From Hoeflea marina (GTDB taxonomy: Bacteria; Pseudomonadota; Alphaproteobacteria; Rhizobiales; Rhizobiaceae): a DNA stretch of 64,000 nucleotides. The stretch covers positions 596,130-660,129 of the forward strand of contig NZ_QGTR01000001.1 of the NCBI RefSeq assembly GCF_003182275.1, given 5' to 3'. Numbering within the stretch: position 1 is the first letter of the stretch; the number at the start of each line of letters is the position of its first letter. The translations under genes were made by a program, and so were the position numbers. The notes beneath the pieces were generated by a model. That model made no database searches. It had not been told where the DNA came from and was given only the letters and a program-made list of their open reading frames with translations. This document shows positions 1-64,000 of this stretch, piece after piece.

Positions 1-128
1 GCATGTCCGACGCCTATCGTCTGCCGGTGATCGACGGCGTCGCCGCCGCCATCGCGCTCGCCGAAGCCACGGTGACGACAGGCAACGCCCGCCGGCTCAA
101 ATCCGGCCTGGCACTGGTACCGGCATGA
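1..128 (+). CDS. C-terminal fragment of an Asp/Glu/hydantoin racemase-like protein (5' end outside window)
   Basis: Only the last ~42 codons are present, read from position 3 and ending with TGA at 126-128. The residues LPVIDGVAAAIALAEA resemble the C-terminal helix of the aspartate/glutamate/hydantoin racemase family, where a VIDGVAA-type segment packs near the active site. The ATG at position 3 is probably an internal methionine. The stop overlaps the start of the next gene (ATGA), so the two are likely co-transcribed. The family call rests on one short motif and should be held loosely. Confidence 0.5.
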   Translation, partial: MSDAYRLPVIDGVAAAIALAEATVTTGNARRLKSGLALVPA

Positions 129-985
129 CCGACATGCGCATCCGCCCGGCGGCTCTCGCCGAATTCTCGACAGCCATCGACTGGGCCGCCAGCGAGGGCT
201 GGAATCCCGGCCTCGACGACCTTGCCGCCTTTCACGCCACCGATCCCGACGGCTTTCTCATGGGCTTCATCGATGACGAGCCGGTCGCCGCGATCTCGGT
301 CGTGCGCTACTCACCCGATTTCGGCTTTCTCGGCTTCTACATCGTCCGCCCGGACCATCGCGGCACGGGCGCCGGGCTGAGGCTGTGGAACGCCGGCATG
401 GCGCGCCTCGAGGGCTCCACCGTGGGCCTCGATGGTGTCGTCGCCCAGCAGGAGAACTACCGCAAGAGCGGCTTCGTGCTCGACGGCCGCAACATTCGCC
501 ACACCGGCGTGCCCCAATTGGTAGACGCGGCGCCCTCCGGACTGTGTATGCGCTCCGTCGAACCCTTCGACATCCCTGCACTTGCCGATTTTGACCGCAC
601 CCGTTTCGGCGCGGCGCGCGACAGCTTCCTGCGGCGGTGGCTGCTGCCTGATGCCCCGAACTCGCGCCAGGCGCTGATGGTCATCGCCGATAAAGGGCCG
701 ATCGGCTTCGGCGCCATGCGGCGCTGCCGCAAGGGCTACAAGATCGGTCCGCTGTTTGCGCAGGGGCTGGAACCTGCGCGTGCGCTTTTCCAGGGACTCT
801 GCGCACTCGTTCCGGCGGGCAGCGAAGTGACGCTTGATACGCCGGAAGACAATGTGCCGGCGGTGCAGCTGGCCCGCGAGGCAGGCCTCGCCCCGGTGTT
901 CGAAACCGCCCGCATGTACAAGGGCAGGCCGCCTGAAATCGACCGTCCGTCGGTGTTCGGCATCACCAGCTTCGAGCTGGGGTGA
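125..985 (+). CDS. GNAT family N-acetyltransferase, two-domain
   Basis: 286 aa. The N-terminal half (about residues 1-140) is a GNAT fold, with the acetyl-CoA binding motif visible as YIVRPDHRGTGAGLRLWNAG (an R/Q-x-x-G-x-G/A type loop). The C-terminal half (about 145-275) resembles the second acetyltransferase-like domain found in YitH/HolE-type proteins, ending in an LDTPEDNVPAVQLAREAGL segment typical of that fold. It would transfer an acetyl group from acetyl-CoA to an unknown amine. The start overlaps the preceding racemase-like gene by four bases, which suggests translational coupling and perhaps action on a related amino-acid-type substrate. The substrate cannot be told from sequence. 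An 11-base C tract follows six bases after the stop. Confidence 0.85.
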   Translation: MTDMRIRPAALAEFSTAIDWAASEGWNPGLDDLAAFHATDPDGFLMGFIDDEPVAAISVVRYSPDFGFLGFYIVRPDHRGTGAGLRLWNAGMARLEGSTVGLDGVVAQQENYRKSGFVLDGRNIRHTGVPQLVDAAPSGLCMRSVEPFDIPALADFDRTRFGAARDSFLRRWLLPDAPNSRQALMVIADKGPIGFGAMRRCRKGYKIGPLFAQGLEPARALFQGLCALVPAGSEVTLDTPEDNVPAVQLAREAGLAPVFETARMYKGRPPEIDRPSVFGITSFELG

Positions 986-1129
986 ACCCGCCCCCCCCCC
1001 CGGCAACCGGCAAGCTGCCGCAATTGAGCCGCACGGTTCGACATGTTGCCGACAGGAAGTCAGCCTTTTGTACTTTTATCGGATGACATCGTATAAGTGC
1101 GGCAGGCGAACTCGAAATTGGCGGTCAAG

Positions 1130-2398
1130 ATGCAGCAACAATTCCTCAGGCTCACGACACTGGCGATCCTGGCCCTGATGGCCGCTCACCCGGTGCTGGC
1201 CGCGGATACCGCCCCCGCTCCCGCAGCGGCAGCCGACCCCGCGGCGTCCTATGTCACCGTCTCGGAAGCGACCCGCTCGGAGATCGTGTCCAATATCCCG
1301 GTGTCCGGCACGCTGGTGCCGCGCGAGGAGGTGCTGGTCAACGCCCAGATCAGCGGCTACGCCATCGAAGAGATCAATGTCGATATCGGCGAGACGGTGG
1401 CAGAGGGCGACGTGCTGGCGGTGATCAACGATTCCACGCTGGCAGCGCAGCTGGCGCAGGCCAATTCCGAACTGGCGCGCGCCAACGCCGCAGTCAGCCA
1501 GGCCCGCAACCAGATTGCGTCAACCAGTTCGGCGCTGTCGGAAGCCCAGGCGCAGCTTGAGCGCACCGAGCAGCTCAAGGATTCCGGCAACACCACCCAG
1601 GCGCTGCTTGACCAGAGCAAGTCCGCCGCAGCCGCTGCCCGCGCCGCCGCCTCTTCGGCCGAGGACGGGCTGTCGATTGCCCAGGCGCAGGTGGCCCAGG
1701 CCCAGTCGCAACGCGATCTCGCCGACCTCAACCTGTCGCGCACCCGCATCAAGGCGCCGGTCTCCGGCGTGATCTCCGCCCGCAACGCCAAGATCGGCGC
1801 CATCGTCGCCGCCAGCGGCGAGCCGCTGTTCCGGATTGTCCGCGACGGGGAAATCGAGCTGGAGGCCGAAGTCATCGAGACGGCCCTCGGGCTCATAGAC
1901 GTGGGTGACCCGGTGCACGCCGCCGTGGCTGGCCATCAGGCGGACAAGCTCGACGGCAAGGTGCGGCTGATTTCACCCACCGTTGACCAGACCACCCGGC
2001 TCGGTGTGATCCGCGTCTCGCTCGACACCGGCAGCATGCTGCGGGCGGGCACATTTGCCAGCGCCACGGTGGAGGTCGATCGCCATGACGGCATCACCGT
2101 CCCCTCGAGCGCTGTCGTGACCGCCAGCGACGGACAGACCGTGCAGGTGGTCAAGGACGGAACGGTGGAGCGCCGCGACGTCCGGGCCGGCATTCTGACC
2201 GAGGATGGCCGCCGCGAAATCGTCAGCGGCCTTGAAGCCGGTGAAACCGTCATCACCCGTGCCGGCGCCTTCTTTCGCAACGGCGACAAGGTGCAGATCG
2301 TGGCGTCGTCCTCCGATACCGCCCCCGCTTCCGTGCCATCCGCGCCGAAAGAGGAAGCCGCGCCGCTGGGCACGCCGGCCGAGGGCGCCGCGCAATGA
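1130..2398 (+). CDS. RND efflux system periplasmic adaptor (HlyD/AcrA-type membrane fusion protein)
   Basis: 422 aa from the ATG at 1130. A GTG at 1097 would add 11 residues, but neither start has a strong ribosome site; the ATG gives a tidy signal peptide (MQQQFLRL, a hydrophobic core, then PVLA-AD). After a disordered Ala/Pro stretch comes the barrel-sandwich/lipoyl half motif (VSGTLVPREEVLV), a long coiled-coil hairpin rich in Ala/Gln/Ser, the second lipoyl half (RTRIKAPVSGVISARNAKIG) and beta-barrel/membrane-proximal domains. It would sit in the periplasm and couple the pump to an outer-membrane channel. Its stop overlaps the start of the RND pump gene, so the pair is translationally coupled. 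No outer-membrane factor gene is nearby. Confidence 0.9.
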   Translation: MQQQFLRLTTLAILALMAAHPVLAADTAPAPAAAADPAASYVTVSEATRSEIVSNIPVSGTLVPREEVLVNAQISGYAIEEINVDIGETVAEGDVLAVINDSTLAAQLAQANSELARANAAVSQARNQIASTSSALSEAQAQLERTEQLKDSGNTTQALLDQSKSAAAAARAAASSAEDGLSIAQAQVAQAQSQRDLADLNLSRTRIKAPVSGVISARNAKIGAIVAASGEPLFRIVRDGEIELEAEVIETALGLIDVGDPVHAAVAGHQADKLDGKVRLISPTVDQTTRLGVIRVSLDTGSMLRAGTFASATVEVDRHDGITVPSSAVVTASDGQTVQVVKDGTVERRDVRAGILTEDGRREIVSGLEAGETVITRAGAFFRNGDKVQIVASSSDTAPASVPSAPKEEAAPLGTPAEGAAQ

Positions 2399-5300
2399 AT
2401 ATGTCCACCTGGGCCATCCGCAACCCGGTGCCGCCGCTGGCCATGTTCCTGGTTCTCTGCGTCATCGGCATGGTCAGCTTCTTCCAGCTGCCGATCACCC
2501 GTTTTCCCAATATCGACCTGCCGATCATCACCGTCTCGGTCGCCCAGCCGGGCGCCGCCCCGCTTGAGCTCACCAACCAGGTGACCAAGCCGATCGAGGA
2601 TGCAATCTCGTCGATCACCGGCATCCGCCACGTGACCTCGGTGGCAAACGATTCACTCGTCACCGTGACCATCGAATTCGAGCTTGAAACCGATTCCGAC
2701 CGGGCACTCAACGACGTCAAGGATGCGATGGCAGGCATCCGCAACGACCTGCCCGAGACCATTTCCGAGCCGATCATCAAGCGGCTCGACGTCACCGGCC
2801 AGCCGATCATGACCTATGCGGTCTCGGACCCGACGCGGACGATCGAGGACCTGTCCTACTTCGTCGATGACGTGGTCACCCGCCAGTTGCAGGGTGTCGA
2901 GGGCGTCGGCAAGGTCTCTCGGCTTGGCGGCGCCGACCGCGAGATCAAGGTCGAACTCGAGCCCGACAGGCTCTTGGCGCTCGGCATCACCGCGGCCGAT
3001 GTGAACCAGCAGCTGAGATCGAAGAACATCGATCTCGGCGGCGGCCGCGGCGATCTCGCCGGCCAGGAATTCTCGATCCGCACGCTCGGCAGCGCCGACA
3101 CCTTGCGTGCGCTCGCAGCCACGCCGATTGCGCTGTCCACGGGGCGAACCGTCCGGCTTGATGATCTCGGCGCCGTCATCGATGGTCCCGCCGAAGTCCG
3201 CTCGTTCGCCATGTTCGACGGCCAGCCGGTTGTTGCCTTCGGCATCCTGCGCGCCACCGGCAAGAGCGACATCACCGCCGGCGAGAACACCAAGGCACGG
3301 CTCGAGACACTGAAGCAGGAATATCCCAGTGTCCGGTTCTCGCTCATCGACGACACCACCGTCTACACCGAAGGCAATTATGCGAGCGCCATGGACACGC
3401 TCTATGAAGGCGCCATTCTCGCCGTGATCGTCGTCTTTCTCTTTTTGCGCAACTGGCGCGCGACGCTGATCACCGCCGTGGCGCTGCCGCTGTCGATCAT
3501 CCCGACCTTCTTCGTCATGAACTGGCTCGGCTTCTCGCTCAACACCGTGAGCCTGCTCGGCATCACCCTGGTGACCGGCATCCTGGTCGATGACGCCATC
3601 GTCGAGATCGAGAACATCGTCCGCCACATCCATATGGGCAAGCCCGCCTTCGAGGCCTCCGAGGAGGCGGCCGGCGAAATCGGGCTCACCGTCATCGCGA
3701 TCTCGTTCACGATCGTCGCCGTGTTCGCGCCGGTGAGCTTCATGGGCGGCATTGCCGGGCAATATTTCAAGCAGTTCGGCATCACGGTTGCCGTCGCGGT
3801 GCTGTTTTCGCTGCTGGTGGCCCGCCTCATCACCCCGATGATGGCCGCCTACTTCCTCAAGGACGCCCCCGGATCCGAGGCAGGCGAAGATGGCCGGATC
3901 CTCGGCACCTATATGCGGGTGCTGAACTGGACGCTGCACAACAGGGTCATCACGCTGCTGCTCGGCCTCGGCATCTTTGTCGGTTCGATCTTCTCGGCGA
4001 CGCTGCTGCCGACCGAATTCATCCCGGTGACCGACGAGGGCCGCGCGGTGCTGTCGGTGGAACTGCCGCCCGGCTCGACCATCGAGGACACGCGCGACGT
4101 CACCCGGATGCTGTCGCAGAAGGTGATGACCCTGCCCGAGGTGACCAATGTCTTCGTCGACGGCGGCTCGTCCGACATCACCAAGGCCAACATCACGGTC
4201 AATTTCGGCACCCGCGACACTCGCGAGAAATCCGCGCAGGATCTGGAAAAGGAAATCCAGGCTCTGCTCGCAGGCACTCCCGACATCCGGCTCAACGTGG
4301 TCAACGAGAACGGGCAGCGCGATTTGTCCATCGTCGTGCTCGGCGACACCATAGAAGCGGTGACCGAGGCCTCGACCGAGCTCGCGGACCAGATGGCGGG
4401 CCTTCCGAGTCTCAAGAAGGTTTCCACCACCGCGTCGCTGTCGCGGCCGGAAATCCGCATCACCCCCAAGCCGGTGCTCGCGGCCCAGCTCGGCATTACC
4501 GCCACGGCGCTGGCGTCGACCATCCGCATTGCCACCATCGGCGACACCGACGCCAATCTTGCCAAGTTCAACACCGGCGAGCGGCAGATCCCCATCACCG
4601 TGCGGATGAAGGAGGATGTGCGCAAGGACCTCTTCAAGATGTCCGGGCAGCGCATTCCCAGCACCGGCGGCAAGCAGATCCCGCTCGGCGTTGTCGCCGA
4701 TCTGAGCTTCTCGGCCGGCCCGAGCTCCATCAACCGCTATGACCGCCGCTACAAGAGCAATGTCGAGGCCGATATCAGGGACGGCTACGTGCTCGGCGAG
4801 GCCGTCACTGCGGTCAACGAGCTGCCGCTCGCCAAGGCGATGCCGGAGGGCACCGAGATCCAGTCTTCGGGCGACGCCGAGATCATGGGCGAGGTGTTTT
4901 CGAGCTTCGGCCTGGCCATGGGCGCGGGCATCCTCCTGGTCTATGTGGTTCTGGTGCTTTTGTTTTCGAGCTTCATCACTCCCATCACCATCCTGCTGTC
5001 GCTGCCGCTGGCCGTCGGCGGCGCCATCTTCGCGCTGTATCTGACCAACAAGGCGATCAGCCTGCCGGTGGTCATCGGCTTCCTGATGCTGATGGGGATC
5101 GTCACCAAGAACGCCATCATGCTGGTGGAATTCGCCATCGAGGCGATGAGCCAGGGGAGCTCCAAGAACGAGGCGATGCTCGACGCCGGCCACAAGCGCG
5201 CCCGGCCGATCATCATGACCACCATCGCCATGATCGCCGGCATGGTGCCGAGCGCACTGGCCTTCGGCACGGGCGGCGAGTTCCGTTCGCCCATGGCGAT

Positions 5301-5448
5301 CGCGGTGATCGGCGGGCTGCTGGTCTCGACCATGCTGTCGCTGCTGTTCGTGCCGTCGCTGTTCAGCGTGATCACCGCGGCCAAGGACGGCGCGCGCAGG
5401 CTGCTGGTCACCCGGCTCGGCGCCAACCAGCCGGTTGAAAAGACCTGA
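2395..5448 (+). CDS. RND efflux transporter, inner-membrane permease (HAE1/AcrB-like)
   Basis: 1017 aa, the usual length for the family. It starts with the typical short cytoplasmic helix (STWAIRNPVPPLAMFLVL, TM1), then porter subdomains, TM2-6, a second porter half and TM8-12. The proton-relay region of TM4 is visible as GITLVTGILVDDAIVEIENI, with the adjacent aspartates characteristic of RND pumps, and the TM10-11 repeat as LMLMGIVTKNAIMLVEFA. It is a proton-driven exporter, probably of drugs, detergents or lipids; substrate unknown. It overlaps the adaptor gene by four bases. The nearest downstream gene (yqaA-like) follows after 78 bases in the same direction and may be co-transcribed. Confidence 0.95.
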   Translation: MNMSTWAIRNPVPPLAMFLVLCVIGMVSFFQLPITRFPNIDLPIITVSVAQPGAAPLELTNQVTKPIEDAISSITGIRHVTSVANDSLVTVTIEFELETDSDRALNDVKDAMAGIRNDLPETISEPIIKRLDVTGQPIMTYAVSDPTRTIEDLSYFVDDVVTRQLQGVEGVGKVSRLGGADREIKVELEPDRLLALGITAADVNQQLRSKNIDLGGGRGDLAGQEFSIRTLGSADTLRALAATPIALSTGRTVRLDDLGAVIDGPAEVRSFAMFDGQPVVAFGILRATGKSDITAGENTKARLETLKQEYPSVRFSLIDDTTVYTEGNYASAMDTLYEGAILAVIVVFLFLRNWRATLITAVALPLSIIPTFFVMNWLGFSLNTVSLLGITLVTGILVDDAIVEIENIVRHIHMGKPAFEASEEAAGEIGLTVIAISFTIVAVFAPVSFMGGIAGQYFKQFGITVAVAVLFSLLVARLITPMMAAYFLKDAPGSEAGEDGRILGTYMRVLNWTLHNRVITLLLGLGIFVGSIFSATLLPTEFIPVTDEGRAVLSVELPPGSTIEDTRDVTRMLSQKVMTLPEVTNVFVDGGSSDITKANITVNFGTRDTREKSAQDLEKEIQALLAGTPDIRLNVVNENGQRDLSIVVLGDTIEAVTEASTELADQMAGLPSLKKVSTTASLSRPEIRITPKPVLAAQLGITATALASTIRIATIGDTDANLAKFNTGERQIPITVRMKEDVRKDLFKMSGQRIPSTGGKQIPLGVVADLSFSAGPSSINRYDRRYKSNVEADIRDGYVLGEAVTAVNELPLAKAMPEGTEIQSSGDAEIMGEVFSSFGLAMGAGILLVYVVLVLLFSSFITPITILLSLPLAVGGAIFALYLTNKAISLPVVIGFLMLMGIVTKNAIMLVEFAIEAMSQGSSKNEAMLDAGHKRARPIIMTTIAMIAGMVPSALAFGTGGEFRSPMAIAVIGGLLVSTMLSLLFVPSLFSVITAAKDGARRLLVTRLGANQPVEKT

Positions 5449-5526
5449 GGGCGGCCGGGCTCTGACCGGTCCGGCCGTCATGCGCCCTGCAGCGCCCCTC
5501 GCCGGCCAACGGCAAGGTTCCGCCCG

Positions 5527-5964
5527 ATGAGCGATCTCGCCGCCTATGGCAGCCTGTTTTTGGCGGCGCTGATTGCGGCAACCCTGCTTCCGGCGCAATC
5601 GGAGGCGCTGCTGACCGCGCTGCTGCTCGGCGGCGCGCAGCCGGCGGTGCTGCTGGTGGCGGTCGCCAGTCTCGGCAATGTGCTGGGGTCGGTGATCAAC
5701 TGGCTGATCGGGCGCGGCCTCGAACGGTTCGCCAAAAAGCGATGGTTTCCGGCCTCGGCTTCGCAGCTGGCGCGCGCCCGCCGGTTCTATTCCCGCTATG
5801 GGCACTGGTCGCTGCTGTTTGCCTGGCTGCCGGTCATCGGCGATCCGCTCACCCTGGCGGCGGGCATCCTCCGCGAACCCCTGTGGCGGTTCCTGATCCT
5901 GGTCAGCATCGGCAAGGTTGCCCGCTACAGCCTGCTGGCCGCCGCGGTTCTGGCCTGGATCTAA
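5527..5964 (+). CDS. YqaA family membrane protein (DedA/SNARE-associated superfamily)
   Basis: 145 aa, small and very hydrophobic with about four membrane-spanning segments. It keeps the pattern of YqaA proteins: a glycine-rich re-entrant region (GNVLGSVINWLIGRG), a short loop with FYSRYGHWSLLFAWLPVIGDPLTLAAGI, and a C-terminal helix. DedA-superfamily members are thought to move lipids such as undecaprenyl phosphate, but YqaA proteins themselves have no settled role. It lies 78 bases after the RND pump on the same strand. The stop is immediately followed by a two-hairpin repeat. Confidence 0.8.
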   Translation: MSDLAAYGSLFLAALIAATLLPAQSEALLTALLLGGAQPAVLLVAVASLGNVLGSVINWLIGRGLERFAKKRWFPASASQLARARRFYSRYGHWSLLFAWLPVIGDPLTLAAGILREPLWRFLILVSIGKVARYSLLAAAVLAWI

Positions 5965-6061
5965 TGCATGTCGCCCGAAAGTGTGCAGCGGTTTCGGGAC
6001 CACGACATGCAAAATCAAAGGGCTAATGCACATCGCGCGAATCTGAATTCACGCGATGTGC
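5965..6061. repeat. Two-hairpin palindromic intergenic repeat (rhizobial type)
   Basis: A nested palindrome fills the gap after the YqaA gene. The outer arms TGCATGTCG (5965-5973) and CGACATGCA (6003-6011) are perfectly complementary, and inside them CCCGAAA pairs with TTTCGGG. A second hairpin follows: GCACATCGCG (6028-6037) with CGCGATGTGC (6052-6061). From memory, near-identical text recurs between genes in Rhizobium and Agrobacterium genomes. It may act as the 3' end structure for the upstream operon. Only one copy is present in this window. Confidence 0.7.
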
Positions 6062-6116
6062 ATAGCGCATCGGGGGTCGAGGTGGATCCGCCCCAAGGCG
6101 CGCCTCGCGCCGGTTC

Positions 6117-7325
6117 CTACTCCGCCAGCTTCCGGTCGCGCACCGGACTGCCGTCCCTGAGCGTGTCATTGGGATAGAGCACCACCTCATCGCCCTGCTC
6201 CAGGCCGGCAATCACCTGGGCGCTTGCCGCGCCCATCTGTCCGATGTCGATCCGCGCGGTTCTGGCAACGCCGTCCCTGACGCGAAACACCGCCCAGGCG
6301 CCGCCATCGCGAAACAGCGCGCCGACCGGGATCTGCAGCGCATCGTCGGAGGACCAGACCACAAGCCTGGCAAAGACCCGGTAGCCATGGCCGAGGCCGG
6401 GCGGCACGGCGGCGGGATCGAGCAGCACATTGACCCGCTGCTCCTCGATTCCCAGCGCCGACACCCTGGTGAAAGCCGCGGGGTTTATGCGCCGCACGGT
6501 CGCCTCCAGATCGCCCGCGCCGCCCCAGTCCGAGATCTCGACCCGGGCGCCGGGCCTGATGTTGACGGCGTCGCTCGACAGCACATCGACGGTGATCTCC
6601 AGCTCCGACGGGTCGCCGACATCGGCGATGAGGGTGCCGACCGATACCGCCTGTTCGCTGCGCGCATGCACCGCCAGGACCACGCCGCTGATGGGCGAAC
6701 GGATGTTGACGCAGCAGTCGGTGCCGGAGGCGGGCGCACCGTCTGAAGGCGGCTGTGTCAGTTGTGCCTCGGCGCTGGCCAGCTCCGCCTGGCGGATGCC
6801 CACGCCGGCGCGGGCGCTGTCGACCAGCGCCTCCTGGCCCTGCCACTCGCTCATCCCGCGCTCCAGCTGGCTGTCCGATACGACGCTGTCCCTGGCCAGT
6901 TGCTCCATCCGCCGGTAGTTCGACCGCGCCAGGTCGCGCGCGTTCTCGGCGCGCTGCAGCTCGAATTGCGCCGAGGCCACCGCCGAGCGAGCCGCGGCGA
7001 TGCTCGCCTCAAGCTGGGCCCGGGTCCGGGTGTCGAGGAACGGCGATTCCAGCGGGTGAATGCGTGCGATCACCGTCCGCGGGGTGACCGGATCGCCCTC
7101 CTCCAGCGTCACCCGGTCGAGATGGCCGGCAATCGGCGAGGATACGGAATAGACATGGCGCACCCGCGCGGTCCCCTCCTCGTCGATCGTCACCTGCATC
7201 GGTCCGCGCGCGGCCGCCACCAGGTCGACCAGGACCGGCGCGGTGCGGAACGCGGCGTAGAAGCCGTAGCCGATCGCCGCCAGCAGCAGCACCGCCGCAA
7301 TAAATTTCATCCGGCTTCGGATCAT
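6117..7325 (-). CDS. HlyD/MacA-like periplasmic adaptor of an ABC exporter
   Basis: 402 aa from ATG at 7325, chosen because it lies 4 bases after the permease stop; upstream in-frame codons would run into the permease gene. The N-terminus is a membrane anchor (MKFIAAVLLLAAIGYGFYAAF), followed by the first lipoyl half (VYSVSSPIAGHLDRVTLEEGDPV), an alpha-hairpin, the second half (NIRSPISGVVLAVHARSEQAV) and beta-barrel domains. With the FtsX-type permease and ATPase just upstream it forms a three-gene operon resembling MacAB or related exporters. It would link the inner-membrane pump to an outer-membrane channel encoded elsewhere. Confidence 0.88.
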   Translation of the reverse strand: MIRSRMKFIAAVLLLAAIGYGFYAAFRTAPVLVDLVAAARGPMQVTIDEEGTARVRHVYSVSSPIAGHLDRVTLEEGDPVTPRTVIARIHPLESPFLDTRTRAQLEASIAAARSAVASAQFELQRAENARDLARSNYRRMEQLARDSVVSDSQLERGMSEWQGQEALVDSARAGVGIRQAELASAEAQLTQPPSDGAPASGTDCCVNIRSPISGVVLAVHARSEQAVSVGTLIADVGDPSELEITVDVLSSDAVNIRPGARVEISDWGGAGDLEATVRRINPAAFTRVSALGIEEQRVNVLLDPAAVPPGLGHGYRVFARLVVWSSDDALQIPVGALFRDGGAWAVFRVRDGVARTARIDIGQMGAASAQVIAGLEQGDEVVLYPNDTLRDGSPVRDRKLAE

Positions 7326-7329
7326 CGGT

Positions 7330-9695
7330 CTAGTCCCTCGTCTTGAGAACACGAATGAGGTCGAGCGTGTCGACGCGCCGCCTGACGAGCAGCGCCGAAA
7401 CGACCGCGGACCCGATCACCACCAGGCTCGCCGTGGCGTAGGTGGCCTGGCTGATGACCAGCGGAATGCGGAAGAGATCGCTCTCGAATCCGCGGATCAT
7501 CAGCACCGCAAACCCGTATCCGGCGAGCCAGCCGAGCGGCTGGGCGATGATGACGATCAGCGCCAGTTCCACCAGCAGCACGCTGGAGACCTCCGCGCGG
7601 GTGAAGCCGAAGACCCGGAGGCTGGCCAGCTCCCGCGCCCGCTCGGACAGCTGGATGCGGGCCGAATTGTAGATCACCCCGAAGGTGATGATGATCGCAA
7701 GCGTCACATAGATGGTGATGCTGTAGGAGATGTTCTGCCGGACGGTCTCGCGAAACCGGTCGCGCGAGACGGTCTGCAGCGCCAGCGAGGCGATCGCCGG
7801 CACCTGCTTGATGTGCGCATAGAGCTCGTCGAGCCGGTCCTCGTCGACCAGGATGCGGGCTCCGGACACCCGGCGTCCCTCCATCAGCAGCCGGTTGAGC
7901 GCCGTCAGTTCCATGTAGGCCGCGAGCCCCACATAGCTTTCGGCAATGCCGGTCACCGGCACGGAAACCTTTCGGTCGGCAAATTCCATCAGTTCGATCT
8001 CGACAGGGTCGCCGATCTGGAGATCCAGGAGGGCAGCGACCCGCTCCGACAGCACCAGGCCGGAGCTTGGCGGCTGCATGGGAAGCAGGTCCCTGTCGAG
8101 GACGCGCGACAGCTCGGACTGCTGCGTCAGGCCGTGGATCACCATGCGCCGCTCGTGTCGGCCGTTCTTCAGCTTGACCGCGGTCGAGCGATAGGGTTCG
8201 ACCCGGATCACCCCGGGCAGGTCGCCGACACGGGTGACGGCCTCCGGCCCGGATGCGCTGGCGAAGGTCAGCGTCGCGTCCTGGCGGTCGGCGCGAAAGA
8301 AGATCGTGTCGATCATCGCGTCGATGGAATCGAACGAGAACAGCGCCGTGACCAGCAGCGCGACCGACAGCGCGGTACCGATGATGGTCATTGTCGACCG
8401 CAGCGGCCAGCGCAGGAAATGCCGGAAGACCATCACGGTGAGTTGCGAAAACAGCGGATTGGTCGGGACGGCGGCGCCGGCAAGGCTGCGGTACTGCGTC
8501 GGGCTCGGCGGCCGCATGGCGACGGCCGGCGGCAGCATCACCGTGGCCCAGATCGCGCTCGAGGCGCCGGCAAGCGCGGCCGCCACGGTCACCGTGGCGG
8601 CGATGGCGTAGAGATCGATGCCATGGGTGAAGATCAGGAACGGGAACGCGAAGAACTCGCCGTAGAGCCGCGTCAGGCCGCGACCGAGCCAGCTTCCCGC
8701 GACACATCCGATCGCGAGGCCGACGGCGGAAATGACGATCACCAGCTTGGCGTAGTGCCAGCCGACGGCAAGGTCCGTGTAGCCCACCGCCTTCAGCAGG
8801 CCGATCTGTTCGCGTTCGAGCGCGATCAGGCGGGACAGGATCATGTTGACGAGGAAGGCGGACACGAACAGGAAGATCGGCGGAATGATCGTCGCCATGG
8901 CGAACAGCTGCGTCAGTTCGGAATCCAGGAATGCATGCGACATCTGGTCCTTGCGCCCGTAGGCGCCGGTGCCGCCATAGGGCGCAAGAAGGCCGTCGAG
9001 CCCTTCGATCACCGCCCTGGTGTCGGCATTGCGCATCGTCGTCAGCGCCGCATCGTTGAAGGCCCCCTCCATCCCGAAGGCCGAGGACAGCACGGTTTCC
9101 GACATGTACAGGATGCCGTAGCGCCGCGGATCCGGCACCATGTCGCCCGGGCCGATGGCATAGATGAATTCCGGCGACAGCACGATGCCGGTGATCGAAA
9201 GCCGCCGCGCCTTGCCGTTCATCACCACGTCGAACCGGTCGCCGGGGCGAAATCCGTGCGCGGCCGCGAACGCCTCCACCACCGCGACCTCGCCCGGCAC
9301 CCGGCTCCCTGGAAGCCGCCCTGCCCGGAGGTAGAGACGGTTGACGGCGCTCTCGCCCGTGTCGGGAATCGACACCACCACGCCGCTGGCCGGCTCGGTC
9401 ATGCCGGTGATGGTGATGATGACCGGCTTGACGATGCGGAGTTCGGCAGCCGATACGCCGGGCAGGCTTTGAATGCGCGGTTCCAGATGCCGCGGCGCCC
9501 GCACGGCTTCGGCGAAGACCGAAGCGAAGCGATAGCGGTCGTAGAAGGCGCTCTGGCTCGCCTCCAGCGAGCGGCTGGCGCCCATGGCGAGGATCAGGGT
9601 CATGACGCCGCACGCCATCACCAGCGCGACCGCCAGCGCCTGGGCCCAGAGCCGTCCGAGATCGCGCAGCAGTTTCCGGTCGAGCATCCGCATGG

Positions 9696-9702
<7 letters not shown>
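7330..9702 (-). CDS. ABC transporter permease, FtsX/MacB-type, two FtsX domains
   Basis: 790 aa. The N-terminal membrane helix ([24 protein letters not shown]) is followed by a large periplasmic domain, a first FtsX bundle (about 265-385), a second periplasmic domain and a second FtsX bundle at the C-terminus ([21 protein letters not shown]...). This is the duplicated-permease layout seen in lipoprotein- or lipid-handling ABC systems and in DevC/YknZ-like exporters. The GTG at 9702 follows GGAGG by four bases; an ATG at 9693 is the alternative. The start overlaps the end of the ATPase gene by 7 bases, so the operon is tightly coupled. Confidence 0.9.
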
Positions 9703-10421
<719 letters not shown>

Positions 10422-10499
10422 GGCGCGGACGCTACCACCTGGCCGGGCAATCGCATTGATCTTCATCAAGGCCGGATCCGTCCAGGCGGGCGGCGGTCG

Positions 10500-10528
10500 A
10501 AAAAAATCCCGGGCGCGGACGCCCGGGA
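10500..10528 (-). terminator. Rho-independent terminator of the MFS transporter gene
   Basis: A perfect 8-bp stem, CCCGGGCG (10508-10515) with CGCCCGGG (10520-10527) around a CGGA loop, is flanked on the left by seven A residues. Read on the minus strand this is a strong GC hairpin followed by a T run, 28 bases after the MFS stop codon. It would insulate the MFS gene from the ABC exporter operon downstream. Confidence 0.88.
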
Positions 10529-10555
10529 CATCGGCTTGGCACAGGTGCAGGCAGG

Positions 10556-12265
10556 TCAGGCCTTGGAGGGCACCGGATCTGTCGCCATGTGATGGCTTTC
10601 ATGCACCGGCTTGACCAGCCAGTTGCAGACGAGCGCGATCACCAGCAACGCGGCCATGGCATACATGGTCGTGTTGTAGAGGCTCGAGGTCGGATCCACA
10701 GTGCCTGCCGGTGCGATTTCCATCAGCCGGGCGATGGTCACCGTCTTGGCCGCCACCAGCTGGTTGAGCTGGTCGATGCCGGCGCCGAACTTGGCCTGGA
10801 ACGCCGCCGGATCCACCTGCGCGGCGAGATCGCGGATCGAATTGCCCACCGAGGCCTCACGCAGCTTGGTGATGGCGAGCGGTCCGAGCACGCCGGCCGT
10901 GCTCCAGGCCGTCAGCAGCCGCCCGTGGATGCCGCCGACATACTTGGTGCCGAAGATGTCCGCCAGGTAGGCCGGGATGGTGGCGAAGCCGCCGCCATAC
11001 ATGGTGAAGATGATCATGGTGGCCGCGTAGAACATCACCAGCCATGTCACGGCCGGATTGACCGACACCTGGCCTGCCGCGAACGGGATCGAGACGTAGA
11101 GAATGATACCGAGCACGAAGAAGATGTGGTAGGTGTTCTTGCGCCCGATGAAGTCCGAGGTCGATGCCCAGAAGAAGCGGCCGACCATGTTGAACACCGA
11201 GATCATGAACACATAGGTTGCCGCGAAGGCCGAGTTCACGATCAGCGGCAGCGTGGTGCCGAAGATGTCGCTCATCATCGTCTTGGCGACGCCGATCACG
11301 CCGATGCCGGCGGTGACGTTGAAGCAGAGCACGATCCAGAGCAGCCAGAACTGCGGTGTCTTCAGAGCCTGGTCGATATGGACATGGTTCTGGGTGATCA
11401 TCTTGCGCTTGTCGTTGGCCGGCGGGGTCCAGCCGGCCGGCAGCCAGCCCTCGCGCGGGACGCGGTAGGAGAAGGCGGCAATGACCATGACGATGAAATA
11501 GCCGATGCCGAGGGTGAAGAAGGTCGAGGCGGCGCCCGTGTTGCCGGTTCCGACGACATAGACGCCTTCCTGCAGCTGCAGGGCCGCCGGCGCCGAGGCC
11601 AGCTGCTTGGCCGAGGCGACGACGACTTCGACCATCTGGCCGTTGACTTCCGCCAGACGCCTGCCGCCTTCGGTGACCACGTTGATCGCGCCTTCGGCGC
11701 CAAGATACTGCGGCGCCTTGTAGAACAGCGACAGCAGCGTCTCCTTGATCGGGGTGGCGATCATCGCGCCGCCGCCGAAGCCCATGATGGCAAGGCCGGT
11801 GGCCATGCCGCGCCGGTCGGGGAACCAGCGGATCAGCGTGGAGACGGGCGAGACGTAGCCCAGGCCGAGACCGCAGCCGCCGATGACGCCGTAGCCGAGA
11901 TAGACCAGCCAGAGCTGGTGCGTCATGATTCCGAGGCCGCCGATGATGAACCCGCCGCCCCAGCAGGCGGCCGCCACGAGGCCGACCATGCGCGGCCCGA
12001 CTTCCTCCAGCCATTTGCCGGCGAAGGCCGCCGCAAGGCCGAGAAAGACGATGGCCACCGAGAAGATCCAGACCACGGATGGAAGGCTCCAGTCGTCGGC
12101 CGAAGCGGCGACGACGCCAAATTCCTTGATCAGCGGCGGATTGAAGATCGACCAGGCATAGACCGAGCCGATGCAGAGATGGATGGCGATGGATGCCGGC
12201 GGAACCTTCCACCGGTTGAACCCCTCGCCCGCGACGATGTGTTCTTTCTTCAGACTGTCAAACAT
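10556..12265 (-). CDS. OFA-family MFS transporter (oxalate/formate antiporter-like)
   Basis: 569 aa from ATG at 12265, preceded by GGGAGGA at good spacing. Twelve membrane helices are apparent. The TM1 region ([24 protein letters not shown]) and the loop after TM4 ([22 protein letters not shown]) are hallmarks of the oxalate:formate antiporter family. It is longer than the ~420 aa members because of two inserts: ~60 residues between TM5 and TM6 (around [11 protein letters not shown]...TGNTG) and ~50 before TM12 ([11 protein letters not shown]...SSLYN). The substrate is probably a small mono- or dicarboxylate. It has its own sigma-54 promoter and terminator and is followed upstream on the same strand by a sensor kinase and activator that likely control it. 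Confidence 0.88.
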
Positions 12266-12390
12266 AGGTGTCCTCCCGTGGATGCGCCTTGCGGCGCCAT
12301 GTTCGACGCGCGCCCTGGCGGTCAACCTCCGGGTCGGCGTCGTGTTCGCGCCAGCGGCCTGCCTCCGGGCCGCTGAGCACGAATCTCCTC

Positions 12391-12405
12391 GCAAGTTCCG
12401 TGCCA
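12391..12405 (-). promoter_or_regulatory. Sigma-54 (RpoN) -24/-12 promoter for the MFS transporter
   Basis: On the minus strand the sequence reads TGGCACGGAACTTGC, an almost exact match to the RpoN consensus TGGCACG-N4-TTGC, with GG and GC separated by exactly 10 bases. The -12 GC is at 12391-12392 and the -24 GG at 12403-12404, which puts the transcript start near 12380, about 115 bases before the MFS start codon. An RpoN activator with a GAFTGA loop is encoded 3.5 kb away. Confidence 0.9.
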
Positions 12406-12476
12406 GAACGCCGCGTTCGAAAGCCCTTGGTTTGATTGGCGTAAAATGGATTGGTCGCCGCAGTCGCATCTGGCCG

Positions 12477-12512
12477 CGGGACAGAAAGTCCCGGTACCGA
12501 CAAAAAGTCCCG
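12477..12512. promoter_or_regulatory. Two phased palindromic enhancer sites (putative UAS) for the NtrC-type activator
   Basis: Site 1, CGGGACAGAAAGTCCCG (12477-12493), is a perfect 6-5-6 inverted repeat. Site 2, ACCGACAAAAAGTCCCG (12496-12512), has the same A-rich centre and right half with a weaker left half. Their centres are 19 bp apart, nearly two helical turns, and they lie about 73-108 bp upstream of the -24 element. This is the classic placement of tandem NtrC/DctD-type activator sites. Confidence 0.78.
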
Positions 12513-12542
12513 ACCGGCGGGCCGGAATTGCCGCCGGCGCGG

Positions 12543-14561
12543 TCAGCCGGCCTCGGGCAGCCAGATGCTGAACCGCGTGCCCTCGCCGATGACGCTGTGC
12601 GCGGAGATGGTTCCGCCATGCCGCGAGACCAGCATGTGGGTGATGGACAGTCCGAGACCGGTTCCCGCGCCGCGCTTGGTGGTGAAGAACGGATCGAAGA
12701 TGCGGTCGAGGATCATCGGATCGATGCCGCTGCCTGTATCGCTCACATCGATGCGGACGCCCGGGGCTGCGTCCCGCTCCTCGTCCGAGCTGGCCAGTGT
12801 CAGCTTTCCGCCCTCAGGCATCGCGTGGATGGCATTGACCATAAGGTTGACCAGCACCTGCTGCAGTTCGGTGCGATTCATGGCTGCGTGCCGGCTGGCC
12901 CTGTCGTGGCGCTCGACCGCGATCTCGTTGGTGCGCAGCATGTGCCGCACCAGCGGCAGGCAGTCGGAGATGACGTCGCCGGGCAGGCTGTCGGCGGTGG
13001 TGCCCGAATATTCCTCGGGCCGCGCGAATTGCAAAAGCCGCGTGACGATCTGGGTCATGCGCTCGGTCTGTTCGTCGATCAGCCTGAGTTCCGTATCGGC
13101 CTCGCCCGCCCTTTCCCCCATGATGGCGCGCAACACCTCCAGATTTCCCTGGATGACGGCAATCGGGTTGTTGATCTCGTGTGCCACGCCGGCGGTGATC
13201 TCGCCGATGGCCGCGAGTTTCTCCGCCATCACCAGCTGCTTGGTCATCGCCTCGAGGCGGCGGTTGGTCTCCTGCAGTTCGCGGGTGCGGATGTCGACGC
13301 GGCTGTTGAGCTCCTCGTTCCAGTCCCGCAGCTCGCGGTCGCGCGCCTGCAGCCGGTCGAGCAGGCCGTCGAGATGGGCCGCCACGCGGCTGATCTCGTC
13401 GCCGACATCGCTGATGGAGGTCCGGGCGCCGAGATTGCCCGCCTCCACCAGCGTGATGGTGTCGGCCATCTTCTCGAGCGGCTTGAAGATCGAGCGCGCC
13501 CATTGCAGGAACAGCGGCACGCTCGCAAGCGTGACCACGAAGAAGGCGGCCAGGATCGCCACCACGCTGGCGATCTTGGAGCGGGCGAACGGTGTTTCCA
13601 GAAAGCCGACATAGAGCATGCCGACGCGCTTGCCGAAGCTGTCGACGATCGGTTCATAGGCGGAGATGTACCAGTCGTTGACGACGAAGGCGCGGTCGAG
13701 CCAGACCTCGCCCTGTTCAAGAACCAGCCGCCTCACCGCGGCCGACACCCGTGTGCCGAGCGCCCGCCTGCCCTCGAACAGGCGGACATTGGTGCTGATG
13801 CGGACGTCGTCGAGGAACAGCGTCGCCGTCCCCTGGCTGCCTTCGGGCAGGCTCGCCTCGCGGTAGACAAGGTCGTTGATGGTGTCGATGAACTCGAGAT
13901 TGCGGTTGAGCAGGATGCCACCCGCCAGAATGCCGCGGCCCTCGTCGGCCAGACCGACCGAACTGGCCGAATGCACCACCATGCCCGATGTGCTCTGCGA
14001 GGCTTCGGTCGGAACGGCATTGGGCGTGGCGATCAGGTCGATCTTCGCCCGCTGCGCCAGCGCGGGCGAGAAGCTGGCCAGCAGCTCCGCCGGAAAGATG
14101 TCGATGGCGGTGCTGGTGCTGCCGCTGACGGCGTCGGCGAGAACCGGCCAGCTCATGTCGACGCGCTCGGGCGCGCCCGGCTCGGCCCGGGCGATGACGC
14201 GGCCGGTGGAATCGGCGATGTAGAGAAAATCGAGCGACAGCGCGGTGCGGGCCTCGCTGAGCAGTGTCTGGAGACTGGCTTGCGTCTGGCCTTCGCCGGC
14301 CACCGCGTCCCGGAATTCGGCGGAGCGGCCGAGCGCGGTCAGGTGTTCGCCGGTGTTTTCGAGAATGCGGCTGAGATACTGGTGCGCGATCGTCAGGTCG
14401 CCATTGACCTTGGACACCAGCACGGCGTCGAACTTGGCGTTCCAGCGCACCATGGTGACGCCGAGCAGGATCGGCAGGATCACCAGCGTCGGCAGCAGCG
14501 CGATGGCGAGCAGCCGGTAGCGGATCGACCGCGTCGGCCGGGCCTGCCTTGCATCGGGCAT
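12543..14561 (-). CDS. DctB-like sensor histidine kinase with periplasmic Cache-type domain
   Basis: 672 aa from ATG at 14561, 19 bases after the regulator's stop. TM1 is at about residues 18-38, a large periplasmic region of Cache type spans about 40-325, and TM2 is about 330-352, followed by HAMP, a coiled coil, and the HisKA domain with the phosphorylated His461 in GVAHEINNPIAVIQ. The N box (NLMVNAIHAM), G1 (DTGSGI), F box (FDPFFTTK) and G2 (GTGLGLSI) are intact. The architecture matches kinases that sense C2-C4 carboxylates outside the cell. It is co-transcribed after the sigma-54 activator and sits next to a carboxylate-type MFS gene with an RpoN promoter. Confidence 0.9.
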   Translation of the reverse strand: MPDARQARPTRSIRYRLLAIALLPTLVILPILLGVTMVRWNAKFDAVLVSKVNGDLTIAHQYLSRILENTGEHLTALGRSAEFRDAVAGEGQTQASLQTLLSEARTALSLDFLYIADSTGRVIARAEPGAPERVDMSWPVLADAVSGSTSTAIDIFPAELLASFSPALAQRAKIDLIATPNAVPTEASQSTSGMVVHSASSVGLADEGRGILAGGILLNRNLEFIDTINDLVYREASLPEGSQGTATLFLDDVRISTNVRLFEGRRALGTRVSAAVRRLVLEQGEVWLDRAFVVNDWYISAYEPIVDSFGKRVGMLYVGFLETPFARSKIASVVAILAAFFVVTLASVPLFLQWARSIFKPLEKMADTITLVEAGNLGARTSISDVGDEISRVAAHLDGLLDRLQARDRELRDWNEELNSRVDIRTRELQETNRRLEAMTKQLVMAEKLAAIGEITAGVAHEINNPIAVIQGNLEVLRAIMGERAGEADTELRLIDEQTERMTQIVTRLLQFARPEEYSGTTADSLPGDVISDCLPLVRHMLRTNEIAVERHDRASRHAAMNRTELQQVLVNLMVNAIHAMPEGGKLTLASSDEERDAAPGVRIDVSDTGSGIDPMILDRIFDPFFTTKRGAGTGLGLSITHMLVSRHGGTISAHSVIGEGTRFSIWLPEAG

Positions 14562-14580
14562 CACCGCGGCTCGATCCGCA

Positions 14581-15969
14581 TCACGAACCCCAGGCGGCAA
14601 GCTTGCGTTCGATGGTCTTGCGCGACACGCCGAGCACCCGGGCTGCCTCCGACCGGTTGCCGCCGACGGCCTCGAGCACATCGAGAATGTGGCGCCGTTC
14701 GATGTCCTCAAGCGTCTCGCCGTGGGTTAGCTTCGGGGCCGGCTGGTCGGAAAGGGTCTTTGGAAACTGGCCCAGAATCAGCGAGCGCTCGACCAGGTTG
14801 CGCAGTTCGCGCACATTGCCGGGCCAGGAATAGGCGAGGAATTCCCGCCGCACCGCATCGGTCAGCGGCACCGGGGGCATGCCGATCTGCGATGACAGCT
14901 TGGAGATGAACAGCTCCGCCAGTTCGATGACATCCTCGCCGCGATCCCTCAGCGGCGGCATGTCGATGCGCATGACATTGATGCGGTAGAACAGGTCGGG
15001 CCGGAATCTGCCTTCGGCCATGCGCTGTTCGAGGTCCGCATTGGTGGCGAAGATGAAGCGCAGGTCGACCGATGCCTCGCGCTCGGAGCCGACCGGCCGC
15101 ACCTTGCGCTCTTCCAGCGCGCGCAGCAGCTTGCTCTGGGTCGCCATCGGCAATTCGCCGATCTCGTCGAGGAACAGCGTCCCGCCCTGGGCATGCATGA
15201 ACAGGCCGTCACGCGCGCCCTGCGCGCCGGTGAAGGCGCCCTTGACGTGGCCGAACAGCTCCGCCTCGATCATCTCCTGCGGGATTGCGGCGCAGTTGAC
15301 CGGCACGAAGGACTTGCCGGCCCGGTCCGAGAGGGTGTGGATGGACCGCGCGGTGACCTCCTTGCCGGTGCCGGATTCGCCGCAGATGAGCACGGACGTC
15401 GGCAGCGGCGCCACCCGGGCGATCATCTCGCGCAATTGAACGATGATGGCCGAATGCCCGATCATCCGGTCGCGCAGCAGAATGTGCTCGGAGGCGGCCA
15501 TCAGTTCGTGGCGCAGCACGTAGTTTTCGCGCTGCAGCTTCCGGCGGTCGAGGCAGCGGGCGATGGCGTTGAGAATCTGGTTGGAACGAAACGGCTTGAG
15601 CACGAAATCCACGGCACCCGCGCGCAGCGCCTGGATGGCGGTCTCGAGATCTGCATAGGCGGTCATCAGGATCGCGTCGGAAAAGAAGCCGATGGCGCGC
15701 TGCTCGGCAAGCCAGTCGACACCGTTCTTCCCCGGCATGACGTTGTCGAGGATCACCACGTCGTAATGGCGGGCATCGAGCATGGCGGACGCCGCCTTGA
15801 CGTCGGCGGCCTCGTCGATCGACTTGACCCGCGGGCCGATGGTGCGCATCAGGAAGTTGCGTATGCCCGGCTCGTCGTCGACGATCAGGATCGACGCGCG
15901 CGAAAGCAGTGGGCCGAATTCCGCATCATCGCTCTCGGCTGTCGCCAGCCTTGCCGTGTTCTGCGTCAT
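14581..15969 (-). CDS. Sigma-54-dependent NtrC/DctD-family response regulator
   Basis: 462 aa from ATG at 15969, chosen for GGAGG five bases upstream. The receiver domain spans about 25-140 with phosphoacceptor Asp75 in VILDNVMPG and the conserved DD at 31-32. The AAA+ domain has Walker A GESGTGKE (about 197-204), the sigma-54 contact loop GAFTGA at 244-249, and Walker B LFLDEIG. The C-terminal Fis-type HTH (GNRSEAARVLGVSRKTIERKL) should bind DNA. It is the first gene of a two-gene operon with the kinase. The promoter and twin palindromes in front of the MFS gene are its most likely target. Confidence 0.93.
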   Translation of the reverse strand: MTQNTARLATAESDDAEFGPLLSRASILIVDDEPGIRNFLMRTIGPRVKSIDEAADVKAASAMLDARHYDVVILDNVMPGKNGVDWLAEQRAIGFFSDAILMTAYADLETAIQALRAGAVDFVLKPFRSNQILNAIARCLDRRKLQRENYVLRHELMAASEHILLRDRMIGHSAIIVQLREMIARVAPLPTSVLICGESGTGKEVTARSIHTLSDRAGKSFVPVNCAAIPQEMIEAELFGHVKGAFTGAQGARDGLFMHAQGGTLFLDEIGELPMATQSKLLRALEERKVRPVGSEREASVDLRFIFATNADLEQRMAEGRFRPDLFYRINVMRIDMPPLRDRGEDVIELAELFISKLSSQIGMPPVPLTDAVRREFLAYSWPGNVRELRNLVERSLILGQFPKTLSDQPAPKLTHGETLEDIERRHILDVLEAVGGNRSEAARVLGVSRKTIERKLAAWGS

Positions 15970-16185
15970 GCATCCTCCGTCGGGGTCTCCCGGCAGACCT
16001 CTGGTCCACATCCCCGCGCCGCCGACCTTGCCCGCTTAAGCGCCAACAGGCAACCGCCGCGATTCAACAATGGATGGTCCCACCCTCACGCGCGCCCTCC
16101 GCAGGACGAGTCCCGCGATCCGGAGGGTCCGGCTGCGCAGCCGGCCGGAAAGGGCCGATCCGTCTGGCGGCCTCGGGCCGCGCCC

Positions 16186-17094
16186 CTACGGAGCTGTCTC
16201 CACCGACGTTGCCGGTCTGCCGGCCGTTGCATCCTGGCGCCGCCGCCGTTGCTCGCGGATGATCGTGAACAGCCCGGTGGCGATGATGATGCCGGCGCCT
16301 GTCAGGGTGTAGATGTCCGGAAACTCGGCAAACACCAGCATGCCCACGATCATGGAGAACACCAGCCGCGAATAGCGGAACGGCGTTACCACCGAGATGT
16401 CTCCGATCCGGCTGGCCTCGGTCAGCGCCCAATAGGCAAGCACGCCGACCGACAGCGCGCCGGTCAGGTAGCCCGCCTCGCGGACCGTCGGAAGCACCGC
16501 GCCGCCGGTTACGGCCAGCAGCACGACGCCGGACACGCCGACGGAGAAGAAGCCCCAGGCCGAGAGTTGCAGCGACGAGATGCTCCGGGGCACCTTGCGG
16601 CTGGCCAGATCGCGGATCGCCAGCCCCACCACGCCCAGGACGGCCCAGAGCACTTCCGGCTCGAAGCCCTCCAGGCCGGGGCGAATGACGAGCAGCACGC
16701 CGCCAAAACCGATCAGGATGGCGGTCCAGCGGCGCCAGCCGACCGCCTCCCCGAGAACCAGCGCTGCGCCCATGGTCACCAGCAGCGGCGTTGCCTGCAG
16801 GATGGTGGTGGCGGTGGCGAGCGGAATCAGCGTCAGTGCCGTCACAAAGCAGAGGCCGCCGAGCATCTCGGTGAGGTTTCTCACCACCACCGCCGGGTGA
16901 AAGAACCCTCCGGACACCACGCTCATGCCGTTCGCCCGCGCATAGGCCGCGAACATCAGCGCGCCGACAAGTCCCAGCACCGCCAGGATCTGGCCCACCG
17001 GCAGGCCTGAGGCGGCCAGCTTGATGAACATGTCCTCGGCGGCAAAGCCTGCCATCGCCAGAACCATCAGCAGGATGCCGCGCATATTGTCCAT
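16186..17094 (-). CDS. DMT superfamily transporter (EamA domain pair)
   Basis: 302 aa with ten membrane helices arranged as two EamA repeats (about 5-140 and 150-280), the layout of drug/metabolite exporters such as RhaT/YdcZ-like permeases. The second repeat contains ALTEASRIGDISVVTPFRYSRLVF, a typical segment. It ends in a charged, disordered tail (REQRRRRQDATAG). Substrate unknown; most relatives export amino acids or nucleosides. The start and about 90 bases upstream are duplicated as a decayed copy near 18.66-18.87 kb. It is transcribed divergently from the L,D-transpeptidase gene. Confidence 0.85.
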   Translation of the reverse strand: MDNMRGILLMVLAMAGFAAEDMFIKLAASGLPVGQILAVLGLVGALMFAAYARANGMSVVSGGFFHPAVVVRNLTEMLGGLCFVTALTLIPLATATTILQATPLLVTMGAALVLGEAVGWRRWTAILIGFGGVLLVIRPGLEGFEPEVLWAVLGVVGLAIRDLASRKVPRSISSLQLSAWGFFSVGVSGVVLLAVTGGAVLPTVREAGYLTGALSVGVLAYWALTEASRIGDISVVTPFRYSRLVFSMIVGMLVFAEFPDIYTLTGAGIIIATGLFTIIREQRRRRQDATAGRPATSVETAP

Positions 17095-17547
17095 GAGGTC
17101 GATCCGATCGTCGGCTGCCTTAAGCGGCCGGAAATGGACGCACGGCGTCCCTACCCCGTTTGCCCGGCCCGGGAAACCCTTTCATGACAGCGAAGCCGGA
17201 ATGATCCGGCGCGGCGCGGCCTCCCGGTCGCCCATCCCCGCGCCAAGCATCCCGACATGCATCCCGACATGATCAGCGGCCATTCACGGTCCGCGACCGG
17301 ACCGCACCTGATCTGCGCGCCGCGGGCTTCTCGAAAGACGACCGCGGATCGTGGACAAGTAACGCTTTTGAAGCCAAAAGGGTGCGATGATTCGCGTGTT
17401 GACCAGGACCGCAGCATGGCGGCCGGCGCCTTCGGCACTGGCGCGCTCCCGCGTCGGGTCGATCACGATGCTGTCGATCGGCAAGGCCGCGTGACCGGCG
17501 GGCCATGCCGATCGCAATCTCAAGCCATTGGCAAGAAGCGGAAAACG
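17095..17547. other. 453-base divergent intergenic region
   Basis: This gap separates the DMT start from the L,D-transpeptidase start. It holds a tandem 12-bp repeat, CATCCCGACATG twice (17248-17271), and a small inverted repeat CTTTTG-AAGC-CAAAAG near 17363-17378. A reading frame in phase with the transpeptidase continues through it but encodes no recognisable domain, and the lipoprotein signal argues for the later start. No RNA gene recognised. Confidence 0.5.
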
Positions 17548-18615
17548 ATGCTGCCTATCTTCGCAGGAAAACACCACGGGAGCCGGGGCTTCCGATCCAG
17601 AGTGATCGGCATTCTGATGGCAGGCCTTGTTGTGTCCGGATGTGTGACGAGCACGCTGGAGCTCAATGACCGCGGCAATGCTCCGATCCCGCAGAAGACG
17701 ATCGTCAAGATGCGGGAACTGGGCATGAAGCCCGCGGACCCGGTGCTAGTCCGGATTTTCAAGCGGGAAAGCGAACTGGAAATATGGAAACGGAATTCAT
17801 CCGGCAGATACGCCCTGATGAAGACCTATCCGATGTGCCGATGGTCCGGCGGATTGGGGCCCAAGCGGTTCGAAGGTGACCGGCAGGCCCCCGAGGGGTT
17901 CTACACGGTCAATTCCGGACAGCTGAACCCGAACTCCCAATACCATCTCTCCTTCGATCTGGGCTATCCGAACAGGCTGGAGCGGGCAAAGGGGTACAGC
18001 GGCTCCGCCCTGATGGTTCATGGCGCCTGTTCCTCGTCGGGCTGCTTCGCGATCTCCGATGAACATGTCGCCGAGGTCTACGCCGTTCTCAGGGATGCAT
18101 TGCGGAGTGGCCAACCATCGGTCCAGGTTCAATCCTATCCGTTTCGGATGACGCCGCAAAATCTTGCCGCGCACAGCGACAATCCCAATTTCAGCTTCTG
18201 GATGGATCTCAAGGCAGGCTATGACCGCTTCGAAGTGCTGCGTCGACCGCCGGACTTTCAGTTCTGTGAAGGACGCTACCGGTTCGGAGAGCCGGTCAGC
18301 GGAGCGGCGCCTGCCGACCCGCTTGCGGAATGCCCGGCATTTGCACCGGAGGTCCAGCAAGTGGCCGACAAGTCGACCGGGGACCTTGAGAAGATGAAAA
18401 GCCTGCTCAACGATGTCCAGAGCCCGGGCCTTGCCTATTCGGATGGCGGCATGAACCCGGTTTTCCGCAGGATTCTGGCCAGTAAGGGCCCGGAGCATCT
18501 GTCGAAAATCACGTCATCCACATCGGTCCCGGTCAGCCGGCCGCAAGCTGCCCTCGCCGACCCCTACGTCGCGGGCCGGGGGCCTTCGGGAACGGGCGCG
18601 GCAAAGCAACAATGA
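17548..18615 (+). CDS. YafK-type L,D-transpeptidase lipoprotein (YkuD domain)
   Basis: 355 aa from ATG at 17548. A Type II signal peptide (RSRVIGILMAGLVVSG-C) places the lipobox cysteine near residue 34, which sets the start. The YkuD catalytic domain spans about 60-230 with the active-site motif HGACSSSGCFAI, the His and Cys being the catalytic pair, and the upstream WSGGLGPKRFEGDRQAPEGFYTV typical of the YafK/COG3034 branch. YafK (DpaA) in E. coli releases Braun lipoprotein from peptidoglycan, so the role may be cleavage rather than cross-linking. The C-terminal ~100 residues are low-complexity and not recognised. The gene is flanked by the real and relic copies of the DMT 5' end. Confidence 0.85.
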   Translation: MLPIFAGKHHGSRGFRSRVIGILMAGLVVSGCVTSTLELNDRGNAPIPQKTIVKMRELGMKPADPVLVRIFKRESELEIWKRNSSGRYALMKTYPMCRWSGGLGPKRFEGDRQAPEGFYTVNSGQLNPNSQYHLSFDLGYPNRLERAKGYSGSALMVHGACSSSGCFAISDEHVAEVYAVLRDALRSGQPSVQVQSYPFRMTPQNLAAHSDNPNFSFWMDLKAGYDRFEVLRRPPDFQFCEGRYRFGEPVSGAAPADPLAECPAFAPEVQQVADKSTGDLEKMKSLLNDVQSPGLAYSDGGMNPVFRRILASKGPEHLSKITSSTSVPVSRPQAALADPYVAGRGPSGTGAAKQQ

Positions 18616-18660
18616 TCGCCGGCATCACTGACTGACGAAGCAGATGGGTCGCCGGCCCGG

Positions 18661-18870
18661 CTGCCCACCCGCCGTGCCGGAGGCGGCCAGGTCAAAGAAC
18701 CTGTCCTCGGCATGAGCATGTCCTCGGCGGCAAAGCCAGCCATTGCCAGAACCATCGGCAGGATGCCGCGCACCACGAAGGCTGATCCGATCCGCTGGTG
18801 TTGGAAATGCGGCGCGCAACGGACGCGTGGCGTCCCTGCCCAATTTGCCTGACCTGGGAACCTTTTCATG
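18661..18870 (-). pseudogene. Relic of the 5' end and leader of a second DMT transporter gene
   Basis: This stretch is clearly homologous to about 16990-17190, the start and leader of the intact DMT gene, in the same orientation. Conserved pieces include the codons for ILxMVLAMAGFAAEDM and, in another frame, DLAASGxxxGQ. A short internal duplication containing CTGTCCTCGGC breaks the frame near 18701-18730, and the ATG codons are lost (one is now GTG). Homology continues through the former leader to about 18870. Only the first ~35 codons survive; the rest of the gene is absent. It ends next to a block of repeats before lrgA. Confidence 0.78.
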
Positions 18871-18924
18871 GCTGGGGATTGGGGAATATGCTGGCGGTTT
18901 GATATCCGGGGCGGATCCCGGCCG

Positions 18925-19110
18925 TCGCCCCCTCCGCCGGCTGCGCCGGCACCTCCCCGGTTCGGGGGAGGAAACCGCAAATCGGCCCCAGCTCGGGGGA
19001 GGAACGTCCCGGCGCCGGGATCACCGGCGGGTTTTCGCTCCCCGTCCGGGGTGTCCGCAGGACGGGCGAGACCCGTGGCTCGCCCCGTGGGGCGCAGCGC
19101 CGGGTGGGGT
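18925..19110. repeat. Block of palindromic intergenic repeats (CTCCCCC / GCCGGC type)
   Basis: Several perfect hairpins lie side by side: GCCGGC-TGC-GCCGGC at 18936-18950, CCTCCCC pairing with GGGGAGG at about 18952-18971, and CCCGTCC with GGACGGG at about 19041-19067. The first two have the same order and layout as the elements at 36511-36643 and inside pdhC (pyrimidine-rich hairpin, then a variable GCC-type hairpin, then a CCCTC end), so they belong to one family. Together with the DMT relic they fill the 600-base gap between the transpeptidase and lrgA; I see no gene there. Confidence 0.65.
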
Positions 19111-19215
19111 GCATTTGGTTATAGGGAAATGAACAGGGCGATCTGCCGCCATCTCGCCATCGCGGCAGAAACCGCCGATAGTGCGCCCTGCCCGCAACTT
19201 GCAGAAGGCCCACTC

Positions 19216-19584
19216 ATGCTTGCCTCGCTCACCCTCATTCTCGGCTGCCAGCTGGCAGGAGAACTCTTCTCTCAGGTCTTGGCCCTGCCCATTCCCGGCC
19301 CGGTGATCGGCATGGTGATCCTGTTCGCCATGCTGATGATCCGCGGCCAGGTGCCCGCGCCGCTGCAGGCAACCGCCGACGGGCTGCTGTCGCATCTCTC
19401 GCTGCTGTTCGTGCCGGCGGGCGTCGGCGTCATGGTGCATCTGCATCTGATGGCCGAGAACTGGTGGCCGATCACCGCGGCGCTGATCGGCTCGACGCTC
19501 GCCACCATCGCCGTCACGGCGCTGGTCATGGTCTGGATCGACCGGCTTACCGGCAAGGCCGCGGAGGGCGAAAGCGATGCGTGA
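19216..19584 (+). CDS. lrgA: CidA/LrgA family membrane protein
   Basis: 122 aa from ATG at 19216, preceded by GAAGG seven bases upstream; in-frame codons before this run through the repeat block and are unlikely to be coding. Four membrane helices are seen, with the family signature QLAGELFSQVLALPIPGPVIGMVILF near the start and LLSHLSLLFVPAGVGVMVH in the middle. LrgA/CidA proteins are holin-like and act with LrgB/CidB in murein hydrolase control and, in some bacteria, pyruvate or by-product transport. It overlaps lrgB by eight bases. Confidence 0.9.
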   Translation: MLASLTLILGCQLAGELFSQVLALPIPGPVIGMVILFAMLMIRGQVPAPLQATADGLLSHLSLLFVPAGVGVMVHLHLMAENWWPITAALIGSTLATIAVTALVMVWIDRLTGKAAEGESDA

Positions 19585-20293
19585 TCTCACCCAGATCTGG
19601 GTCTATCTCAGCGCCAGCCCGCTGCTGTTCCTGACGCTCACACTGATCGCCTTCCAGTTCGGCACCTGGATTTACCAGCGCTCCGGCGGCCTGCCGCTGT
19701 TCAACCCTGTGCTGATCGCCGTCATCGTCCTGGTGGCGCTGCTGAGCCTCACCGGCACCAGCTACGAAACCTATTTCGAGGGCGCGCAATTCGTCCACTT
19801 CCTGCTCGGTCCGGCCACGGTGGCGCTCGCCATCCCGCTCTACCGCCAGTTCGAGCGGGTGCGCCGCTCGGCGCTGGCGCTCGGCGTCAGCCTCATCTGC
19901 GGCTCGCTGACGGCCATCGTCTCCGCACTCGGCATCGGCTGGCTCACCGGCGCCTCGCACGACACGCTGATGTCGCTGGCGCCGAAATCGGTGACCGCGC
20001 CGGTCGCCATGGCGATCACCGAGCAACTGGGCGGCCTGCCGTCGCTGACGGCGGTGCTGGTGATGCTGACGGGGATAACCGGAGCAATCCTCGGACCGAT
20101 GCTGCTCACGCTGATCGGCGTCAGCGACTGGCGAGCCCGCGGTTTCGCGCTCGGCGCCGCCAGCCACGGCATCGGCACCGCCCGCGCGCTGCAGGAGAGC
20201 GAGATCGCCGGCGCCTTCTCCGGCCTCGCCATGGGCCTCAATGCACTGGCCACGGCCATCCTGCTGCCGCTGCTGTGGCGGCTGGTTTTCTGA
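19577..20293 (+). CDS. lrgB: LrgB/CidB family membrane protein
   Basis: 238 aa, hydrophobic throughout, with the family core visible as LAPKSVTAPVAMAITEQLGG and ASHGIGTARALQESEIAGAFSGLAMGLNALATAILLPLL. It would form the membrane partner of LrgA. The eight-base overlap with lrgA and 12-base gap to the methyltransferase gene suggest a three-gene operon. A copy of its last ~30 bases, ending in a stop, occurs at 21118-21147 as part of a duplication scar. Confidence 0.92.
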   Translation: MRDLTQIWVYLSASPLLFLTLTLIAFQFGTWIYQRSGGLPLFNPVLIAVIVLVALLSLTGTSYETYFEGAQFVHFLLGPATVALAIPLYRQFERVRRSALALGVSLICGSLTAIVSALGIGWLTGASHDTLMSLAPKSVTAPVAMAITEQLGGLPSLTAVLVMLTGITGAILGPMLLTLIGVSDWRARGFALGAASHGIGTARALQESEIAGAFSGLAMGLNALATAILLPLLWRLVF

Positions 20294-20305
20294 AAGGGCG
20301 ATTGA

Positions 20306-20941
20306 ATGGAACATGGATTTTGGCATGACCGGTGGCAGAGCGGCAGGATCGGTTTTCACGAGAACCGGCCCAATCCGCTGCTGCTCGCCCATTTCGCCGC
20401 ACTTTCAGTGCCCGCCAATGGCCGCGTCTTCGTGCCCCTTTGCGGCAAGACCCTCGACATCGGCTGGCTCATGTCCAGGGGGCACCGCGTTGCCGGCGCG
20501 GAACTGAGCGAACTGGCGATCGGGCAATTGTTCAAGGAACTCGGCCTCGAGCCGGAGATTTCGGATCTTGGCGATCTCAAAAGCTACAGCGCCGAAAACA
20601 TCGACATCTTCGTGGGCGATGTCTTCGATCTCACCCCCGACCTGCTCGGACCCATCGACGCGGTCTTCGACCGGGCGGCCCTGGTGGCCCTGCATGCGGA
20701 GATGCGCGCGGCCTACGCGCCCCACATCGCCGCCCTCGCCGGCAACGCCCCGCAATTGCTGATCACCTTCGACTACGACCAGTCCCGACTTGACGGCCCG
20801 CCCTTCTCGGTAACGAGCGATGAAGTGCGGCTCCGATACGGTGATGGGTACGAGCTGTCCGAGCTGGCCACGAACGCCTTGGCCGGCGGCATGAAGGGCG
20901 TGCCGGCAAAGGAAATCGTCTGGCTGCTTCGGCCGCTCTGA
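20306..20941 (+). CDS. tpm: Thiopurine S-methyltransferase family protein
   Basis: 211 aa. The N-terminus FWHDRWQSGRIGFHENRPNPLL is the TPMT signature, followed by the SAM-binding loop RVFVPLCGKTLDIGWLMSRGHRVAGAELS and the acidic motif FVGDVFDLTP. Bacterial TPMTs methylate thiols and also selenium and tellurium oxyanions; the natural substrate here is unknown. It sits 12 bases after lrgB and probably shares its promoter. Followed by a two-hairpin REP-like element and the fdsD/lrgB scar, so the gene lies between two copies of the lrgB 3' end. Confidence 0.9.
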   Translation: MEHGFWHDRWQSGRIGFHENRPNPLLLAHFAALSVPANGRVFVPLCGKTLDIGWLMSRGHRVAGAELSELAIGQLFKELGLEPEISDLGDLKSYSAENIDIFVGDVFDLTPDLLGPIDAVFDRAALVALHAEMRAAYAPHIAALAGNAPQLLITFDYDQSRLDGPPFSVTSDEVRLRYGDGYELSELATNALAGGMKGVPAKEIVWLLRPL

Positions 20942-20990
20942 GCGGTGCCCCAAGGTTTGTCGGCGTTACGCCGCACCAATTTCCTCCCCC

Positions 20991-21040
20991 GTCATTCCGG
21001 CCTCTGAGCCGGAATCCAGCCACCGCGCGTCGGCGCGGTG
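20991..21040. repeat. REP-like double hairpin after tpm
   Basis: Two adjacent perfect hairpins: TTCCGGC-CTCTGA-GCCGGAA (20995-21014) and CACCGCGC-GTCG-GCGCGGTG (21021-21040). The text around the first (GTCATTCCGGC...GCCGGAATCCAG) resembles an extragenic palindrome I recall as common in alphaproteobacteria. It may also end the lrgA-lrgB-tpm transcript. Confidence 0.65.
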
Positions 21041-21089
21041 AGAGACCGCCTTTCTCGCGGATCGTCCGGGAAATGCGTCCGGCTTGAGA

Positions 21090-21147
21090 TCACCCCGCGC
21101 TCGCCGCCATCTCCGGCCTGCCGCTGCCGTGGCGGTTGGGTTTCTGA
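21090..21147. other. Chimeric duplication scar: fdsD 3' end joined to lrgB 3' end
   Basis: Bases from 21090 match the 3' end of fdsD (about 21932-21961) at 27 of 30 positions including a 17-base exact run; on the minus strand they still read PEMAASAG-stop against fdsD PEKLASAG-stop. Directly abutting, bases 21118-21147 match the last 30 bases of lrgB at 27 of 30, reading PLPWRLGF-stop against PLLWRLVF-stop. This order is what the junction of a tandem duplication reaching from lrgB to fdsD would leave behind. Confidence 0.72.
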
Positions 21148-21296
21148 TGCTTGCATTTCTCTAGATCAAGCAAAAGGTTTGACTTTGCTGGCGCAGATCA
21201 ATTGCTTCTTTACGTTGCTGATGTAGGACGGATGGTACCAGGGGTGGCATACGGATCAATGCATCTCACCGCCGAAGGAGAAAGGGAGACGCTGGC

Positions 21297-21902
21297 GTGA
21301 AGAACAATTATATCCTGATCGATTTCGAGAACGTCCAGCCGGGAAACCTGGATATCCTCAACGGTCACAATTTCAAGCTGGTCGTCTTTGTCGGCGCCAA
21401 CCAGAAAACTGTTCCTTACGAATTCGCCACCGCATTGCAGAAGCTGGGAGAGAACGCCGATTACAGGAAGATCTCCGGCAACGGCTCAAACGCGCTTGAT
21501 TTCCATATCGCCTTCTATATCGGAGAATTCGCGGCGACGGACGCCAACGCCTATTTCCATATCATCTCGCGTGACAAGGGTTTCGATCCGCTCATCGCCC
21601 ACCTGCGCGAACGCGGGATCTTCGCTCTTCGCCACAAGGACATATCGGAAATTCCGCTCCTGAGGGTGGCCTCCGCCAAAACGCTCGACGAAAAGATCGA
21701 TGCGGTTGTTTCCAGCCTGAAATCCCGCGGCGCCGCGCGGCCGCGAAAGCTCAAGACCCTTGCTGGAACTGTCAACGCGCTCTTCAAGAAGACCCTGGAC
21801 CAGGCCGAGCAGGACGCGATGACGAGAGAGTTGATACGGCGCGGGCATGTGCTCGTGCAGGACCAATCCGTCAGCTACGGCCCGTCAATCCTTGGCCACT
21901 GA
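21297..21902 (+). CDS. PIN/NYN-like domain protein, possible ribonuclease
   Basis: 201 aa from GTG at 21297, with AAGGGAGA upstream at good spacing. The first ~105 residues form a PIN-like Rossmann fold: YILIDFENV (Asp9, Glu11), an acidic helix NALDFHIAFYIGE (Asp68) and ISRDKGFDPLI (Asp93, Asp97), an arrangement of acidic residues suited to metal-dependent RNA cleavage. It resembles the PIN7-type domains in databases. The C-terminal ~90 residues are basic and helical and may bind nucleic acid. It stands alone, with no antitoxin-like partner beside it, and is less GC-rich than its neighbours, which hints at transfer. Cellular target unknown. Confidence 0.7.
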   Translation: MKNNYILIDFENVQPGNLDILNGHNFKLVVFVGANQKTVPYEFATALQKLGENADYRKISGNGSNALDFHIAFYIGEFAATDANAYFHIISRDKGFDPLIAHLRERGIFALRHKDISEIPLLRVASAKTLDEKIDAVVSSLKSRGAARPRKLKTLAGTVNALFKKTLDQAEQDAMTRELIRRGHVLVQDQSVSYGPSILGH

Positions 21903-21932
21903 CTGATCCAACAGGCCAATACCGGCAGCACA

Positions 21933-22166
21933 TCACCCCGCGCTCGCCAGCTTCTCCGGCCGCCTTATGTCCTTTAGCGCCGCCACAACCATCGGCTTGA
22001 AACCCTCGGTGCTCTCGTCGGCGATTTCGAACAATTGCGTGCGCATGCGCGGGTCCCAGAACTTGTTGATGTGGTCGGCCACGCCTTCAACCTGTTCCTG
22101 CTCCGGCTGGGATGCGAAGAAGGTGGCAATCTGGTTGGCCTGGTACCGCAGCTTGTCAGGCGACAT
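21933..22166 (-). CDS. fdsD: NAD-dependent formate dehydrogenase, delta subunit
   Basis: 77 aa from ATG at 22166, which has GGAG nine bases upstream; an ATG at 22181 lacks such a site. The sequence KLRYQANQIATFFASQP...VADHINKFWDPRMR is the FdsD signature. FdsD is a small protein needed for maturation or stability of the soluble FdsABG formate dehydrogenase. It overlaps the end of fdhD by 11 bases and is the last gene of the fds operon. Its 3' end is partly copied at 21090. Confidence 0.9.
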   Translation of the reverse strand: MSPDKLRYQANQIATFFASQPEQEQVEGVADHINKFWDPRMRTQLFEIADESTEGFKPMVVAALKDIRRPEKLASAG

Positions 22167-22998
22167 CGCTCTCAACTCCATGTGTTGTCCGGCCCGATGT
22201 TATCCGGTCGGGCCGTGTGAAAATCTCGAAATCCTCGCCGCGCGCAATGGCAATCAGCGTCAGGCCTGCGGCTTCCGCGGTGCGCACCGACAGCGCGGTC
22301 GGCGTGGAGACGGCGATCAGCACCGGGCTGCCCGCGATCACCGTCTTCTGCACCATGTCGACGGAGACCCGGCTGGTAATGACGATGGCGCCGCCGGCGG
22401 TGTTTTGGCCGGCGCGGGCGAGCCCGCCGATCAGCTTGTCGAGCGCATTGTGACGGCCGACATCCTCGCGGACCATCACCATGCCCTCGCCCGGCCGGTA
22501 GAAGCCCGCGGCATGCACGGCGCCGGTTTCGGCGCGCAGCTTCTGGCCCGCGCCGAGACTGCCAAGGGCCGCGCGGATATCGCCGGCGGTAAATTGCGCC
22601 TCGAGCGCCGAACGTTCGGGCAACTGCCGCAGCGCCTCGTCGATGGATTCAATCCCGCACAGTCCGCACCCCACCGGCCCCGCCATCCGCCTGCGCCGGG
22701 CGGCGAGCGCCGCCTGTCGGCTGTCGGCAAGCTGCATCTGCACGTCATAGCCCTCGCCCGCCTCGACGATCTCGATCGCCTCGATGTCGGCGCCGCTGCC
22801 GGCAATCGCCTCGGTCAGCGCGAAGCCATAGCCGAAATCGAGAAGATCGTCAGGCGTCGCCATCATCACCGCCTGCGTGGTGCCGCCAAAACTCAGCGCC
22901 ACCGGCGCCTCCTCCGGCAAGGTGCGCTCGCCCGAAGCCCGCACACCGCCGCGCACGGCAAGCCGGGCGACGGTGGCGCGAGTCTGGCGGGCGGTCAC
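22156..22998 (-). CDS. fdhD: FdhD sulfurtransferase for formate dehydrogenase maturation
   Basis: 280 aa from GTG at 22998, eight bases after the fdsA stop with AGGG just upstream; an ATG at 23067 would overlap fdsA by 62 bases. It carries the CXXC loop in GPVGCGLCGIESIDEAL and the conserved VREDVGRHNALDKLIG and ITSRVSVDMVQKTVIAG segments. FdhD passes sulfur from a cysteine desulfurase to the molybdenum cofactor, which formate dehydrogenases need for activity. Located between fdsA and fdsD, it is coupled to its client enzyme. Confidence 0.92.
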   Translation of the reverse strand: MTARQTRATVARLAVRGGVRASGERTLPEEAPVALSFGGTTQAVMMATPDDLLDFGYGFALTEAIAGSGADIEAIEIVEAGEGYDVQMQLADSRQAALAARRRRMAGPVGCGLCGIESIDEALRQLPERSALEAQFTAGDIRAALGSLGAGQKLRAETGAVHAAGFYRPGEGMVMVREDVGRHNALDKLIGGLARAGQNTAGGAIVITSRVSVDMVQKTVIAGSPVLIAVSTPTALSVRTAEAAGLTLIAIARGEDFEIFTRPDRITSGRTTHGVESDVA

Positions 22999-23005
22999 GG
23001 ACGCC

Positions 23006-25888
23006 CTATTCCGCAGGCTCGAGCGCCGGCTCGGCAATGCGGCGGGACTGAGCTGCCTGCGCATCATACTCCACCTGCCAGGCGGTCGGACCGTTCGACG
23101 GGCTCACCTGCACCGCCGTCACCTTGTATTCCGGGCAGTTGGTCGCCCAGTCGGTGAAGTCGGTGGTGATCACGTTGGCCTGGGTGCCGGGATGGTGGAA
23201 CGTCGTGTAGACCACGCCCGGCGACACCCGCTCGGTCAGCTTGGCGCGCAGCGAGGTCTCGCCCGAGCGGCTCGCCAGCTTGACGAAATCGCCGTCATGG
23301 ATGCCGCGCTGCTCGGCGTCGTGCGGGTGAATCTCCAGGAGATCCTCCGCATGCCAGGCGACGTTTTCGGTGCGCCGGGTCTGGGCGCCGACATTGTACT
23401 GGCTCAGAATCCGGCCGGTGGTGAGCAGCAGCGGGAAGCGCGGTCCGGTGCGCTCGTCGGTGGCCACATATTCGGTGCGGATGAACTTGCCCTTGCCGCG
23501 GGCAAAACCGCCCAGATGCATGACCGGCGTGCCTTCCGGCGCCTTCTCGTTGCAGGGCCACTGCACCGAGCCCATCTTCTCCAAGAGATCGTAGGAGACA
23601 TTGGTGAAGCTCGGCGTGGTGGCGGCGATCTCGTCCATGATCTGCGACGGGTGGCTGTAATCCCAGCCGAGCCCCATCGCCTCGGCGATGCCGAGCGTGA
23701 CTTCCCAGTCGCCGAGACCGTTCTTCGGCGTCATCACCTTTCGCACCCGGTTGATCCGGCGCTCGGCATTGGTGAACGTGCCGTCCTTTTCCAGGAAGGT
23801 CGAACCCGGCAGGAAGACATGGGCGTAATTGGCGGTCTCGTTCAGGAACAGGTCATGGACGACGACGCATTCCATCGCCGCCAGACCCGCCTGGACATGG
23901 TGGGTGTCGGGATCGGACTGAAGAATGTCCTCGCCCTGGATGTAGATGCCGCGGAACGTGCCCTCGACGGCGGCGTCTAGCATGTTGGGGATGCGCAGCC
24001 CGGGTTCCGAATTGAGCTCGACGCCCCAGAGCTTCTCGAAGATGTCGCGGGTTTCCTCGCCCGAGATATGCCGGTAGCCGGGAAGCTCGTGCGGGAACGA
24101 GCCCATGTCGCAGGCGCCCTGCACATTGTTCTGGCCGCGCAGCGGATTGACGCCGACGCCCGGCTTGCCGAGATTGCCGGTGGCCATGGCCAGATTGGCG
24201 ATCGCCATCACCGTGGTTGAGCCCTGGCTGTGCTCGGTGACGCCGAGGCCGTAATAGATGGCGCCGTTGCCGCCACGGGCATAAAGCCGCGCAGCACCGC
24301 GCAACTCGGCAGCGGGAACGCCGGTATAGGCCTCGGTGGCCTCCGGGCTATGGGCCGGATCGGAGACGAAGGACGCCCAGTCCTCGAATTCCGACCAGTC
24401 GCAGCGCTCGCGGATGAAGGCCTCGTCAAAGATGCCTTCGGTGACGATCACATGGGCCAGCGCGGTGAGAACAGCGACATTGGTGCCCGGGCGCAGCGGC
24501 AGGTGATGCGACGCCTGGATATGCGGGGTCTTGACCATGTCGATGCGGCGCGGATCGATGACGATCAGCTTGGCGCCTTCACGCAGCCGCTTCTTGAGCC
24601 GCGAGGCGAACACAGGATGGCCGTCGGTCGGGTTGGCGCCGATGAGGATGACCACGTCGGTGTGCTCGACACTGTCAAAATCCTGGGTACCGGCCGAGGT
24701 GCCGAACGCCTTGCCGAGGCCGTAGCCGGTCGGCGAATGGCAGACGCGGGCGCAGGTGTCGACATTGTTGTTGCCGAAGCCGGCACGCACCAGCTTCTGC
24801 ACCAGGAAGGTTTCCTCATTGGTGCAGCGCGACGAAGTGATGCCGCCGACGGCGCCGCGGCCATACTGGAACTGGATGCGCTTGAATTCCTTGGCCACAT
24901 GGGCGAAGGCCTCTTCCCAGGTCACTTCCTGCCAGGGATCGGTGATGTTCTCGCGGATCATCGGGTTGAGGATCCGGTCCTTGTGGTTGGTGTAGCCCCA
25001 GGCGAAGCGGCCCTTGACGCAGGAATGGCCGCGGTTGGCCTTGCCGTCCTTCCACGGCACCATGCGGACGACTTCTTCGCCGCGCATTTCCGCCTTGAAG
25101 GAACAGCCGACGCCGCAATAGGCGCAGGTGGTGACGACGGAATGTTCCGGCTGGCCGATGTCGATGACCGACTTCTCCTGCAGCGTCGCCGTTGGGCAGG
25201 CCTGCACGCAGGCGCCGCAGGAGACGCATTCGGAGTTCATGAAGCTCTCGTGCATGCCGGGCGAGACGCGGCTGCCAAAGCCCCTGCCCTCGATGGTCAG
25301 CGCGAAGGTGCCCTGCACTTCCTCGCAGGCGCGCACGCAGCGCGAACAGACGATGCACTTGGCCGGGTCATAGGTGAAATACGGATTGCTCTCGTCCTTC
25401 GGCATGTAGCGGGCGTTCAGCTCGCCGCCCTGGCGCGCCACCACGTGGTTGTCGCCTTCGTAGCCGTAGCGAACATCGCGCAGGCCGACGGCGCCGGCCA
25501 TGTCCTGCAGCTCGCAGTCGCCATTGGCGGCACAGGTCAGGCAATCGAGCGGATGGTCGGAGATGTAGAGCTCCATCACGCCGCGGCGGATGTCCTTGAG
25601 CCGTCCGGTCTGGGTGTGGACCACCATGCCTTCCGCCACCGGGGTGGTGCAGGAGGACGGGGTGCCGCGGCGTCCTTCGATTTCCACCAGGCAGAGCCGG
25701 CAGGAGCCGAAGGCGTCGACCATGTCGGTGGCGCAGAGTTTCGGAATGGCAATGCCCGCCTCCATCGAGGCGCGCATGATCGAGGTGCCCTCGGGCACCG
25801 TGACCCTATTGCCGTCGACGATCAGGCTGACGGTCTTCTCCGCCTTGGAGACCGGGGTGCCGTAGTCGATTTCCTGGATAAGAGCCAT
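23006..25888 (-). CDS. fdsA: NAD-dependent formate dehydrogenase, catalytic alpha subunit
   Basis: 960 aa from ATG at 25888, five bases after the fdsB stop. The N-terminal 2Fe-2S domain (Cys52, 63, 66, 80) is followed by a His-Cys 4Fe-4S site (around DHPLDCLTCAANGDC, 111-125), two 4Fe-4S ferredoxin motifs (CIVCSRCVRAC, CVSCGACVQAC) and a further cluster at CAYCGVGC (255-262). The bis-MGD domain follows, with catalytic Cys383 in DTCARVCHSPTGYG, so this is the Cys rather than selenocysteine form. It oxidises formate to CO2 in the cytoplasm and passes electrons through the clusters to FdsB. Confidence 0.96.
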   Translation of the reverse strand: MALIQEIDYGTPVSKAEKTVSLIVDGNRVTVPEGTSIMRASMEAGIAIPKLCATDMVDAFGSCRLCLVEIEGRRGTPSSCTTPVAEGMVVHTQTGRLKDIRRGVMELYISDHPLDCLTCAANGDCELQDMAGAVGLRDVRYGYEGDNHVVARQGGELNARYMPKDESNPYFTYDPAKCIVCSRCVRACEEVQGTFALTIEGRGFGSRVSPGMHESFMNSECVSCGACVQACPTATLQEKSVIDIGQPEHSVVTTCAYCGVGCSFKAEMRGEEVVRMVPWKDGKANRGHSCVKGRFAWGYTNHKDRILNPMIRENITDPWQEVTWEEAFAHVAKEFKRIQFQYGRGAVGGITSSRCTNEETFLVQKLVRAGFGNNNVDTCARVCHSPTGYGLGKAFGTSAGTQDFDSVEHTDVVILIGANPTDGHPVFASRLKKRLREGAKLIVIDPRRIDMVKTPHIQASHHLPLRPGTNVAVLTALAHVIVTEGIFDEAFIRERCDWSEFEDWASFVSDPAHSPEATEAYTGVPAAELRGAARLYARGGNGAIYYGLGVTEHSQGSTTVMAIANLAMATGNLGKPGVGVNPLRGQNNVQGACDMGSFPHELPGYRHISGEETRDIFEKLWGVELNSEPGLRIPNMLDAAVEGTFRGIYIQGEDILQSDPDTHHVQAGLAAMECVVVHDLFLNETANYAHVFLPGSTFLEKDGTFTNAERRINRVRKVMTPKNGLGDWEVTLGIAEAMGLGWDYSHPSQIMDEIAATTPSFTNVSYDLLEKMGSVQWPCNEKAPEGTPVMHLGGFARGKGKFIRTEYVATDERTGPRFPLLLTTGRILSQYNVGAQTRRTENVAWHAEDLLEIHPHDAEQRGIHDGDFVKLASRSGETSLRAKLTERVSPGVVYTTFHHPGTQANVITTDFTDWATNCPEYKVTAVQVSPSNGPTAWQVEYDAQAAQSRRIAEPALEPAE

Positions 25889-25893
25889 GGTGC

Positions 25894-27450
25894 CTACTCC
25901 GCTGCCTGGGACATGGGAACCGGACGAAAGTCCTCCGGGAAGTGATTGATGGCGCTCATCACCGGATAGGGTGTGAAGCCGCCCAGCGCGCAGAGCGAGC
26001 CGAACTTCATCGTGTTGCAGAGGTCGGTGAGCAGCGCGAGCTGCTTCTCCGGCTCCTCGCCGCGACGGATCTTGTCGGCCACCTCGACGCCGCGGGTCGA
26101 GCCGATGCGGCAGGGCGTGCACTTGCCGCAGCTTTCGATGGCGCAGAACTCCATGGCGAAGCGCGCCTGGTCGAGCATGTCGACGCTGTCGTCGAAGACG
26201 ACGATGCCGGCGTGCCCGATGAGGCCGTCGCGGGCGGCGAACTCCTCGTAGTCGAACGGAGTGTCAAACAGCGCGCGCGGGAAATAGGCGCCGAGCGGAC
26301 CGCCCACCTGCACCGCCTTGACCGGCTGGCCGGTAATGGTGCCGCCGGCGACATCATCGACCAGTTCGCCCAGCGTCATGCCGAAGGCCGCCTCGAACAG
26401 GCCGCCATGCCTGGCGTTGCCGGCGATCTGGATCGGGATCGTGCCGCGTGAGCGGCCCATGCCGAAATCCTTGTAGAAGGCGGCGCCCTTTTCCATGATC
26501 ACCGGCACCGAGGCGAGCGAGATCACATTGTTGATCACCGTCGGGCGGCCGAGGAAGCCCTTGTGGGCGGGCAGCGGCGGCTTGGCGCGGACGATGCCGC
26601 GGCGGCCCTCGAGGCTTTCCAGAAGTGCAGTTTCCTCGCCGCAGACATAGGCGCCGGCGCCGACCCGCACTTCCATGTCGAACGCATGACCTGAATTGAG
26701 AACAGACACGCCGAGAACGTTGTTCTTGCGCGCAATTTCGATGGCCGAGTTCATCGCCGCAATGGCGTGGGGATATTCAGAACGCGTGTAGACATAGCCC
26801 TTGGTCGCACCGGTGGCGATGCCGGCGATCACCATGCCTTCGATCAGCACGAAGGGGTCGCCCTCCATGATCATGCGGTCGGCGAATGTACCGGAGTCGC
26901 CTTCGTCGGCATTGCAGACGATGTATTTCTGCGCGCCTTGCGCATCAAGAACCGTCTTCCACTTGATGCCGGTGGGGAAGCCCGCGCCGCCGCGTCCGCG
27001 CAGGCCGGAGTCGGTCACCTGGGTGACGATGTCGAGCGGCGTCATGGCGATCGCCTGCTCGAGACCCTTGAGGCCGCCATGGGCGCGATAGTCCTCGAGC
27101 GACAGCGGATCGGTGATGCCGCAGCGGGCGAAGGTCAGCCGCGTCTGCCGCTTGAGGAAATCGATCTCCTCGGTCAGGCCGAGATTGAGCGCGTGGGAGC
27201 CGCCATCGGTCAGGCCGGCGTCAAGCAGGCCCGGCACATCGGACGATTTTACCGGCCCGTAGGCGACGCGGCCCTTTTCCGTTTCCACCTCGACCATCGG
27301 CTCGAGCCAGAACATGCCGCGCGAGCCGTTGCGGACGATCTCGATGTCGAGCCCGCGCTTGGCGGCTTCGCTCACCAATGCGCCGGCCACCTTGTCGGCG
27401 CCGACCGCGAGGGCGCCGGCATCGCCGGGAACGAAAATCCTGATGCTCAT
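25894..27450 (-). CDS. fdsB: NAD-dependent formate dehydrogenase, beta subunit (NuoF-like)
   Basis: 518 aa. An N-terminal thioredoxin-like ferredoxin domain (about 1-90) precedes the NuoF core: NADH-binding GLRGRGGAGFPTGIKW, FMN-binding NADEGDSGTFADR, and the 4Fe-4S site ESCGKCTPCRIG near the C-terminus. It binds FMN and NAD and hands electrons from FdsA to NAD+. It overlaps fdsG by four bases (ATGA) and fdsA starts five bases after it, so the three are made in step. Confidence 0.96.
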   Translation of the reverse strand: MSIRIFVPGDAGALAVGADKVAGALVSEAAKRGLDIEIVRNGSRGMFWLEPMVEVETEKGRVAYGPVKSSDVPGLLDAGLTDGGSHALNLGLTEEIDFLKRQTRLTFARCGITDPLSLEDYRAHGGLKGLEQAIAMTPLDIVTQVTDSGLRGRGGAGFPTGIKWKTVLDAQGAQKYIVCNADEGDSGTFADRMIMEGDPFVLIEGMVIAGIATGATKGYVYTRSEYPHAIAAMNSAIEIARKNNVLGVSVLNSGHAFDMEVRVGAGAYVCGEETALLESLEGRRGIVRAKPPLPAHKGFLGRPTVINNVISLASVPVIMEKGAAFYKDFGMGRSRGTIPIQIAGNARHGGLFEAAFGMTLGELVDDVAGGTITGQPVKAVQVGGPLGAYFPRALFDTPFDYEEFAARDGLIGHAGIVVFDDSVDMLDQARFAMEFCAIESCGKCTPCRIGSTRGVEVADKIRRGEEPEKQLALLTDLCNTMKFGSLCALGGFTPYPVMSAINHFPEDFRPVPMSQAAE

Positions 27451-27926
27451 GCGTTCACTCCCCGGGCGATCTCGGCGATGGCGTCATGATCGAGACGGCC
27501 TATCACTTCGCCGTCGACCATGGCCGACGGCGCGCAGGCGCACAGCCCAAGGCAATAGACAGGCTCGATGGTGACGGCGCCGTCGGCGCGGGTCTGGTGC
27601 CAGTCGAGACCCAGCAGCGCCAGCAGCTTTTCGGCAAGCTCCTCGCCGCCCATCGACTGGCAGGCCTCGGCCCGGCACACCTTGATGACGTGGCGGCCGG
27701 CGGGTTCCTGGCGGTAATCGTGGTAAAAGCTGACGACGCCGTGAACCTCGGCGCGCGACAGATTGAGCCCGTCGGCGATCGCCGGCAGCGCCGCGGTCGG
27801 CACATAGCCGAACTCGTCCTGGATCGAATGGAGGATCGGCAACAGCGGCCCTTCGAGCGCCCTGTGGCCCTCAACAATGGCGCCGGCGCGCGACGCGATG
27901 TCCGCGTCAGCCGTTCGGTTCAGCAT
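27447..27926 (-). CDS. fdsG: NAD-dependent formate dehydrogenase, gamma subunit (NuoE-like)
   Basis: 159 aa from ATG at 27926, chosen for GGGAGGA seven bases upstream. It has the NuoE thioredoxin-like fold with four 2Fe-2S ligands: Cys in VCRAEACQSMGG and in YCLGLCACAP. First gene of fdsGBA-fdhD-fdsD. The 90-base gap in front of it holds a LysR-type operator that overlaps the stop of the lysR gene. Confidence 0.94.
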   Translation of the reverse strand: MLNRTADADIASRAGAIVEGHRALEGPLLPILHSIQDEFGYVPTAALPAIADGLNLSRAEVHGVVSFYHDYRQEPAGRHVIKVCRAEACQSMGGEELAEKLLALLGLDWHQTRADGAVTIEPVYCLGLCACAPSAMVDGEVIGRLDHDAIAEIARGVNA

Positions 27927-28003
27927 CGACAATCCTCCCAATCATCACAACTGCCACAATTTCAGGCATTTCAGTCGAAAATCAATAGCGCATATTCGTC
28001 GGC

Positions 28004-28022
28004 CGATAGGGAATCTCTATCG
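28004..28022 (-). promoter_or_regulatory. Putative LysR-type operator of the fds operon
   Basis: A perfect 6-7-6 palindrome, CGATAGGGAATCTCTATCG, contains a T-N11-A core (ATAG-N7-CTAT), the usual LysR recognition form. It sits 78-96 bases upstream of the fdsG start and overlaps the lysR stop codon. A weaker AATA-N5-TATT repeat lies nearer the gene (about 27984-27996) and could be the activation half-site. The promoter itself is not obvious. Confidence 0.65.
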
Positions 28023-28913
28023 AGGGTTCATGTCACGGGCAAAGATCCGTGCCTCGTGCAGCAGTGCCGAAACGATCGGGGTGTGCGGCTCCCGCGGCGC
28101 GGCGACCATCCCCACCATGTGATGGGCATCCGGCTCGACGATCGGAATGCCGCGGATTTCGGGCGCAAGGCCGAAGGTCTCGGCCAGATGCAGCGGCATG
28201 ATCGAGGCCCATTTGCCCGTCCGCACATGGGAGAACAGCACGGTCACCGAGTTGGATTCGAGCGTCGGCTTGGCGGCCGCGCCGGCTTCGGCGAGATGCT
28301 GGTTGATGATGCGGCGGTTCTGCATGTCGGGCGTGAGCAGGCACAGCGGCAGTTTGGCGACCTCGGCCCAGGTCACCGTCTCGCGGTCGGCGAGCATCTG
28401 GCCGGCGGTGGTGAACAATTGATACCGCTCCTCGTAGAGCGGCACCGAAACGACGCGGCCGGTGGGCTCATTCTCCAGATAGGTGATGCCGGCATCGATC
28501 TCGAGGTTCTCGAGCTGGAACAACACCTCGTTCGACGTGCAGGACATGATCGACAGCGTGACAGCCGGGTGCTTCTCGGAGAACGCCGCCGTCATCGCCG
28601 TAACTTTTGACAGTGCGGTGGGGATGACGGCAAGCCGCGCATGACCGGACAGTCCCTTGCGCGCCGCCTTCATCTCCTCGCGCATCGTGCGGGCGTCGCC
28701 GACGATGCGCCGGGCCCATTCCAGCACCCGCTGGCCTTCCGGGGTGAGCGCCTGGAAGCGGGAGCCGCGCTGCACCAGCACCACGCCGAGCTGGTCCTCG
28801 AGCTGCTTGAGCCCCGCCGACAGCGTCGGCTGGGTGATGCCCAGTTCGGTGGCGGCACGGCCGAAATGCCGTTCGCGGGCGAGTGCCATGAAATATTCGA
28901 GCTTGTCGATCAT
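28017..28913 (-). CDS. LysR-family transcriptional regulator, probable regulator of formate dehydrogenase
   Basis: 298 aa from ATG at 28913, with GAGG seven bases upstream. The N-terminal winged HTH (EYFMALARERHFGRAATELGITQPTLSAGLKQLEDQLG) is standard, followed by a two-lobed ligand-binding domain (about 90-295). It lies immediately upstream of and in the same direction as fdsG, and a LysR box sits between them, so fds control is the most likely job (in Cupriavidus an FdsR LysR protein does this). It is also divergent from kynureninase across 124 bases, so control of kynU cannot be excluded. Confidence 0.87.
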   Translation of the reverse strand: MIDKLEYFMALARERHFGRAATELGITQPTLSAGLKQLEDQLGVVLVQRGSRFQALTPEGQRVLEWARRIVGDARTMREEMKAARKGLSGHARLAVIPTALSKVTAMTAAFSEKHPAVTLSIMSCTSNEVLFQLENLEIDAGITYLENEPTGRVVSVPLYEERYQLFTTAGQMLADRETVTWAEVAKLPLCLLTPDMQNRRIINQHLAEAGAAAKPTLESNSVTVLFSHVRTGKWASIMPLHLAETFGLAPEIRGIPIVEPDAHHMVGMVAAPREPHTPIVSALLHEARIFARDMNPR

Positions 28914-29037
28914 GCAGGAGCCTCGCACGACGCCGGGCAAGCGGCAAGACCGGCAGCGACACCGCCAGCGCGGGTTGCGGCACCGGTCTGCCGAGGCTAC
29001 CAATGCCGTCCGTCCCGCCGCCCGCCAGGAGAGAACC

Positions 29038-30252
29038 ATGCCCACGCCCACCGATGACGATGCGCTGTTTGCCGGCACCAGGGCCATGTTCGCGCTGCCC
29101 GATGGCGTCATCTATCTCGACGGCAACTCGCTGGGGCCCCTGCCGTCCAACGTCGCCGCGCGGGTCGCCCGCACGGTCCAGGCGGAATGGGGCGCGATGC
29201 TGATCCGCGCATGGAATGACGCCGGGTGGATGGATCTCAGCGGCAAGGTCGGAGATCGCATCGGCCGGCTGATCGGCGCGGCCGCCGGAACCGTCATGGT
29301 GGCAGACACGACATCAATCAATCTTTTCAAGGTTCTGGACGCAGCGATTCATCTCAACTCAGAACGTTCGGTGGTGCTTTCGGACACCGGCAACTTCCCC
29401 ACCGATCTCTACATCGCTCAGGGGCTGACCGCACGCCTGCCCGGCCGCCGGATGCTCAGGACCGTGGCGCCGGAGGACGTCATGGCCGCGATCGACGACA
29501 CCGTCGCCGTGGTCATGCTGACCGAGGTCGATTACCGGACGGGTCGCCGTCACGACATGAGGGCGATCACCGGCGCCGCGCACGATGCCGGCGCGCTGGT
29601 GATATGGGACCTCGCCCATTCAGCCGGAGCGCTCGAAGTGGACCTCGCCGGCACCGGGGTCGATTTCGCCGTCGGCTGCGGCTACAAGTACCTCAATGGC
29701 GGTCCGGGCGCGCCGGCCTTCGTCTATGTGGCGCCGCGACACCAGGACGGAATCGCGCCGCTCCTGTCGGGCTGGATCGGCCACGCCGCGCCCTTCGCCT
29801 TCGATCCCGACTATCGCCCCGCCCCGGGCATCGACCGGATGCGTGTGGGAACGCCACCGGTGCTGTCGCTGGAGGCGCTGGACGCGGCGCTCGATGTCTG
29901 GGACGGCATCGACTTGGCGCGTGTCCGCGCCCGCTCGATTCTGCTCACCGAACTGTTCATCGCGGAAGTTGAGGCCGCCTGCCCGGCGCTGACGCTCGCC
30001 TCGCCGCGCGATGCGCAGGCCCGCGGCAGCCAGGTGTCGTTCCGGCACGAGGAAGGGTTTGCCATCATGCAGGCGCTGGTCGCCCGCGGCGTGATCGGAG
30101 ATTTCCGGGCGCCCGACGTGCTGCGCTTCGGCTTCGCACCGCTTTATGTCCGGCCCGAGGATGTGAAAAGCGCGGCGGCGATCCTGGCGGAGGTGATGGA
30201 CGGCAGGCTCTGGGACCGGTCGGAATACCGGCTGCGCGGCCGGGTCACCTGA
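29038..30252 (+). CDS. kynU: Kynureninase
   Basis: 404 aa from ATG at 29038, preceded by AGGAGA. It is a fold-type I PLP enzyme of kynureninase length. Visible motifs are YLDGNSLGPLPSNVAARV near the N-terminus, the substrate-helix DTGNFPTDLYIAQG, the cofactor Asp in WDLAHSAGALEVDL, and the PLP lysine in CGYKYLNGGPGAPAF. It hydrolyses kynurenine (and 3-hydroxykynurenine) to anthranilates plus alanine in tryptophan breakdown. No kynA or kynB gene is adjacent. Divergent from the LysR gene; an AGACCGG/CCGGTCT inverted repeat lies in the shared upstream region. Confidence 0.93.
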   Translation: MPTPTDDDALFAGTRAMFALPDGVIYLDGNSLGPLPSNVAARVARTVQAEWGAMLIRAWNDAGWMDLSGKVGDRIGRLIGAAAGTVMVADTTSINLFKVLDAAIHLNSERSVVLSDTGNFPTDLYIAQGLTARLPGRRMLRTVAPEDVMAAIDDTVAVVMLTEVDYRTGRRHDMRAITGAAHDAGALVIWDLAHSAGALEVDLAGTGVDFAVGCGYKYLNGGPGAPAFVYVAPRHQDGIAPLLSGWIGHAAPFAFDPDYRPAPGIDRMRVGTPPVLSLEALDAALDVWDGIDLARVRARSILLTELFIAEVEAACPALTLASPRDAQARGSQVSFRHEEGFAIMQALVARGVIGDFRAPDVLRFGFAPLYVRPEDVKSAAAILAEVMDGRLWDRSEYRLRGRVT

Positions 30253-30286
30253 GGCCGGTTTGGCTGAAGCCGGGTCCGGCAGCCGA

Positions 30287-30619
30287 TCAGGCGGCGACGC
30301 GGTCTTTTTCGGTGCCGGGCGCGAGTTCGATTTCCAGCCCGTCGAGTTCCTCCGTCATCAGGATCTGGCAGGACAGGCGCGAATTCGTCTCCACCGAGAA
30401 CGCGCTGTCGAGCATGTCCTCTTCCTCATCGCGCATCGCCGCCAGCTTGTGCGCCCATTCCTCGCTGACATAGACATGGCAGGTGGCGCAGGCGCAGGCG
30501 CCGCCGCATTCGGCCTTGATGTCGAGATCCCAGTCGCGAATGATCTCCATCACCCGGAAGCCTTCCAGGGCTTCCAGGCTGTGGCGCTTGCCCTGGCGGT
30601 CTGTCACATGGATCTGCAT
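30287..30619 (-). CDS. 2Fe-2S ferredoxin, adrenodoxin-like
   Basis: 110 aa from ATG at 30619. The cluster ligands follow the C-X5-C-X2-C pattern in ECGGACACATCHVYV plus a fourth cysteine in SRLSCQI, the adrenodoxin/ISC-type spacing rather than plant-type (C-X4-C-X2-C). The acidic helix EEWAHKLAAMRDEEEDML is the usual partner-docking surface. It lies 61 bases after the DUF934 gene at the end of the sulfite-reduction operon, so it may carry electrons to CysI. That role is inferred from position only; it converges on kynU. Confidence 0.85.
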   Translation of the reverse strand: MQIHVTDRQGKRHSLEALEGFRVMEIIRDWDLDIKAECGGACACATCHVYVSEEWAHKLAAMRDEEEDMLDSAFSVETNSRLSCQILMTEELDGLEIELAPGTEKDRVAA

Positions 30620-30680
30620 AGGTCTGCCTTCGCTTGACGTCGGGAAGCCGGCATTGGCCGGGAGAGGTGGATGGTCTCGA

Positions 30681-31175
30681 TCAGGGCGCGGATCTGCGCC
30701 TCCACGAATATCCTGCAACAGGTGAGGATTCCGCTGCAGCCGGTTGATAATGCAGCTTTATGCCGGGAAGATTGTTTTCAGCCAACCGTTCGATGGTCGG
30801 TCCATGGCTGGTGGCGACGCTATCGATGCCGACGCGCAGCATGAACGGCACCTGGTCGAGCAGCACGCCGCCAATGGCGCGGATCTCGCCGGTGTAGCCA
30901 AGCCGATCGCGCAGAAGACTCGCATGCGAGAAAGCCCGGCCGTCGCTGAAGGCCGGGAAATTCACCGCAACGAAAACGACGCGGTCGACGACCGGGGCGA
31001 GCCGCGTCACGTCATCGGCGGGTTCGATACGGACGGCGATCGGCTCGTTGCTGCCGGCGGCGAGTTCCAGCGCCTCGTCGAGCGACAGCACCCTGGCGCC
31101 CTCGCCGCTGCCGTCGGTGCTGAGGTCCCAGGGGTCGTTGTCAAGGAAACCGGAGGTGGTCCAGATGCGGGTCAT
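30681..31175 (-). CDS. DUF934 family protein of the sulfite-reduction operon
   Basis: 164 aa from ATG at 31175, with AAGGA upstream. DUF934 proteins have the pattern VDRVVFVAVNFPAFSDGRAFSHASLLRDRLGYTGEIRAIGGVLLDQVPFMLRVGIDS seen here in pieces. Genes of this family almost always follow cysI in alphaproteobacteria and are regarded as accessory to sulfite/sulfate assimilation, though no biochemical role is settled. It starts 13 bases after the cysI stop. Confidence 0.9.
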   Translation of the reverse strand: MTRIWTTSGFLDNDPWDLSTDGSGEGARVLSLDEALELAAGSNEPIAVRIEPADDVTRLAPVVDRVVFVAVNFPAFSDGRAFSHASLLRDRLGYTGEIRAIGGVLLDQVPFMLRVGIDSVATSHGPTIERLAENNLPGIKLHYQPAAAESSPVAGYSWRRRSAP

Positions 31176-31188
31176 GATGGTCCTTTGC

Positions 31189-32862
31189 TCAGGCGGCTTC
31201 GACTTCGCTGCCGCCATAAAGCGCCAGCTTGAACGGGGCTGCGCCCACACGTCGGTAGCAGTCGATGAACGGCTCCTCTCGTCCGGTGCGCTCGGCGAGA
31301 TAGGTGTCGACGATCACCTCGATGGCGTCGGTCAGCCGCTCCGGCTCGAAGCCTCGGCCGATGATCTCCCCGATCGAGGTGTTCTCGTCGGCCGAGCCGC
31401 CAAGCGTGATCTGGTAGAGCTCGGCGCCCTTCTTCTCGACGCCGAGAATGCCGATATGGCCGACATGGTGGTGGCCGCAGGCGTTGATGCAGCCGGAGAT
31501 CTTGATCTTCAGTTCGCCGATCTCCTCCTGGCGCCTCGCGTCTGCGAAGCGGTTGGAGATTTCCTGGGCGACCGGAATCGAGCGGGCATTGGCCAGCGCG
31601 CAATAATCGAGACCCGGGCAGGCGATGATGTCGGTGATCAGGCCGGAATTGGCCGTCTCCAGCCCCTCTGCCTTGAGCCCGCGCCACAGCGGCTCGAGAT
31701 CGGCCAGCGCCACATGCGGCAGCACCAGGTTCTGCTCATGGGTGACGCGGATCTCCCCGAAGCCGAATTCGTCGGCAAGGGCCGCCACCGCGTCCATCTG
31801 GTCGGCCGAGGCGTCGCCGGGAATGCCGCCGATCGGCTTCAAGGAGATCGTCACCATGGCGTAGTCGGGGTGGCGGTGCGGCGCGACATTGCGGCCGACC
31901 CAGCCGGAGAACTCCTCGTCGGTCCTCTTCCAGGCGGCGAGCTGCGCCCAGCCCTCGGCGCGGTCGCTGAGCTCGGGCGGCGCGAAATAGCTGGTGATGG
32001 CGGCGATGTCAGCGTCGGGCAGCTTCAGTTCTCCGGCGCGCAGATGCTCCCATTCGGCCTCGACCTGGGCGGCGAGGTTGTCGATGCCGGTCTCGTGAAC
32101 CAGGATCTTGATGCGCGCCTTGTACTTGTTGTCGCGCCGGCCATGCAGATTGTAGACGCGCATGATCGCCGTCACATAGGACAGCAGATGCTCTTCCGGC
32201 AGGAACGGGTTGAGGAGCTTCGCGACCATCGGGGTGCGCCCCTGCCCGCCGCCGACATAGACCGCAAAGCCGGTCTCGCCGGCCTCGTTGCGCTTCAGCT
32301 GCAGGCCGATGTCGTGCACCTGGATGGCCGCGCGGTCGCGCTCGGCCGCGGTGATGGCGATCTTGAACTTGCGCGGCAGGAAGGAGAATTCCGGATGCAC
32401 CGAGGACCACTGCCTGAGAATCTCGGCGTAGGGGCGCGGATCGGCCACCTCGTCGGCGGCGGCGCCTGCGAAATGATCGGCCGTCACATTGCGGATGCAG
32501 TTGCCCGAGGTCTGGATGGCATGCATCTCGACTTCGGCGAGCTCGCTCAGGATCGCCGGGATGTCGGACAGCTTCGGCCAGTTGTACTGGATGTTCTGCC
32601 GCGTGGTGAAGTGGCCATAGCCGCGGTCATAGGTGCGCGCGATATGGGCGAGCTTGCGCATCTGCCGCGACGACAGCGTGCCATAGGGCACGGCGACGCG
32701 CAGCATGTAGGCATGCAACTGCAGATAGACGCCGTTCATCAGCCGGAGCGGCTTGAAGGCATCCTCGGAAATATCGCCCTTGAGCCGCCGCTCCACCTGG
32801 TCGGTGAACTGGGCGACGCGGTCGCGAACGAAATCATGGTCGAATTCATCATAGCGGTACAT
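31189..32862 (-). CDS. cysI: Sulfite reductase hemoprotein (nitrite/sulfite reductase family)
   Basis: 557 aa from ATG at 32862, preceded by GAGG. The siroheme-[4Fe-4S] ligands are visible as C-X5-C in CPGLDYCALANA and C-X3-C in GCINACGHHHVG, and the N-terminal half has the ferredoxin-like repeat with YGHFTTRQNIQYNWPKL, where the Arg residues line the anion site. It would reduce sulfite to sulfide for cysteine synthesis. The cys context (cysG upstream, DUF934 downstream) favours sulfite over nitrite. No CysJ flavoprotein is nearby, so electrons may come from a ferredoxin. Confidence 0.93.
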   Translation of the reverse strand: MYRYDEFDHDFVRDRVAQFTDQVERRLKGDISEDAFKPLRLMNGVYLQLHAYMLRVAVPYGTLSSRQMRKLAHIARTYDRGYGHFTTRQNIQYNWPKLSDIPAILSELAEVEMHAIQTSGNCIRNVTADHFAGAAADEVADPRPYAEILRQWSSVHPEFSFLPRKFKIAITAAERDRAAIQVHDIGLQLKRNEAGETGFAVYVGGGQGRTPMVAKLLNPFLPEEHLLSYVTAIMRVYNLHGRRDNKYKARIKILVHETGIDNLAAQVEAEWEHLRAGELKLPDADIAAITSYFAPPELSDRAEGWAQLAAWKRTDEEFSGWVGRNVAPHRHPDYAMVTISLKPIGGIPGDASADQMDAVAALADEFGFGEIRVTHEQNLVLPHVALADLEPLWRGLKAEGLETANSGLITDIIACPGLDYCALANARSIPVAQEISNRFADARRQEEIGELKIKISGCINACGHHHVGHIGILGVEKKGAELYQITLGGSADENTSIGEIIGRGFEPERLTDAIEVIVDTYLAERTGREEPFIDCYRRVGAAPFKLALYGGSEVEAA

Positions 32863-32869
32863 GGAAACC

Positions 32870-33178
32870 TCAAGCCGCCCGGGAGGACGCAACAGAATGG
32901 GCAGGCGCGTAATCGATCGAAGGGCCGTCGGCACGGATGCGCTCGCGCAGGCGAAGGGCGCGGATGCCGGTGGCGGTCTCCTCGACATCGATGATATTGA
33001 CATCGACGACGCGGTTGTCGGCCAGCGCCTTGTCGCCGGCGGCGACCAGAGCGGCCACGGCCTCGTCATGGCGGGCGACAAAGCTCTCCGAAAGCCGGGT
33101 CTCCCAGTTGCCGGAGGCGCTCAGCCAGACGGAAATGCCATCGGTGAGGCGGTTGGCGGTCAGTACTTTGGCTGTCAT
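32870..33178 (-). CDS. DUF2849 family protein
   Basis: 102 aa from ATG at 33178, with GAGGAG upstream. It begins MTAKVLTANRLTDGISVWLSA, the typical start of DUF2849 proteins, which occur between cysG and cysI in many alphaproteobacteria. Function unknown. The gaps of ten bases to cysG and seven to cysI show it belongs to the operon. Confidence 0.88.
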   Translation of the reverse strand: MTAKVLTANRLTDGISVWLSASGNWETRLSESFVARHDEAVAALVAAGDKALADNRVVDVNIIDVEETATGIRALRLRERIRADGPSIDYAPAHSVASSRAA

Positions 33179-33188
33179 CTCGAACTCC

Positions 33189-34622
33189 TCAGGCGGCAAT
33201 GGTCTGCCTGGCGGCAAAGGCCTGCGCAAGCGGGGTGGAATGGGCAAGTTCGGCATCGGCGACGGCGTCGCCGATCAGCACCATGACGGGGCCGGTCAGC
33301 TCGTCGGCGGCCTCAAGCAGCGGCAGGTCTGCCAGCGTGCCATGGAACAGGCGGCGCCCGTCGCGGGACGCGTTCTCGACCACGGCAACCGTGGTCTCGA
33401 CGCCGAGCCCGGCCTCGATCAGGCGATGGGCGACGGTGGCGGCGACGCTGCGGCCCATATAGATGGCGATGGTGGCGCCGGAGACGGCAAGCTTCGCCCA
33501 GTCGGGCAGCGTCGCGCCGGTCAGGTCATGGCCGGTGGTGAACACCAGCGAGGAGGCCACGCCGCGCAGGGTCAGCGGCAGCTGGAAATCGGCGGCGGCG
33601 GCAAAGGCAGAGGTGATACCCGGCACGATCTCGAACGAGATGCCGGCGTCGCGCAGGGCCGACATTTCCTCGGCGGCGCGGCCGAAGATCAGCGGATCGC
33701 CCGACTTCAGGCGGACGACGCGCTTGCCTTCGCCGGCGAGCTTTACCAGCAGCGCATCAATCTCCTTCTGGCTCTTGGAGTGGCAGCCCTTGCGCTTGCC
33801 GACGGCAAAGCGTTCGGCGTCGCGGCGGCCCATGTTGACGATTTCCTCGGTCACCAGCGCGTCATGGACGATGGCGTCGGCTTCCATCATTGCGCGCTGG
33901 GCCCGCAGCGTCAGCAGGTCCTCTGCACCCGGACCGGCACCCACCAGCCAGACATGGCCGGGCACCGGCTCGCGGCCGCGCAGCATGCGGGTGGCGGCGC
34001 GGCGGGCCTGGGTGAGATCGCCGCTGGCGACGTGGCTGGCGACATCCGCCTCGAAGAAGCGGCGCCAGAAGATGCGCCGGGCGACTCCGCGCGGCAACAG
34101 CCTGTCGACGGCCCCGCGATAGCTGGCGGCGAGCGATGCCAGCGTGCCGAGCGAGGGCGAGAGCATCTGGTCGACGCGGGCGCGGATCATCTGCGCCAGC
34201 ACCGGCCCTGCCCCCTCGGTGCCGATGGCGACGGCGACGGGGGCGCGGTTGACCAGCGCCGGAGTGAAGAAATCGCATTCGTCGGGCTGGTCGACGGCAT
34301 TGGCCGGAATCCTGCGCACGCGCGCCGCCGCCACGATGGCGCGGTCGGTCGCGGCGTCGCCGGTGGCGGCAAACACCATCACCGCATCATCGAGATGCGC
34401 GTCGGCGAACGCGGAGCGGACAAGCAGCAGATCGTGCTTGCGAACAGCTTCGATGAGTTCGGCTTCCGGCTGATCGGCATAGACATGGATCTCGGCCGAG
34501 GTATTGGCGACAAGCCGCGCCTTGGCTGCCGCTTCGGCGCCGTTGCCGAACACAGCGACCTTGCGCCCCCCGACCTTGAAAAAGGCAGGAAATGTGGTCA
34601 GTTTTGAAGTCGGCTGTCGCAT
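33189..34622 (-). CDS. cysG: Siroheme synthase (dehydrogenase/ferrochelatase fused to uroporphyrinogen-III methyltransferase)
   Basis: 477 aa from ATG at 34622. The N-terminal part (about 1-215) is the precorrin-2 dehydrogenase/ferrochelatase with NAD-binding VAVFGNGAEAAAKARLV and the DECDFFTPALV segment. The C-terminal part (about 220-460) is the SAM-dependent methyltransferase with VGAGPGAEDLLTLRAQRAM, the VRLKSGDPLIFGR motif and EIVPGITSA. It makes siroheme, the cofactor of the sulfite reductase encoded two genes downstream. It is the first gene of the cys operon; I could not pick out a clear promoter in its leader. Confidence 0.95.
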   Translation of the reverse strand: MRQPTSKLTTFPAFFKVGGRKVAVFGNGAEAAAKARLVANTSAEIHVYADQPEAELIEAVRKHDLLLVRSAFADAHLDDAVMVFAATGDAATDRAIVAAARVRRIPANAVDQPDECDFFTPALVNRAPVAVAIGTEGAGPVLAQMIRARVDQMLSPSLGTLASLAASYRGAVDRLLPRGVARRIFWRRFFEADVASHVASGDLTQARRAATRMLRGREPVPGHVWLVGAGPGAEDLLTLRAQRAMMEADAIVHDALVTEEIVNMGRRDAERFAVGKRKGCHSKSQKEIDALLVKLAGEGKRVVRLKSGDPLIFGRAAEEMSALRDAGISFEIVPGITSAFAAAADFQLPLTLRGVASSLVFTTGHDLTGATLPDWAKLAVSGATIAIYMGRSVAATVAHRLIEAGLGVETTVAVVENASRDGRRLFHGTLADLPLLEAADELTGPVMVLIGDAVADAELAHSTPLAQAFAARQTIAA

Positions 34623-34896
34623 CGAGTCCTGCCTTTCCAGTCTGGTGGCCATTGTCGAGGCTGCGGCGCAAACTTTGAAGGAACAGATATTTGCCGAAAG
34701 CCCGGGTCGGATATTGTTTTCCTCAAAGCGGCGGCAAACGGAGAATGTGAAACCGGCTTGGTGACCGGCGGCGGCGGGATCCGGAAACAGTTTGCGCGGG
34801 GGCGCCATTACACAGATAGAACCGCCCGGCTGTGCCGGCGCGCATTTACAGCCGCCGGCCGCGGAACTACCTTGAGCAAAACCGAAGGATCCCAAC

Positions 34897-35490
34897 GTGC
34901 CCCAGCCCGACGCCCGCCAAGCCGCCCGTTTCCTCGACGTCATCGAGCAGGACATCCTGCCGCTGACCACAATCGGGGTGGGCCAAGGCAACAAGGTGTT
35001 TGGCGCCGCCATTCTCGACAAGTCGGATCTGTCGCTGGTGCTGGCCGAAACCAACAACGAACAGGAAAATCCGCTCTGGCACGGCGAGGTCCACGCCCTC
35101 AAGCGCTTCTACGAGAAGAAAGATCGCCCCGACACGCGGGATCTCATCTTTCTCTCCACTCACGAGCCCTGCACCATGTGCATGTCGGCGATCACCTGGG
35201 CGGGTTTCGACAATTTCTTCTATTTCTTCAGCCACGAGGATTCGCGCGACAGTTTTGCCATTCCGCACGACCTCAGGATTCTCAAGGAAGTCTTCGGGCT
35301 GGAGCCCGGCGGCTACCGCCACGACAACGCCTTCTGGAGCGCCAGGGGCCTGTTCGGGCTCATCGCCGCCCTGCCCGACGCGGAGGCGGCGCCGCTCATC
35401 GAGCAGGCCGGCCGCATTCGCGACCGCTACTCCGAACTCTCCGCCATCTACCAGGCGGGCAAGTCGGACAACGCCATTCCGCTGAGCTGA
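34897..35490 (+). CDS. Cytidine-deaminase-fold (CDA superfamily) nucleoside/guanine deaminase-like protein
   Basis: 197 aa from GTG at 34897, with AAGGAT upstream. The zinc site is visible as HGEVHAL (His and catalytic Glu) and, about 35 residues later, PCTMC, the two cysteine ligands, which defines the CDA superfamily. The C-terminal ~60 residues form an extra helical extension. Substrate could be a nucleobase or a small heterocycle. It is divergent from cysG across 274 bases with no clear functional tie to it. Confidence 0.8.
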   Translation: MPQPDARQAARFLDVIEQDILPLTTIGVGQGNKVFGAAILDKSDLSLVLAETNNEQENPLWHGEVHALKRFYEKKDRPDTRDLIFLSTHEPCTMCMSAITWAGFDNFFYFFSHEDSRDSFAIPHDLRILKEVFGLEPGGYRHDNAFWSARGLFGLIAALPDAEAAPLIEQAGRIRDRYSELSAIYQAGKSDNAIPLS

Positions 35491-35656
35491 GGCGTCGGCG
35501 ATCGTCTGTCCGGCCCGCTGCGTTTATGTCGGCCGGATCCGCAAGACCGCCGCCGGATCTGCTCCGTCACAGGTGACGCTCCACAAGCCTGTGGACAATC
35601 GCCGCGGCGGCCGCCCGCGCCTCGCCGCACGCGTCGCGGCGGAGTAGGCTTGGGCC

Positions 35657-36478
35657 ATGACCCCATCGCGCGACATCACCCGCCTTCTCGAAATCATGGC
35701 CGCGCTTCGCGACCCCGACACCGGCTGCCCCTGGGACATCAGGCAGGATTTCGCCTCGATCAAGCCCTACACCATCGAGGAGGCCTATGAGGTGGCCGAC
35801 GCCATCGAGCGCGACGACCTCGACGACCTCCGCGACGAGCTAGGCGACCTGCTCTTGCAGGTGGTCTTCCACGCCCGGATGGCGGAGGAGGCAGGCGCCT
35901 TCTCCTTCGGCGACGTGGTCGACGCCATCACCACCAAGATGATCCGCCGCCATCCGCATGTCTTCGCCCGCACGCACGCCGATACGCCGGAAGCGGTCAA
36001 GCACCAGTGGGCGCTGATCAAGGCGGAGGAGAAGCGCGAGCGCGCCGAGCGTCGTGCCGCCAGAGGGCTTTCGACGGCGGAACCCTCCGGCCAGCTCGAT
36101 TCCGTGCCGCGCGCCTTCCCCGCATTGATGGAGGCGCTGAAGCTGCAGGAGGCGGCCAGCCGCGTCGGCTTCGACTGGGGCGCCGCCGGCCCGGTGCTCG
36201 ACAAGATCGAGGAGGAGATCGGCGAGTTGCGCCAGGCCATCGCCGCCGGCGACGACGCCCACGCCAAAGAGGAATTGGGCGACGTCATCTTCGCCGTCGC
36301 CAATCTCGCCCGTCACCTCAAGGCCGACCCTGAAATGGCTCTGCGCGCCACCAACACCAAATTCCGCCGCCGCTTCGCTGAGGTCGAGGTCGGACTGGTG
36401 AAGGTGGGCAAGACGCCCGGTGAGGCAACGCTGGATGAGATGGAAGCGCTGTGGCAGGCGGCGAAGATGAACGAATAG
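35657..36478 (+). CDS. mazG: Nucleoside triphosphate pyrophosphohydrolase
   Basis: 273 aa with two MazG domains. The first contains PDTGCPWDIRQDFASIKPYTIEEAYEV and the metal motif with EExxE...ELGDLLLQVVFHA; the second repeats EEEIGELRQAI...EELGDVIFAVANLARH. Both halves keep the acidic Mg-binding residues. MazG hydrolyses NTPs and dNTPs to monophosphates and pyrophosphate, clearing aberrant nucleotides and influencing ppGpp levels. It is convergent with hflX, with an inverted-repeat element in between. Confidence 0.95.
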   Translation: MTPSRDITRLLEIMAALRDPDTGCPWDIRQDFASIKPYTIEEAYEVADAIERDDLDDLRDELGDLLLQVVFHARMAEEAGAFSFGDVVDAITTKMIRRHPHVFARTHADTPEAVKHQWALIKAEEKRERAERRAARGLSTAEPSGQLDSVPRAFPALMEALKLQEAASRVGFDWGAAGPVLDKIEEEIGELRQAIAAGDDAHAKEELGDVIFAVANLARHLKADPEMALRATNTKFRRRFAEVEVGLVKVGKTPGEATLDEMEALWQAAKMNE

Positions 36479-36510
36479 CGACGCCGAAATTGAAGCTGCC
36501 GCGCGCACCA

Positions 36511-36643
36511 CTCTCCCCCTTGCGGGGGAGATGTCACCGAAGGTGACAGAGGGGGGCATACCGCCGCTCGACCGATGGGCTGCGTGCGTGGCGGCTTACC
36601 CCCTCTGTCGGCTGGCGCCGACATCTCCCCCGCAAGGGGGGAG
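36511..36643. repeat. Inverted pair of palindromic repeats between mazG and hflX
   Basis: Left arm 36511-36556 (CTCCCCCTTGCGGGGGAG, then ATGTCACC-GAA-GGTGACA, then GAGGGGG) and right arm 36597-36643 are inverted copies of one element. The inner hairpins differ in sequence but keep pairing: TGTCACC/GGTGACA on the left and TGTCGGC/GCCGACA on the right. This co-variation shows the hairpin is maintained. The convergent position suggests use as a two-way transcription end. The same element occurs inside pdhC. Confidence 0.8.
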
Positions 36644-36672
36644 AATGGGCCGGCGCCAGCCCGTCCCCGCCC

Positions 36673-38061
36673 TCACTCTTCCCAGTCGTCCGCAGGCTTC
36701 GGGCCGTTGCCCATTCGGCGGTCGAGCTCCTCGGAATCGGCGTGGGTGAATTCCGCCTCGATCATCACCGAGCCGTCTTCCATGTCCTCGCGTCCGCTGA
36801 CGCGTCCGCGCTGGTAGATCCACGGCACGAGCTTCATCTGGCTCGGACCGACGCGCACCTGGCGGGCAATGAGCTTGCCTGAGACGATCGCCTCGATGCG
36901 CGTGAGCAGCACGTCGATCCCCTCGCCGGTGACCGACGAGACCGCAATGGCGTTCTCGGAGTTCTCGGCCTTCGCCTTGAGATCCTCCGCCGCCTCCTCG
37001 GGCAGCAGGTCGATCTTGTTCCAGACCTCGATCAGTTTGCGGCCGTCGCCTTCGCTCAGCCCGAGGCTCTTCAGGATCGCCTCGACGTCGCCGGCCTGCG
37101 ACGCGCGGTCCGGGTCGGACATGTCGCGCACATGCAGGATCAGGTCGGCTTCCACCACCTCTTCGAGCGTCGCGCGGAAGGCCGCGACCAGATGGGTCGG
37201 CAGGTTGGAGATGAATCCCACCGTGTCCGACAGGATCACCGTGTTGCCGTGCGGCAGCTTCATGCGCCTGAGCGTCGGATCGAGCGTGGCAAACAGCATG
37301 TCCTCGGCCAGCACCTCGGCGCCGGTGACGCGGTTGAACAGCGTCGATTTGCCGGCATTGGTGTAGCCCACCAGCGCCACGATGGGGTGCGGCACCTTCT
37401 TGCGCTTGGCGCGGTGCAGCTGGCGTGTGCGGCGGACCTGCTCGAGCTCGCGCTCGAGCTTGATGATGCGTTCCTGCAGCAGGCGCCGGTCGGCCTCGAT
37501 CTGGGTTTCGCCGGGACCGCCCATGAAGCCGCCGCCGCCGCGCTGGCGTTCAAGGTGGGTCCAGCTGCGCACCAGCCGGCCTTTCTGGTAATTGAGATGG
37601 GCAAGTTCGACCTGCAGCACGCCTTCCTTGGTGGAGGCGCGGCGGCCGAAGATTTCGAGGATCAGACCGGTGCGGTCGATGACCTTCACCTTCCACTGTT
37701 CCTCCAGATTGCGCTGCTGAACCGGGGTGAGCGGATGGTCGACGATGACGAGCTCCGACTCGCTTGCATCGATGAGCGCCTTGATCTCCAGCATCTTGCC
37801 CTTGCCGAACAGGGTCGAGGGCCGCGGCGCCGAGATCGGCACGATCAGCGCCTCTGCGACCTCGAGCTCGATGGCGCCCGCCAGGCCGATGGCCTCGCCC
37901 ATGCGGTGGGCGTCGGGCCGCTTGACCACATTGCCGCCCTCCGGGCCGCTTCCCGGCGCGGCATTGCGCGTGCGCATGGCCGGAATCAGAACGATGGCGC
38001 GCGTGACGACGGACTTGGAATCCGGGTCGTTGAAATTTCCAGAGCTATGTACGGTTTCTAT
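36673..38061 (-). CDS. hflX: GTPase HflX (probable non-canonical start)
   Basis: 462 aa if read from the ATA at 38061. HflX is a ribosome-binding GTPase that splits stalled 70S ribosomes under stress. The N-terminal domain (RAIVLIPAM...ALIVPISAPRPSTLFGKGKMLEIK), the glycine-rich linker (GGGGFMGGPGETQIE) and the G domain (Walker A GYTNAGKST, DTVGFI, NKID) are all intact. The first ATG, at 37977, would remove the first beta strand of the conserved domain and has no ribosome site, whereas AGGA lies eight bases before the ATA, just after the hfq stop. hfq-hflX is a conserved rhizobial pair. Confidence 0.9.
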   Translation of the reverse strand: METVHSSGNFNDPDSKSVVTRAIVLIPAMRTRNAAPGSGPEGGNVVKRPDAHRMGEAIGLAGAIELEVAEALIVPISAPRPSTLFGKGKMLEIKALIDASESELVIVDHPLTPVQQRNLEEQWKVKVIDRTGLILEIFGRRASTKEGVLQVELAHLNYQKGRLVRSWTHLERQRGGGGFMGGPGETQIEADRRLLQERIIKLERELEQVRRTRQLHRAKRKKVPHPIVALVGYTNAGKSTLFNRVTGAEVLAEDMLFATLDPTLRRMKLPHGNTVILSDTVGFISNLPTHLVAAFRATLEEVVEADLILHVRDMSDPDRASQAGDVEAILKSLGLSEGDGRKLIEVWNKIDLLPEEAAEDLKAKAENSENAIAVSSVTGEGIDVLLTRIEAIVSGKLIARQVRVGPSQMKLVPWIYQRGRVSGREDMEDGSVMIEAEFTHADSEELDRRMGNGPKPADDWEE

Positions 38062-38074
38062 GTGCGTTGTCCTG

Positions 38075-38323
38075 TTATTCCGCGCTCGGCGCGTCCTCGT
38101 TTTCGAACATCTGCACGGGCTGGCTCGGCATGATGGTCGAAATCGCATGCTTGTAGACAAGCTGGGAATGGCCATCGCGGCGCAGCAGCACGCAGAAATT
38201 GTCAAACGAGGTGACGACGCCGGTCAGTTTGACGCCGTTGATCAGAAAGATGGTCAAGGATATCTTCTGCTTGCGAACCGTGTTCAGAAACAGGTCCTGC
38301 AAATTCTGTGAACGCTCCGCCAT
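38075..38323 (-). CDS. hfq: RNA chaperone Hfq
   Basis: 82 aa, the usual alphaproteobacterial length. The Sm1 motif ([26 protein letters not shown]) and Sm2 motif ([14 protein letters not shown]) are intact, including the YKHA residues of the proximal RNA-binding face; the N-terminus [15 protein letters not shown] matches the family. It forms a hexamer and helps small RNAs pair with mRNAs, in rhizobia also affecting nitrogen fixation genes. It is directly followed by hflX on the same strand (13-base gap to the ATA). Confidence 0.97.
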
Positions 38324-38630
38324 TGCGCCTGTCTTTCCGTCTTCTTATTGCCCGTCAAACGGGACACGTTGCCATTCACCTGACGCGAAAGTCGCCAGGA
38401 CACACGTCGCAAACCATCCCTAACAGGCATCTCGGCCTATCGCAACGACAACCATCGGATGGAATTTGATTCCGGCTGCCGGCGCCGCGATTCTCGTCGC
38501 CTATCCGGGATCGGAAATAGCTGACCACTCATTTCTGCAATTGTAAACAGGCAATTGCGTTTGTGCAAATGCATGCCCTCACAGACAGGCAGGCCGTCCG
38601 GTCCGGTGGGACGCGGCGGCACTCGCCCGG
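38324..38630. other. 307-base gap between trkA and hfq
   Basis: No gene is recognised; the codon pattern is poor in all frames. It should hold the hfq promoter, but no confident -35/-10 pair was found. The only clear structure is an inverted repeat GCAATTG (38537-38543) with CAATTGC (38552-38558). In some rhizobia a D-amino-acid aminotransferase gene lies at this point; none is present here. Confidence 0.5.
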
Positions 38631-40007
38631 TCAGAAGAATTCGAGGCTGACGCGGAACATCTGCTCGACATGGCGCACGGCGTCGAGCGAGGCGAACATC
38701 ACCACCCGGTCCTTGGCCTTGATCCGGGTGTCGCCGTCCGGCCGCAGCACCTGCTTGTCGCGATAGACGGCGCCGATGCGCACCCCCTTCGGCAGGTCGA
38801 GTTCGCGCAGCGGCTTTCCGACCAGCGGCGAGGTTTCCAGCGCCTCGGCCTCGATGACTTCCGCGGCCCCCTTCTGCACGCTGTAGACCGAGCGGATGCG
38901 ACCCCGGCGGACATGCTGGAGAATCCGCGAAATGGTCACCGCACGCGGATTGATGTGGGCGTCGATGCCCATGGTCTTGGTGAAGCTCTGATAGGACGGA
39001 TTGTTGATCAGCACCAGATTGGCCTTGCATCCCAGGCGCTTGGCCATGACCGAGGAGAGGATGTTGACCTGGTCGTCATTGGTCAGCGCGACCATCAGGT
39101 CCGCATCCTGGATATCGGCCTCGACGAGGATGTCCTGGTCGAGAGACGAGCCGTTGATGATGACCGTGCGCTTGAGCGAGTCTGCGATCTCGACAGCCCT
39201 GCCGCGGTGGTTCTCGATGATCTTGACCCGGGTGCGCGGTTGCCGTTCCTCGATGACGCTGGCGACATAATAGCCGATATTGCCGCCGCCGGCGATGACG
39301 ATGCGGCCGGCCTCCTGCTCCTCATGGCCGAACAGGCTCAGCGTCCGGCGCACATGGTCGTGTTCGCAGATCACATAGGCGAGGTCCCCGGTGGACAGCT
39401 GGTCGGAGGAATGCGGCACGAACAGCTTCTCGTCGCGCCAGATGCCGACCACTGTGGCCATCAGGTCGGGGAACAGCTCGCTCAGTTGCTCGAGCGGCGT
39501 GTTGACCACCGGACAGTCTTCCAGGCATTCGATGGCCACCATCGCCACCTTGTCGTCGGCAAAGCGGACCACGTCGGTCGCGCCCGGCAGCGCGATGCGG
39601 CGCAGCACCATCTCGCCGACCTCGACCTCGGGCGAAATGATGACGTCGATGGGCATGTGGTCGCGCGAGAACAGGTCGGCCCAGTGCGGTCTGAGATAGG
39701 ACTGGGCGCGGATGCGGGCGATCTTGGTGGGGACGTTGAACAGCGAATGGGCCACCTGGCAGGCGACCATGTTGACCTCGTCATAGAGCGTGACGGCGAT
39801 GATCATGTCGGCCTGTTCGGCACCGGCGGCGGCCAGCACGTCCGGTTGGGCGCCGTGGCCGACATAGCCGCGGACATCGAGCGTGTCGCGGATGCCCTGC
39901 ACCAGCACCGCCGAAGTGTCGATCACCGACACATCGTTCTCCTCGGCAGCCAGCTTCTCGGCGATCCCGTAACCGACGCGGCCTGCGCCGCAAATAATGA
40001 CTTTCAT
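38631..40007 (-). CDS. trkA: Trk potassium uptake NAD-binding protein TrkA
   Basis: 458 aa made of two RCK modules. Each begins with a Rossmann fold (ICGAGRVGYGIAEKLAAEENDVSVID and VIAGGGNIGYYVASVIEE) followed by a TrkA-C domain. It is a peripheral membrane protein that gates the TrkH potassium channel in response to nucleotides. The TrkH gene is not in the window. The gene follows ntrX after 60 bases on the same strand, the order known from Brucella and rhizobia. Confidence 0.96.
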   Translation of the reverse strand: MKVIICGAGRVGYGIAEKLAAEENDVSVIDTSAVLVQGIRDTLDVRGYVGHGAQPDVLAAAGAEQADMIIAVTLYDEVNMVACQVAHSLFNVPTKIARIRAQSYLRPHWADLFSRDHMPIDVIISPEVEVGEMVLRRIALPGATDVVRFADDKVAMVAIECLEDCPVVNTPLEQLSELFPDLMATVVGIWRDEKLFVPHSSDQLSTGDLAYVICEHDHVRRTLSLFGHEEQEAGRIVIAGGGNIGYYVASVIEERQPRTRVKIIENHRGRAVEIADSLKRTVIINGSSLDQDILVEADIQDADLMVALTNDDQVNILSSVMAKRLGCKANLVLINNPSYQSFTKTMGIDAHINPRAVTISRILQHVRRGRIRSVYSVQKGAAEVIEAEALETSPLVGKPLRELDLPKGVRIGAVYRDKQVLRPDGDTRIKAKDRVVMFASLDAVRHVEQMFRVSLEFF

Positions 40008-40067
40008 CCCTGTCCCCGGCCTGGGGCGGCGGCATGGCTGCCCCGTCCCCTTGAGTGCGTCAGGCGC

Positions 40068-41432
40068 TTATACGCCGAGCGATTTCAATTTGCGATGCAA
40101 AGCGGAGCGTTCCATGCCGACAAATTCGGCCGTCCTCGAGATGTTGCCGCCGAACCGGTTGATCTGGGCAATCAGATAATCGCGCTCGAACATTTCCCGC
40201 GCCTCGCGCAGCGGGATGGTCATGATCAGATTGGAATCTCCGGCACCGGTCTTGGGCAGCATGTCGGAAACGTCATCGGGCAGCATGTCGGCGCTGATGA
40301 TCGAATCAGGACCGTCGGTGCGGGCGAGAATCATCAGCCGTTCCATGTAGTTGCGAAGCTGGCGGATGTTTCCGGGCCAGGTGTGGGCCTGGATGACGGC
40401 GAGCGCGTCCTCCCCGATGCGGCGGTTGCGGATGCCGGCCTGCTCGGAAATCTGGCGCATGAAGGTGTCGACCAGGAACGGAATGTCCTCGCGCCGCTCC
40501 ATCAGCGACGGCACCTTGACCGGCACCACCGCCAGCCGGTGGTAGAGATCCTCGCGGAAGTCGCCCGCCGAGATCAGATCCTCCAGGTTTATCGCCGTCG
40601 ACGAGATGATGCGGACATCCACCTTGACCCGCTTGGTCCCGCCGACCCTCTCGAACTGCTGGTCGACGAGCACCCTGAGAATCTTGCTCTGGGTGCCGCG
40701 CGGCATGTCTGCCACCTCGTCGAGATAGAGGATGCCGCCATGCGCCTCCTCGAGCGCGCCGACCTTGCGCTCATGGCTCGATGTGCTCTCGGTGCCGAAC
40801 AGGGCGACTTCCATGCGCTCGGGCGTGATGGCTGCCGCATTGAGCACCACGAACGGACCTCCGGCCCGACTGCTCTTGCGGTGGATCAGCCGCGCCACGA
40901 GTTCCTTGCCGCAGCCGGATGGACCGAGGATCATCACCCGGCTGTTGGTCGGCGCCACCTTCTCGATGACCTGCTTGAGCTGCGACACGGCGACCGATGT
41001 CCCGATGAGTTCGACCGGATCGCCGGAGCGGCGCTTCAGGTCGCTGACCTCGCGCTTGAGGTTGGAGGTTTCCAGCGCCCGCTCGGCGATCAGCACCAGC
41101 CGGTCCGCCTTGAACGGCTTCTCGATGAAGTCGTAGGCGCCGCGGCGTATGGCCGAGACGGCGGTCTCGATGTTGCCGTGGCCGGATATCATCACCACCG
41201 GCAGTTCCGGGTATCGCGACTTGATCTCATCGAGCAGGGCGAGACCGTCAAGGCGGCTGCCCTGCATCCAGATGTCGAGGAAGACCAGCCGCGGCACGCG
41301 ATCGGAGATTGCCTGCAGCGCGCTGTCGCTGTCATGGGCGGTGCGCGTTTCATGGCCTTCATCCGAGAGGATGCCGGAGATGATGTCGCGGATGTCCTTT
41401 TCGTCGTCGACGACGAGAATATCAGATGCCAT
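40068..41432 (-). CDS. ntrX: Nitrogen-related response regulator NtrX
   Basis: 454 aa. The receiver domain (about 1-120) has the phosphoacceptor in LVFLDIWMQGSRLDG. The AAA+ domain has Walker A GPSGCGKEL and a Fis-type HTH ends the protein (GNISRTAEFVGMERSALHRKLKSLG). The sigma-54 loop GAFTGA is absent: the stretch reads ALFGTESTSSHERKVGALEEA instead. So it cannot work as a standard sigma-54 activator, as noted for NtrX in other alphaproteobacteria. It overlaps ntrY by 11 bases. Confidence 0.96.
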   Translation of the reverse strand: MASDILVVDDEKDIRDIISGILSDEGHETRTAHDSDSALQAISDRVPRLVFLDIWMQGSRLDGLALLDEIKSRYPELPVVMISGHGNIETAVSAIRRGAYDFIEKPFKADRLVLIAERALETSNLKREVSDLKRRSGDPVELIGTSVAVSQLKQVIEKVAPTNSRVMILGPSGCGKELVARLIHRKSSRAGGPFVVLNAAAITPERMEVALFGTESTSSHERKVGALEEAHGGILYLDEVADMPRGTQSKILRVLVDQQFERVGGTKRVKVDVRIISSTAINLEDLISAGDFREDLYHRLAVVPVKVPSLMERREDIPFLVDTFMRQISEQAGIRNRRIGEDALAVIQAHTWPGNIRQLRNYMERLMILARTDGPDSIISADMLPDDVSDMLPKTGAGDSNLIMTIPLREAREMFERDYLIAQINRFGGNISRTAEFVGMERSALHRKLKSLGV

Positions 41433-43704
41433 TGACCGGCTCCTTCGCTTCCAGGTTTTCGGTCGAATTCTCGACAGGCTGCAACGGCAGCCTGACGCTG
41501 ATCATGGCGCCACGGCCGCCGTCAATGTCGGCCGGCGCGTCGCGCAGTTGCAGGACGCCGCCGTGGTCGTCGATGATCTTCTTGACGATGGCCAGTCCCA
41601 GTCCGGTGCCCTTCTCGCGCATGGTCATGTAGGGCTCGAGCAGCCTGTGACGGTTCTCCGCCGGCAGACCGCGGCCGTTGTCGATGATGTCGATGACATG
41701 GTCGTGTCCGTCCGGCGACGCCCCTGCCCTGATGGTGATCCGCTTGCCGTCGCGGTCGTCGCCGGGCGTTACCGAATCGATGGCTTCGGTGGCGTTCTTG
41801 ATCAGGTTGCCGAACGCCTGGCCGAGCATGCGCGGATCGTAGTGGCCTTCCAGCGGCGTCTCACCGAATTCGCGCACGAACTCGATGTCCTGTCGCCCGA
41901 CCTCGCGCAGGAAGACCGCATCCTTCAGGATGTCGCGCAGGTCGCAGCGCACCTTCACGGGCTTGGGCACGCGGGCAAAGGAGGAGAATTCGTCGACCAT
42001 GCGGCCGATGTCCTCGACCTGGCGGATGATGGTGTCGGTGCACTGGTCGAAGACTTCGCGGTCGTTGTCGGGAATCTGCTTGCCGTAGCGGCGCCGGATC
42101 CGCTCGGCGGAGAGCTGGATCGGCGTGAGCGGATTCTTGATCTCGTGGGCGATGCGGCGGGCCACGTCGGCCCAGGCCGTCGAGCGCTGGGCGATCAGCA
42201 GGTCGGTGATGTCGTCGATGGTGACGACGAAGGATTCGTGCCCGTCATGGGTCTCCTCGCGCGTGACCTTGACGTCGAGCGTCCGCTCCTTGCCGCCGCG
42301 CTTGAGAATGATCTGCGAGCGTGTGTCGCTGCGCGGGCGCATTGCTGCCTCGGCGATGACGGTGGTGAATTCCGGCGCAATCTCGCAGAACGGTTCGCCG
42401 ATGATCTCCTGCGCGGCGTCGGTCAGGATGGCGGAGGCGGAGCGGTTGGCAATGGTGACCCGGGCGTGGTGGTCTATACCGACCACCCCGGCGGACACGC
42501 CCGAGAGCACCGCCTCGGTGAAGCGGCGTCGGTCGTCGATCTGGTCCTTCGCCGACAGGATTTCGTCACGCTGGGTGCGGATCTGGACGATCATGTTGTT
42601 GAAGGTCTTGGCGAGCGACCCGACGTCGCCGTCCGACGCATGCACGGGGACTGCGATATCAAGGTTGCCCTGCGCCACCCGGTCCGACGCGTTGATCAGG
42701 ATCCTGATCGGACGCACGAGCCGGTCGGCGACCGCGATGGCGGTCCAGATGGCTGCAAGCAGCACGATCAGCGCGAACCCTATGTAGAGAATCCCGAAGG
42801 CGAGCTGCAGCGGCGCCCGCCCCTGCTCCAGCGTCTGGTACTCCTTGGTCGCATCCTCCATCAGCCGCATCGACCGCATCACCTCGGGATCGACCACGCG
42901 GACCGTGTAGAGAAAGGCATTCGGGATGTCCTGCAGCGGGATCACCGCACCGACCAGATTGGTGACGCCGGGCGGAATCAGAGTCGGCTTGCCGTTGGAG
43001 GCATCCCGGAGCGCGTCGGCGGGAATCGCCGGCAGCGGCCGTTCGGTGGGAATGTCCGCATTGAGGATCACGCTGCCGTCGGCCCGCACCAGGAATGCGC
43101 CGAGCAGGCCGCGGCCGACCGCCTGCCGGGTGAGGAAGTTGGTGAACCCCGTGCGGTCGAGGCTGTAGAGGGTGCGGGCGTTGTCGAGATCGTTCGCCAT
43201 CGACACGGTCTGGCCCTGCAGGAAGCGGGCATTCTCCAGCACATAGGCCTCGGCCACCGAGAGCGACGAATTGACGATGGCCTTGGTGCGAAGCGAGAAC
43301 CAGCGGTCCAGCCCGACATCGAGCGTCACGGAGGCGACGATGGCGACGAGAATGGCCGGCATGATGGCGACGATCGAGAACAGCGCCACGATGCGGATGT
43401 GCAGCCGGGCGGCGGCCTTGCCGCGCTTGCGCGCATTGTGCAAGCGCCGGAATTCCAGGAACACCAGTGTGAGCAGCCCCAGCACGAAGACCAGATTGAC
43501 GCCGACGGCCGACAGCACCACCGCATCGTCGGGAATGACCGGGGTCAGCCCGAGCAGGATGGCGAAGGACACCAGGGCGCTGACAAAGGCGCATGCCACC
43601 AGCGCGATTCCCGGCAGCGCGAACCGATTCCGGCTGCTGATGCTTTCCGTCAGCACGGACGGATCACCCAGGTCGTCCACAGCCGGATTTGCGTCAATTG
43701 GCAT
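41422..43704 (-). CDS. ntrY: Sensor histidine kinase NtrY
   Basis: 760 aa from ATG at 43704 (a GTG at 43716 is possible). Several N-terminal membrane helices (about 25-120), a periplasmic region, a further TM near 300, HAMP, PAS (about 380-500), HisKA with His in [21 protein letters not shown] and an ATPase domain with DNGRGL and GTGLGLAIVKK. It is the membrane partner of NtrX and is linked to nitrogen and redox signalling. Starts 106 bases after ntrC. Confidence 0.95.
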   Translation of the reverse strand: MPIDANPAVDDLGDPSVLTESISSRNRFALPGIALVACAFVSALVSFAILLGLTPVIPDDAVVLSAVGVNLVFVLGLLTLVFLEFRRLHNARKRGKAAARLHIRIVALFSIVAIMPAILVAIVASVTLDVGLDRWFSLRTKAIVNSSLSVAEAYVLENARFLQGQTVSMANDLDNARTLYSLDRTGFTNFLTRQAVGRGLLGAFLVRADGSVILNADIPTERPLPAIPADALRDASNGKPTLIPPGVTNLVGAVIPLQDIPNAFLYTVRVVDPEVMRSMRLMEDATKEYQTLEQGRAPLQLAFGILYIGFALIVLLAAIWTAIAVADRLVRPIRILINASDRVAQGNLDIAVPVHASDGDVGSLAKTFNNMIVQIRTQRDEILSAKDQIDDRRRFTEAVLSGVSAGVVGIDHHARVTIANRSASAILTDAAQEIIGEPFCEIAPEFTTVIAEAAMRPRSDTRSQIILKRGGKERTLDVKVTREETHDGHESFVVTIDDITDLLIAQRSTAWADVARRIAHEIKNPLTPIQLSAERIRRRYGKQIPDNDREVFDQCTDTIIRQVEDIGRMVDEFSSFARVPKPVKVRCDLRDILKDAVFLREVGRQDIEFVREFGETPLEGHYDPRMLGQAFGNLIKNATEAIDSVTPGDDRDGKRITIRAGASPDGHDHVIDIIDNGRGLPAENRHRLLEPYMTMREKGTGLGLAIVKKIIDDHGGVLQLRDAPADIDGGRGAMISVRLPLQPVENSTENLEAKEPVNGI

Positions 43705-43810
43705 TGAGGCCGTCACGCTCCAAAGATTGTCGGTTTTCGTCAGTTGCGATCATGCAACAGAATGTGGCGAAAATGCAACGCTTTGAGGCGAACTGTCAAG
43801 GCAGGCGGCC

Positions 43811-45262
43811 TCAGACCGGTCGTGGCGAGCGATAGACAGTCACGCCGAGCTCACGGATCTTCTTGCGCAGCGTGTTGCGGTTGAGACCCAGCAGATCCGC
43901 TGCCTTGATCTGGTTTCCCCGCGTTGCGGTGAGCGCTGCGAGGATGAGCGGATGCTCGACCTCCTCGAGCACGCGCTGGTAGAGTCCCGGCGGCGGCAGG
44001 TCCTCGCCGAAACCGGAAAAGTAGCGCCGCATGTTTTCCTCGACCGCCTGGCTGATGCTGGTCGGACTCCCCGACGTTCCGCTGCGCGACGATGGCTCGG
44101 GTGATTCGATCCTGAGTTCGTTGTCGATGATGTCGCTGGCGATCTCGTCCTGGGGATAGAGCGCCATGACCCGGCGGACGACGTTTTCCAGTTCGCGCAC
44201 ATTGCCCGGCCAGGGATAGGCCTTGAGCAGGTCAAGCGCCTCGGTGTCGAAGCGCTTGGCGTCGAGCCCCTCGCGTACGGCCTGGCGGACGAAGTGGCGC
44301 ACCAGATCGGGCACGTCCTCGGCGCGATCCCTCAGCGGCGGCAGCCGGAGCGGGACCACGTTGAGCCGGTAGTAGAGATCCTCCCGGAACAGGCCCTGAT
44401 TGATCAGCACCTTGAGATCCTTGTTGGAGGCGGCGACGATGCGGACATCGGACTTGATCGGCGTGCGGCCGCCGACGGTGGTGTATTCGCCCTGCTGGAG
44501 CACCCGCAGCAGCCGGGTCTGGGCATCCATCGGCATGTCGCCGATCTCGTCGAGGAAGAGGGTCCCGCCCTCCGCCTGCTCGAACCTGCCGGTGGATCTG
44601 CTCTGGGCGCCGGTGAACGAGCCCTTTTCGTGGCCGAAAAGCTCGGACTCGATCAGATCGCGGGGAATGGCGGCCATGTTGATGGCGACGAAGGGACCAT
44701 TGCGGCGCTTGCCGTAGTCGTGCAGCGCGCGTGCCACCAGTTCCTTGCCGGTGCCGGATTCGCCGGTGATCATCAGCGTCAGGTCCGTCTGCATCAGCCG
44801 GGCCAGCACCCGGTAGATCTCCTGCATGGCGGCCGATCGGCCGACCAGCGGCATGCCTTCGCTGGTTTCGTCGGCGGCCGATTGGGGCACCTTGCGCGGC
44901 TCCGACAGCGCCCGGCGGATGATGTTGAGCATCTCGGTGAGGTCGAAGGGTTTGGGGAGATAGTCGTAGGCCCCTCCCTCCGAGGCGCGGATGGCGGTCA
45001 TGAAGGTGTTCTGGGCGCTCATCACCAGGACCGGGAGTTCGGGCCGGGCGCGGCGGATGCGCGGCAGCATGTCGAAGGCGTTCTCGTCCGGCATCACCAC
45101 ATCGGTGATCACCAGGTCGCCCTCGCCCGCAGAAACCCAGCGCCACAGGGTGGCGGCGTTGGAGGTGATCCGCACCTCGTAGCCGGCGCGGGTCAGCGCC
45201 TGGTTGAGCACGGTGCGGATTGCGGCGTCGTCATCGGCGACGAGAATGGTTGCGCTGGTCAT
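43811..45262 (-). CDS. ntrC: Nitrogen regulation response regulator NtrC
   Basis: 483 aa with receiver (Asp in [12 protein letters not shown]), AAA+ domain (Walker [10 protein letters not shown], Walker [10 protein letters not shown]) and C-terminal Fis HTH ([24 protein letters not shown]). The sigma-54 loop reads GSFTGA, a conservative variant of GAFTGA. It activates RpoN promoters of nitrogen scavenging genes when phosphorylated by NtrB. It overlaps ntrB by four bases (ATGA). Confidence 0.97.
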
Positions 45263-46416
45263 GACACCGCTCCTTTTTTGCTACCGGCCGCGAGCGGCTT
45301 GATGGGTTTGGCATCCGGCGAAGCGGGCATCAGGATGCGGAATGTGGTCTTGCGCGCCTGGCTGTCGCATTCGACGATGCCGCCGTGGCCGCCGACGATC
45401 TTGGCCACCAGCGCCAGTCCGAGGCCGGACCCGTTGGTCTTGGTGGTGATGAACGGGTCGAAGAGATGCGGCACCAGATCCGGCGGCACGCCCGGCCCGT
45501 TGTCCTGGACGCAGAACTCGAGCGGCAGCGACACCTTTTCGCGGGTGCCCGCCACCGAGAGGCGAATGCCGGGCCGGTAGGCGGTAGTCAGCAGGATCTC
45601 GCCGTTGGGATCGTCACCCACCGACTCGGCGGCGTTCTTGACCAGATTGAGGAACACCTGCACCAGCTGGTCGCGATTGGCATAGACGGACGGGAGGGAG
45701 GGATCATAGAGCTCGGAGATCTTGATGTTGCGGGCGAATCCCGCCTTGGCGATGGCCTTGACGTGGTCGAGCACGGAATGGATGTTGACCGAGACACGGT
45801 CCACAGGACGCTCGTCGGAGAAGATCTCCATGCGGTCGACCAGCGAGACGATGCGGTCGGTCTCGTCGCGGATCAGCCGGGCCAGCGACCGGTCCTCGTC
45901 GCCCACGGACATTTCCAGAAGCTGCGCCGCGCCGCGGATGCCCGACAGCGGGTTCTTGATCTCGTGCGCCAGCATTGACGCCAGCCCGGTGACCGAGCGG
46001 GCGGCCGTGCGATGGGTGAGCTGGCGGTCGATCTTGTCGGCCATCGAGCGCTCCTGGAACACCACCACGACATTGCCGGGCTGGCCGGCGACCGGTGCCA
46101 CATAGAGGTCGACCAGCTTGTCGCTGCCCAGTCGCGGCGAACTCAGATCCACGCGGTATTCGTTGACGGCGGCGCTGCGGCCGCGCACCTGCTCGATGAG
46201 CTGCAGCAGCGGACTGCCGAAGGGAATGAAGTTTTCCAGCGGGCTGCGCGCCAGATGGGCGGCGCTGGCGGCGAAAAAGGCCTCGGCCGCCCAGTTGGCA
46301 AAGCAGACCTTGCCTTCGGCGTCGACCATGATGACCGGGTGCTGGATGGCATTGAGCACCGCGGACTCGGTGCCTTCGGCCAGGGTCAGCGGCGGATTGA
46401 CGGGGGTTTCGGTCAT
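45259..46416 (-). CDS. ntrB: Nitrogen regulation sensor kinase/phosphatase NtrB
   Basis: 385 aa from ATG at 46416, which overlaps the dusB stop by four bases. It is soluble: a PAS domain (about 15-125), HisKA with His in [20 protein letters not shown] and an ATPase domain with DNGPGV and [12 protein letters not shown]. It phosphorylates NtrC under nitrogen limitation and is controlled by PII proteins. The dusB-ntrB-ntrC order is a conserved operon in this class. Confidence 0.96.
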
Positions 46417-47429
46417 GCGGCGGTGTCCATGTCGGAGGAAGGCTCGGTGGCCGCGGCCAGCGCACCGGCAAACAGGCGGGTCACCTCGCCCGCATCGCGG
46501 CTCTGCATCAGCGAGGCCCTGACCTCCGCCGGCGTCTTCGGCGCCAGCGACTGGAGATACCAGCCGAGGTGCTTGCGGGCATGACGGACGCCGATGTCGG
46601 CGCCGTAATGCTCGATCATCATCGCGTAGTGGCGCAGCGCGATGCTGTGACGTGCAGCGCCCGCTGCCGGAGCCAGCTCGCTGCCGGCAAGTTCGCCGCA
46701 AAGCCACGGCATGCCCTGGCTCGCGCGGCCGATCATCACGGCATCGGCGCCGGTGCGCGCCAGGCATTCCGCCACGTCGGCGCCGCTGGTGATGTCGCCG
46801 TTGGCGACGAAGGGGACCGACACGACCTCGCGCACCCGGGCAATCGCGTCCCAGTCGGCGGAGCCGGTGTAGAACTGGCAGCGGGTGCGGCCGTGGACGG
46901 TGATCATCCGCACCCCGGCATTGACCGCGGCGATGGCGATGTCGGCGGCATTGAGCGAGGATTCGTCCCAGCCGAGCCGCATCTTCAGCGTCACCGGCAC
47001 CGAGACGGCGTTGACCGTGGCCTCGATCAGCGACAGGGCCCGCTCCGGATCGCGCATCAGCGCCGAACCGGAATAGCCTCCGGTCACCTTCTTGGCGGGA
47101 CAGCCCATGTTGATGTCGATGATGGCGGCGCCCTCGCCTTCGGCAATCCTGGCCGCCTCGGCCATCCAGTAGGCCTCGCGCCCGGCAAGCTGCACCATGT
47201 GCGGGGAAATGCCGTCGGAGCGCAACCGCGCCCACGATTCGCGGTTGTCGGTGGCCAGTTCGCGGCTGGCCACCATTTCGGTCACCACCAGGCCGGCGCC
47301 GCATTCCCAGGCGAGCTGTCGAAACGGCAGATCGGTGACGCCGGACATCGGCGCCAGGAAGATCCTGTTGCGGATCGCCACCGGCCCGATCATCATCGGC
47401 TCCGCCTGTGTGTTTGAATCAAATTGCAT
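46413..47429 (-). CDS. dusB: tRNA-dihydrouridine synthase DusB (NifR3)
   Basis: 338 aa. A TIM-barrel FMN enzyme with the start [19 protein letters not shown], the catalytic cysteine in [21 protein letters not shown] and [11 protein letters not shown] later. It reduces specific uridines in tRNA to dihydrouridine. ATG at 47429 gives the usual length; a start at 47393 with GGAG closer is possible and would lose 12 residues. First gene of the dusB-ntrB-ntrC operon, divergent from ispDF. Confidence 0.95.
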
Positions 47430-47591
47430 TTGTTTCGTGCATCGACCTTGTTTGCACGTTTTTTAGCCAGTTCGATGCCCGTTGCCAAGCCAAATCTGGA
47501 GCCGCCCGCAGCTATTTTCGAGACGGTCTTTTCGCAGGCGCATGAACCTTCTACACAAGCGGCCGACGTGGCGCGAAAATGAGGACAAAGC

Positions 47592-48800
47592 ATGGCGACT
47601 GAAGCCGATTTCGCCGTGGTGATGGTGGCCGCCGGCCGCGGCGAGCGCGCCGGCTCGGCAACGACGTCGGGGCCGAAACAGTACCGGACGATCGGCGGTG
47701 TCCCGGTGATCGCGCGCACGCTGGCGCGGTTCCTCGCCCATCGCGGCTGCAGGATGCTGGTGGCCGTCATTCATCCCGACGACGAGGCGCTGTTCGCCGA
47801 GGCGCTCGGCCATGTGGGCTCCGCCTCGCGGGTAGTCACCGTGCATGGCGGCGCCACGCGGCAGCAATCCTGCCTCGCCGGCCTCGCCGCGCTGTCTGAA
47901 CATGGGCCGCGCTGGGTGCTGATCCAGGACGCAGTTCGCCCGTTCGTCGATCATGCGGTCATTGATGGCGTTCTCGGCGCCCTTCAGGCCGGCGCCGAAG
48001 CCGCCCTGCCCGCCGTGCCCGTCGCCGACACGCTCAAACGCGCCGGCGCAGACAACCAGGTCACAGAAACCGTCGCGCGAGCCGGGCTCTACGGCGCGCA
48101 GACCCCGCAAGGCTTCGAGTTCAGGCGCATCCTGGCCGCCCACCGCGCCGCTGCCGCGGCCGGCGTCGGCGATTTCACCGATGACTGCGCCATAGCCGAA
48201 TGGGCCGGCATGGCAGTGACGCTGACGCCCGGCACGACCGCCAATGTCAAGCTCACAACCGCCGAGGACATCGCCATGGCCGACCGGAAATTCTCAGCGT
48301 CAGCCCTGCCCGACGTGCGCACAGGCAACGGCTACGACGTGCACCGGCTGGTGCCGGGCGACCAGGTGACTTTGTGCGGCGTCCGCATTCCGCACCATCT
48401 CACACTCGACGGCCACTCCGACGCCGACGTGGCGCTGCATGCGCTGACCGACGCGTTGCTCGCCACCTGCGGCGCCGGCGACATCGGCGACCATTTCCCG
48501 CCGTCCGACCCGCAGTGGCGCGGTGCTGCCTCCTCGATCTTCCTTGCGCACGCCGCCCGCATCGTTCGCGAGGCCGGCGGCACGATCATGAACGCCGACG
48601 TATCGCTGATTGCCGAAGCGCCGAAGATCGGCCCGCACAGGCTGGACATGCGCCGGCAGCTCAGTGAAATTCTCGGACTGGATCTGGAGCGCTGCTCGGT
48701 CAAGGCCACCACCAATGAGAGGATCGGCTTCGTCGGCCGCAACGAAGGCATCGCCGCGATCGCCACCGCCACCGTCGTCTTCGCGCCGAAGACAAGCTGA
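47592..48800 (+). CDS. ispDF: Bifunctional MEP cytidylyltransferase / MECDP synthase
   Basis: 402 aa with a clear fusion. IspD (about 1-225) shows [13 protein letters not shown], the GPKQYRTI motif and the [12 protein letters not shown] segment. IspF (about 240-400) starts with [14 protein letters not shown] and has the metal site in [19 protein letters not shown] and the FPPSDP loop. It catalyses two non-consecutive steps of the MEP isoprenoid pathway. The fused form is usual in alphaproteobacteria. Starts with GAGGACA spacing and is followed by cinA after 14 bases. Confidence 0.97.
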
Positions 48801-48814
48801 GCCGGGAGAGCGCC

Positions 48815-49357
48815 ATGAATGACAACGAGAACAGCCTGGAGGCCATCCGCGAGGACTGCCGCGACCTTGCCGAGCAGATCGTCGCCGAATTCACCGCCGC
48901 CGGCGCCATGATCGCCACGGCCGAATCCTGCACCGGCGGACTGATCGCCGCTGCCATCACCGACATCGCCGGCTCATCGAACGTGTTCGACCGCGGCTTC
49001 GTCACCTATTCCAACGAGGCCAAGCAGGACATGCTGGGCGTCAGGCAGGAGACGCTGGGCAAATACGGCGCGGTCTCGGCGCGGACCGCCTCCGAAATGG
49101 TGCTCGGCGCGCGGCGGCGGTCGCGGGCCAGCTTTGCCGTCTCGGTCACCGGCGTTGCGGGTCCGGGCGGCGGCACGCCCGGCAAGCCGGTGGGGCTGGT
49201 GTGGATGGGCCTCACCGGTCCCGGCGACCTCACCAGCGTGATGGAACTCAGATTCAGTCCCGAGTGGAGCCGCGACATGATCCGGGCCGCCACCGTGCGC
49301 GCGGCGCTCGACGGGTTGTTGAGCCGGCTCGAGCTTTCCGGTCAGGCCGACGGCTGA
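48815..49357 (+). CDS. pncC: CinA family protein, nicotinamide-nucleotide amidohydrolase
   Basis: 180 aa, the stand-alone C-terminal domain of CinA. Motifs are ATAESCTGGLIAAAITDIAGSS near the start, where the Ser and Thr/Lys dyad region lies, and SVTGVAGPGGGTPGKPVG. It deamidates nicotinamide mononucleotide in the NAD salvage cycle. Preceded by GGGAGA and 14 bases from ispDF. Its 3' end overlaps the convergent ratA gene by 16 bases. Confidence 0.9.
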   Translation: MNDNENSLEAIREDCRDLAEQIVAEFTAAGAMIATAESCTGGLIAAAITDIAGSSNVFDRGFVTYSNEAKQDMLGVRQETLGKYGAVSARTASEMVLGARRRSRASFAVSVTGVAGPGGGTPGKPVGLVWMGLTGPGDLTSVMELRFSPEWSRDMIRAATVRAALDGLLSRLELSGQADG

Positions 49358-49803
49358 GCCGAATAGATCGTGTCGGCGCGCTTTTCGAAGGCCTCGGCGA
49401 ACATGCGGAAAGCGCGGTCGAACATGCCGCCCATCACCATGCCGAGCATGCGGCTCTTGAATTCATAGTCGATGAAGAACTTGACCGCACAGCCGCCCTC
49501 GCCATGCGGCTCGAAGCTCCAGCGATTGTCGAGATAGCGGAACGGGCCGTCGAGATATTTGACGTCGATGACCAGTTCTTCGGGCTGCAGCAGGACCTGG
49601 CTGGCAAAGGTCTCGCGGATCGCCTTGTACCCCACCGTCATGTCGGCGACGAGCAGCGTCTTGTCGTCGCGCTGCTTGCGCAAGCGGACCGACAGCGCCT
49701 CGCACAGCGGCAGGAACTCCGGATAGCGCTCGACATCGGCGACCAGGTCGAACATCTGGCGCGGCGAATGGGAGACGGTACGGGTGGTTTCGAACTTGGG
49801 CAT
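49342..49803 (-). CDS. COQ10/RatA family START-domain protein
   Basis: 153 aa from ATG at 49803. A single SRPBCC/START-like domain with SPRQMFDLVADVERYPEFLPLCEALSV at the start and the C-terminal helix GGMFDRAFRMFAEAFEKRADTIY. The family includes mitochondrial COQ10, which binds ubiquinone, and E. coli RatA, reported to block 70S assembly. In alphaproteobacteria the COQ10-like quinone role is more likely. It usually lies beside lipA; here a small toxin-antitoxin locus intervenes. Confidence 0.9.
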   Translation of the reverse strand: MPKFETTRTVSHSPRQMFDLVADVERYPEFLPLCEALSVRLRKQRDDKTLLVADMTVGYKAIRETFASQVLLQPEELVIDVKYLDGPFRYLDNRWSFEPHGEGGCAVKFFIDYEFKSRMLGMVMGGMFDRAFRMFAEAFEKRADTIYSAQPSA

Positions 49804-49958
49804 GGAAGGCAATTAATCGGCAAGGCGGCGAAGATCAAGCTGCGAGCGGACGGAGCCGGTATATTGGCGAGATGCCACCTAGACGGCGACCGGATGATGG
49901 TCGCGGTGTTTTGACACGGGCGCCGTGTGGTGCAAAAATCACGCCAAAGGAGACGGGG

Positions 49959-50195
49959 ATGGCAACGCTGAACATTTCCGTGCCCGACGCCATGAAGCAG
50001 TGGGTCGAGGAGCAGGGACGCACCGGACGTTACCTGGACGCAGAAGACTATATCCGCGACGTTATCCGCAAGGATCAGGAGCGCAGGTCGCGCATCGCGG
50101 AACTGCAGGCCGTGGTCGACGAAGGCCTGCGGAGCGGAGCGGGCGACGAGACCATGGAAGGCATCCTGACCTCGATACACAAAGCCGCCGAATAG
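49959..50195 (+). CDS. ParD-like type II antitoxin (ribbon-helix-helix)
   Basis: 78 aa from ATG at 49959, preceded by AAAGGAG. The N-terminal ribbon-helix-helix (TLNISVPDAMKQWVEEQGRTGRYLDAEDYIRDVIRKDQERR) is the ParD/CC2985 DNA-binding fold, and the C-terminal half would wrap the toxin. It looks intact. The adjacent toxin gene is broken. It sits between ratA and lipA, which are neighbours in many relatives, so it is probably a recent insertion. Confidence 0.85.
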   Translation: MATLNISVPDAMKQWVEEQGRTGRYLDAEDYIRDVIRKDQERRSRIAELQAVVDEGLRSGAGDETMEGILTSIHKAAE

Positions 50196-50199
50196 GTCG

Positions 50200-50356
50200 G
50201 TGCCGTACCGGCTGACCAGACGCGCCGCCGATTCGCGTGCATCCTTTCGGCGCTCACATGATCATCTATCTGGAGCAAGCCGACGGCTCCGCGACAATCA
50301 TCCGGATCAGACACCAGCGCGAAAACTGGACCGCGCTGATCTCTCCCGGATCCTGA
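50200..50356 (+). pseudogene. Remnant of a ParE-type toxin gene
   Basis: It starts with GTG at 50200, four bases after the antitoxin stop, and reads PYRLTRRAADS, the ParE N-terminus. In a different frame the DNA then reads VHPFGAHMIIYLEQADGS and RIRHQRENW to the stop at 50354-50356, the ParE C-terminus including its conserved arginine region. The middle ~40-50 codons are gone and the two parts are out of frame, so no toxin can be made. Confidence 0.8.
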
Positions 50357-50359
50357 TCC

Positions 50360-51343
50360 CTACTCCGCCGCAGCCAGCACCTTCCTGGCACGGTTGGCCT
50401 GCAGCCTTGCGAAATCGTCGCCGGCATGGTGCGAGGAGCGGGTCAGCGGGCTCGACGCCACCATCAGGAAGCCCTTGGTGTAGGCGATCTTTTCGTAGCT
50501 CTTGAACTCTTCCGGGGTGACGAAGGAGACCACCTCGTGGTGCTTGCGGGTGGGCTGGAGATACTGGCCGATGGTCATGAAATCCACATCCGCCGAACGC
50601 AGATCGTCCATCAGCTGCAGCACTTCGTTGCGCTTCTCGCCCAGCCCCACCATGATTCCCGATTTGGTGAACATCGTCGGATCGAGTTCCTTGACCCGCT
50701 GCAACAGCCGCATCGAGTGGAAATAGCGGGCGCCGGGACGCACGGTGAGATAGTTCGAGGCCACGGTTTCGAGATTGTGGTTGAAGACGTCGGGCTTGGC
50801 GGCGACCACGCGCTCGAGGGCGCCCGGCTTGCGGAGGAAATCCGGCGTCAGGATCTCGATGGTGGTCTGAGGCGATGCGGCCCGGATCGCCCATATCACC
50901 TTTTCGAAATGCTCGGCGCCGCCATCCTCGAGATCGTCTCGGTCGACCGAGGTGATGACCACATGCATCAGCCCCATCTGCTTGACGGCCTTGGCGACAT
51001 TCTCGGGCTCAAGCATATCGAGCGCGTTGGGCTTGCCGGTCGAGACGTTGCAGAAGGCGCAGGCGCGGGTGCAGATCTCGCCCATGATCATGAAGGTGGC
51101 GTGCTTCTTGTCCCAGCACTCGCCTATATTGGGGCAGCCGGCTTCCTCGCAGACCGTGACGAGATTGTTCTCCTTCACGATGGCCCGGGTTTCCTGGTAG
51201 CCCTTCGATGTCGGCGCGCGCACCCGTATCCATTCCGGCTTGCGCTTCATCTCGGTGTCTGGACGGGCCTGCTTTTCCGGATGCCGGACGCGCTTGGGCT
51301 CGATGCCCTCAGCAAGGCGGGTTCTGTCGAGAATGGTGACCAT
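50360..51343 (-). CDS. lipA: Lipoyl synthase
   Basis: 327 aa from the second of two adjacent ATG codons (51343), which gives better spacing to AGGA. It has both cluster motifs: the LipA-specific C-X4-C-X5-C ([12 protein letters not shown]) and the radical-SAM C-X3-C-X2-C (CTRACAFC). It inserts two sulfur atoms into octanoyl groups on lipoyl domains. The clients, PdhB and PdhC with lipoyl domains, are encoded 5-8 kb away. Confidence 0.97.
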
Positions 51344-51470
51344 CATCGTTCCTGTCGATTGGGCCGGACGGTGGGACCGGCTTTTTCAATGTATAGACGG
51401 ATCGACATGGAAAGTCAGGCCGTCTGTTGCAAGGCGGCCCGACCGATAATGCATGGCTGCGGCGTGCCGC

Positions 51471-51725
51471 CTATCTTCGGATGGCGCGCGCCAAGGCAAT
51501 GAGAATGCAGGCACCGACGAAGCCGACGATCAGATACACCAGCAATCCCGTGCCGGTGTAGATGCCCAGCACGCCGAGGAGAAAGTTGAGCAGCGCTGCG
51601 CCGACAATGCCGAGGATGATGTTCATCAGCAGGCCCATGTTGGAGCGCATGAAGCGTTCCGCCAGCCAACCGGCCACGCCGCCGACAATGATTGCGCCCA
51701 GAAAACCTACGCCGTTCAGATCCAT
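51471..51725 (-). CDS. GlsB/YeaQ/YmgE family small membrane protein
   Basis: 84 aa with three hydrophobic helices and the family glycine pattern GAIIVGGVAGWLAERFM and IILGIVGAALLNFLLGVLGI. Members are often called transglycosylase-associated and are induced by stress, but no function is shown. ATG at 51725 follows GGGAGA. Stands between lipA and the lpd cluster. Confidence 0.88.
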   Translation of the reverse strand: MDLNGVGFLGAIIVGGVAGWLAERFMRSNMGLLMNIILGIVGAALLNFLLGVLGIYTGTGLLVYLIVGFVGACILIALARAIRR

Positions 51726-51872
51726 AATGATCTCCCTGAAGTGTGAAAATTAGCAAACTTGAAACGCCCGTGCGGCGCAAAAGTTCCCGATTTTCACCTT
51801 TGGGTTCGGCCTGTCCCCGGTCATGCAGTCCCGGCGCGGGAACGGGCGATGCGGGTGGCGCCATTGCCCGGC

Positions 51873-52133
51873 TCATCTGCCCCGCCCACCGTCCGCGGCG
51901 GCGGTGAGCGCCCTCTGGATCAGCCAGAAGATGAGACCCAGCAGCAGCCCGATCCCGCCCAGGATTGCGGTCACGGCGAGGACGCCGACGAGGCCTTCAA
52001 GCCGTAGCGACCCCAGGTCCACCGAGCCGCGGCCGCGGATGGCTGCAAGGCCCGCCAGCGCGCCGAACGCTGCCCCCGCCATCACCGGCATTGCCACGGT
52101 GCGCGGCAGCCACCTGCCGGGAACCCGGCTCAC
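51873..52133 (-). CDS. Hypothetical small membrane protein after lpd
   Basis: 86 aa from GTG at 52133, whose GTGA overlaps the lpd stop. There are two predicted membrane helices (about 14-33 and 46-72) with a glycine-rich loop between. I do not recognise a family. The four-base overlap with lpd supports translation as part of the same transcript. Short and GC-rich, so some doubt remains. Confidence 0.6.
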   Translation of the reverse strand: MSRVPGRWLPRTVAMPVMAGAAFGALAGLAAIRGRGSVDLGSLRLEGLVGVLAVTAILGGIGLLLGLIFWLIQRALTAAADGGRGR

Positions 52134-53575
52134 GCGTTGAGCGCCTGGCCGTAGGCGTCGAGCACGCTTTCCTTCATCATCTCCGACAGCGTCGGATGAG
52201 GGAAGATGGTGTGCATCAGCTCGGCTTCGGTGGTCTCGAGATTCATGGCGACGACGAAGCCCTGGATCAGCTCCGTGACTTCCGCTCCGACCATGTGGGC
52301 GCCGATGAGTTCCCCGGTCTTCTTGTCGAAGATGGTCTTGACCATGCCCTGGTCCTCGCCGAGCGCGATGGCCTTGCCGTTGGCGACGAAGGGGAAACGT
52401 CCGACGCGGATGTCACGGCCCTGCTCCTTGGCCTTGGCCTCGGTCAGACCGACGCTTGCCACCTGCGGGTTGCAGTAGGTGCAGCCCGGAATGAGATTCT
52501 TGTCCATCGGATGGACATTGGGCAGGCCGGCGATCTTCTCGACGCAGATGACGGCCTCGTGCTCGGCCTTGTGGGCGAGCAGCGGCGGGCCGGCGACATC
52601 GCCGATGGCGTAGATGCCGGCGACATTGGTCTTGCCGTAGCCGTCGATGGCGATGAAGCCGCGGTCGGTCTTCACGCCGATGGCCTCAAGCCCGATGTTC
52701 TCGATATTGGCCTGCACTCCGACGGCGGAGATCATCCGGTCGGCGGTGATCTTCTCGATCTTGCCGTCCTTCATCTCGATATGGGCGGTGACCGAATTGG
52801 CGGATTTCTCGACCTTCGCCACCTTGGCCTCGAGGATGATCTTCATGCCCTGCTTTTCGAACTGTTTTTTGGCGAAGGCGGAGATCTCGGCGTCCTCGAC
52901 CGGCATGACCCGGCTCATCAGCTCGACGACGGTGACCTCGACGCCCATGGTGCGGTAGAAGGAGGCGAATTCGATGCCGATGGCGCCCGAGCCCATGACC
53001 AGCAGCGATTTCGGCATCTCGGCGGGCTTCATTGCCTCGAAATAGGTCCAGATCAGCTTGCCGTCGGGCTCGATGCCGGGAATGGCGCGCGGCCGGGCGC
53101 CGGTGGCGACAATGATGTGCTTGGCGGTGTAGGTGCCCTCGCCCAGCGTGGTCTTGGGGATCGGGCCCTGCGGCTCGACGATCTTCTTGGTGGTCTTGGA
53201 GACGACGATCTCACCCGGCTTGGTGAGTTTCGCCTCGCCCCAGATGATGTCGACCTTGTTCTTCTTCATCAGGAAGCCGACGCCGCCGTTCATGCGCTCG
53301 GCAATGCCGCGCGAGCGTTTGACGATGGCCGCCAGATCCGGCGTCGCCTTGCCGTCGATCCTGATGCCATAGGCTTCGGGGTGCTGGGCGTAATGGAGGA
53401 TTTCAGCGGAGCGCAAGAGCGCCTTGGTCGGGATGCAGCCCCAGTTGGAGCAGATGCCGGCCAGATGCTCGCGCTCGACAATGGCGGTTTTCAGGCCCAG
53501 CTGGGCCGCGCGGATGGCGGCGATGTAGCCGCCGGGGCCGGAACCGATGATGATCACGTCGTAATTGGAAGCCAC
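52130..53575 (-). CDS. lpdA: Dihydrolipoamide dehydrogenase (E3)
   Basis: 481 aa from GTG at 53575 with GGAGACGAGG upstream. FAD-binding IIIGSGPGGYIAAIRAAQLG, the redox-active disulfide in GICSNWGCIPTKALLRS (C-X4-C), the NAD domain VMGSGAIGIEFASFYRTMG and the dimer-interface histidine-glutamate pair in FPHPTLSEMM are all intact. It reoxidises lipoyl groups of the pyruvate dehydrogenase complex encoded just upstream, with NAD+ as acceptor. Confidence 0.96.
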   Translation of the reverse strand: MASNYDVIIIGSGPGGYIAAIRAAQLGLKTAIVEREHLAGICSNWGCIPTKALLRSAEILHYAQHPEAYGIRIDGKATPDLAAIVKRSRGIAERMNGGVGFLMKKNKVDIIWGEAKLTKPGEIVVSKTTKKIVEPQGPIPKTTLGEGTYTAKHIIVATGARPRAIPGIEPDGKLIWTYFEAMKPAEMPKSLLVMGSGAIGIEFASFYRTMGVEVTVVELMSRVMPVEDAEISAFAKKQFEKQGMKIILEAKVAKVEKSANSVTAHIEMKDGKIEKITADRMISAVGVQANIENIGLEAIGVKTDRGFIAIDGYGKTNVAGIYAIGDVAGPPLLAHKAEHEAVICVEKIAGLPNVHPMDKNLIPGCTYCNPQVASVGLTEAKAKEQGRDIRVGRFPFVANGKAIALGEDQGMVKTIFDKKTGELIGAHMVGAEVTELIQGFVVAMNLETTEAELMHTIFPHPTLSEMMKESVLDAYGQALNA

Positions 53576-53593
53576 GCCTCGTCTCCTTTCAGT

Positions 53594-53618
53594 CAGGGCG
53601 GACGGTTGGTCCGCCCTG
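53594..53618. other. Hairpin between the DUF465 gene and lpd
   Basis: A perfect 9-bp inverted repeat, CAGGGCGGA with TCCGCCCTG around a seven-base loop, lies just before the lpd ribosome site. It lacks a T run, so it may be a processing or pausing signal in the leader rather than a true terminator. Confidence 0.5.
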
Positions 53619-53645
53619 CCATGGTCACGGGGCGCGTATCGGGCC

Positions 53646-53882
53646 CTAGGCCGTCAGCATCCCGTAGATTTCATCCTTGAGCAACAGACGCTGCTTGCGC
53701 AGTTCCTCCATGTGGAAGTCGTCGGTCGGCTCGACATCGGTTTCGGCGCGGTGGATGGCCCGGTTGGTCTCGTGATAGGCATCAAACAGGCGCGCGAAAT
53801 GCGCGTTCTCCGTTTTCAGCTGATGCATCGTGTCGACGTGTTCCGGGAATTCCTCCGCCAGTTCGTGCGGTGTGTTGGACAT
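53646..53882 (-). CDS. YdcH/DUF465 family protein
   Basis: 78 aa from ATG at 53882 with AGGAGAT upstream. The helical hairpin with ENAHFARLFDAYHETNRAIHRAE and LRKQRLLLKDEIYGML is the DUF465 pattern. These small acidic proteins are widespread in alphaproteobacteria and of unknown function. It lies between the SGNH hydrolase gene and lpd on the same strand. Confidence 0.88.
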   Translation of the reverse strand: MSNTPHELAEEFPEHVDTMHQLKTENAHFARLFDAYHETNRAIHRAETDVEPTDDFHMEELRKQRLLLKDEIYGMLTA

Positions 53883-53964
53883 GGTGCATCTCCTGTTGGT
53901 TGGTTGATGCCCCTCTATGCCCCCTCCTCCGTTCCTCCTCCTTGACCCTGGTCAATCCTGCAGA

Positions 53965-54603
53965 CTAAAGCCCCAGCAGCAACCTCGCCACCGGCGCGAT
54001 GCCGCGACCGATGGCGCGCGTGTTCTCCGCGTCGAGGTGCACACCGTCGATGGCCGAACATCTGGCCACCGAGCCCGCATCGAAAAAGGCAGCCCCGGTC
54101 TCGTCGGCGAGATCGGCATAGAAGGAGGCCAGCATGTCGGCTTCCGGCACGCCTCCGGCGAACATGGCGGCGAAATCCGGATCGGCCGTGGGCACCAGCG
54201 GCGGCGGCGAGACCACCAGCACCTGCGGCGTCTCGTAAGGCATCGGCCAGCTGTGGGTCTGCACCAGCTCCACCAGCCGCCGCATGCCCTTGGCCGCGGC
54301 GATTGCCGTGCCCGCCAGCATCGGCTTCATGTCGTTGGAGCCGAGCATGAGAACGACCAGATCGAGCGGCGCATGCGCATGCAGAGCGGTCGGCAGGGTG
54401 CGCACGCCGTTGCGGTCGCAATCGGCGGTGTAGTCGTCGAACGCCGTGGTGCGGCCGTTGAGCCCGTCTGCGATGACGTGGACGCCCTCGCCAAGGGCGG
54501 CTGCCAGCGCCGAAGGCCAACGGTCGGCCAGATCATGCCGGCCGCGCTCCACCGGGTCATATCCCCAGGTCAGGCTGTCTCCGTAGCAAAGCACTGTTTT
54601 CAT
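53965..54603 (-). CDS. SGNH/GDSL hydrolase (arylesterase-like)
   Basis: 212 aa. Block I CYGDSLTWGYDP with the nucleophile serine, a GLNGRTTAFDD stretch for block II, block III GSNDMKP and block V DGVHLDAEN with catalytic Asp and His are all visible, so the triad is complete. No signal peptide is seen, so it is likely cytoplasmic. It resembles alphaproteobacterial arylesterases/acyl hydrolases; substrate unknown. Confidence 0.9.
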   Translation of the reverse strand: MKTVLCYGDSLTWGYDPVERGRHDLADRWPSALAAALGEGVHVIADGLNGRTTAFDDYTADCDRNGVRTLPTALHAHAPLDLVVLMLGSNDMKPMLAGTAIAAAKGMRRLVELVQTHSWPMPYETPQVLVVSPPPLVPTADPDFAAMFAGGVPEADMLASFYADLADETGAAFFDAGSVARCSAIDGVHLDAENTRAIGRGIAPVARLLLGL

Positions 54604-54660
54604 TGCGTCAGGCCACTTCCTGGATTTTGAACGAACTCATGCAACCCGCCGTCATCAACA

Positions 54661-54912
54661 TCAGGATCTGTTCATCAGGTCGTCGACCTTCTTTTCCAGC
54701 GCACCAATTCTCTCCTCGAAGTCGCCGGTCACCAATTTGCTCATCATCGTGTCGGCAGTCATCGCGTTGTTCAGGTTCTTTAAGCGGACCTCGACATCGC
54801 TGAAGCGCCTGTCGTTCGCCGCAAAGCCATCCCTTACTTCCCGCCGTAGATCGCCGAGCTCGACCCGGATTTCCCTGAGCATCGGAATGATCATATCTTC
54901 GGGTTCTGCCAT
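54661..54912 (-). CDS. Small coiled-coil protein of unknown function
   Basis: 83 aa from ATG at 54912, which has AAGGAGG at ideal spacing, strong evidence that it is translated. It is charged and helical (LREIRVELGDLRREVRDGF...DFEERIGALEKKVDDLM), with heptad-like leucines suggesting a short coiled coil. No family recognised. It stands between the SGNH hydrolase gene and the HdeD-like gene. Confidence 0.65.
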   Translation of the reverse strand: MAEPEDMIIPMLREIRVELGDLRREVRDGFAANDRRFSDVEVRLKNLNNAMTADTMMSKLVTGDFEERIGALEKKVDDLMNRS

Positions 54913-54996
54913 GCCATCCTCCTTCGATTGACATCTGATCCCCCAATATGGGGAAGCGGGCATGCAAAGTCATCCTGTGGCGCGGGGTACTGTTTC

Positions 54997-55548
54997 CTAG
55001 CGATGCCCCAGCTGGCGCAGGCCCATGGCGACGAACAGGAATAGCACGCCGTTCGACACCAGTTCGATGCCGAGCAGCAGGCCGAGAATGGTGGCAGCCG
55101 ACGATGGCAGGCCGACCAGGATCATGATGCCGAGCAGAGCCGAAATCAGGCCGGAGGCGAGAATCCAGCCCCAGTTGCCCGCGGGCCTGAGCGACAGCGC
55201 GAACATGGTCTTGGCCACGCCGGTCATCAGGAAGAGCACCGCGACCAGCAGCGTCAGCGAAACCGAGCCTGCCAGCGGATCGGCGACCAGCACGAAACCC
55301 ACCAGCAGCGACAGCACGCCGAGGCCGAGCGACCACAGGAAGCCCGGCCAGTCGCGGACGCGGAAGGCGTGGATCACCTGGACAACACCCTGGATAAGAA
55401 ACACCCAGCCGGCCAGCACCACGGCGAGGATGGTGGCGCCGAAGGGATTAAACAGCGCCGCAAATCCGCCGATGATGCAGATCACCGCCAGTACCGCCAT
55501 CCAGGTCCAGGTTTTGCCGAAAGTCTCGTTCATGCCATGATCGGCCAT
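54997..55548 (-). CDS. HdeD family membrane protein (DUF308)
   Basis: 183 aa with six hydrophobic helices arranged as three DUF308 repeats (for example IIGGFAALFNPFGATILAVVLAGWVFLIQGV). HdeD of E. coli protects against acid at high density. ATG at 55548 follows GGAG. It follows pdhC after about 30 bases on the same strand and may share its transcript. Confidence 0.88.
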   Translation of the reverse strand: MADHGMNETFGKTWTWMAVLAVICIIGGFAALFNPFGATILAVVLAGWVFLIQGVVQVIHAFRVRDWPGFLWSLGLGVLSLLVGFVLVADPLAGSVSLTLLVAVLFLMTGVAKTMFALSLRPAGNWGWILASGLISALLGIMILVGLPSSAATILGLLLGIELVSNGVLFLFVAMGLRQLGHR

Positions 55549-55578
55549 TCGGTTCTCCAGTGTTGATCGTCCGCAGTT

Positions 55579-56982
55579 CTAGACCAGCATCCCCATCGGA
55601 TTTTCGATGTAGCCCTTGAAGGCTGCCAGCAGTTCGGCGCCGAGCGCGCCGTCGACGGCGCGGTGGTCGGTCGACAAGGTGACGCTCATCACGGTGGCGA
55701 TCGCCAGTTCGCCGTTCTTCACCACCGGGCGCTGCTCGCCGGCGCCGATGGCGAGGATGGTGGCATGCGGCGGATTGACGACGGCGGCGAAATTCTTCAC
55801 CCCCATCATGCCCATGTTGGACACAGCCGTGGTGCCGCCCTGGTATTCCTCGGGCTTGAGTTTCTTTTCCTTGGCGCGCTTGCCCATGTCCTTCATCTCG
55901 TTGGAGATGGCCGACAGCGTCTTGGCTTCGGCGGCGCGGATGATCGGGGTGATCAGGCCGCCGGGGATCGACACGGCGACGCCGACATCTGCGTGCTTGT
56001 GCTTGACCATGTTCTCCGCAGTCCAGGAGACGTTGGCGTCGGGCACGTCGCGCAGCGCCAGCGCCAGGGCCTTGATCACCATGTCGTTGACGGAGAGCTT
56101 GTAGACCGGCTTGTCGGCGCGCACGGGAGCGGCCTTGTTGAGGTCGGAGCGCAGCGCCAGCAGCGCGTCGAGCTCGCAGTCGACGGAGACGTAGAAATGC
56201 GGAATCGTCTGCTTGGATTCCTGCAGCCGGCGGGCAATGGTCTTGCGCATGCCGTCATGCTTGACCAGTTCGTAGGAGCCTTCCTCGAACAGTTTCAGCA
56301 CGGCATCGTCGGACATGCCGGCGGGGGCTGCCGCGACAGGGCCCGGGGCGGGAGCCGCGGCCGATGGCTGAGCCTTGCCGGTGCCGCCTGCGATGGCCTT
56401 TTCGACATCTGCCTTGATCACCCGGCCATGCGGGCCGGAGCCGGAAATCGCGGACACCGAAACGCCGGCTTCCTTCGCGATGCGGCGGGCGAGCGGCGAA
56501 GCGAAGACGCGTTCGCCGTCCTTGACCGGCACCGGACCGGCAGACTGGCCTGCGTCAACGGGCTTGTCGCGCAACGGGGCGTCACCGGGGGGTGTCGGCG
56601 ATGAAGCAGGCTTGCTCCCCTCTGGCTTTGCCGACATCTCCCCCGCAGGGGGGGAGACAGGAGCCTCGGGCGTCGGAGCTTCCGCAGCCTTCGCCTTGGG
56701 CGCGGCATCTCCACCCTTGGCCGCATCCTCGACGCTTTCGCCCTCGGCGGCGAGAATGGCGATCAGCGCATTGACCTTGACGCCTTCGGTGCCGGCGGCA
56801 ACGACGATCTTCGCCACGGTGCCTTCATCGACGGCTTCCACTTCCATGGTCGCCTTGTCGGTCTCGATCTCGGCGATGATGTCGCCGGGGCCGACCTTGT
56901 CACCCTCCTTGACCAGCCATTTGGAGAGATTGCCCTCCTCCATGGTCGGCGACAGGGCAGGCATGGTGATGTTGATAGGCAT
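55579..56982 (-). CDS. pdhC: Dihydrolipoamide acetyltransferase, E2 of pyruvate dehydrogenase
   Basis: 467 aa. One lipoyl domain (about 1-80, lipoyl Lys43 in [10 protein letters not shown]), a linker, the E1/E3-binding domain (about 158-195, ASPLARRIAKEAGV) and the acetyltransferase domain ending with the catalytic STDHRAVDG motif. Residues about 108-138 of the linker are unlike the usual Ala/Pro repeats; they are encoded by an inserted palindromic element that stays in frame (see separate entry). It moves acetyl groups to CoA and forms the complex core. Confidence 0.95.
   Translation of the reverse strand: MPINITMPALSPTMEEGNLSKWLVKEGDKVGPGDIIAEIETDKATMEVEAVDEGTVAKIVVAAGTEGVKVNALIAILAAEGESVEDAAKGGDAAPKAKAAEAPTPEAPVSPPAGEMSAKPEGSKPASSPTPPGDAPLRDKPVDAGQSAGPVPVKDGERVFASPLARRIAKEAGVSVSAISGSGPHGRVIKADVEKAIAGGTGKAQPSAAAPAPGPVAAAPAGMSDDAVLKLFEEGSYELVKHDGMRKTIARRLQESKQTIPHFYVSVDCELDALLALRSDLNKAAPVRADKPVYKLSVNDMVIKALALALRDVPDANVSWTAENMVKHKHADVGVAVSIPGGLITPIIRAAEAKTLSAISNEMKDMGKRAKEKKLKPEEYQGGTTAVSNMGMMGVKNFAAVVNPPHATILAIGAGEQRPVVKNGELAIATVMSVTLSTDHRAVDGALGAELLAAFKGYIENPMGMLV
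56572..56658 (-). repeat. Palindromic element inserted in frame within pdhC
   Basis: On the minus strand the DNA contains CTCCCCCC-TGC-GGGGGAG, then ATGTCGGC-AAA-GCC and AGAGGGG, the same order and near-identical text as the intergenic element at 36511-36556 (15 bases from TGCGGGGGAGATGTC match exactly). It encodes SPPAGEMSAKPEG within the flexible E2 linker. Confidence 0.75.
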
Positions 56983-56996
56983 CTGACAGTCCTCCC

Positions 56997-58397
56997 TCAG
57001 GCAGTGTAGGTGACGGCTTTGACAGCGTCGATGACTTCCCCGACATTCGGCAGCGCCAGTTTTTCGAGATTGGCGGCGTAGGGCATTGGCACGTCCTTGC
57101 CGGCGATGGTGATGATCGGCGCGTCGAGATAGTCGAAGGCCTGCTGCATCACCCGCGTGGCGATTTCGGTGCCGACGGAGTTTTGCGGATAGCCCTCTTC
57201 CACGGTGACCAGGCGGCCGGTCTTCTTGACGCTCTCGATCACCGTCGGCAGGTCCATCGGCCGGATGGTGCGCAGGTCGATGAGCTCGACGTCGATGCCC
57301 ATCTTGGAGAGTTCCTCGATCGCCTTGATGGCATAGGTCATGCCGATGCCGAAGGAGACGATGGTCGCGTCCTTGCCGGTCTTGTGGATCCGCGCCTTGC
57401 CGATCGGCAGCACGAAATCATCCATCTTGGGCACGTCGAAGGTCTGGCCGTAGAGGATTTCGTTCTCGAGGAAGATGACCGGGTTCGGGTCGCGGATGGC
57501 CGCCTTGAGCAGGCCCTTGGCATCGGCGGCCGAATAGGGCATCACCACCTTGAGGCCGGGAATGGCACTGTACCACGAGGCATAGCACTGCGAATGCTGG
57601 GCGCCGACGCGGGCGGCAGCGCCGTTGGGACCGCGGAAGACGATCGGCGCGCCCATCTGGCCGCCCGACATGTAGAGCGTCTTGGCCGCCGAGTTGATGA
57701 TCTGGTCGATGGCCTGCATGGCGAAGTTGAAGGTCATGAATTCGACGATCGGCCTCAGGCCGGCCATGGCCGCGCCGACACCCAGTCCGGCAAAACCATG
57801 CTCGGTGATCGGCGTGTCGACGACCCGCCTGGCGCCGAACTCGGCAAGCAGGCCCTGCGTGATCTTGTAGGCGCCCTGGTATTCGGCGACCTCCTCGCCC
57901 ATGACGAACACCTTGTCGTCGGCGCGCATTTCCTCGGCCATGGCGTCGCGCAATGCTTCGCGCACGGTCGTCGGCACCATCTCGGTGCCCTCCGGAATCG
58001 ACGGATCGGAGGCGGCTTCATTCGCCACCGGCGCCTTGGGTGCCGCGGGTACTGGTGCCGCCGCGTCGGATTTCTTTTCTTTGGGCGCTTCGGCTTCCGG
58101 CTTCTGAGCGGCCTCGGCAGCAGGCTTGGAGGACCCGATATCGGAGGCGCTCTCGCCCTCTTCAAGGATCACGGCGATGACGGCGTTGACCTTGACGTTC
58201 TCGGTGCCGGCGGGAACGACGATCTTGCCGAGCACGCCCTCGTCGATGGCTTCCACTTCCATGGTTGCCTTGTCGGTTTCAATTTCGGCCAGTACATCGC
58301 CGGAGGCGACCTTGTCGCCCTCCTTCTTGAGCCATTTGGACAGCGTGCCTTCTTCCATGGTCGGGGAAAGCGCGGGCATCAGGATATCGATCGGCAT
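56997..58397 (-). CDS. pdhB: Pyruvate dehydrogenase E1 beta subunit with N-terminal lipoyl domain
   Basis: 466 aa, about 120 longer than plain E1 beta. The first ~80 residues are a lipoyl domain (Lys43 in [12 protein letters not shown]) joined by an Ala/Pro/Lys linker to the E1 beta fold (from about 140: [35 protein letters not shown] and the [16 protein letters not shown] region). Lipoyl-bearing PdhB is a known rhizobial trait. With PdhA it decarboxylates pyruvate. It lies 14 bases from pdhC and 15 from pdhA. Confidence 0.96.
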
Positions 58398-58412
58398 GGT
58401 GGTTCCCTCCCC

Positions 58413-59453
58413 TTAAAGCAGAATGTCGGTGTAGAGCTCGGATGCATCCGGCTCCTTGTCGGCCTGGGCGAAATCCGCCGCGTCCGCCACCACATCGCGC
58501 ACCTTCTTGTCGATGGCCTTCAGGTCATCCTCGGAGGCATGCTTGAGTTCGAGAATGCGGGCCTTGACCTGCTCGATCGGGTCATGCTCGGAGCGCATCT
58601 TCTGGACTTCGTCCTTGGAGCGGTACTTGGCAGGATCCGACATCGAGTGGCCGCGGTAGCGGTAGGTCAGCATTTCGAGGATGATCGGGCCCTTGCCGGA
58701 GCGGCAGTGGGCGACGGCCTCGACGGCCGCGGCATGCACCGCGCGCACGTCCATGCCGTCGACCTGATGGCCGGGAATGCCGAAGGAATTGCCACGCAGC
58801 GAGAAGTTCGACTGCGCCGAGGAGCGCGCCGTCGAGGTGCCCATGGCATAGCGGTTGTTCTCGATGATGTAGACCACCGGCAGCTTCCAGAGCGCTGCCA
58901 TGTTGAAGCTCTCGTAGACCTGGCCCTGGTTGGCGGCGCCGTCGCCGAAATAGGCGAGGCTGACATTGTCATTGCCGCGGTACTTGTTGGCGAAGGCAAG
59001 GCCCGTGCCCAGCGACACCTGGCCGCCGACGATGCCGTGACCGCCGTAGAAATTCTTCTCCTTGGAGAACATGTGCATGGAGCCACCCTTGCCGTGCGAA
59101 TAGCCGCTGCGGCGCCCGGTCAGCTCGGCCATCACGCCGCGGGCTTCCATGCCGCAGGCCAGCATGTGGCCGTGGTCGCGGTACCCGGTGATGACCTGGT
59201 CGCCATCTTTCAGCGCCATCTGCATGCCGACGACGACCGCTTCCTGTCCGATATAAAGATGGCAGAACCCGCCGATGAAGCCCATGCCGTAGAGCTGGCC
59301 GGCCTTTTCCTCGAAACGCCGGATCATCAGCATCTCGCCATAGGCCTTGATCTCGTCGGCCTTGTCGAAATCGGTGATCCCGCCGGCGAGGCCGGACTTC
59401 TTAGCTGCTGCGGGTTTGCGGGCCGCGGCGCCTGAACTCTTGCGTGGAGCCAT
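58413..59453 (-). CDS. pdhA: Pyruvate dehydrogenase E1 alpha subunit
   Basis: 346 aa. The thiamine-diphosphate motif GDGAANQGQVYESFNMAALWKLPVVYIIENN is complete, as are the MIRRFEEKAGQLYGMGFIGGFCHLYIGQEA start and the phosphorylation-loop-like RGHSMSDPAKYRSKDE. The Ala/Lys-rich first ~25 residues are disordered. ATG at 59453 follows GGGAGGA. First gene of the pdhA-pdhB-pdhC operon; the 173-base leader also holds the tandem repeat near ftsB. Confidence 0.96.
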   Translation of the reverse strand: MAPRKSSGAAARKPAAAKKSGLAGGITDFDKADEIKAYGEMLMIRRFEEKAGQLYGMGFIGGFCHLYIGQEAVVVGMQMALKDGDQVITGYRDHGHMLACGMEARGVMAELTGRRSGYSHGKGGSMHMFSKEKNFYGGHGIVGGQVSLGTGLAFANKYRGNDNVSLAYFGDGAANQGQVYESFNMAALWKLPVVYIIENNRYAMGTSTARSSAQSNFSLRGNSFGIPGHQVDGMDVRAVHAAAVEAVAHCRSGKGPIILEMLTYRYRGHSMSDPAKYRSKDEVQKMRSEHDPIEQVKARILELKHASEDDLKAIDKKVRDVVADAADFAQADKEPDASELYTDILL

Positions 59454-59581
59454 GTCATCCTCCCAGTGGTCATGTTAATTGACCATAGGCAAATTCACAG
59501 AGCGCAGCAATAGCAGAAACGCATAGCTCCCCTGCTTTCCATCCTATTGAAATATATAGATAATTTACGTATTAACCGAAT

Positions 59582-59635
59582 TCCGGTTAAGTCACGGATT
59601 CGGTTGAATCCGGTTAAGTCACGGATTCAGTTGAA
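59582..59635. repeat. 27-bp tandem duplication overlapping the ftsB stop codon
   Basis: Two 27-base copies, 59582-59608 and 59609-59635, differ at one position. The inner copy contains the ftsB stop (TGA at 59627-59629); the outer copy has CGA at the same place. A TTAACCG-N5-CGGTTAA hairpin overlaps the left edge. Confidence 0.75.
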
Positions 59636-59935
59636 ATAGACGATTTCGTCTTCCCTGATCACGTCAAGCATCAACCGGGCGCGTTCATCGAGCATGTCCG
59701 CTTCGATCGAGCCGTCGCTCATGAGCTTGACCCGACGTTCGAGAGTCTCGCGCTGTTCGCTGACTTCGTCAAGACGCTGGGCAAGCTCCACACGTCGTAC
59801 CTCCAGCGCGGAAGCTGAATTGAGCCCGAAGGAGCCGTGCCAGACATGGAAGCCGAAATAGCTCAGACACGCCACAGAGAGTGCCGGAATGATGAATCGC
59901 CCAAACCGTTGCCGTCGCTTGAATCGTGTCCGCAT
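59627..59935 (-). CDS. ftsB: Cell division protein FtsB / DivIC family
   Basis: 102 aa: a basic cytoplasmic start (RTRFKRRQRFGR), one membrane helix (about 14-30), then a periplasmic coiled coil (ALEVRRVELAQRLDEVSEQRETLERRVKLMSD) ending in the family's ARLMLDVIREDEIVYFN. It bridges FtsL and FtsQ in the septal complex. It lies between eno and pdhA as in other rhizobia, separated from eno by a terminator. Its last codons are part of a 27-bp tandem repeat. Confidence 0.9.
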   Translation of the reverse strand: MRTRFKRRQRFGRFIIPALSVACLSYFGFHVWHGSFGLNSASALEVRRVELAQRLDEVSEQRETLERRVKLMSDGSIEADMLDERARLMLDVIREDEIVYFN

Positions 59936-60016
59936 TCGAAAAACGCCTTACAGTGCAGACATGTTCTATCGCATGCACATGCTTAAGGGAGCGTTATCGC
60001 TCGGTGTCAAAACCAC

Positions 60017-60044
60017 AAAAAACGGCGCCCGGAGGCGCCGTTTT
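60017..60044 (-). terminator. Rho-independent terminator after eno
   Basis: A perfect stem, CGGCGCC (60023-60029) with GGCGCCG (60034-60040) around CGGA, is flanked by six A residues on one side and four T on the other, so it can act in both directions. It lies 23 bases after the eno stop and separates eno from ftsB. Confidence 0.88.
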
Positions 60045-60066
60045 CAGGTGACGGATGTAAGCGGTC

Positions 60067-61344
<1,278 letters not shown>

Positions 61345-61508
61345 TCAGTTCCTTTATCGTTTGGGACAGGCGCCGATCGGCGTTGCGCCGTCATAACGCA
61401 ACGGTCCGGAAAATCAATTCTTCACCGGATCCGCGCTGTCGTTTCACGAATATTTCACAATACACGCGGTTTGCCCAAGCGTGGAGAATGCAGCCCCGGA
61501 CTGGCCGC

Positions 61509-62348
61509 TCAACCGCGCTTGGCCACCGCGTCGAACGCCATCAGCGTTTCCAGGAGCCTCGGCAGGTCCTTGAGCGGGATCATGTTGGGGCCGTCCGACG
61601 AGGTGGAGTTGTCGGGGTCCTGGTGGGTTTCGATGAAGACGCCGGCAATGCCCACTGCGACGGCGGCGCGGGCGAGCGTTTCGACAAAGCGGCGCTCGCC
61701 GCCCGAAGTGGCTCCCTGGCCGCCGGGCTGCTGCACCGAATGGGTGGCGTCGAAGATCACCGGCGCGCCCGTCTCCGCCATGATCGGCAGGGCGCGCATG
61801 TCGGAGACCAGTGTGTTGTAGCCGAAAGAGGCGCCGCGTTCGGTGAGAAGCACATTCGGGTTGCCCGAGCCGGTGATCTTGCCCAGCACGTTCTTCATGT
61901 CCCACGGCGCCAGGAACTGGCCCTTCTTAACGTTGATCACCTTGCCGGTCCTTGCAGCGGCAACCAGAAGATCGGTCTGCCGGCACAGGAAGGCCGGGAT
62001 CTGCAGCACGTCGACATGCGGAGCGACAATGGCGCAGTGCTCCTCGGAATGGATGTCGGTGAGCACCGGCAAACCAAGCTGACTGCGCAGATCGTCGAAC
62101 ACAGGCATGGCCGCGTCTAGCCCGGCGCCGCGGGTGCTGGTGAGCGAGGTGCGGTTGGCCTTGTCGTAGCTCGACTTGTAGACGAGCCCCAGGCCGAGGC
62201 CGGCGCACAATTCCTTGAGCGCGCCCGCCATGTCGAAGGCATGGTCGCGGGATTCGAACTGGCAGGGGCCGGCGATCAGGGTGAGCGGCCCGGAATTGGC
62301 GAATACCGCGTTGCCGACGGTGACGGTGGAGTTGGCGGGGTGGTTCAT
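61509..62348 (-). CDS. kdsA: 3-deoxy-8-phosphooctulonate synthase (KDO-8-P synthase)
   Basis: 279 aa from ATG at 62348, which overlaps the VOC gene stop (ATGA). A TIM barrel with LIAGPCQFESRDHAF, YKSSYDKANRTS, the metal-site-like LPVLTDIHSEEHC and IFDATHSVQQPGG. It joins PEP and arabinose-5-phosphate to make KDO-8-P for lipopolysaccharide. It is the last gene before eno in the same direction, with a 167-base gap. Confidence 0.96.
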   Translation of the reverse strand: MNHPANSTVTVGNAVFANSGPLTLIAGPCQFESRDHAFDMAGALKELCAGLGLGLVYKSSYDKANRTSLTSTRGAGLDAAMPVFDDLRSQLGLPVLTDIHSEEHCAIVAPHVDVLQIPAFLCRQTDLLVAAARTGKVINVKKGQFLAPWDMKNVLGKITGSGNPNVLLTERGASFGYNTLVSDMRALPIMAETGAPVIFDATHSVQQPGGQGATSGGERRFVETLARAAVAVGIAGVFIETHQDPDNSTSSDGPNMIPLKDLPRLLETLMAFDAVAKRG

Positions 62349-63238
62349 CGGATTTCCTCGAATGCGTAAATGGCGCCCTGCCCCGGCGCCTCGTCGACGA
62401 GCAGCCGCCCGGCGATGGTTCTTGTCGCGACACCGCGGCCCTCGAGCATCGATCTCGTGGCGGCAAGGTCGCCGACGCGATAAACGATGGCGCGGCCGCG
62501 CAGGCCGCGGGAATGGGTCGAGGCTTTGCGGCCGTACCAGGCCTGCATGCCGGCGGGATTGAGCACCGTCACCCGCGTCTCCGCCAGCTCGATGGTCATG
62601 CCGAAGGAATGCGCGTCGACCTCGCGGTTGTTGCACAGCTCCTGGACGAAATACTGGAAATCGGTCGGATTGGGCTCCGACAGCACCAGCTCGGCGATGC
62701 CCGCGACCCCGTTGTCGTGCGCGGTCAGCGCCGTGCGGTCGACCGCCGGCACGTTGAGCCGCTGCACGGTGAAGCCGAAGAAATCCGGCGAGCGCAGGTC
62801 TGCGGCAAAGGCGAGCCTGAAGCTGGCGTTGCTTTCGACGCCGTCCGGCGACCGCATCGGCCGTGAAAACTCCAGAATCTCGCCGCCCGACATGCCGAGG
62901 GCGCGAAAATGCGCGTCATCGGCCGCCGCATCGGACGATCCGGCAACGAAGGCGCTGAAGCCGTTGTCGCCCTGGCGGAAGCGGTAGGCCTGATCACGGG
63001 CGACGAAGACATTGCCAGCGATCGCCGCCGCTTCGCAGTCCTCGCGGCCGGCGACGGCCAGCGGCTCGAGATAGGAGTTGTCGGCGAAGAACACGCAGGC
63101 ATTCTCCGTGCCGAACGGGTGCAGCGCATCCGGCGCCACGGTGAAGCCGAGCGCTGCATGCCGGGCGCGAGCCATGGCGAGGTCGGGAACCGGCAGCACG
63201 ACATGGTCAAGCGGGCGGGGTGTGCGCGGTGACGGCAT
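62345..63238 (-). CDS. VOC family protein (glyoxalase-like domain)
   Basis: 297 aa from ATG at 63238 with AAGGAGG upstream. The start LDHVVLPVPDLAMARARHAALGFTVAP is a typical vicinal-oxygen-chelate repeat with a metal histidine, followed by FGTENACVFFADNSYLEPLAV. Matches the larger glyoxalase-like (Glyoxalase_3-type) group. Reaction unknown. Translationally coupled to kdsA, though no link to KDO synthesis is known. Confidence 0.87.
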   Translation of the reverse strand: MPSPRTPRPLDHVVLPVPDLAMARARHAALGFTVAPDALHPFGTENACVFFADNSYLEPLAVAGREDCEAAAIAGNVFVARDQAYRFRQGDNGFSAFVAGSSDAAADDAHFRALGMSGGEILEFSRPMRSPDGVESNASFRLAFAADLRSPDFFGFTVQRLNVPAVDRTALTAHDNGVAGIAELVLSEPNPTDFQYFVQELCNNREVDAHSFGMTIELAETRVTVLNPAGMQAWYGRKASTHSRGLRGRAIVYRVGDLAATRSMLEGRGVATRTIAGRLLVDEAPGQGAIYAFEEIR

Positions 63239-63458
63239 GGAACAGGCCTCCTTGCGGCGCGCCACCACCGGCGCGCCCGAATGCCTGCCCATACCAGCAA
63301 GACCCGAGCCGGCGCAACCGGGCCGATGGCCCGCGGCGCGGCGGAGCCGCGCGGCGCGGCGAAGCTTGTGCAAGTCTTCCCATCATCTCCTGCCCGCCCT
63401 TGCACAATCCCGGCGGTCGTTTTATGCCGGTGCTGACCTCAGTCCGGGAAGATGATCC

Positions 63459-64000
63459 TTGCAACTCAAGCCATTTGTCACCAGCCGCACTGTCCTGGGC
63501 CTTGTCCTGGCGTCAGTCCTGTTCGCCGTCAGCGCGTGTTCGACCACGGAATCGCTCGATCTGCGCGCCAACCAGGTGGCACCGGTCCCGACCAAATACG
63601 CGGCCATCGTCGTCGATGTCAAAACCGGAGAGGCACTCTACTCCTCCAATGCCAACGCGCCCCGCTATCCGGCGTCGCTGACCAAGATGATGACGCTGTT
63701 CATGCTTTTCGAGGCGATGCAGCAGGGCCGCGTCAACCGCGACTCGCTGATTCCGATTTCGGCGAATGCGGCACGGCAGCCGCCCTCGAAGATCGGACTG
63801 AAACCCGGCCAGACGATCCCGGTCGACACCGCCATCCGCGCCCTTGTGGTCAAGTCCGGCAACGACGTTGCCACCGCGGTCGGCGAATATCTCGCCGCCG
63901 GATCGGAACAGCGCTTTGCCGAGATGATGACGGCGCGGGCCCGGTCTCTGGGCATGAGCAGCACGACCTTCCGCAATGCGTCGGGCCTGCCCGATCCGGG
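63459..64000 (+). CDS. D-alanyl-D-alanine carboxypeptidase (penicillin-binding protein), 3' end outside window
   Basis: About 180 codons are present from a TTG at 63459, which is preceded by GGGAAG; no ATG or GTG is in frame nearby. A lipoprotein signal ends in VSA-C. The serine peptidase S11 motifs SLTK (S-x-x-K, in YPASLTKMM) and SGN (VKSGNDVATAV) are visible; the KTG motif lies beyond the edge. It trims peptidoglycan stem peptides in the periplasm. Divergent from the VOC/kdsA genes. Confidence 0.85.
   Translation, partial: MQLKPFVTSRTVLGLVLASVLFAVSACSTTESLDLRANQVAPVPTKYAAIVVDVKTGEALYSSNANAPRYPASLTKMMTLFMLFEAMQQGRVNRDSLIPISANAARQPPSKIGLKPGQTIPVDTAIRALVVKSGNDVATAVGEYLAAGSEQRFAEMMTARARSLGMSSTTFRNASGLPDP

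Follow-up and report, generated by a model that had tools for sequence, protein, structure and literature searches.

Within the 64,000-nucleotide stretch of Hoeflea marina DNA analysed here (the window), a sigma-54 promoter and two palindromes stand upstream of a gene for a major facilitator superfamily (MFS) transporter. We read this region, at a probability of about three in four, as controlling a formate-uptake module of DctBD-DctA-like design. Regulator, kinase, control region and transporter all lie on the minus strand, with the control region between the kinase gene and the transporter gene, and the regulator–kinase pair upstream of the palindromes (Table 1). An earlier note on this DNA had proposed a carboxylate-sensing module analogous to DctBD-DctA; gene set, tandem sites and conservation support the core of that reading, which is here refined to formate.

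A sigma-54 promoter and two predicted operators precede the transporter gene

The near-consensus RpoN promoter with a GG-N10-GC core recognized by the earlier note is borne out, and it is the single 11-of-11 match to TGGCACG-N4-TTGC within the 64 kb. Promoter-like sites at up to two mismatches are not enriched in the window (19, against a mean of 31 in shuffles); as loose matches are no commoner than in shuffles, the promoter by itself is weak proof. One sigma-54 (RpoN) is encoded by the Hoeflea genome.

Both the palindrome coordinates and the distance of 19 bp between centres (12485 and 12504) were correctly given before. Their description as twin phased palindromes holds for the number of sites. 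The distal palindrome is imperfect, its right arm reading GTCGGT, and 19 bp amounts to ~1.8 helical turns, so that "phased" fits the window operators approximately at best. Taking transcription to start ~12 bases past the GC element of the sigma-54 promoter, the operators are positioned near -106 (proximal) and -125 (distal).

Genome-wide (5.26 Mb), the proximal operator is the one exact occurrence of CGGGAC-N5-GTCCCG, and the window pair the one exact occurrence of the tandem pattern GGAC-N5-GTC-N7-GGAC-N5-GTC. At up to two mismatches neither is enriched genome-wide, with 476 matches versus 751 in the reversed control for the former, and 27 and 31 versus 35 and 37 in reversed controls for the latter. 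A looser search of the same genome for one operator followed by a sigma-54 motif returned four places including the window site, and none in the control. We further built an operator matrix on 44 unique sites drawn from 30 related loci, with the two Hoeflea-titled loci excluded. Of all positions in the 64 kb, this matrix ranks the distal operator first and the proximal operator second; the summed score of the window pair is 20.4, compared with 9.8 for the runner-up pair and a maximum of 12.8 over 20 block shuffles. The comparative matrix is a strong test that the predicted operators exceed chance. That the palindromes arose by chance or serve another regulator is extremely unlikely: the GC-rich genome has many looser matches and the distal copy departs from symmetry, but conservation, the uniqueness of the exact tandem pair in the genome, and the coupling of the sites to the presence of the regulator and to its GAFT loop (see below) argue against it.

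Table 1 Features of the predicted control region and of the genes around it in the window
Feature	Position	Strand	Basis
Sigma-54 promoter TGGCACGGAACTTGC	12405-12391	minus	GG-N10-GC in TGGCAC-N5-TTGC context; 11/11 scored positions
Proximal operator CGGGACTTTCTGTCCCG	12493-12477	minus	Predicted; centre 12485
Distal operator CGGGACTTTTTGTCGGT	12512-12496	minus	Predicted; centre 12504
MFS transporter, 569 aa	10556..12265	minus	Pfam MFS_1; NCBIfam NF049980, 327.6 vs cut-off 320
Sensor histidine kinase ORF	12543..14711	minus	Pfam sCache_3_3, HAMP, HisKA, HATPase_c; start likely near 14561
NtrC-type response regulator	14581..16011	minus	Pfam Response_reg, Sigma54_activat, HTH_8; GAFTGA; Fis-type HTH
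fdhD, formate dehydrogenase accessory sulfurtransferase	22156..23067	minus	TIGR00129, 180.4 vs 140.9; NF001943 under cut-off
fdsA, formate dehydrogenase alpha subunit ORF (start not fixed)	23006..26122	minus	TIGR01591, 957.4 vs 666.25; own-genome search
fdsB, NuoF-like formate dehydrogenase subunit	25894..27450	minus	78% identity to fdsB-like ORF of L131; between fdsG and fdsA; NuoF models all under their cut-offs
fdsG, formate dehydrogenase gamma subunit	27447..27941	minus	NCBIfam NF004638, 240.6 vs cut-off 198
LysR-type regulator ahead of fds genes	28017..29111	minus	67% identity to LysR-like ORF beside fds in L129; LysR-type models under their cut-offs

Operator and promoter travel with the regulator

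Orthologues of the regulator (E <= 1e-115) are present in 44 of 397 genomes drawn from the larger order, the own genome included. Loci were fetched from the 43 other orthologue genomes, and four more came from a separate search. A transporter relative is found in 38 of these 47 loci, of a long kind in 20 (70–91% identity to the transporter of the window) and of a short kind in 18 (37–43%, reaching 54% over a segment). A second set came from named genomes scanned for the transporter, of whose 361 relatives the best 80 were used; the closest named relative among them is Hoeflea alexandrii (91%). These 80 loci were sorted by the adjacent regulator into group A (close, 34), group B (distant, 14) and group C (none in the locus, 29), three truncated loci being set aside. 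At least four genomes are counted in both sets (L078/L128, L082/L132, L088/L141, L083/L183). One long-kind transporter (L203) sits on a metagenome-bin contig titled Klebsiella pneumoniae, a doubtful label.

Searching for the trio and aligning upstream palindromes, as the earlier note proposed, yields an exact GGAC-N5-GTCC in the 450 bp preceding the transporter gene in 27/34 loci with a close regulator (group A), compared with 1/14 in group B and 1/29 in group C (best 80 of 361). A sigma-54 site (score of at least 9 of 11, a threshold of our choosing, with GG and GC required for groups A–C) occurs in 26/34, 13/14 and 2/29 of the same loci, respectively. Upstream regions of group A, again from the best 80 of 361, hold 44 exact GGAC-N5-GTCC copies in 15.3 kb versus 10 in the remaining 512 kb. 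The sole group C locus with an operator (L145, best 80 of 361) comes from a genome that encodes a 71% identical regulator elsewhere. Of 16 group C genomes searched for the regulator, 12 lack any match at E <= 1e-95; three others harbor distant regulators (49–54%) and no exact operator. Presence of operator and promoter therefore tracks the close regulator, across the groups and in the group C genomes searched, indicating that both travel with it.

Operator pairs, defined by a score of 6 or more at each site, were identified in 74 of 87 loci (the window, 38 fetched, 34 of group A and 14 of group B, the latter two from the best 80 of 361): in 35/39 of the window and fetched loci, in 5/14 of group B and in 34/34 of group A, whose scores are partly circular as the matrix was trained on this group. 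The predicted operator family GGACA-N3-TGTCC is real. Centres of the paired sites are 19 bp (n = 9), 22–24 bp (n = 9), 31–32 bp (n = 6) or 41–45 bp (n = 50) apart, groups A and B again representing the best 80 of 361, and no distance of 25–30 or 33–40 bp occurs among the 74 loci with pairs. From this distribution, operator separations of roughly two, three or four helical turns seem to be tolerated. Because periodicity is similar at 10.5 bp (R 0.77) and at 11 and 11.5 bp (both 0.80) and the loci are related, we claim spacing clusters and no measured period. A hidden middle operator in pairs 40–46 bp apart was considered and rejected, with no midpoint peak in 50 loci.

At the level of whole genomes, the exact tandem pair is present in 19 of 48 genomes that encode the regulator, versus 2 of 48 for the reversed control. 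In 15 of the 19 the pair is located at the regulator locus or next to it, and in G034, G097, G133 and G142 only elsewhere. The pair of G034 (G034:C2:113841-113880; L234 5842-5881) is located far from the regulator locus, with no sigma-54 site near. A stricter pattern, GGACA-N3-TGTC followed by TGGC-N7-TTGC, which misses the window operator (GGACT), is found at 27 places in 23 of the 48 genomes, and its reversed control at none in 48; in 24 of the 27 cases the regulator gene is no more than about 12 kb away. The predicted circuit is usually private to its own neighbourhood.

Loss of the GAFT loop coincides with absence of the sigma-54 site

Loci containing both regulator and transporter number 86 (some from the best 80 of 361), of which 71 encode GAFTGA, four GAFTNA or GAFTSA, and 11 (L116-L124, L178, L106) a regulator without GAFT loop, the motif being changed to GAFPGA, GAFLGA or GALP, or the loop gone. 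Sigma-54 sites scoring at least 9, here with GG alone required, precede 70/75 GAFT[GNS]A loci versus 0/11 GAFT-less loci (some from the best 80 of 361; Fisher p 1.8e-10, relatedness ignored). Nine of the 11 GAFT-less loci keep an operator pair at 42–43 bp; L118 and L121 have lower scores. rpoN was found in 12/12 GAFT-less genomes searched, and its continued presence indicates a change specific to this regulator. On the tree, the GAFT state changes three times, with one supported independent pair (two when all branches are counted). As independent losses are few, the correlation between GAFT loop and sigma-54 site is suggestive, not statistical.

Excerpts of PMC10274813 describe NtrC proteins of Rhodobacter capsulatus and Caulobacter that lack GAFTGA and act on sigma-70 promoters. 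GAFT-less members of the present family may act likewise on sigma-70 promoters, whereas the window regulator retains GAFTGA. A clade of GAFT-less regulators with a kinase is additionally found in loci L102, L103, L105, L107 and L108, where no transporter relative, no exact operator and no sigma-54 site scoring at least 10 was detected; in L103, an EamA transporter is encoded by the next gene.

Sensor residues point to formate

Pfam domains and motif positions confirm that the neighboring genes encode a GAFTGA activator and a Cache-type kinase, as the earlier note had it. The regulator comprises a receiver, an AAA+ domain with GAFTGA and a Fis-type helix-turn-helix, the parts of an NtrC-type activator. 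For kinase residues 61–480, structure prediction yielded a model with a pLDDT of 82.6. The best solved sequence relatives of the sensor are the formate-bound 8py1 and 8py0, at a weak E of about 0.003; comparison of folds alone gives similar scores for many Cache domains. The R-x2-T-x12-T triad of formate-bound receptors is present in 82/82 close sensors, in the window as R304, T307 and T320 (ORF numbering) in the membrane-proximal module of the double Cache. None of the 14 group B sensors (best 80 of 361) has the exact spacing.

In PacF, R142, T145 and T158 affect formate binding, according to excerpts of PMC12501870, and the same spacing, that of the formate-binding Cache_3 residues, is found in the window sensor. 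The excerpts place the PacF formate site in the membrane-distal module, unlike the window triad. The Cache_3 formate receptors 8py0, 8py1, PacF, Atu0526 and McpF are chemotaxis receptors, whereas the window protein is a histidine kinase with a double Cache, whose triad sits in the membrane-proximal module. The residue pattern of the sensor points to formate rather than to a C4-dicarboxylate.

The transporter resembles monocarboxylate carriers

The transporter had been placed in the oxalate/formate (OFA) family. Its MFS_1 assignment stands, but it falls short of the OFA cut-off (TIGR00890, 177.6 vs 374.85). SfMCT (6g9x) and OxlT (8hpj) are its closest solved relatives, with which it shares the carboxylate-site Asn and Arg. 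N359 and R363 align with OxlT N268 and R272, and W454 takes the place of OxlT K355. Across 119/119 transporters, the window included, N268 and R272 are kept and K355 is replaced by Trp. Some 60 residues (about 175–235), a feature of the long kind, fall outside the alignment with SfMCT.

Oxalate sensing coupled to oxalate:formate antiport is very unlikely. OxlT is the second-best solved relative of the transporter (5.8e-18), but it misses the cut-off of the OxlT equivalog model TIGR04259 (130.1 vs 335), and the second oxalate-binding residue, Lys355, is Trp throughout. K355Q is inactive and K355R reduced in OxlT, as excerpts of PMC10070484 report.

Sensing and import of lactate or pyruvate may be considered instead, given that NF049980, the equivalog model of SfMCT (an L-lactate MFS transporter), is the sole NCBIfam model whose cut-off is passed, and that SfMCT, by alignment, likewise has a neutral residue at the OxlT Lys355 position. 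The margin is thin, however, and the short-kind transporter of the same circuit in L085 scores 311.5 and misses it. Formate dehydrogenase genes recur beside the module, and the closest solved relatives of the sensor bind formate, which makes this alternative unlikely; rather than to the L-lactate transport implied by NF049980 membership, gene context points to formate. The transporter is likely a formate importer.

Formate dehydrogenase genes often accompany the module

The fdsGBA genes of the window are located ~10 kb from the transporter gene. Among the best 80 of 361, fdsB is present in 28/34 group A and 15/29 group C loci; it is absent from the other 14 of group C and from all 14 of group B, two of them short, and also from 20/38 fetched trio loci. 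Six trio genomes were searched for FdsA. Two gave no close match; G034 has none at E <= 1e-100, and the best match of G253 reaches 39%. In G011 (Hoeflea alexandrii), FdsA and the trio are on different contigs. Direct control of the fds genes of the window by the operator was rejected, as neither an operator at up to one mismatch nor a sigma-54 site scoring at least 9 lies on their strand; direct control of the dehydrogenase is thus not supported here. Two ORFs resembling an LrgA-LrgB pair by eye lie between regulator and fds genes (18868-20293). The same strand carries, immediately downstream of the transporter gene, an ABC adaptor, permease and ATPase of LolD/MacB-type appearance, most models being under cut-off (6117-10469).

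Operators are also found before other genes. G252 and G123 encode the regulator pair, but their fetched loci contain no transporter relative. Operator and sigma-54 site precede the DnaK region, fdhE and a bestrophin gene in G252 (L264, L265), targets that adjoin fdhD, cytochrome bd and an FdhF/YdeP-like gene, and they precede DnaK and ClpB in G123 (L235, L267), where an operator pair additionally lies ahead of a molybdopterin oxidoreductase adjoining cytochrome bd. In G097, operator and sigma-54 site lead into genes for an AMP-binding enzyme, branched-chain amino acid ABC-like genes (by eye) and the regulator–kinase pair, with the fds genes on the opposite strand. Labels such as the ABC transporter in G097, LrgAB, Hsp20-like and FdhF/YdeP-like in G123 were assigned by eye or similarity. 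Formate-related genes recur even at these other operator targets.

The chaperone, fdhE and bestrophin targets of the two genomes without an adjacent transporter would suit a weak-acid or envelope stress switch, with formate as the stress cue and a transporter whose main role is to export or balance the acid. We regard this as decidedly unlikely, because the frequent neighbor of the transporter, in the group A loci counted above, is the formate dehydrogenase operon, which points to formate use.

Proximity of fdsGBA-fdhD, the Trp at the OxlT Lys355 position, the formate-bound relatives of the sensor and its triad together make formate the most likely signal. Comparison across genomes shows the operator, the promoter, the gene set, the residue patterns and their co-occurrence; we infer ligand, direction of signalling, transport and DNA binding as follows. 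The kinase would sense formate outside the inner membrane through its membrane-proximal double-Cache module (R304, T307, T320) and phosphorylate its partner, the NtrC-type regulator. The phosphorylated regulator would bind the two GGACA-N3-TGTCC-type operators, centred ~106 and ~125 bp before the start, and would use its GAFTGA loop to activate sigma-54 RNA polymerase at 12405-12391. The monocarboxylate MFS transporter would thereby be switched on, and formate would be imported for the FdsGBA formate dehydrogenase.

Discussion

DctB-DctD-DctA is a C4-dicarboxylate uptake system. The window module is reminiscent of it in that a Cache-type kinase gene adjoins those of regulator and transporter, and in a promoter with tandem upstream sites. 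It differs in its transporter, which is of the MFS_1 and not the DctA type, in its predicted operator, GGACA-N3-TGTCC, and in its ligand, most likely formate. A DctBD-DctA-like mode of working would thus be known in kind, with a different transporter class and operator and, most likely, a different signal. FhlA of E. coli is a formate regulator that reads formate inside the cell by itself. Like FhlA, the window regulator is a sigma-54 activator linked to formate metabolism, but in the present system external formate would be read by a membrane kinase. A sigma-54 regulon survey (PMC12316311) predicts that formate dehydrogenases in general are under such control; in excerpts of it, neither an activator nor an operator, a sensor or an MFS transporter is named.

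In literature searches that covered mostly non-subscription papers, we found none containing GGACAAAATGTCC, GGACATTTTGTCC or the three written consensus forms, and, among the matches listed, no sigma-54 two-component system that senses formate to control an MFS transporter. Nor did we find, among those matches, a description of formate import being switched on by a membrane kinase in response to external formate.

On balance, we lean towards a wider reading, namely that Proteobacteria harbor a widespread and undescribed family of formate-sensing two-component systems, in which a double-Cache kinase would read external formate and an NtrC-type regulator would act via GGACA-N3-TGTCC pairs about two, three or four turns apart. 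At least one large branch would have lost both the sigma-54 contact of the regulator and the sigma-54 site of the promoter with the operator kept, and elsewhere the operator would have been recruited to chaperone and formate-dehydrogenase-like genes. Loss of the GAFT loop with a mostly kept operator amounts to a natural experiment, making a change from sigma-54 to another promoter type testable within one orthologous circuit. The operator itself offers a ready handle for finding regulons and for building formate biosensors.
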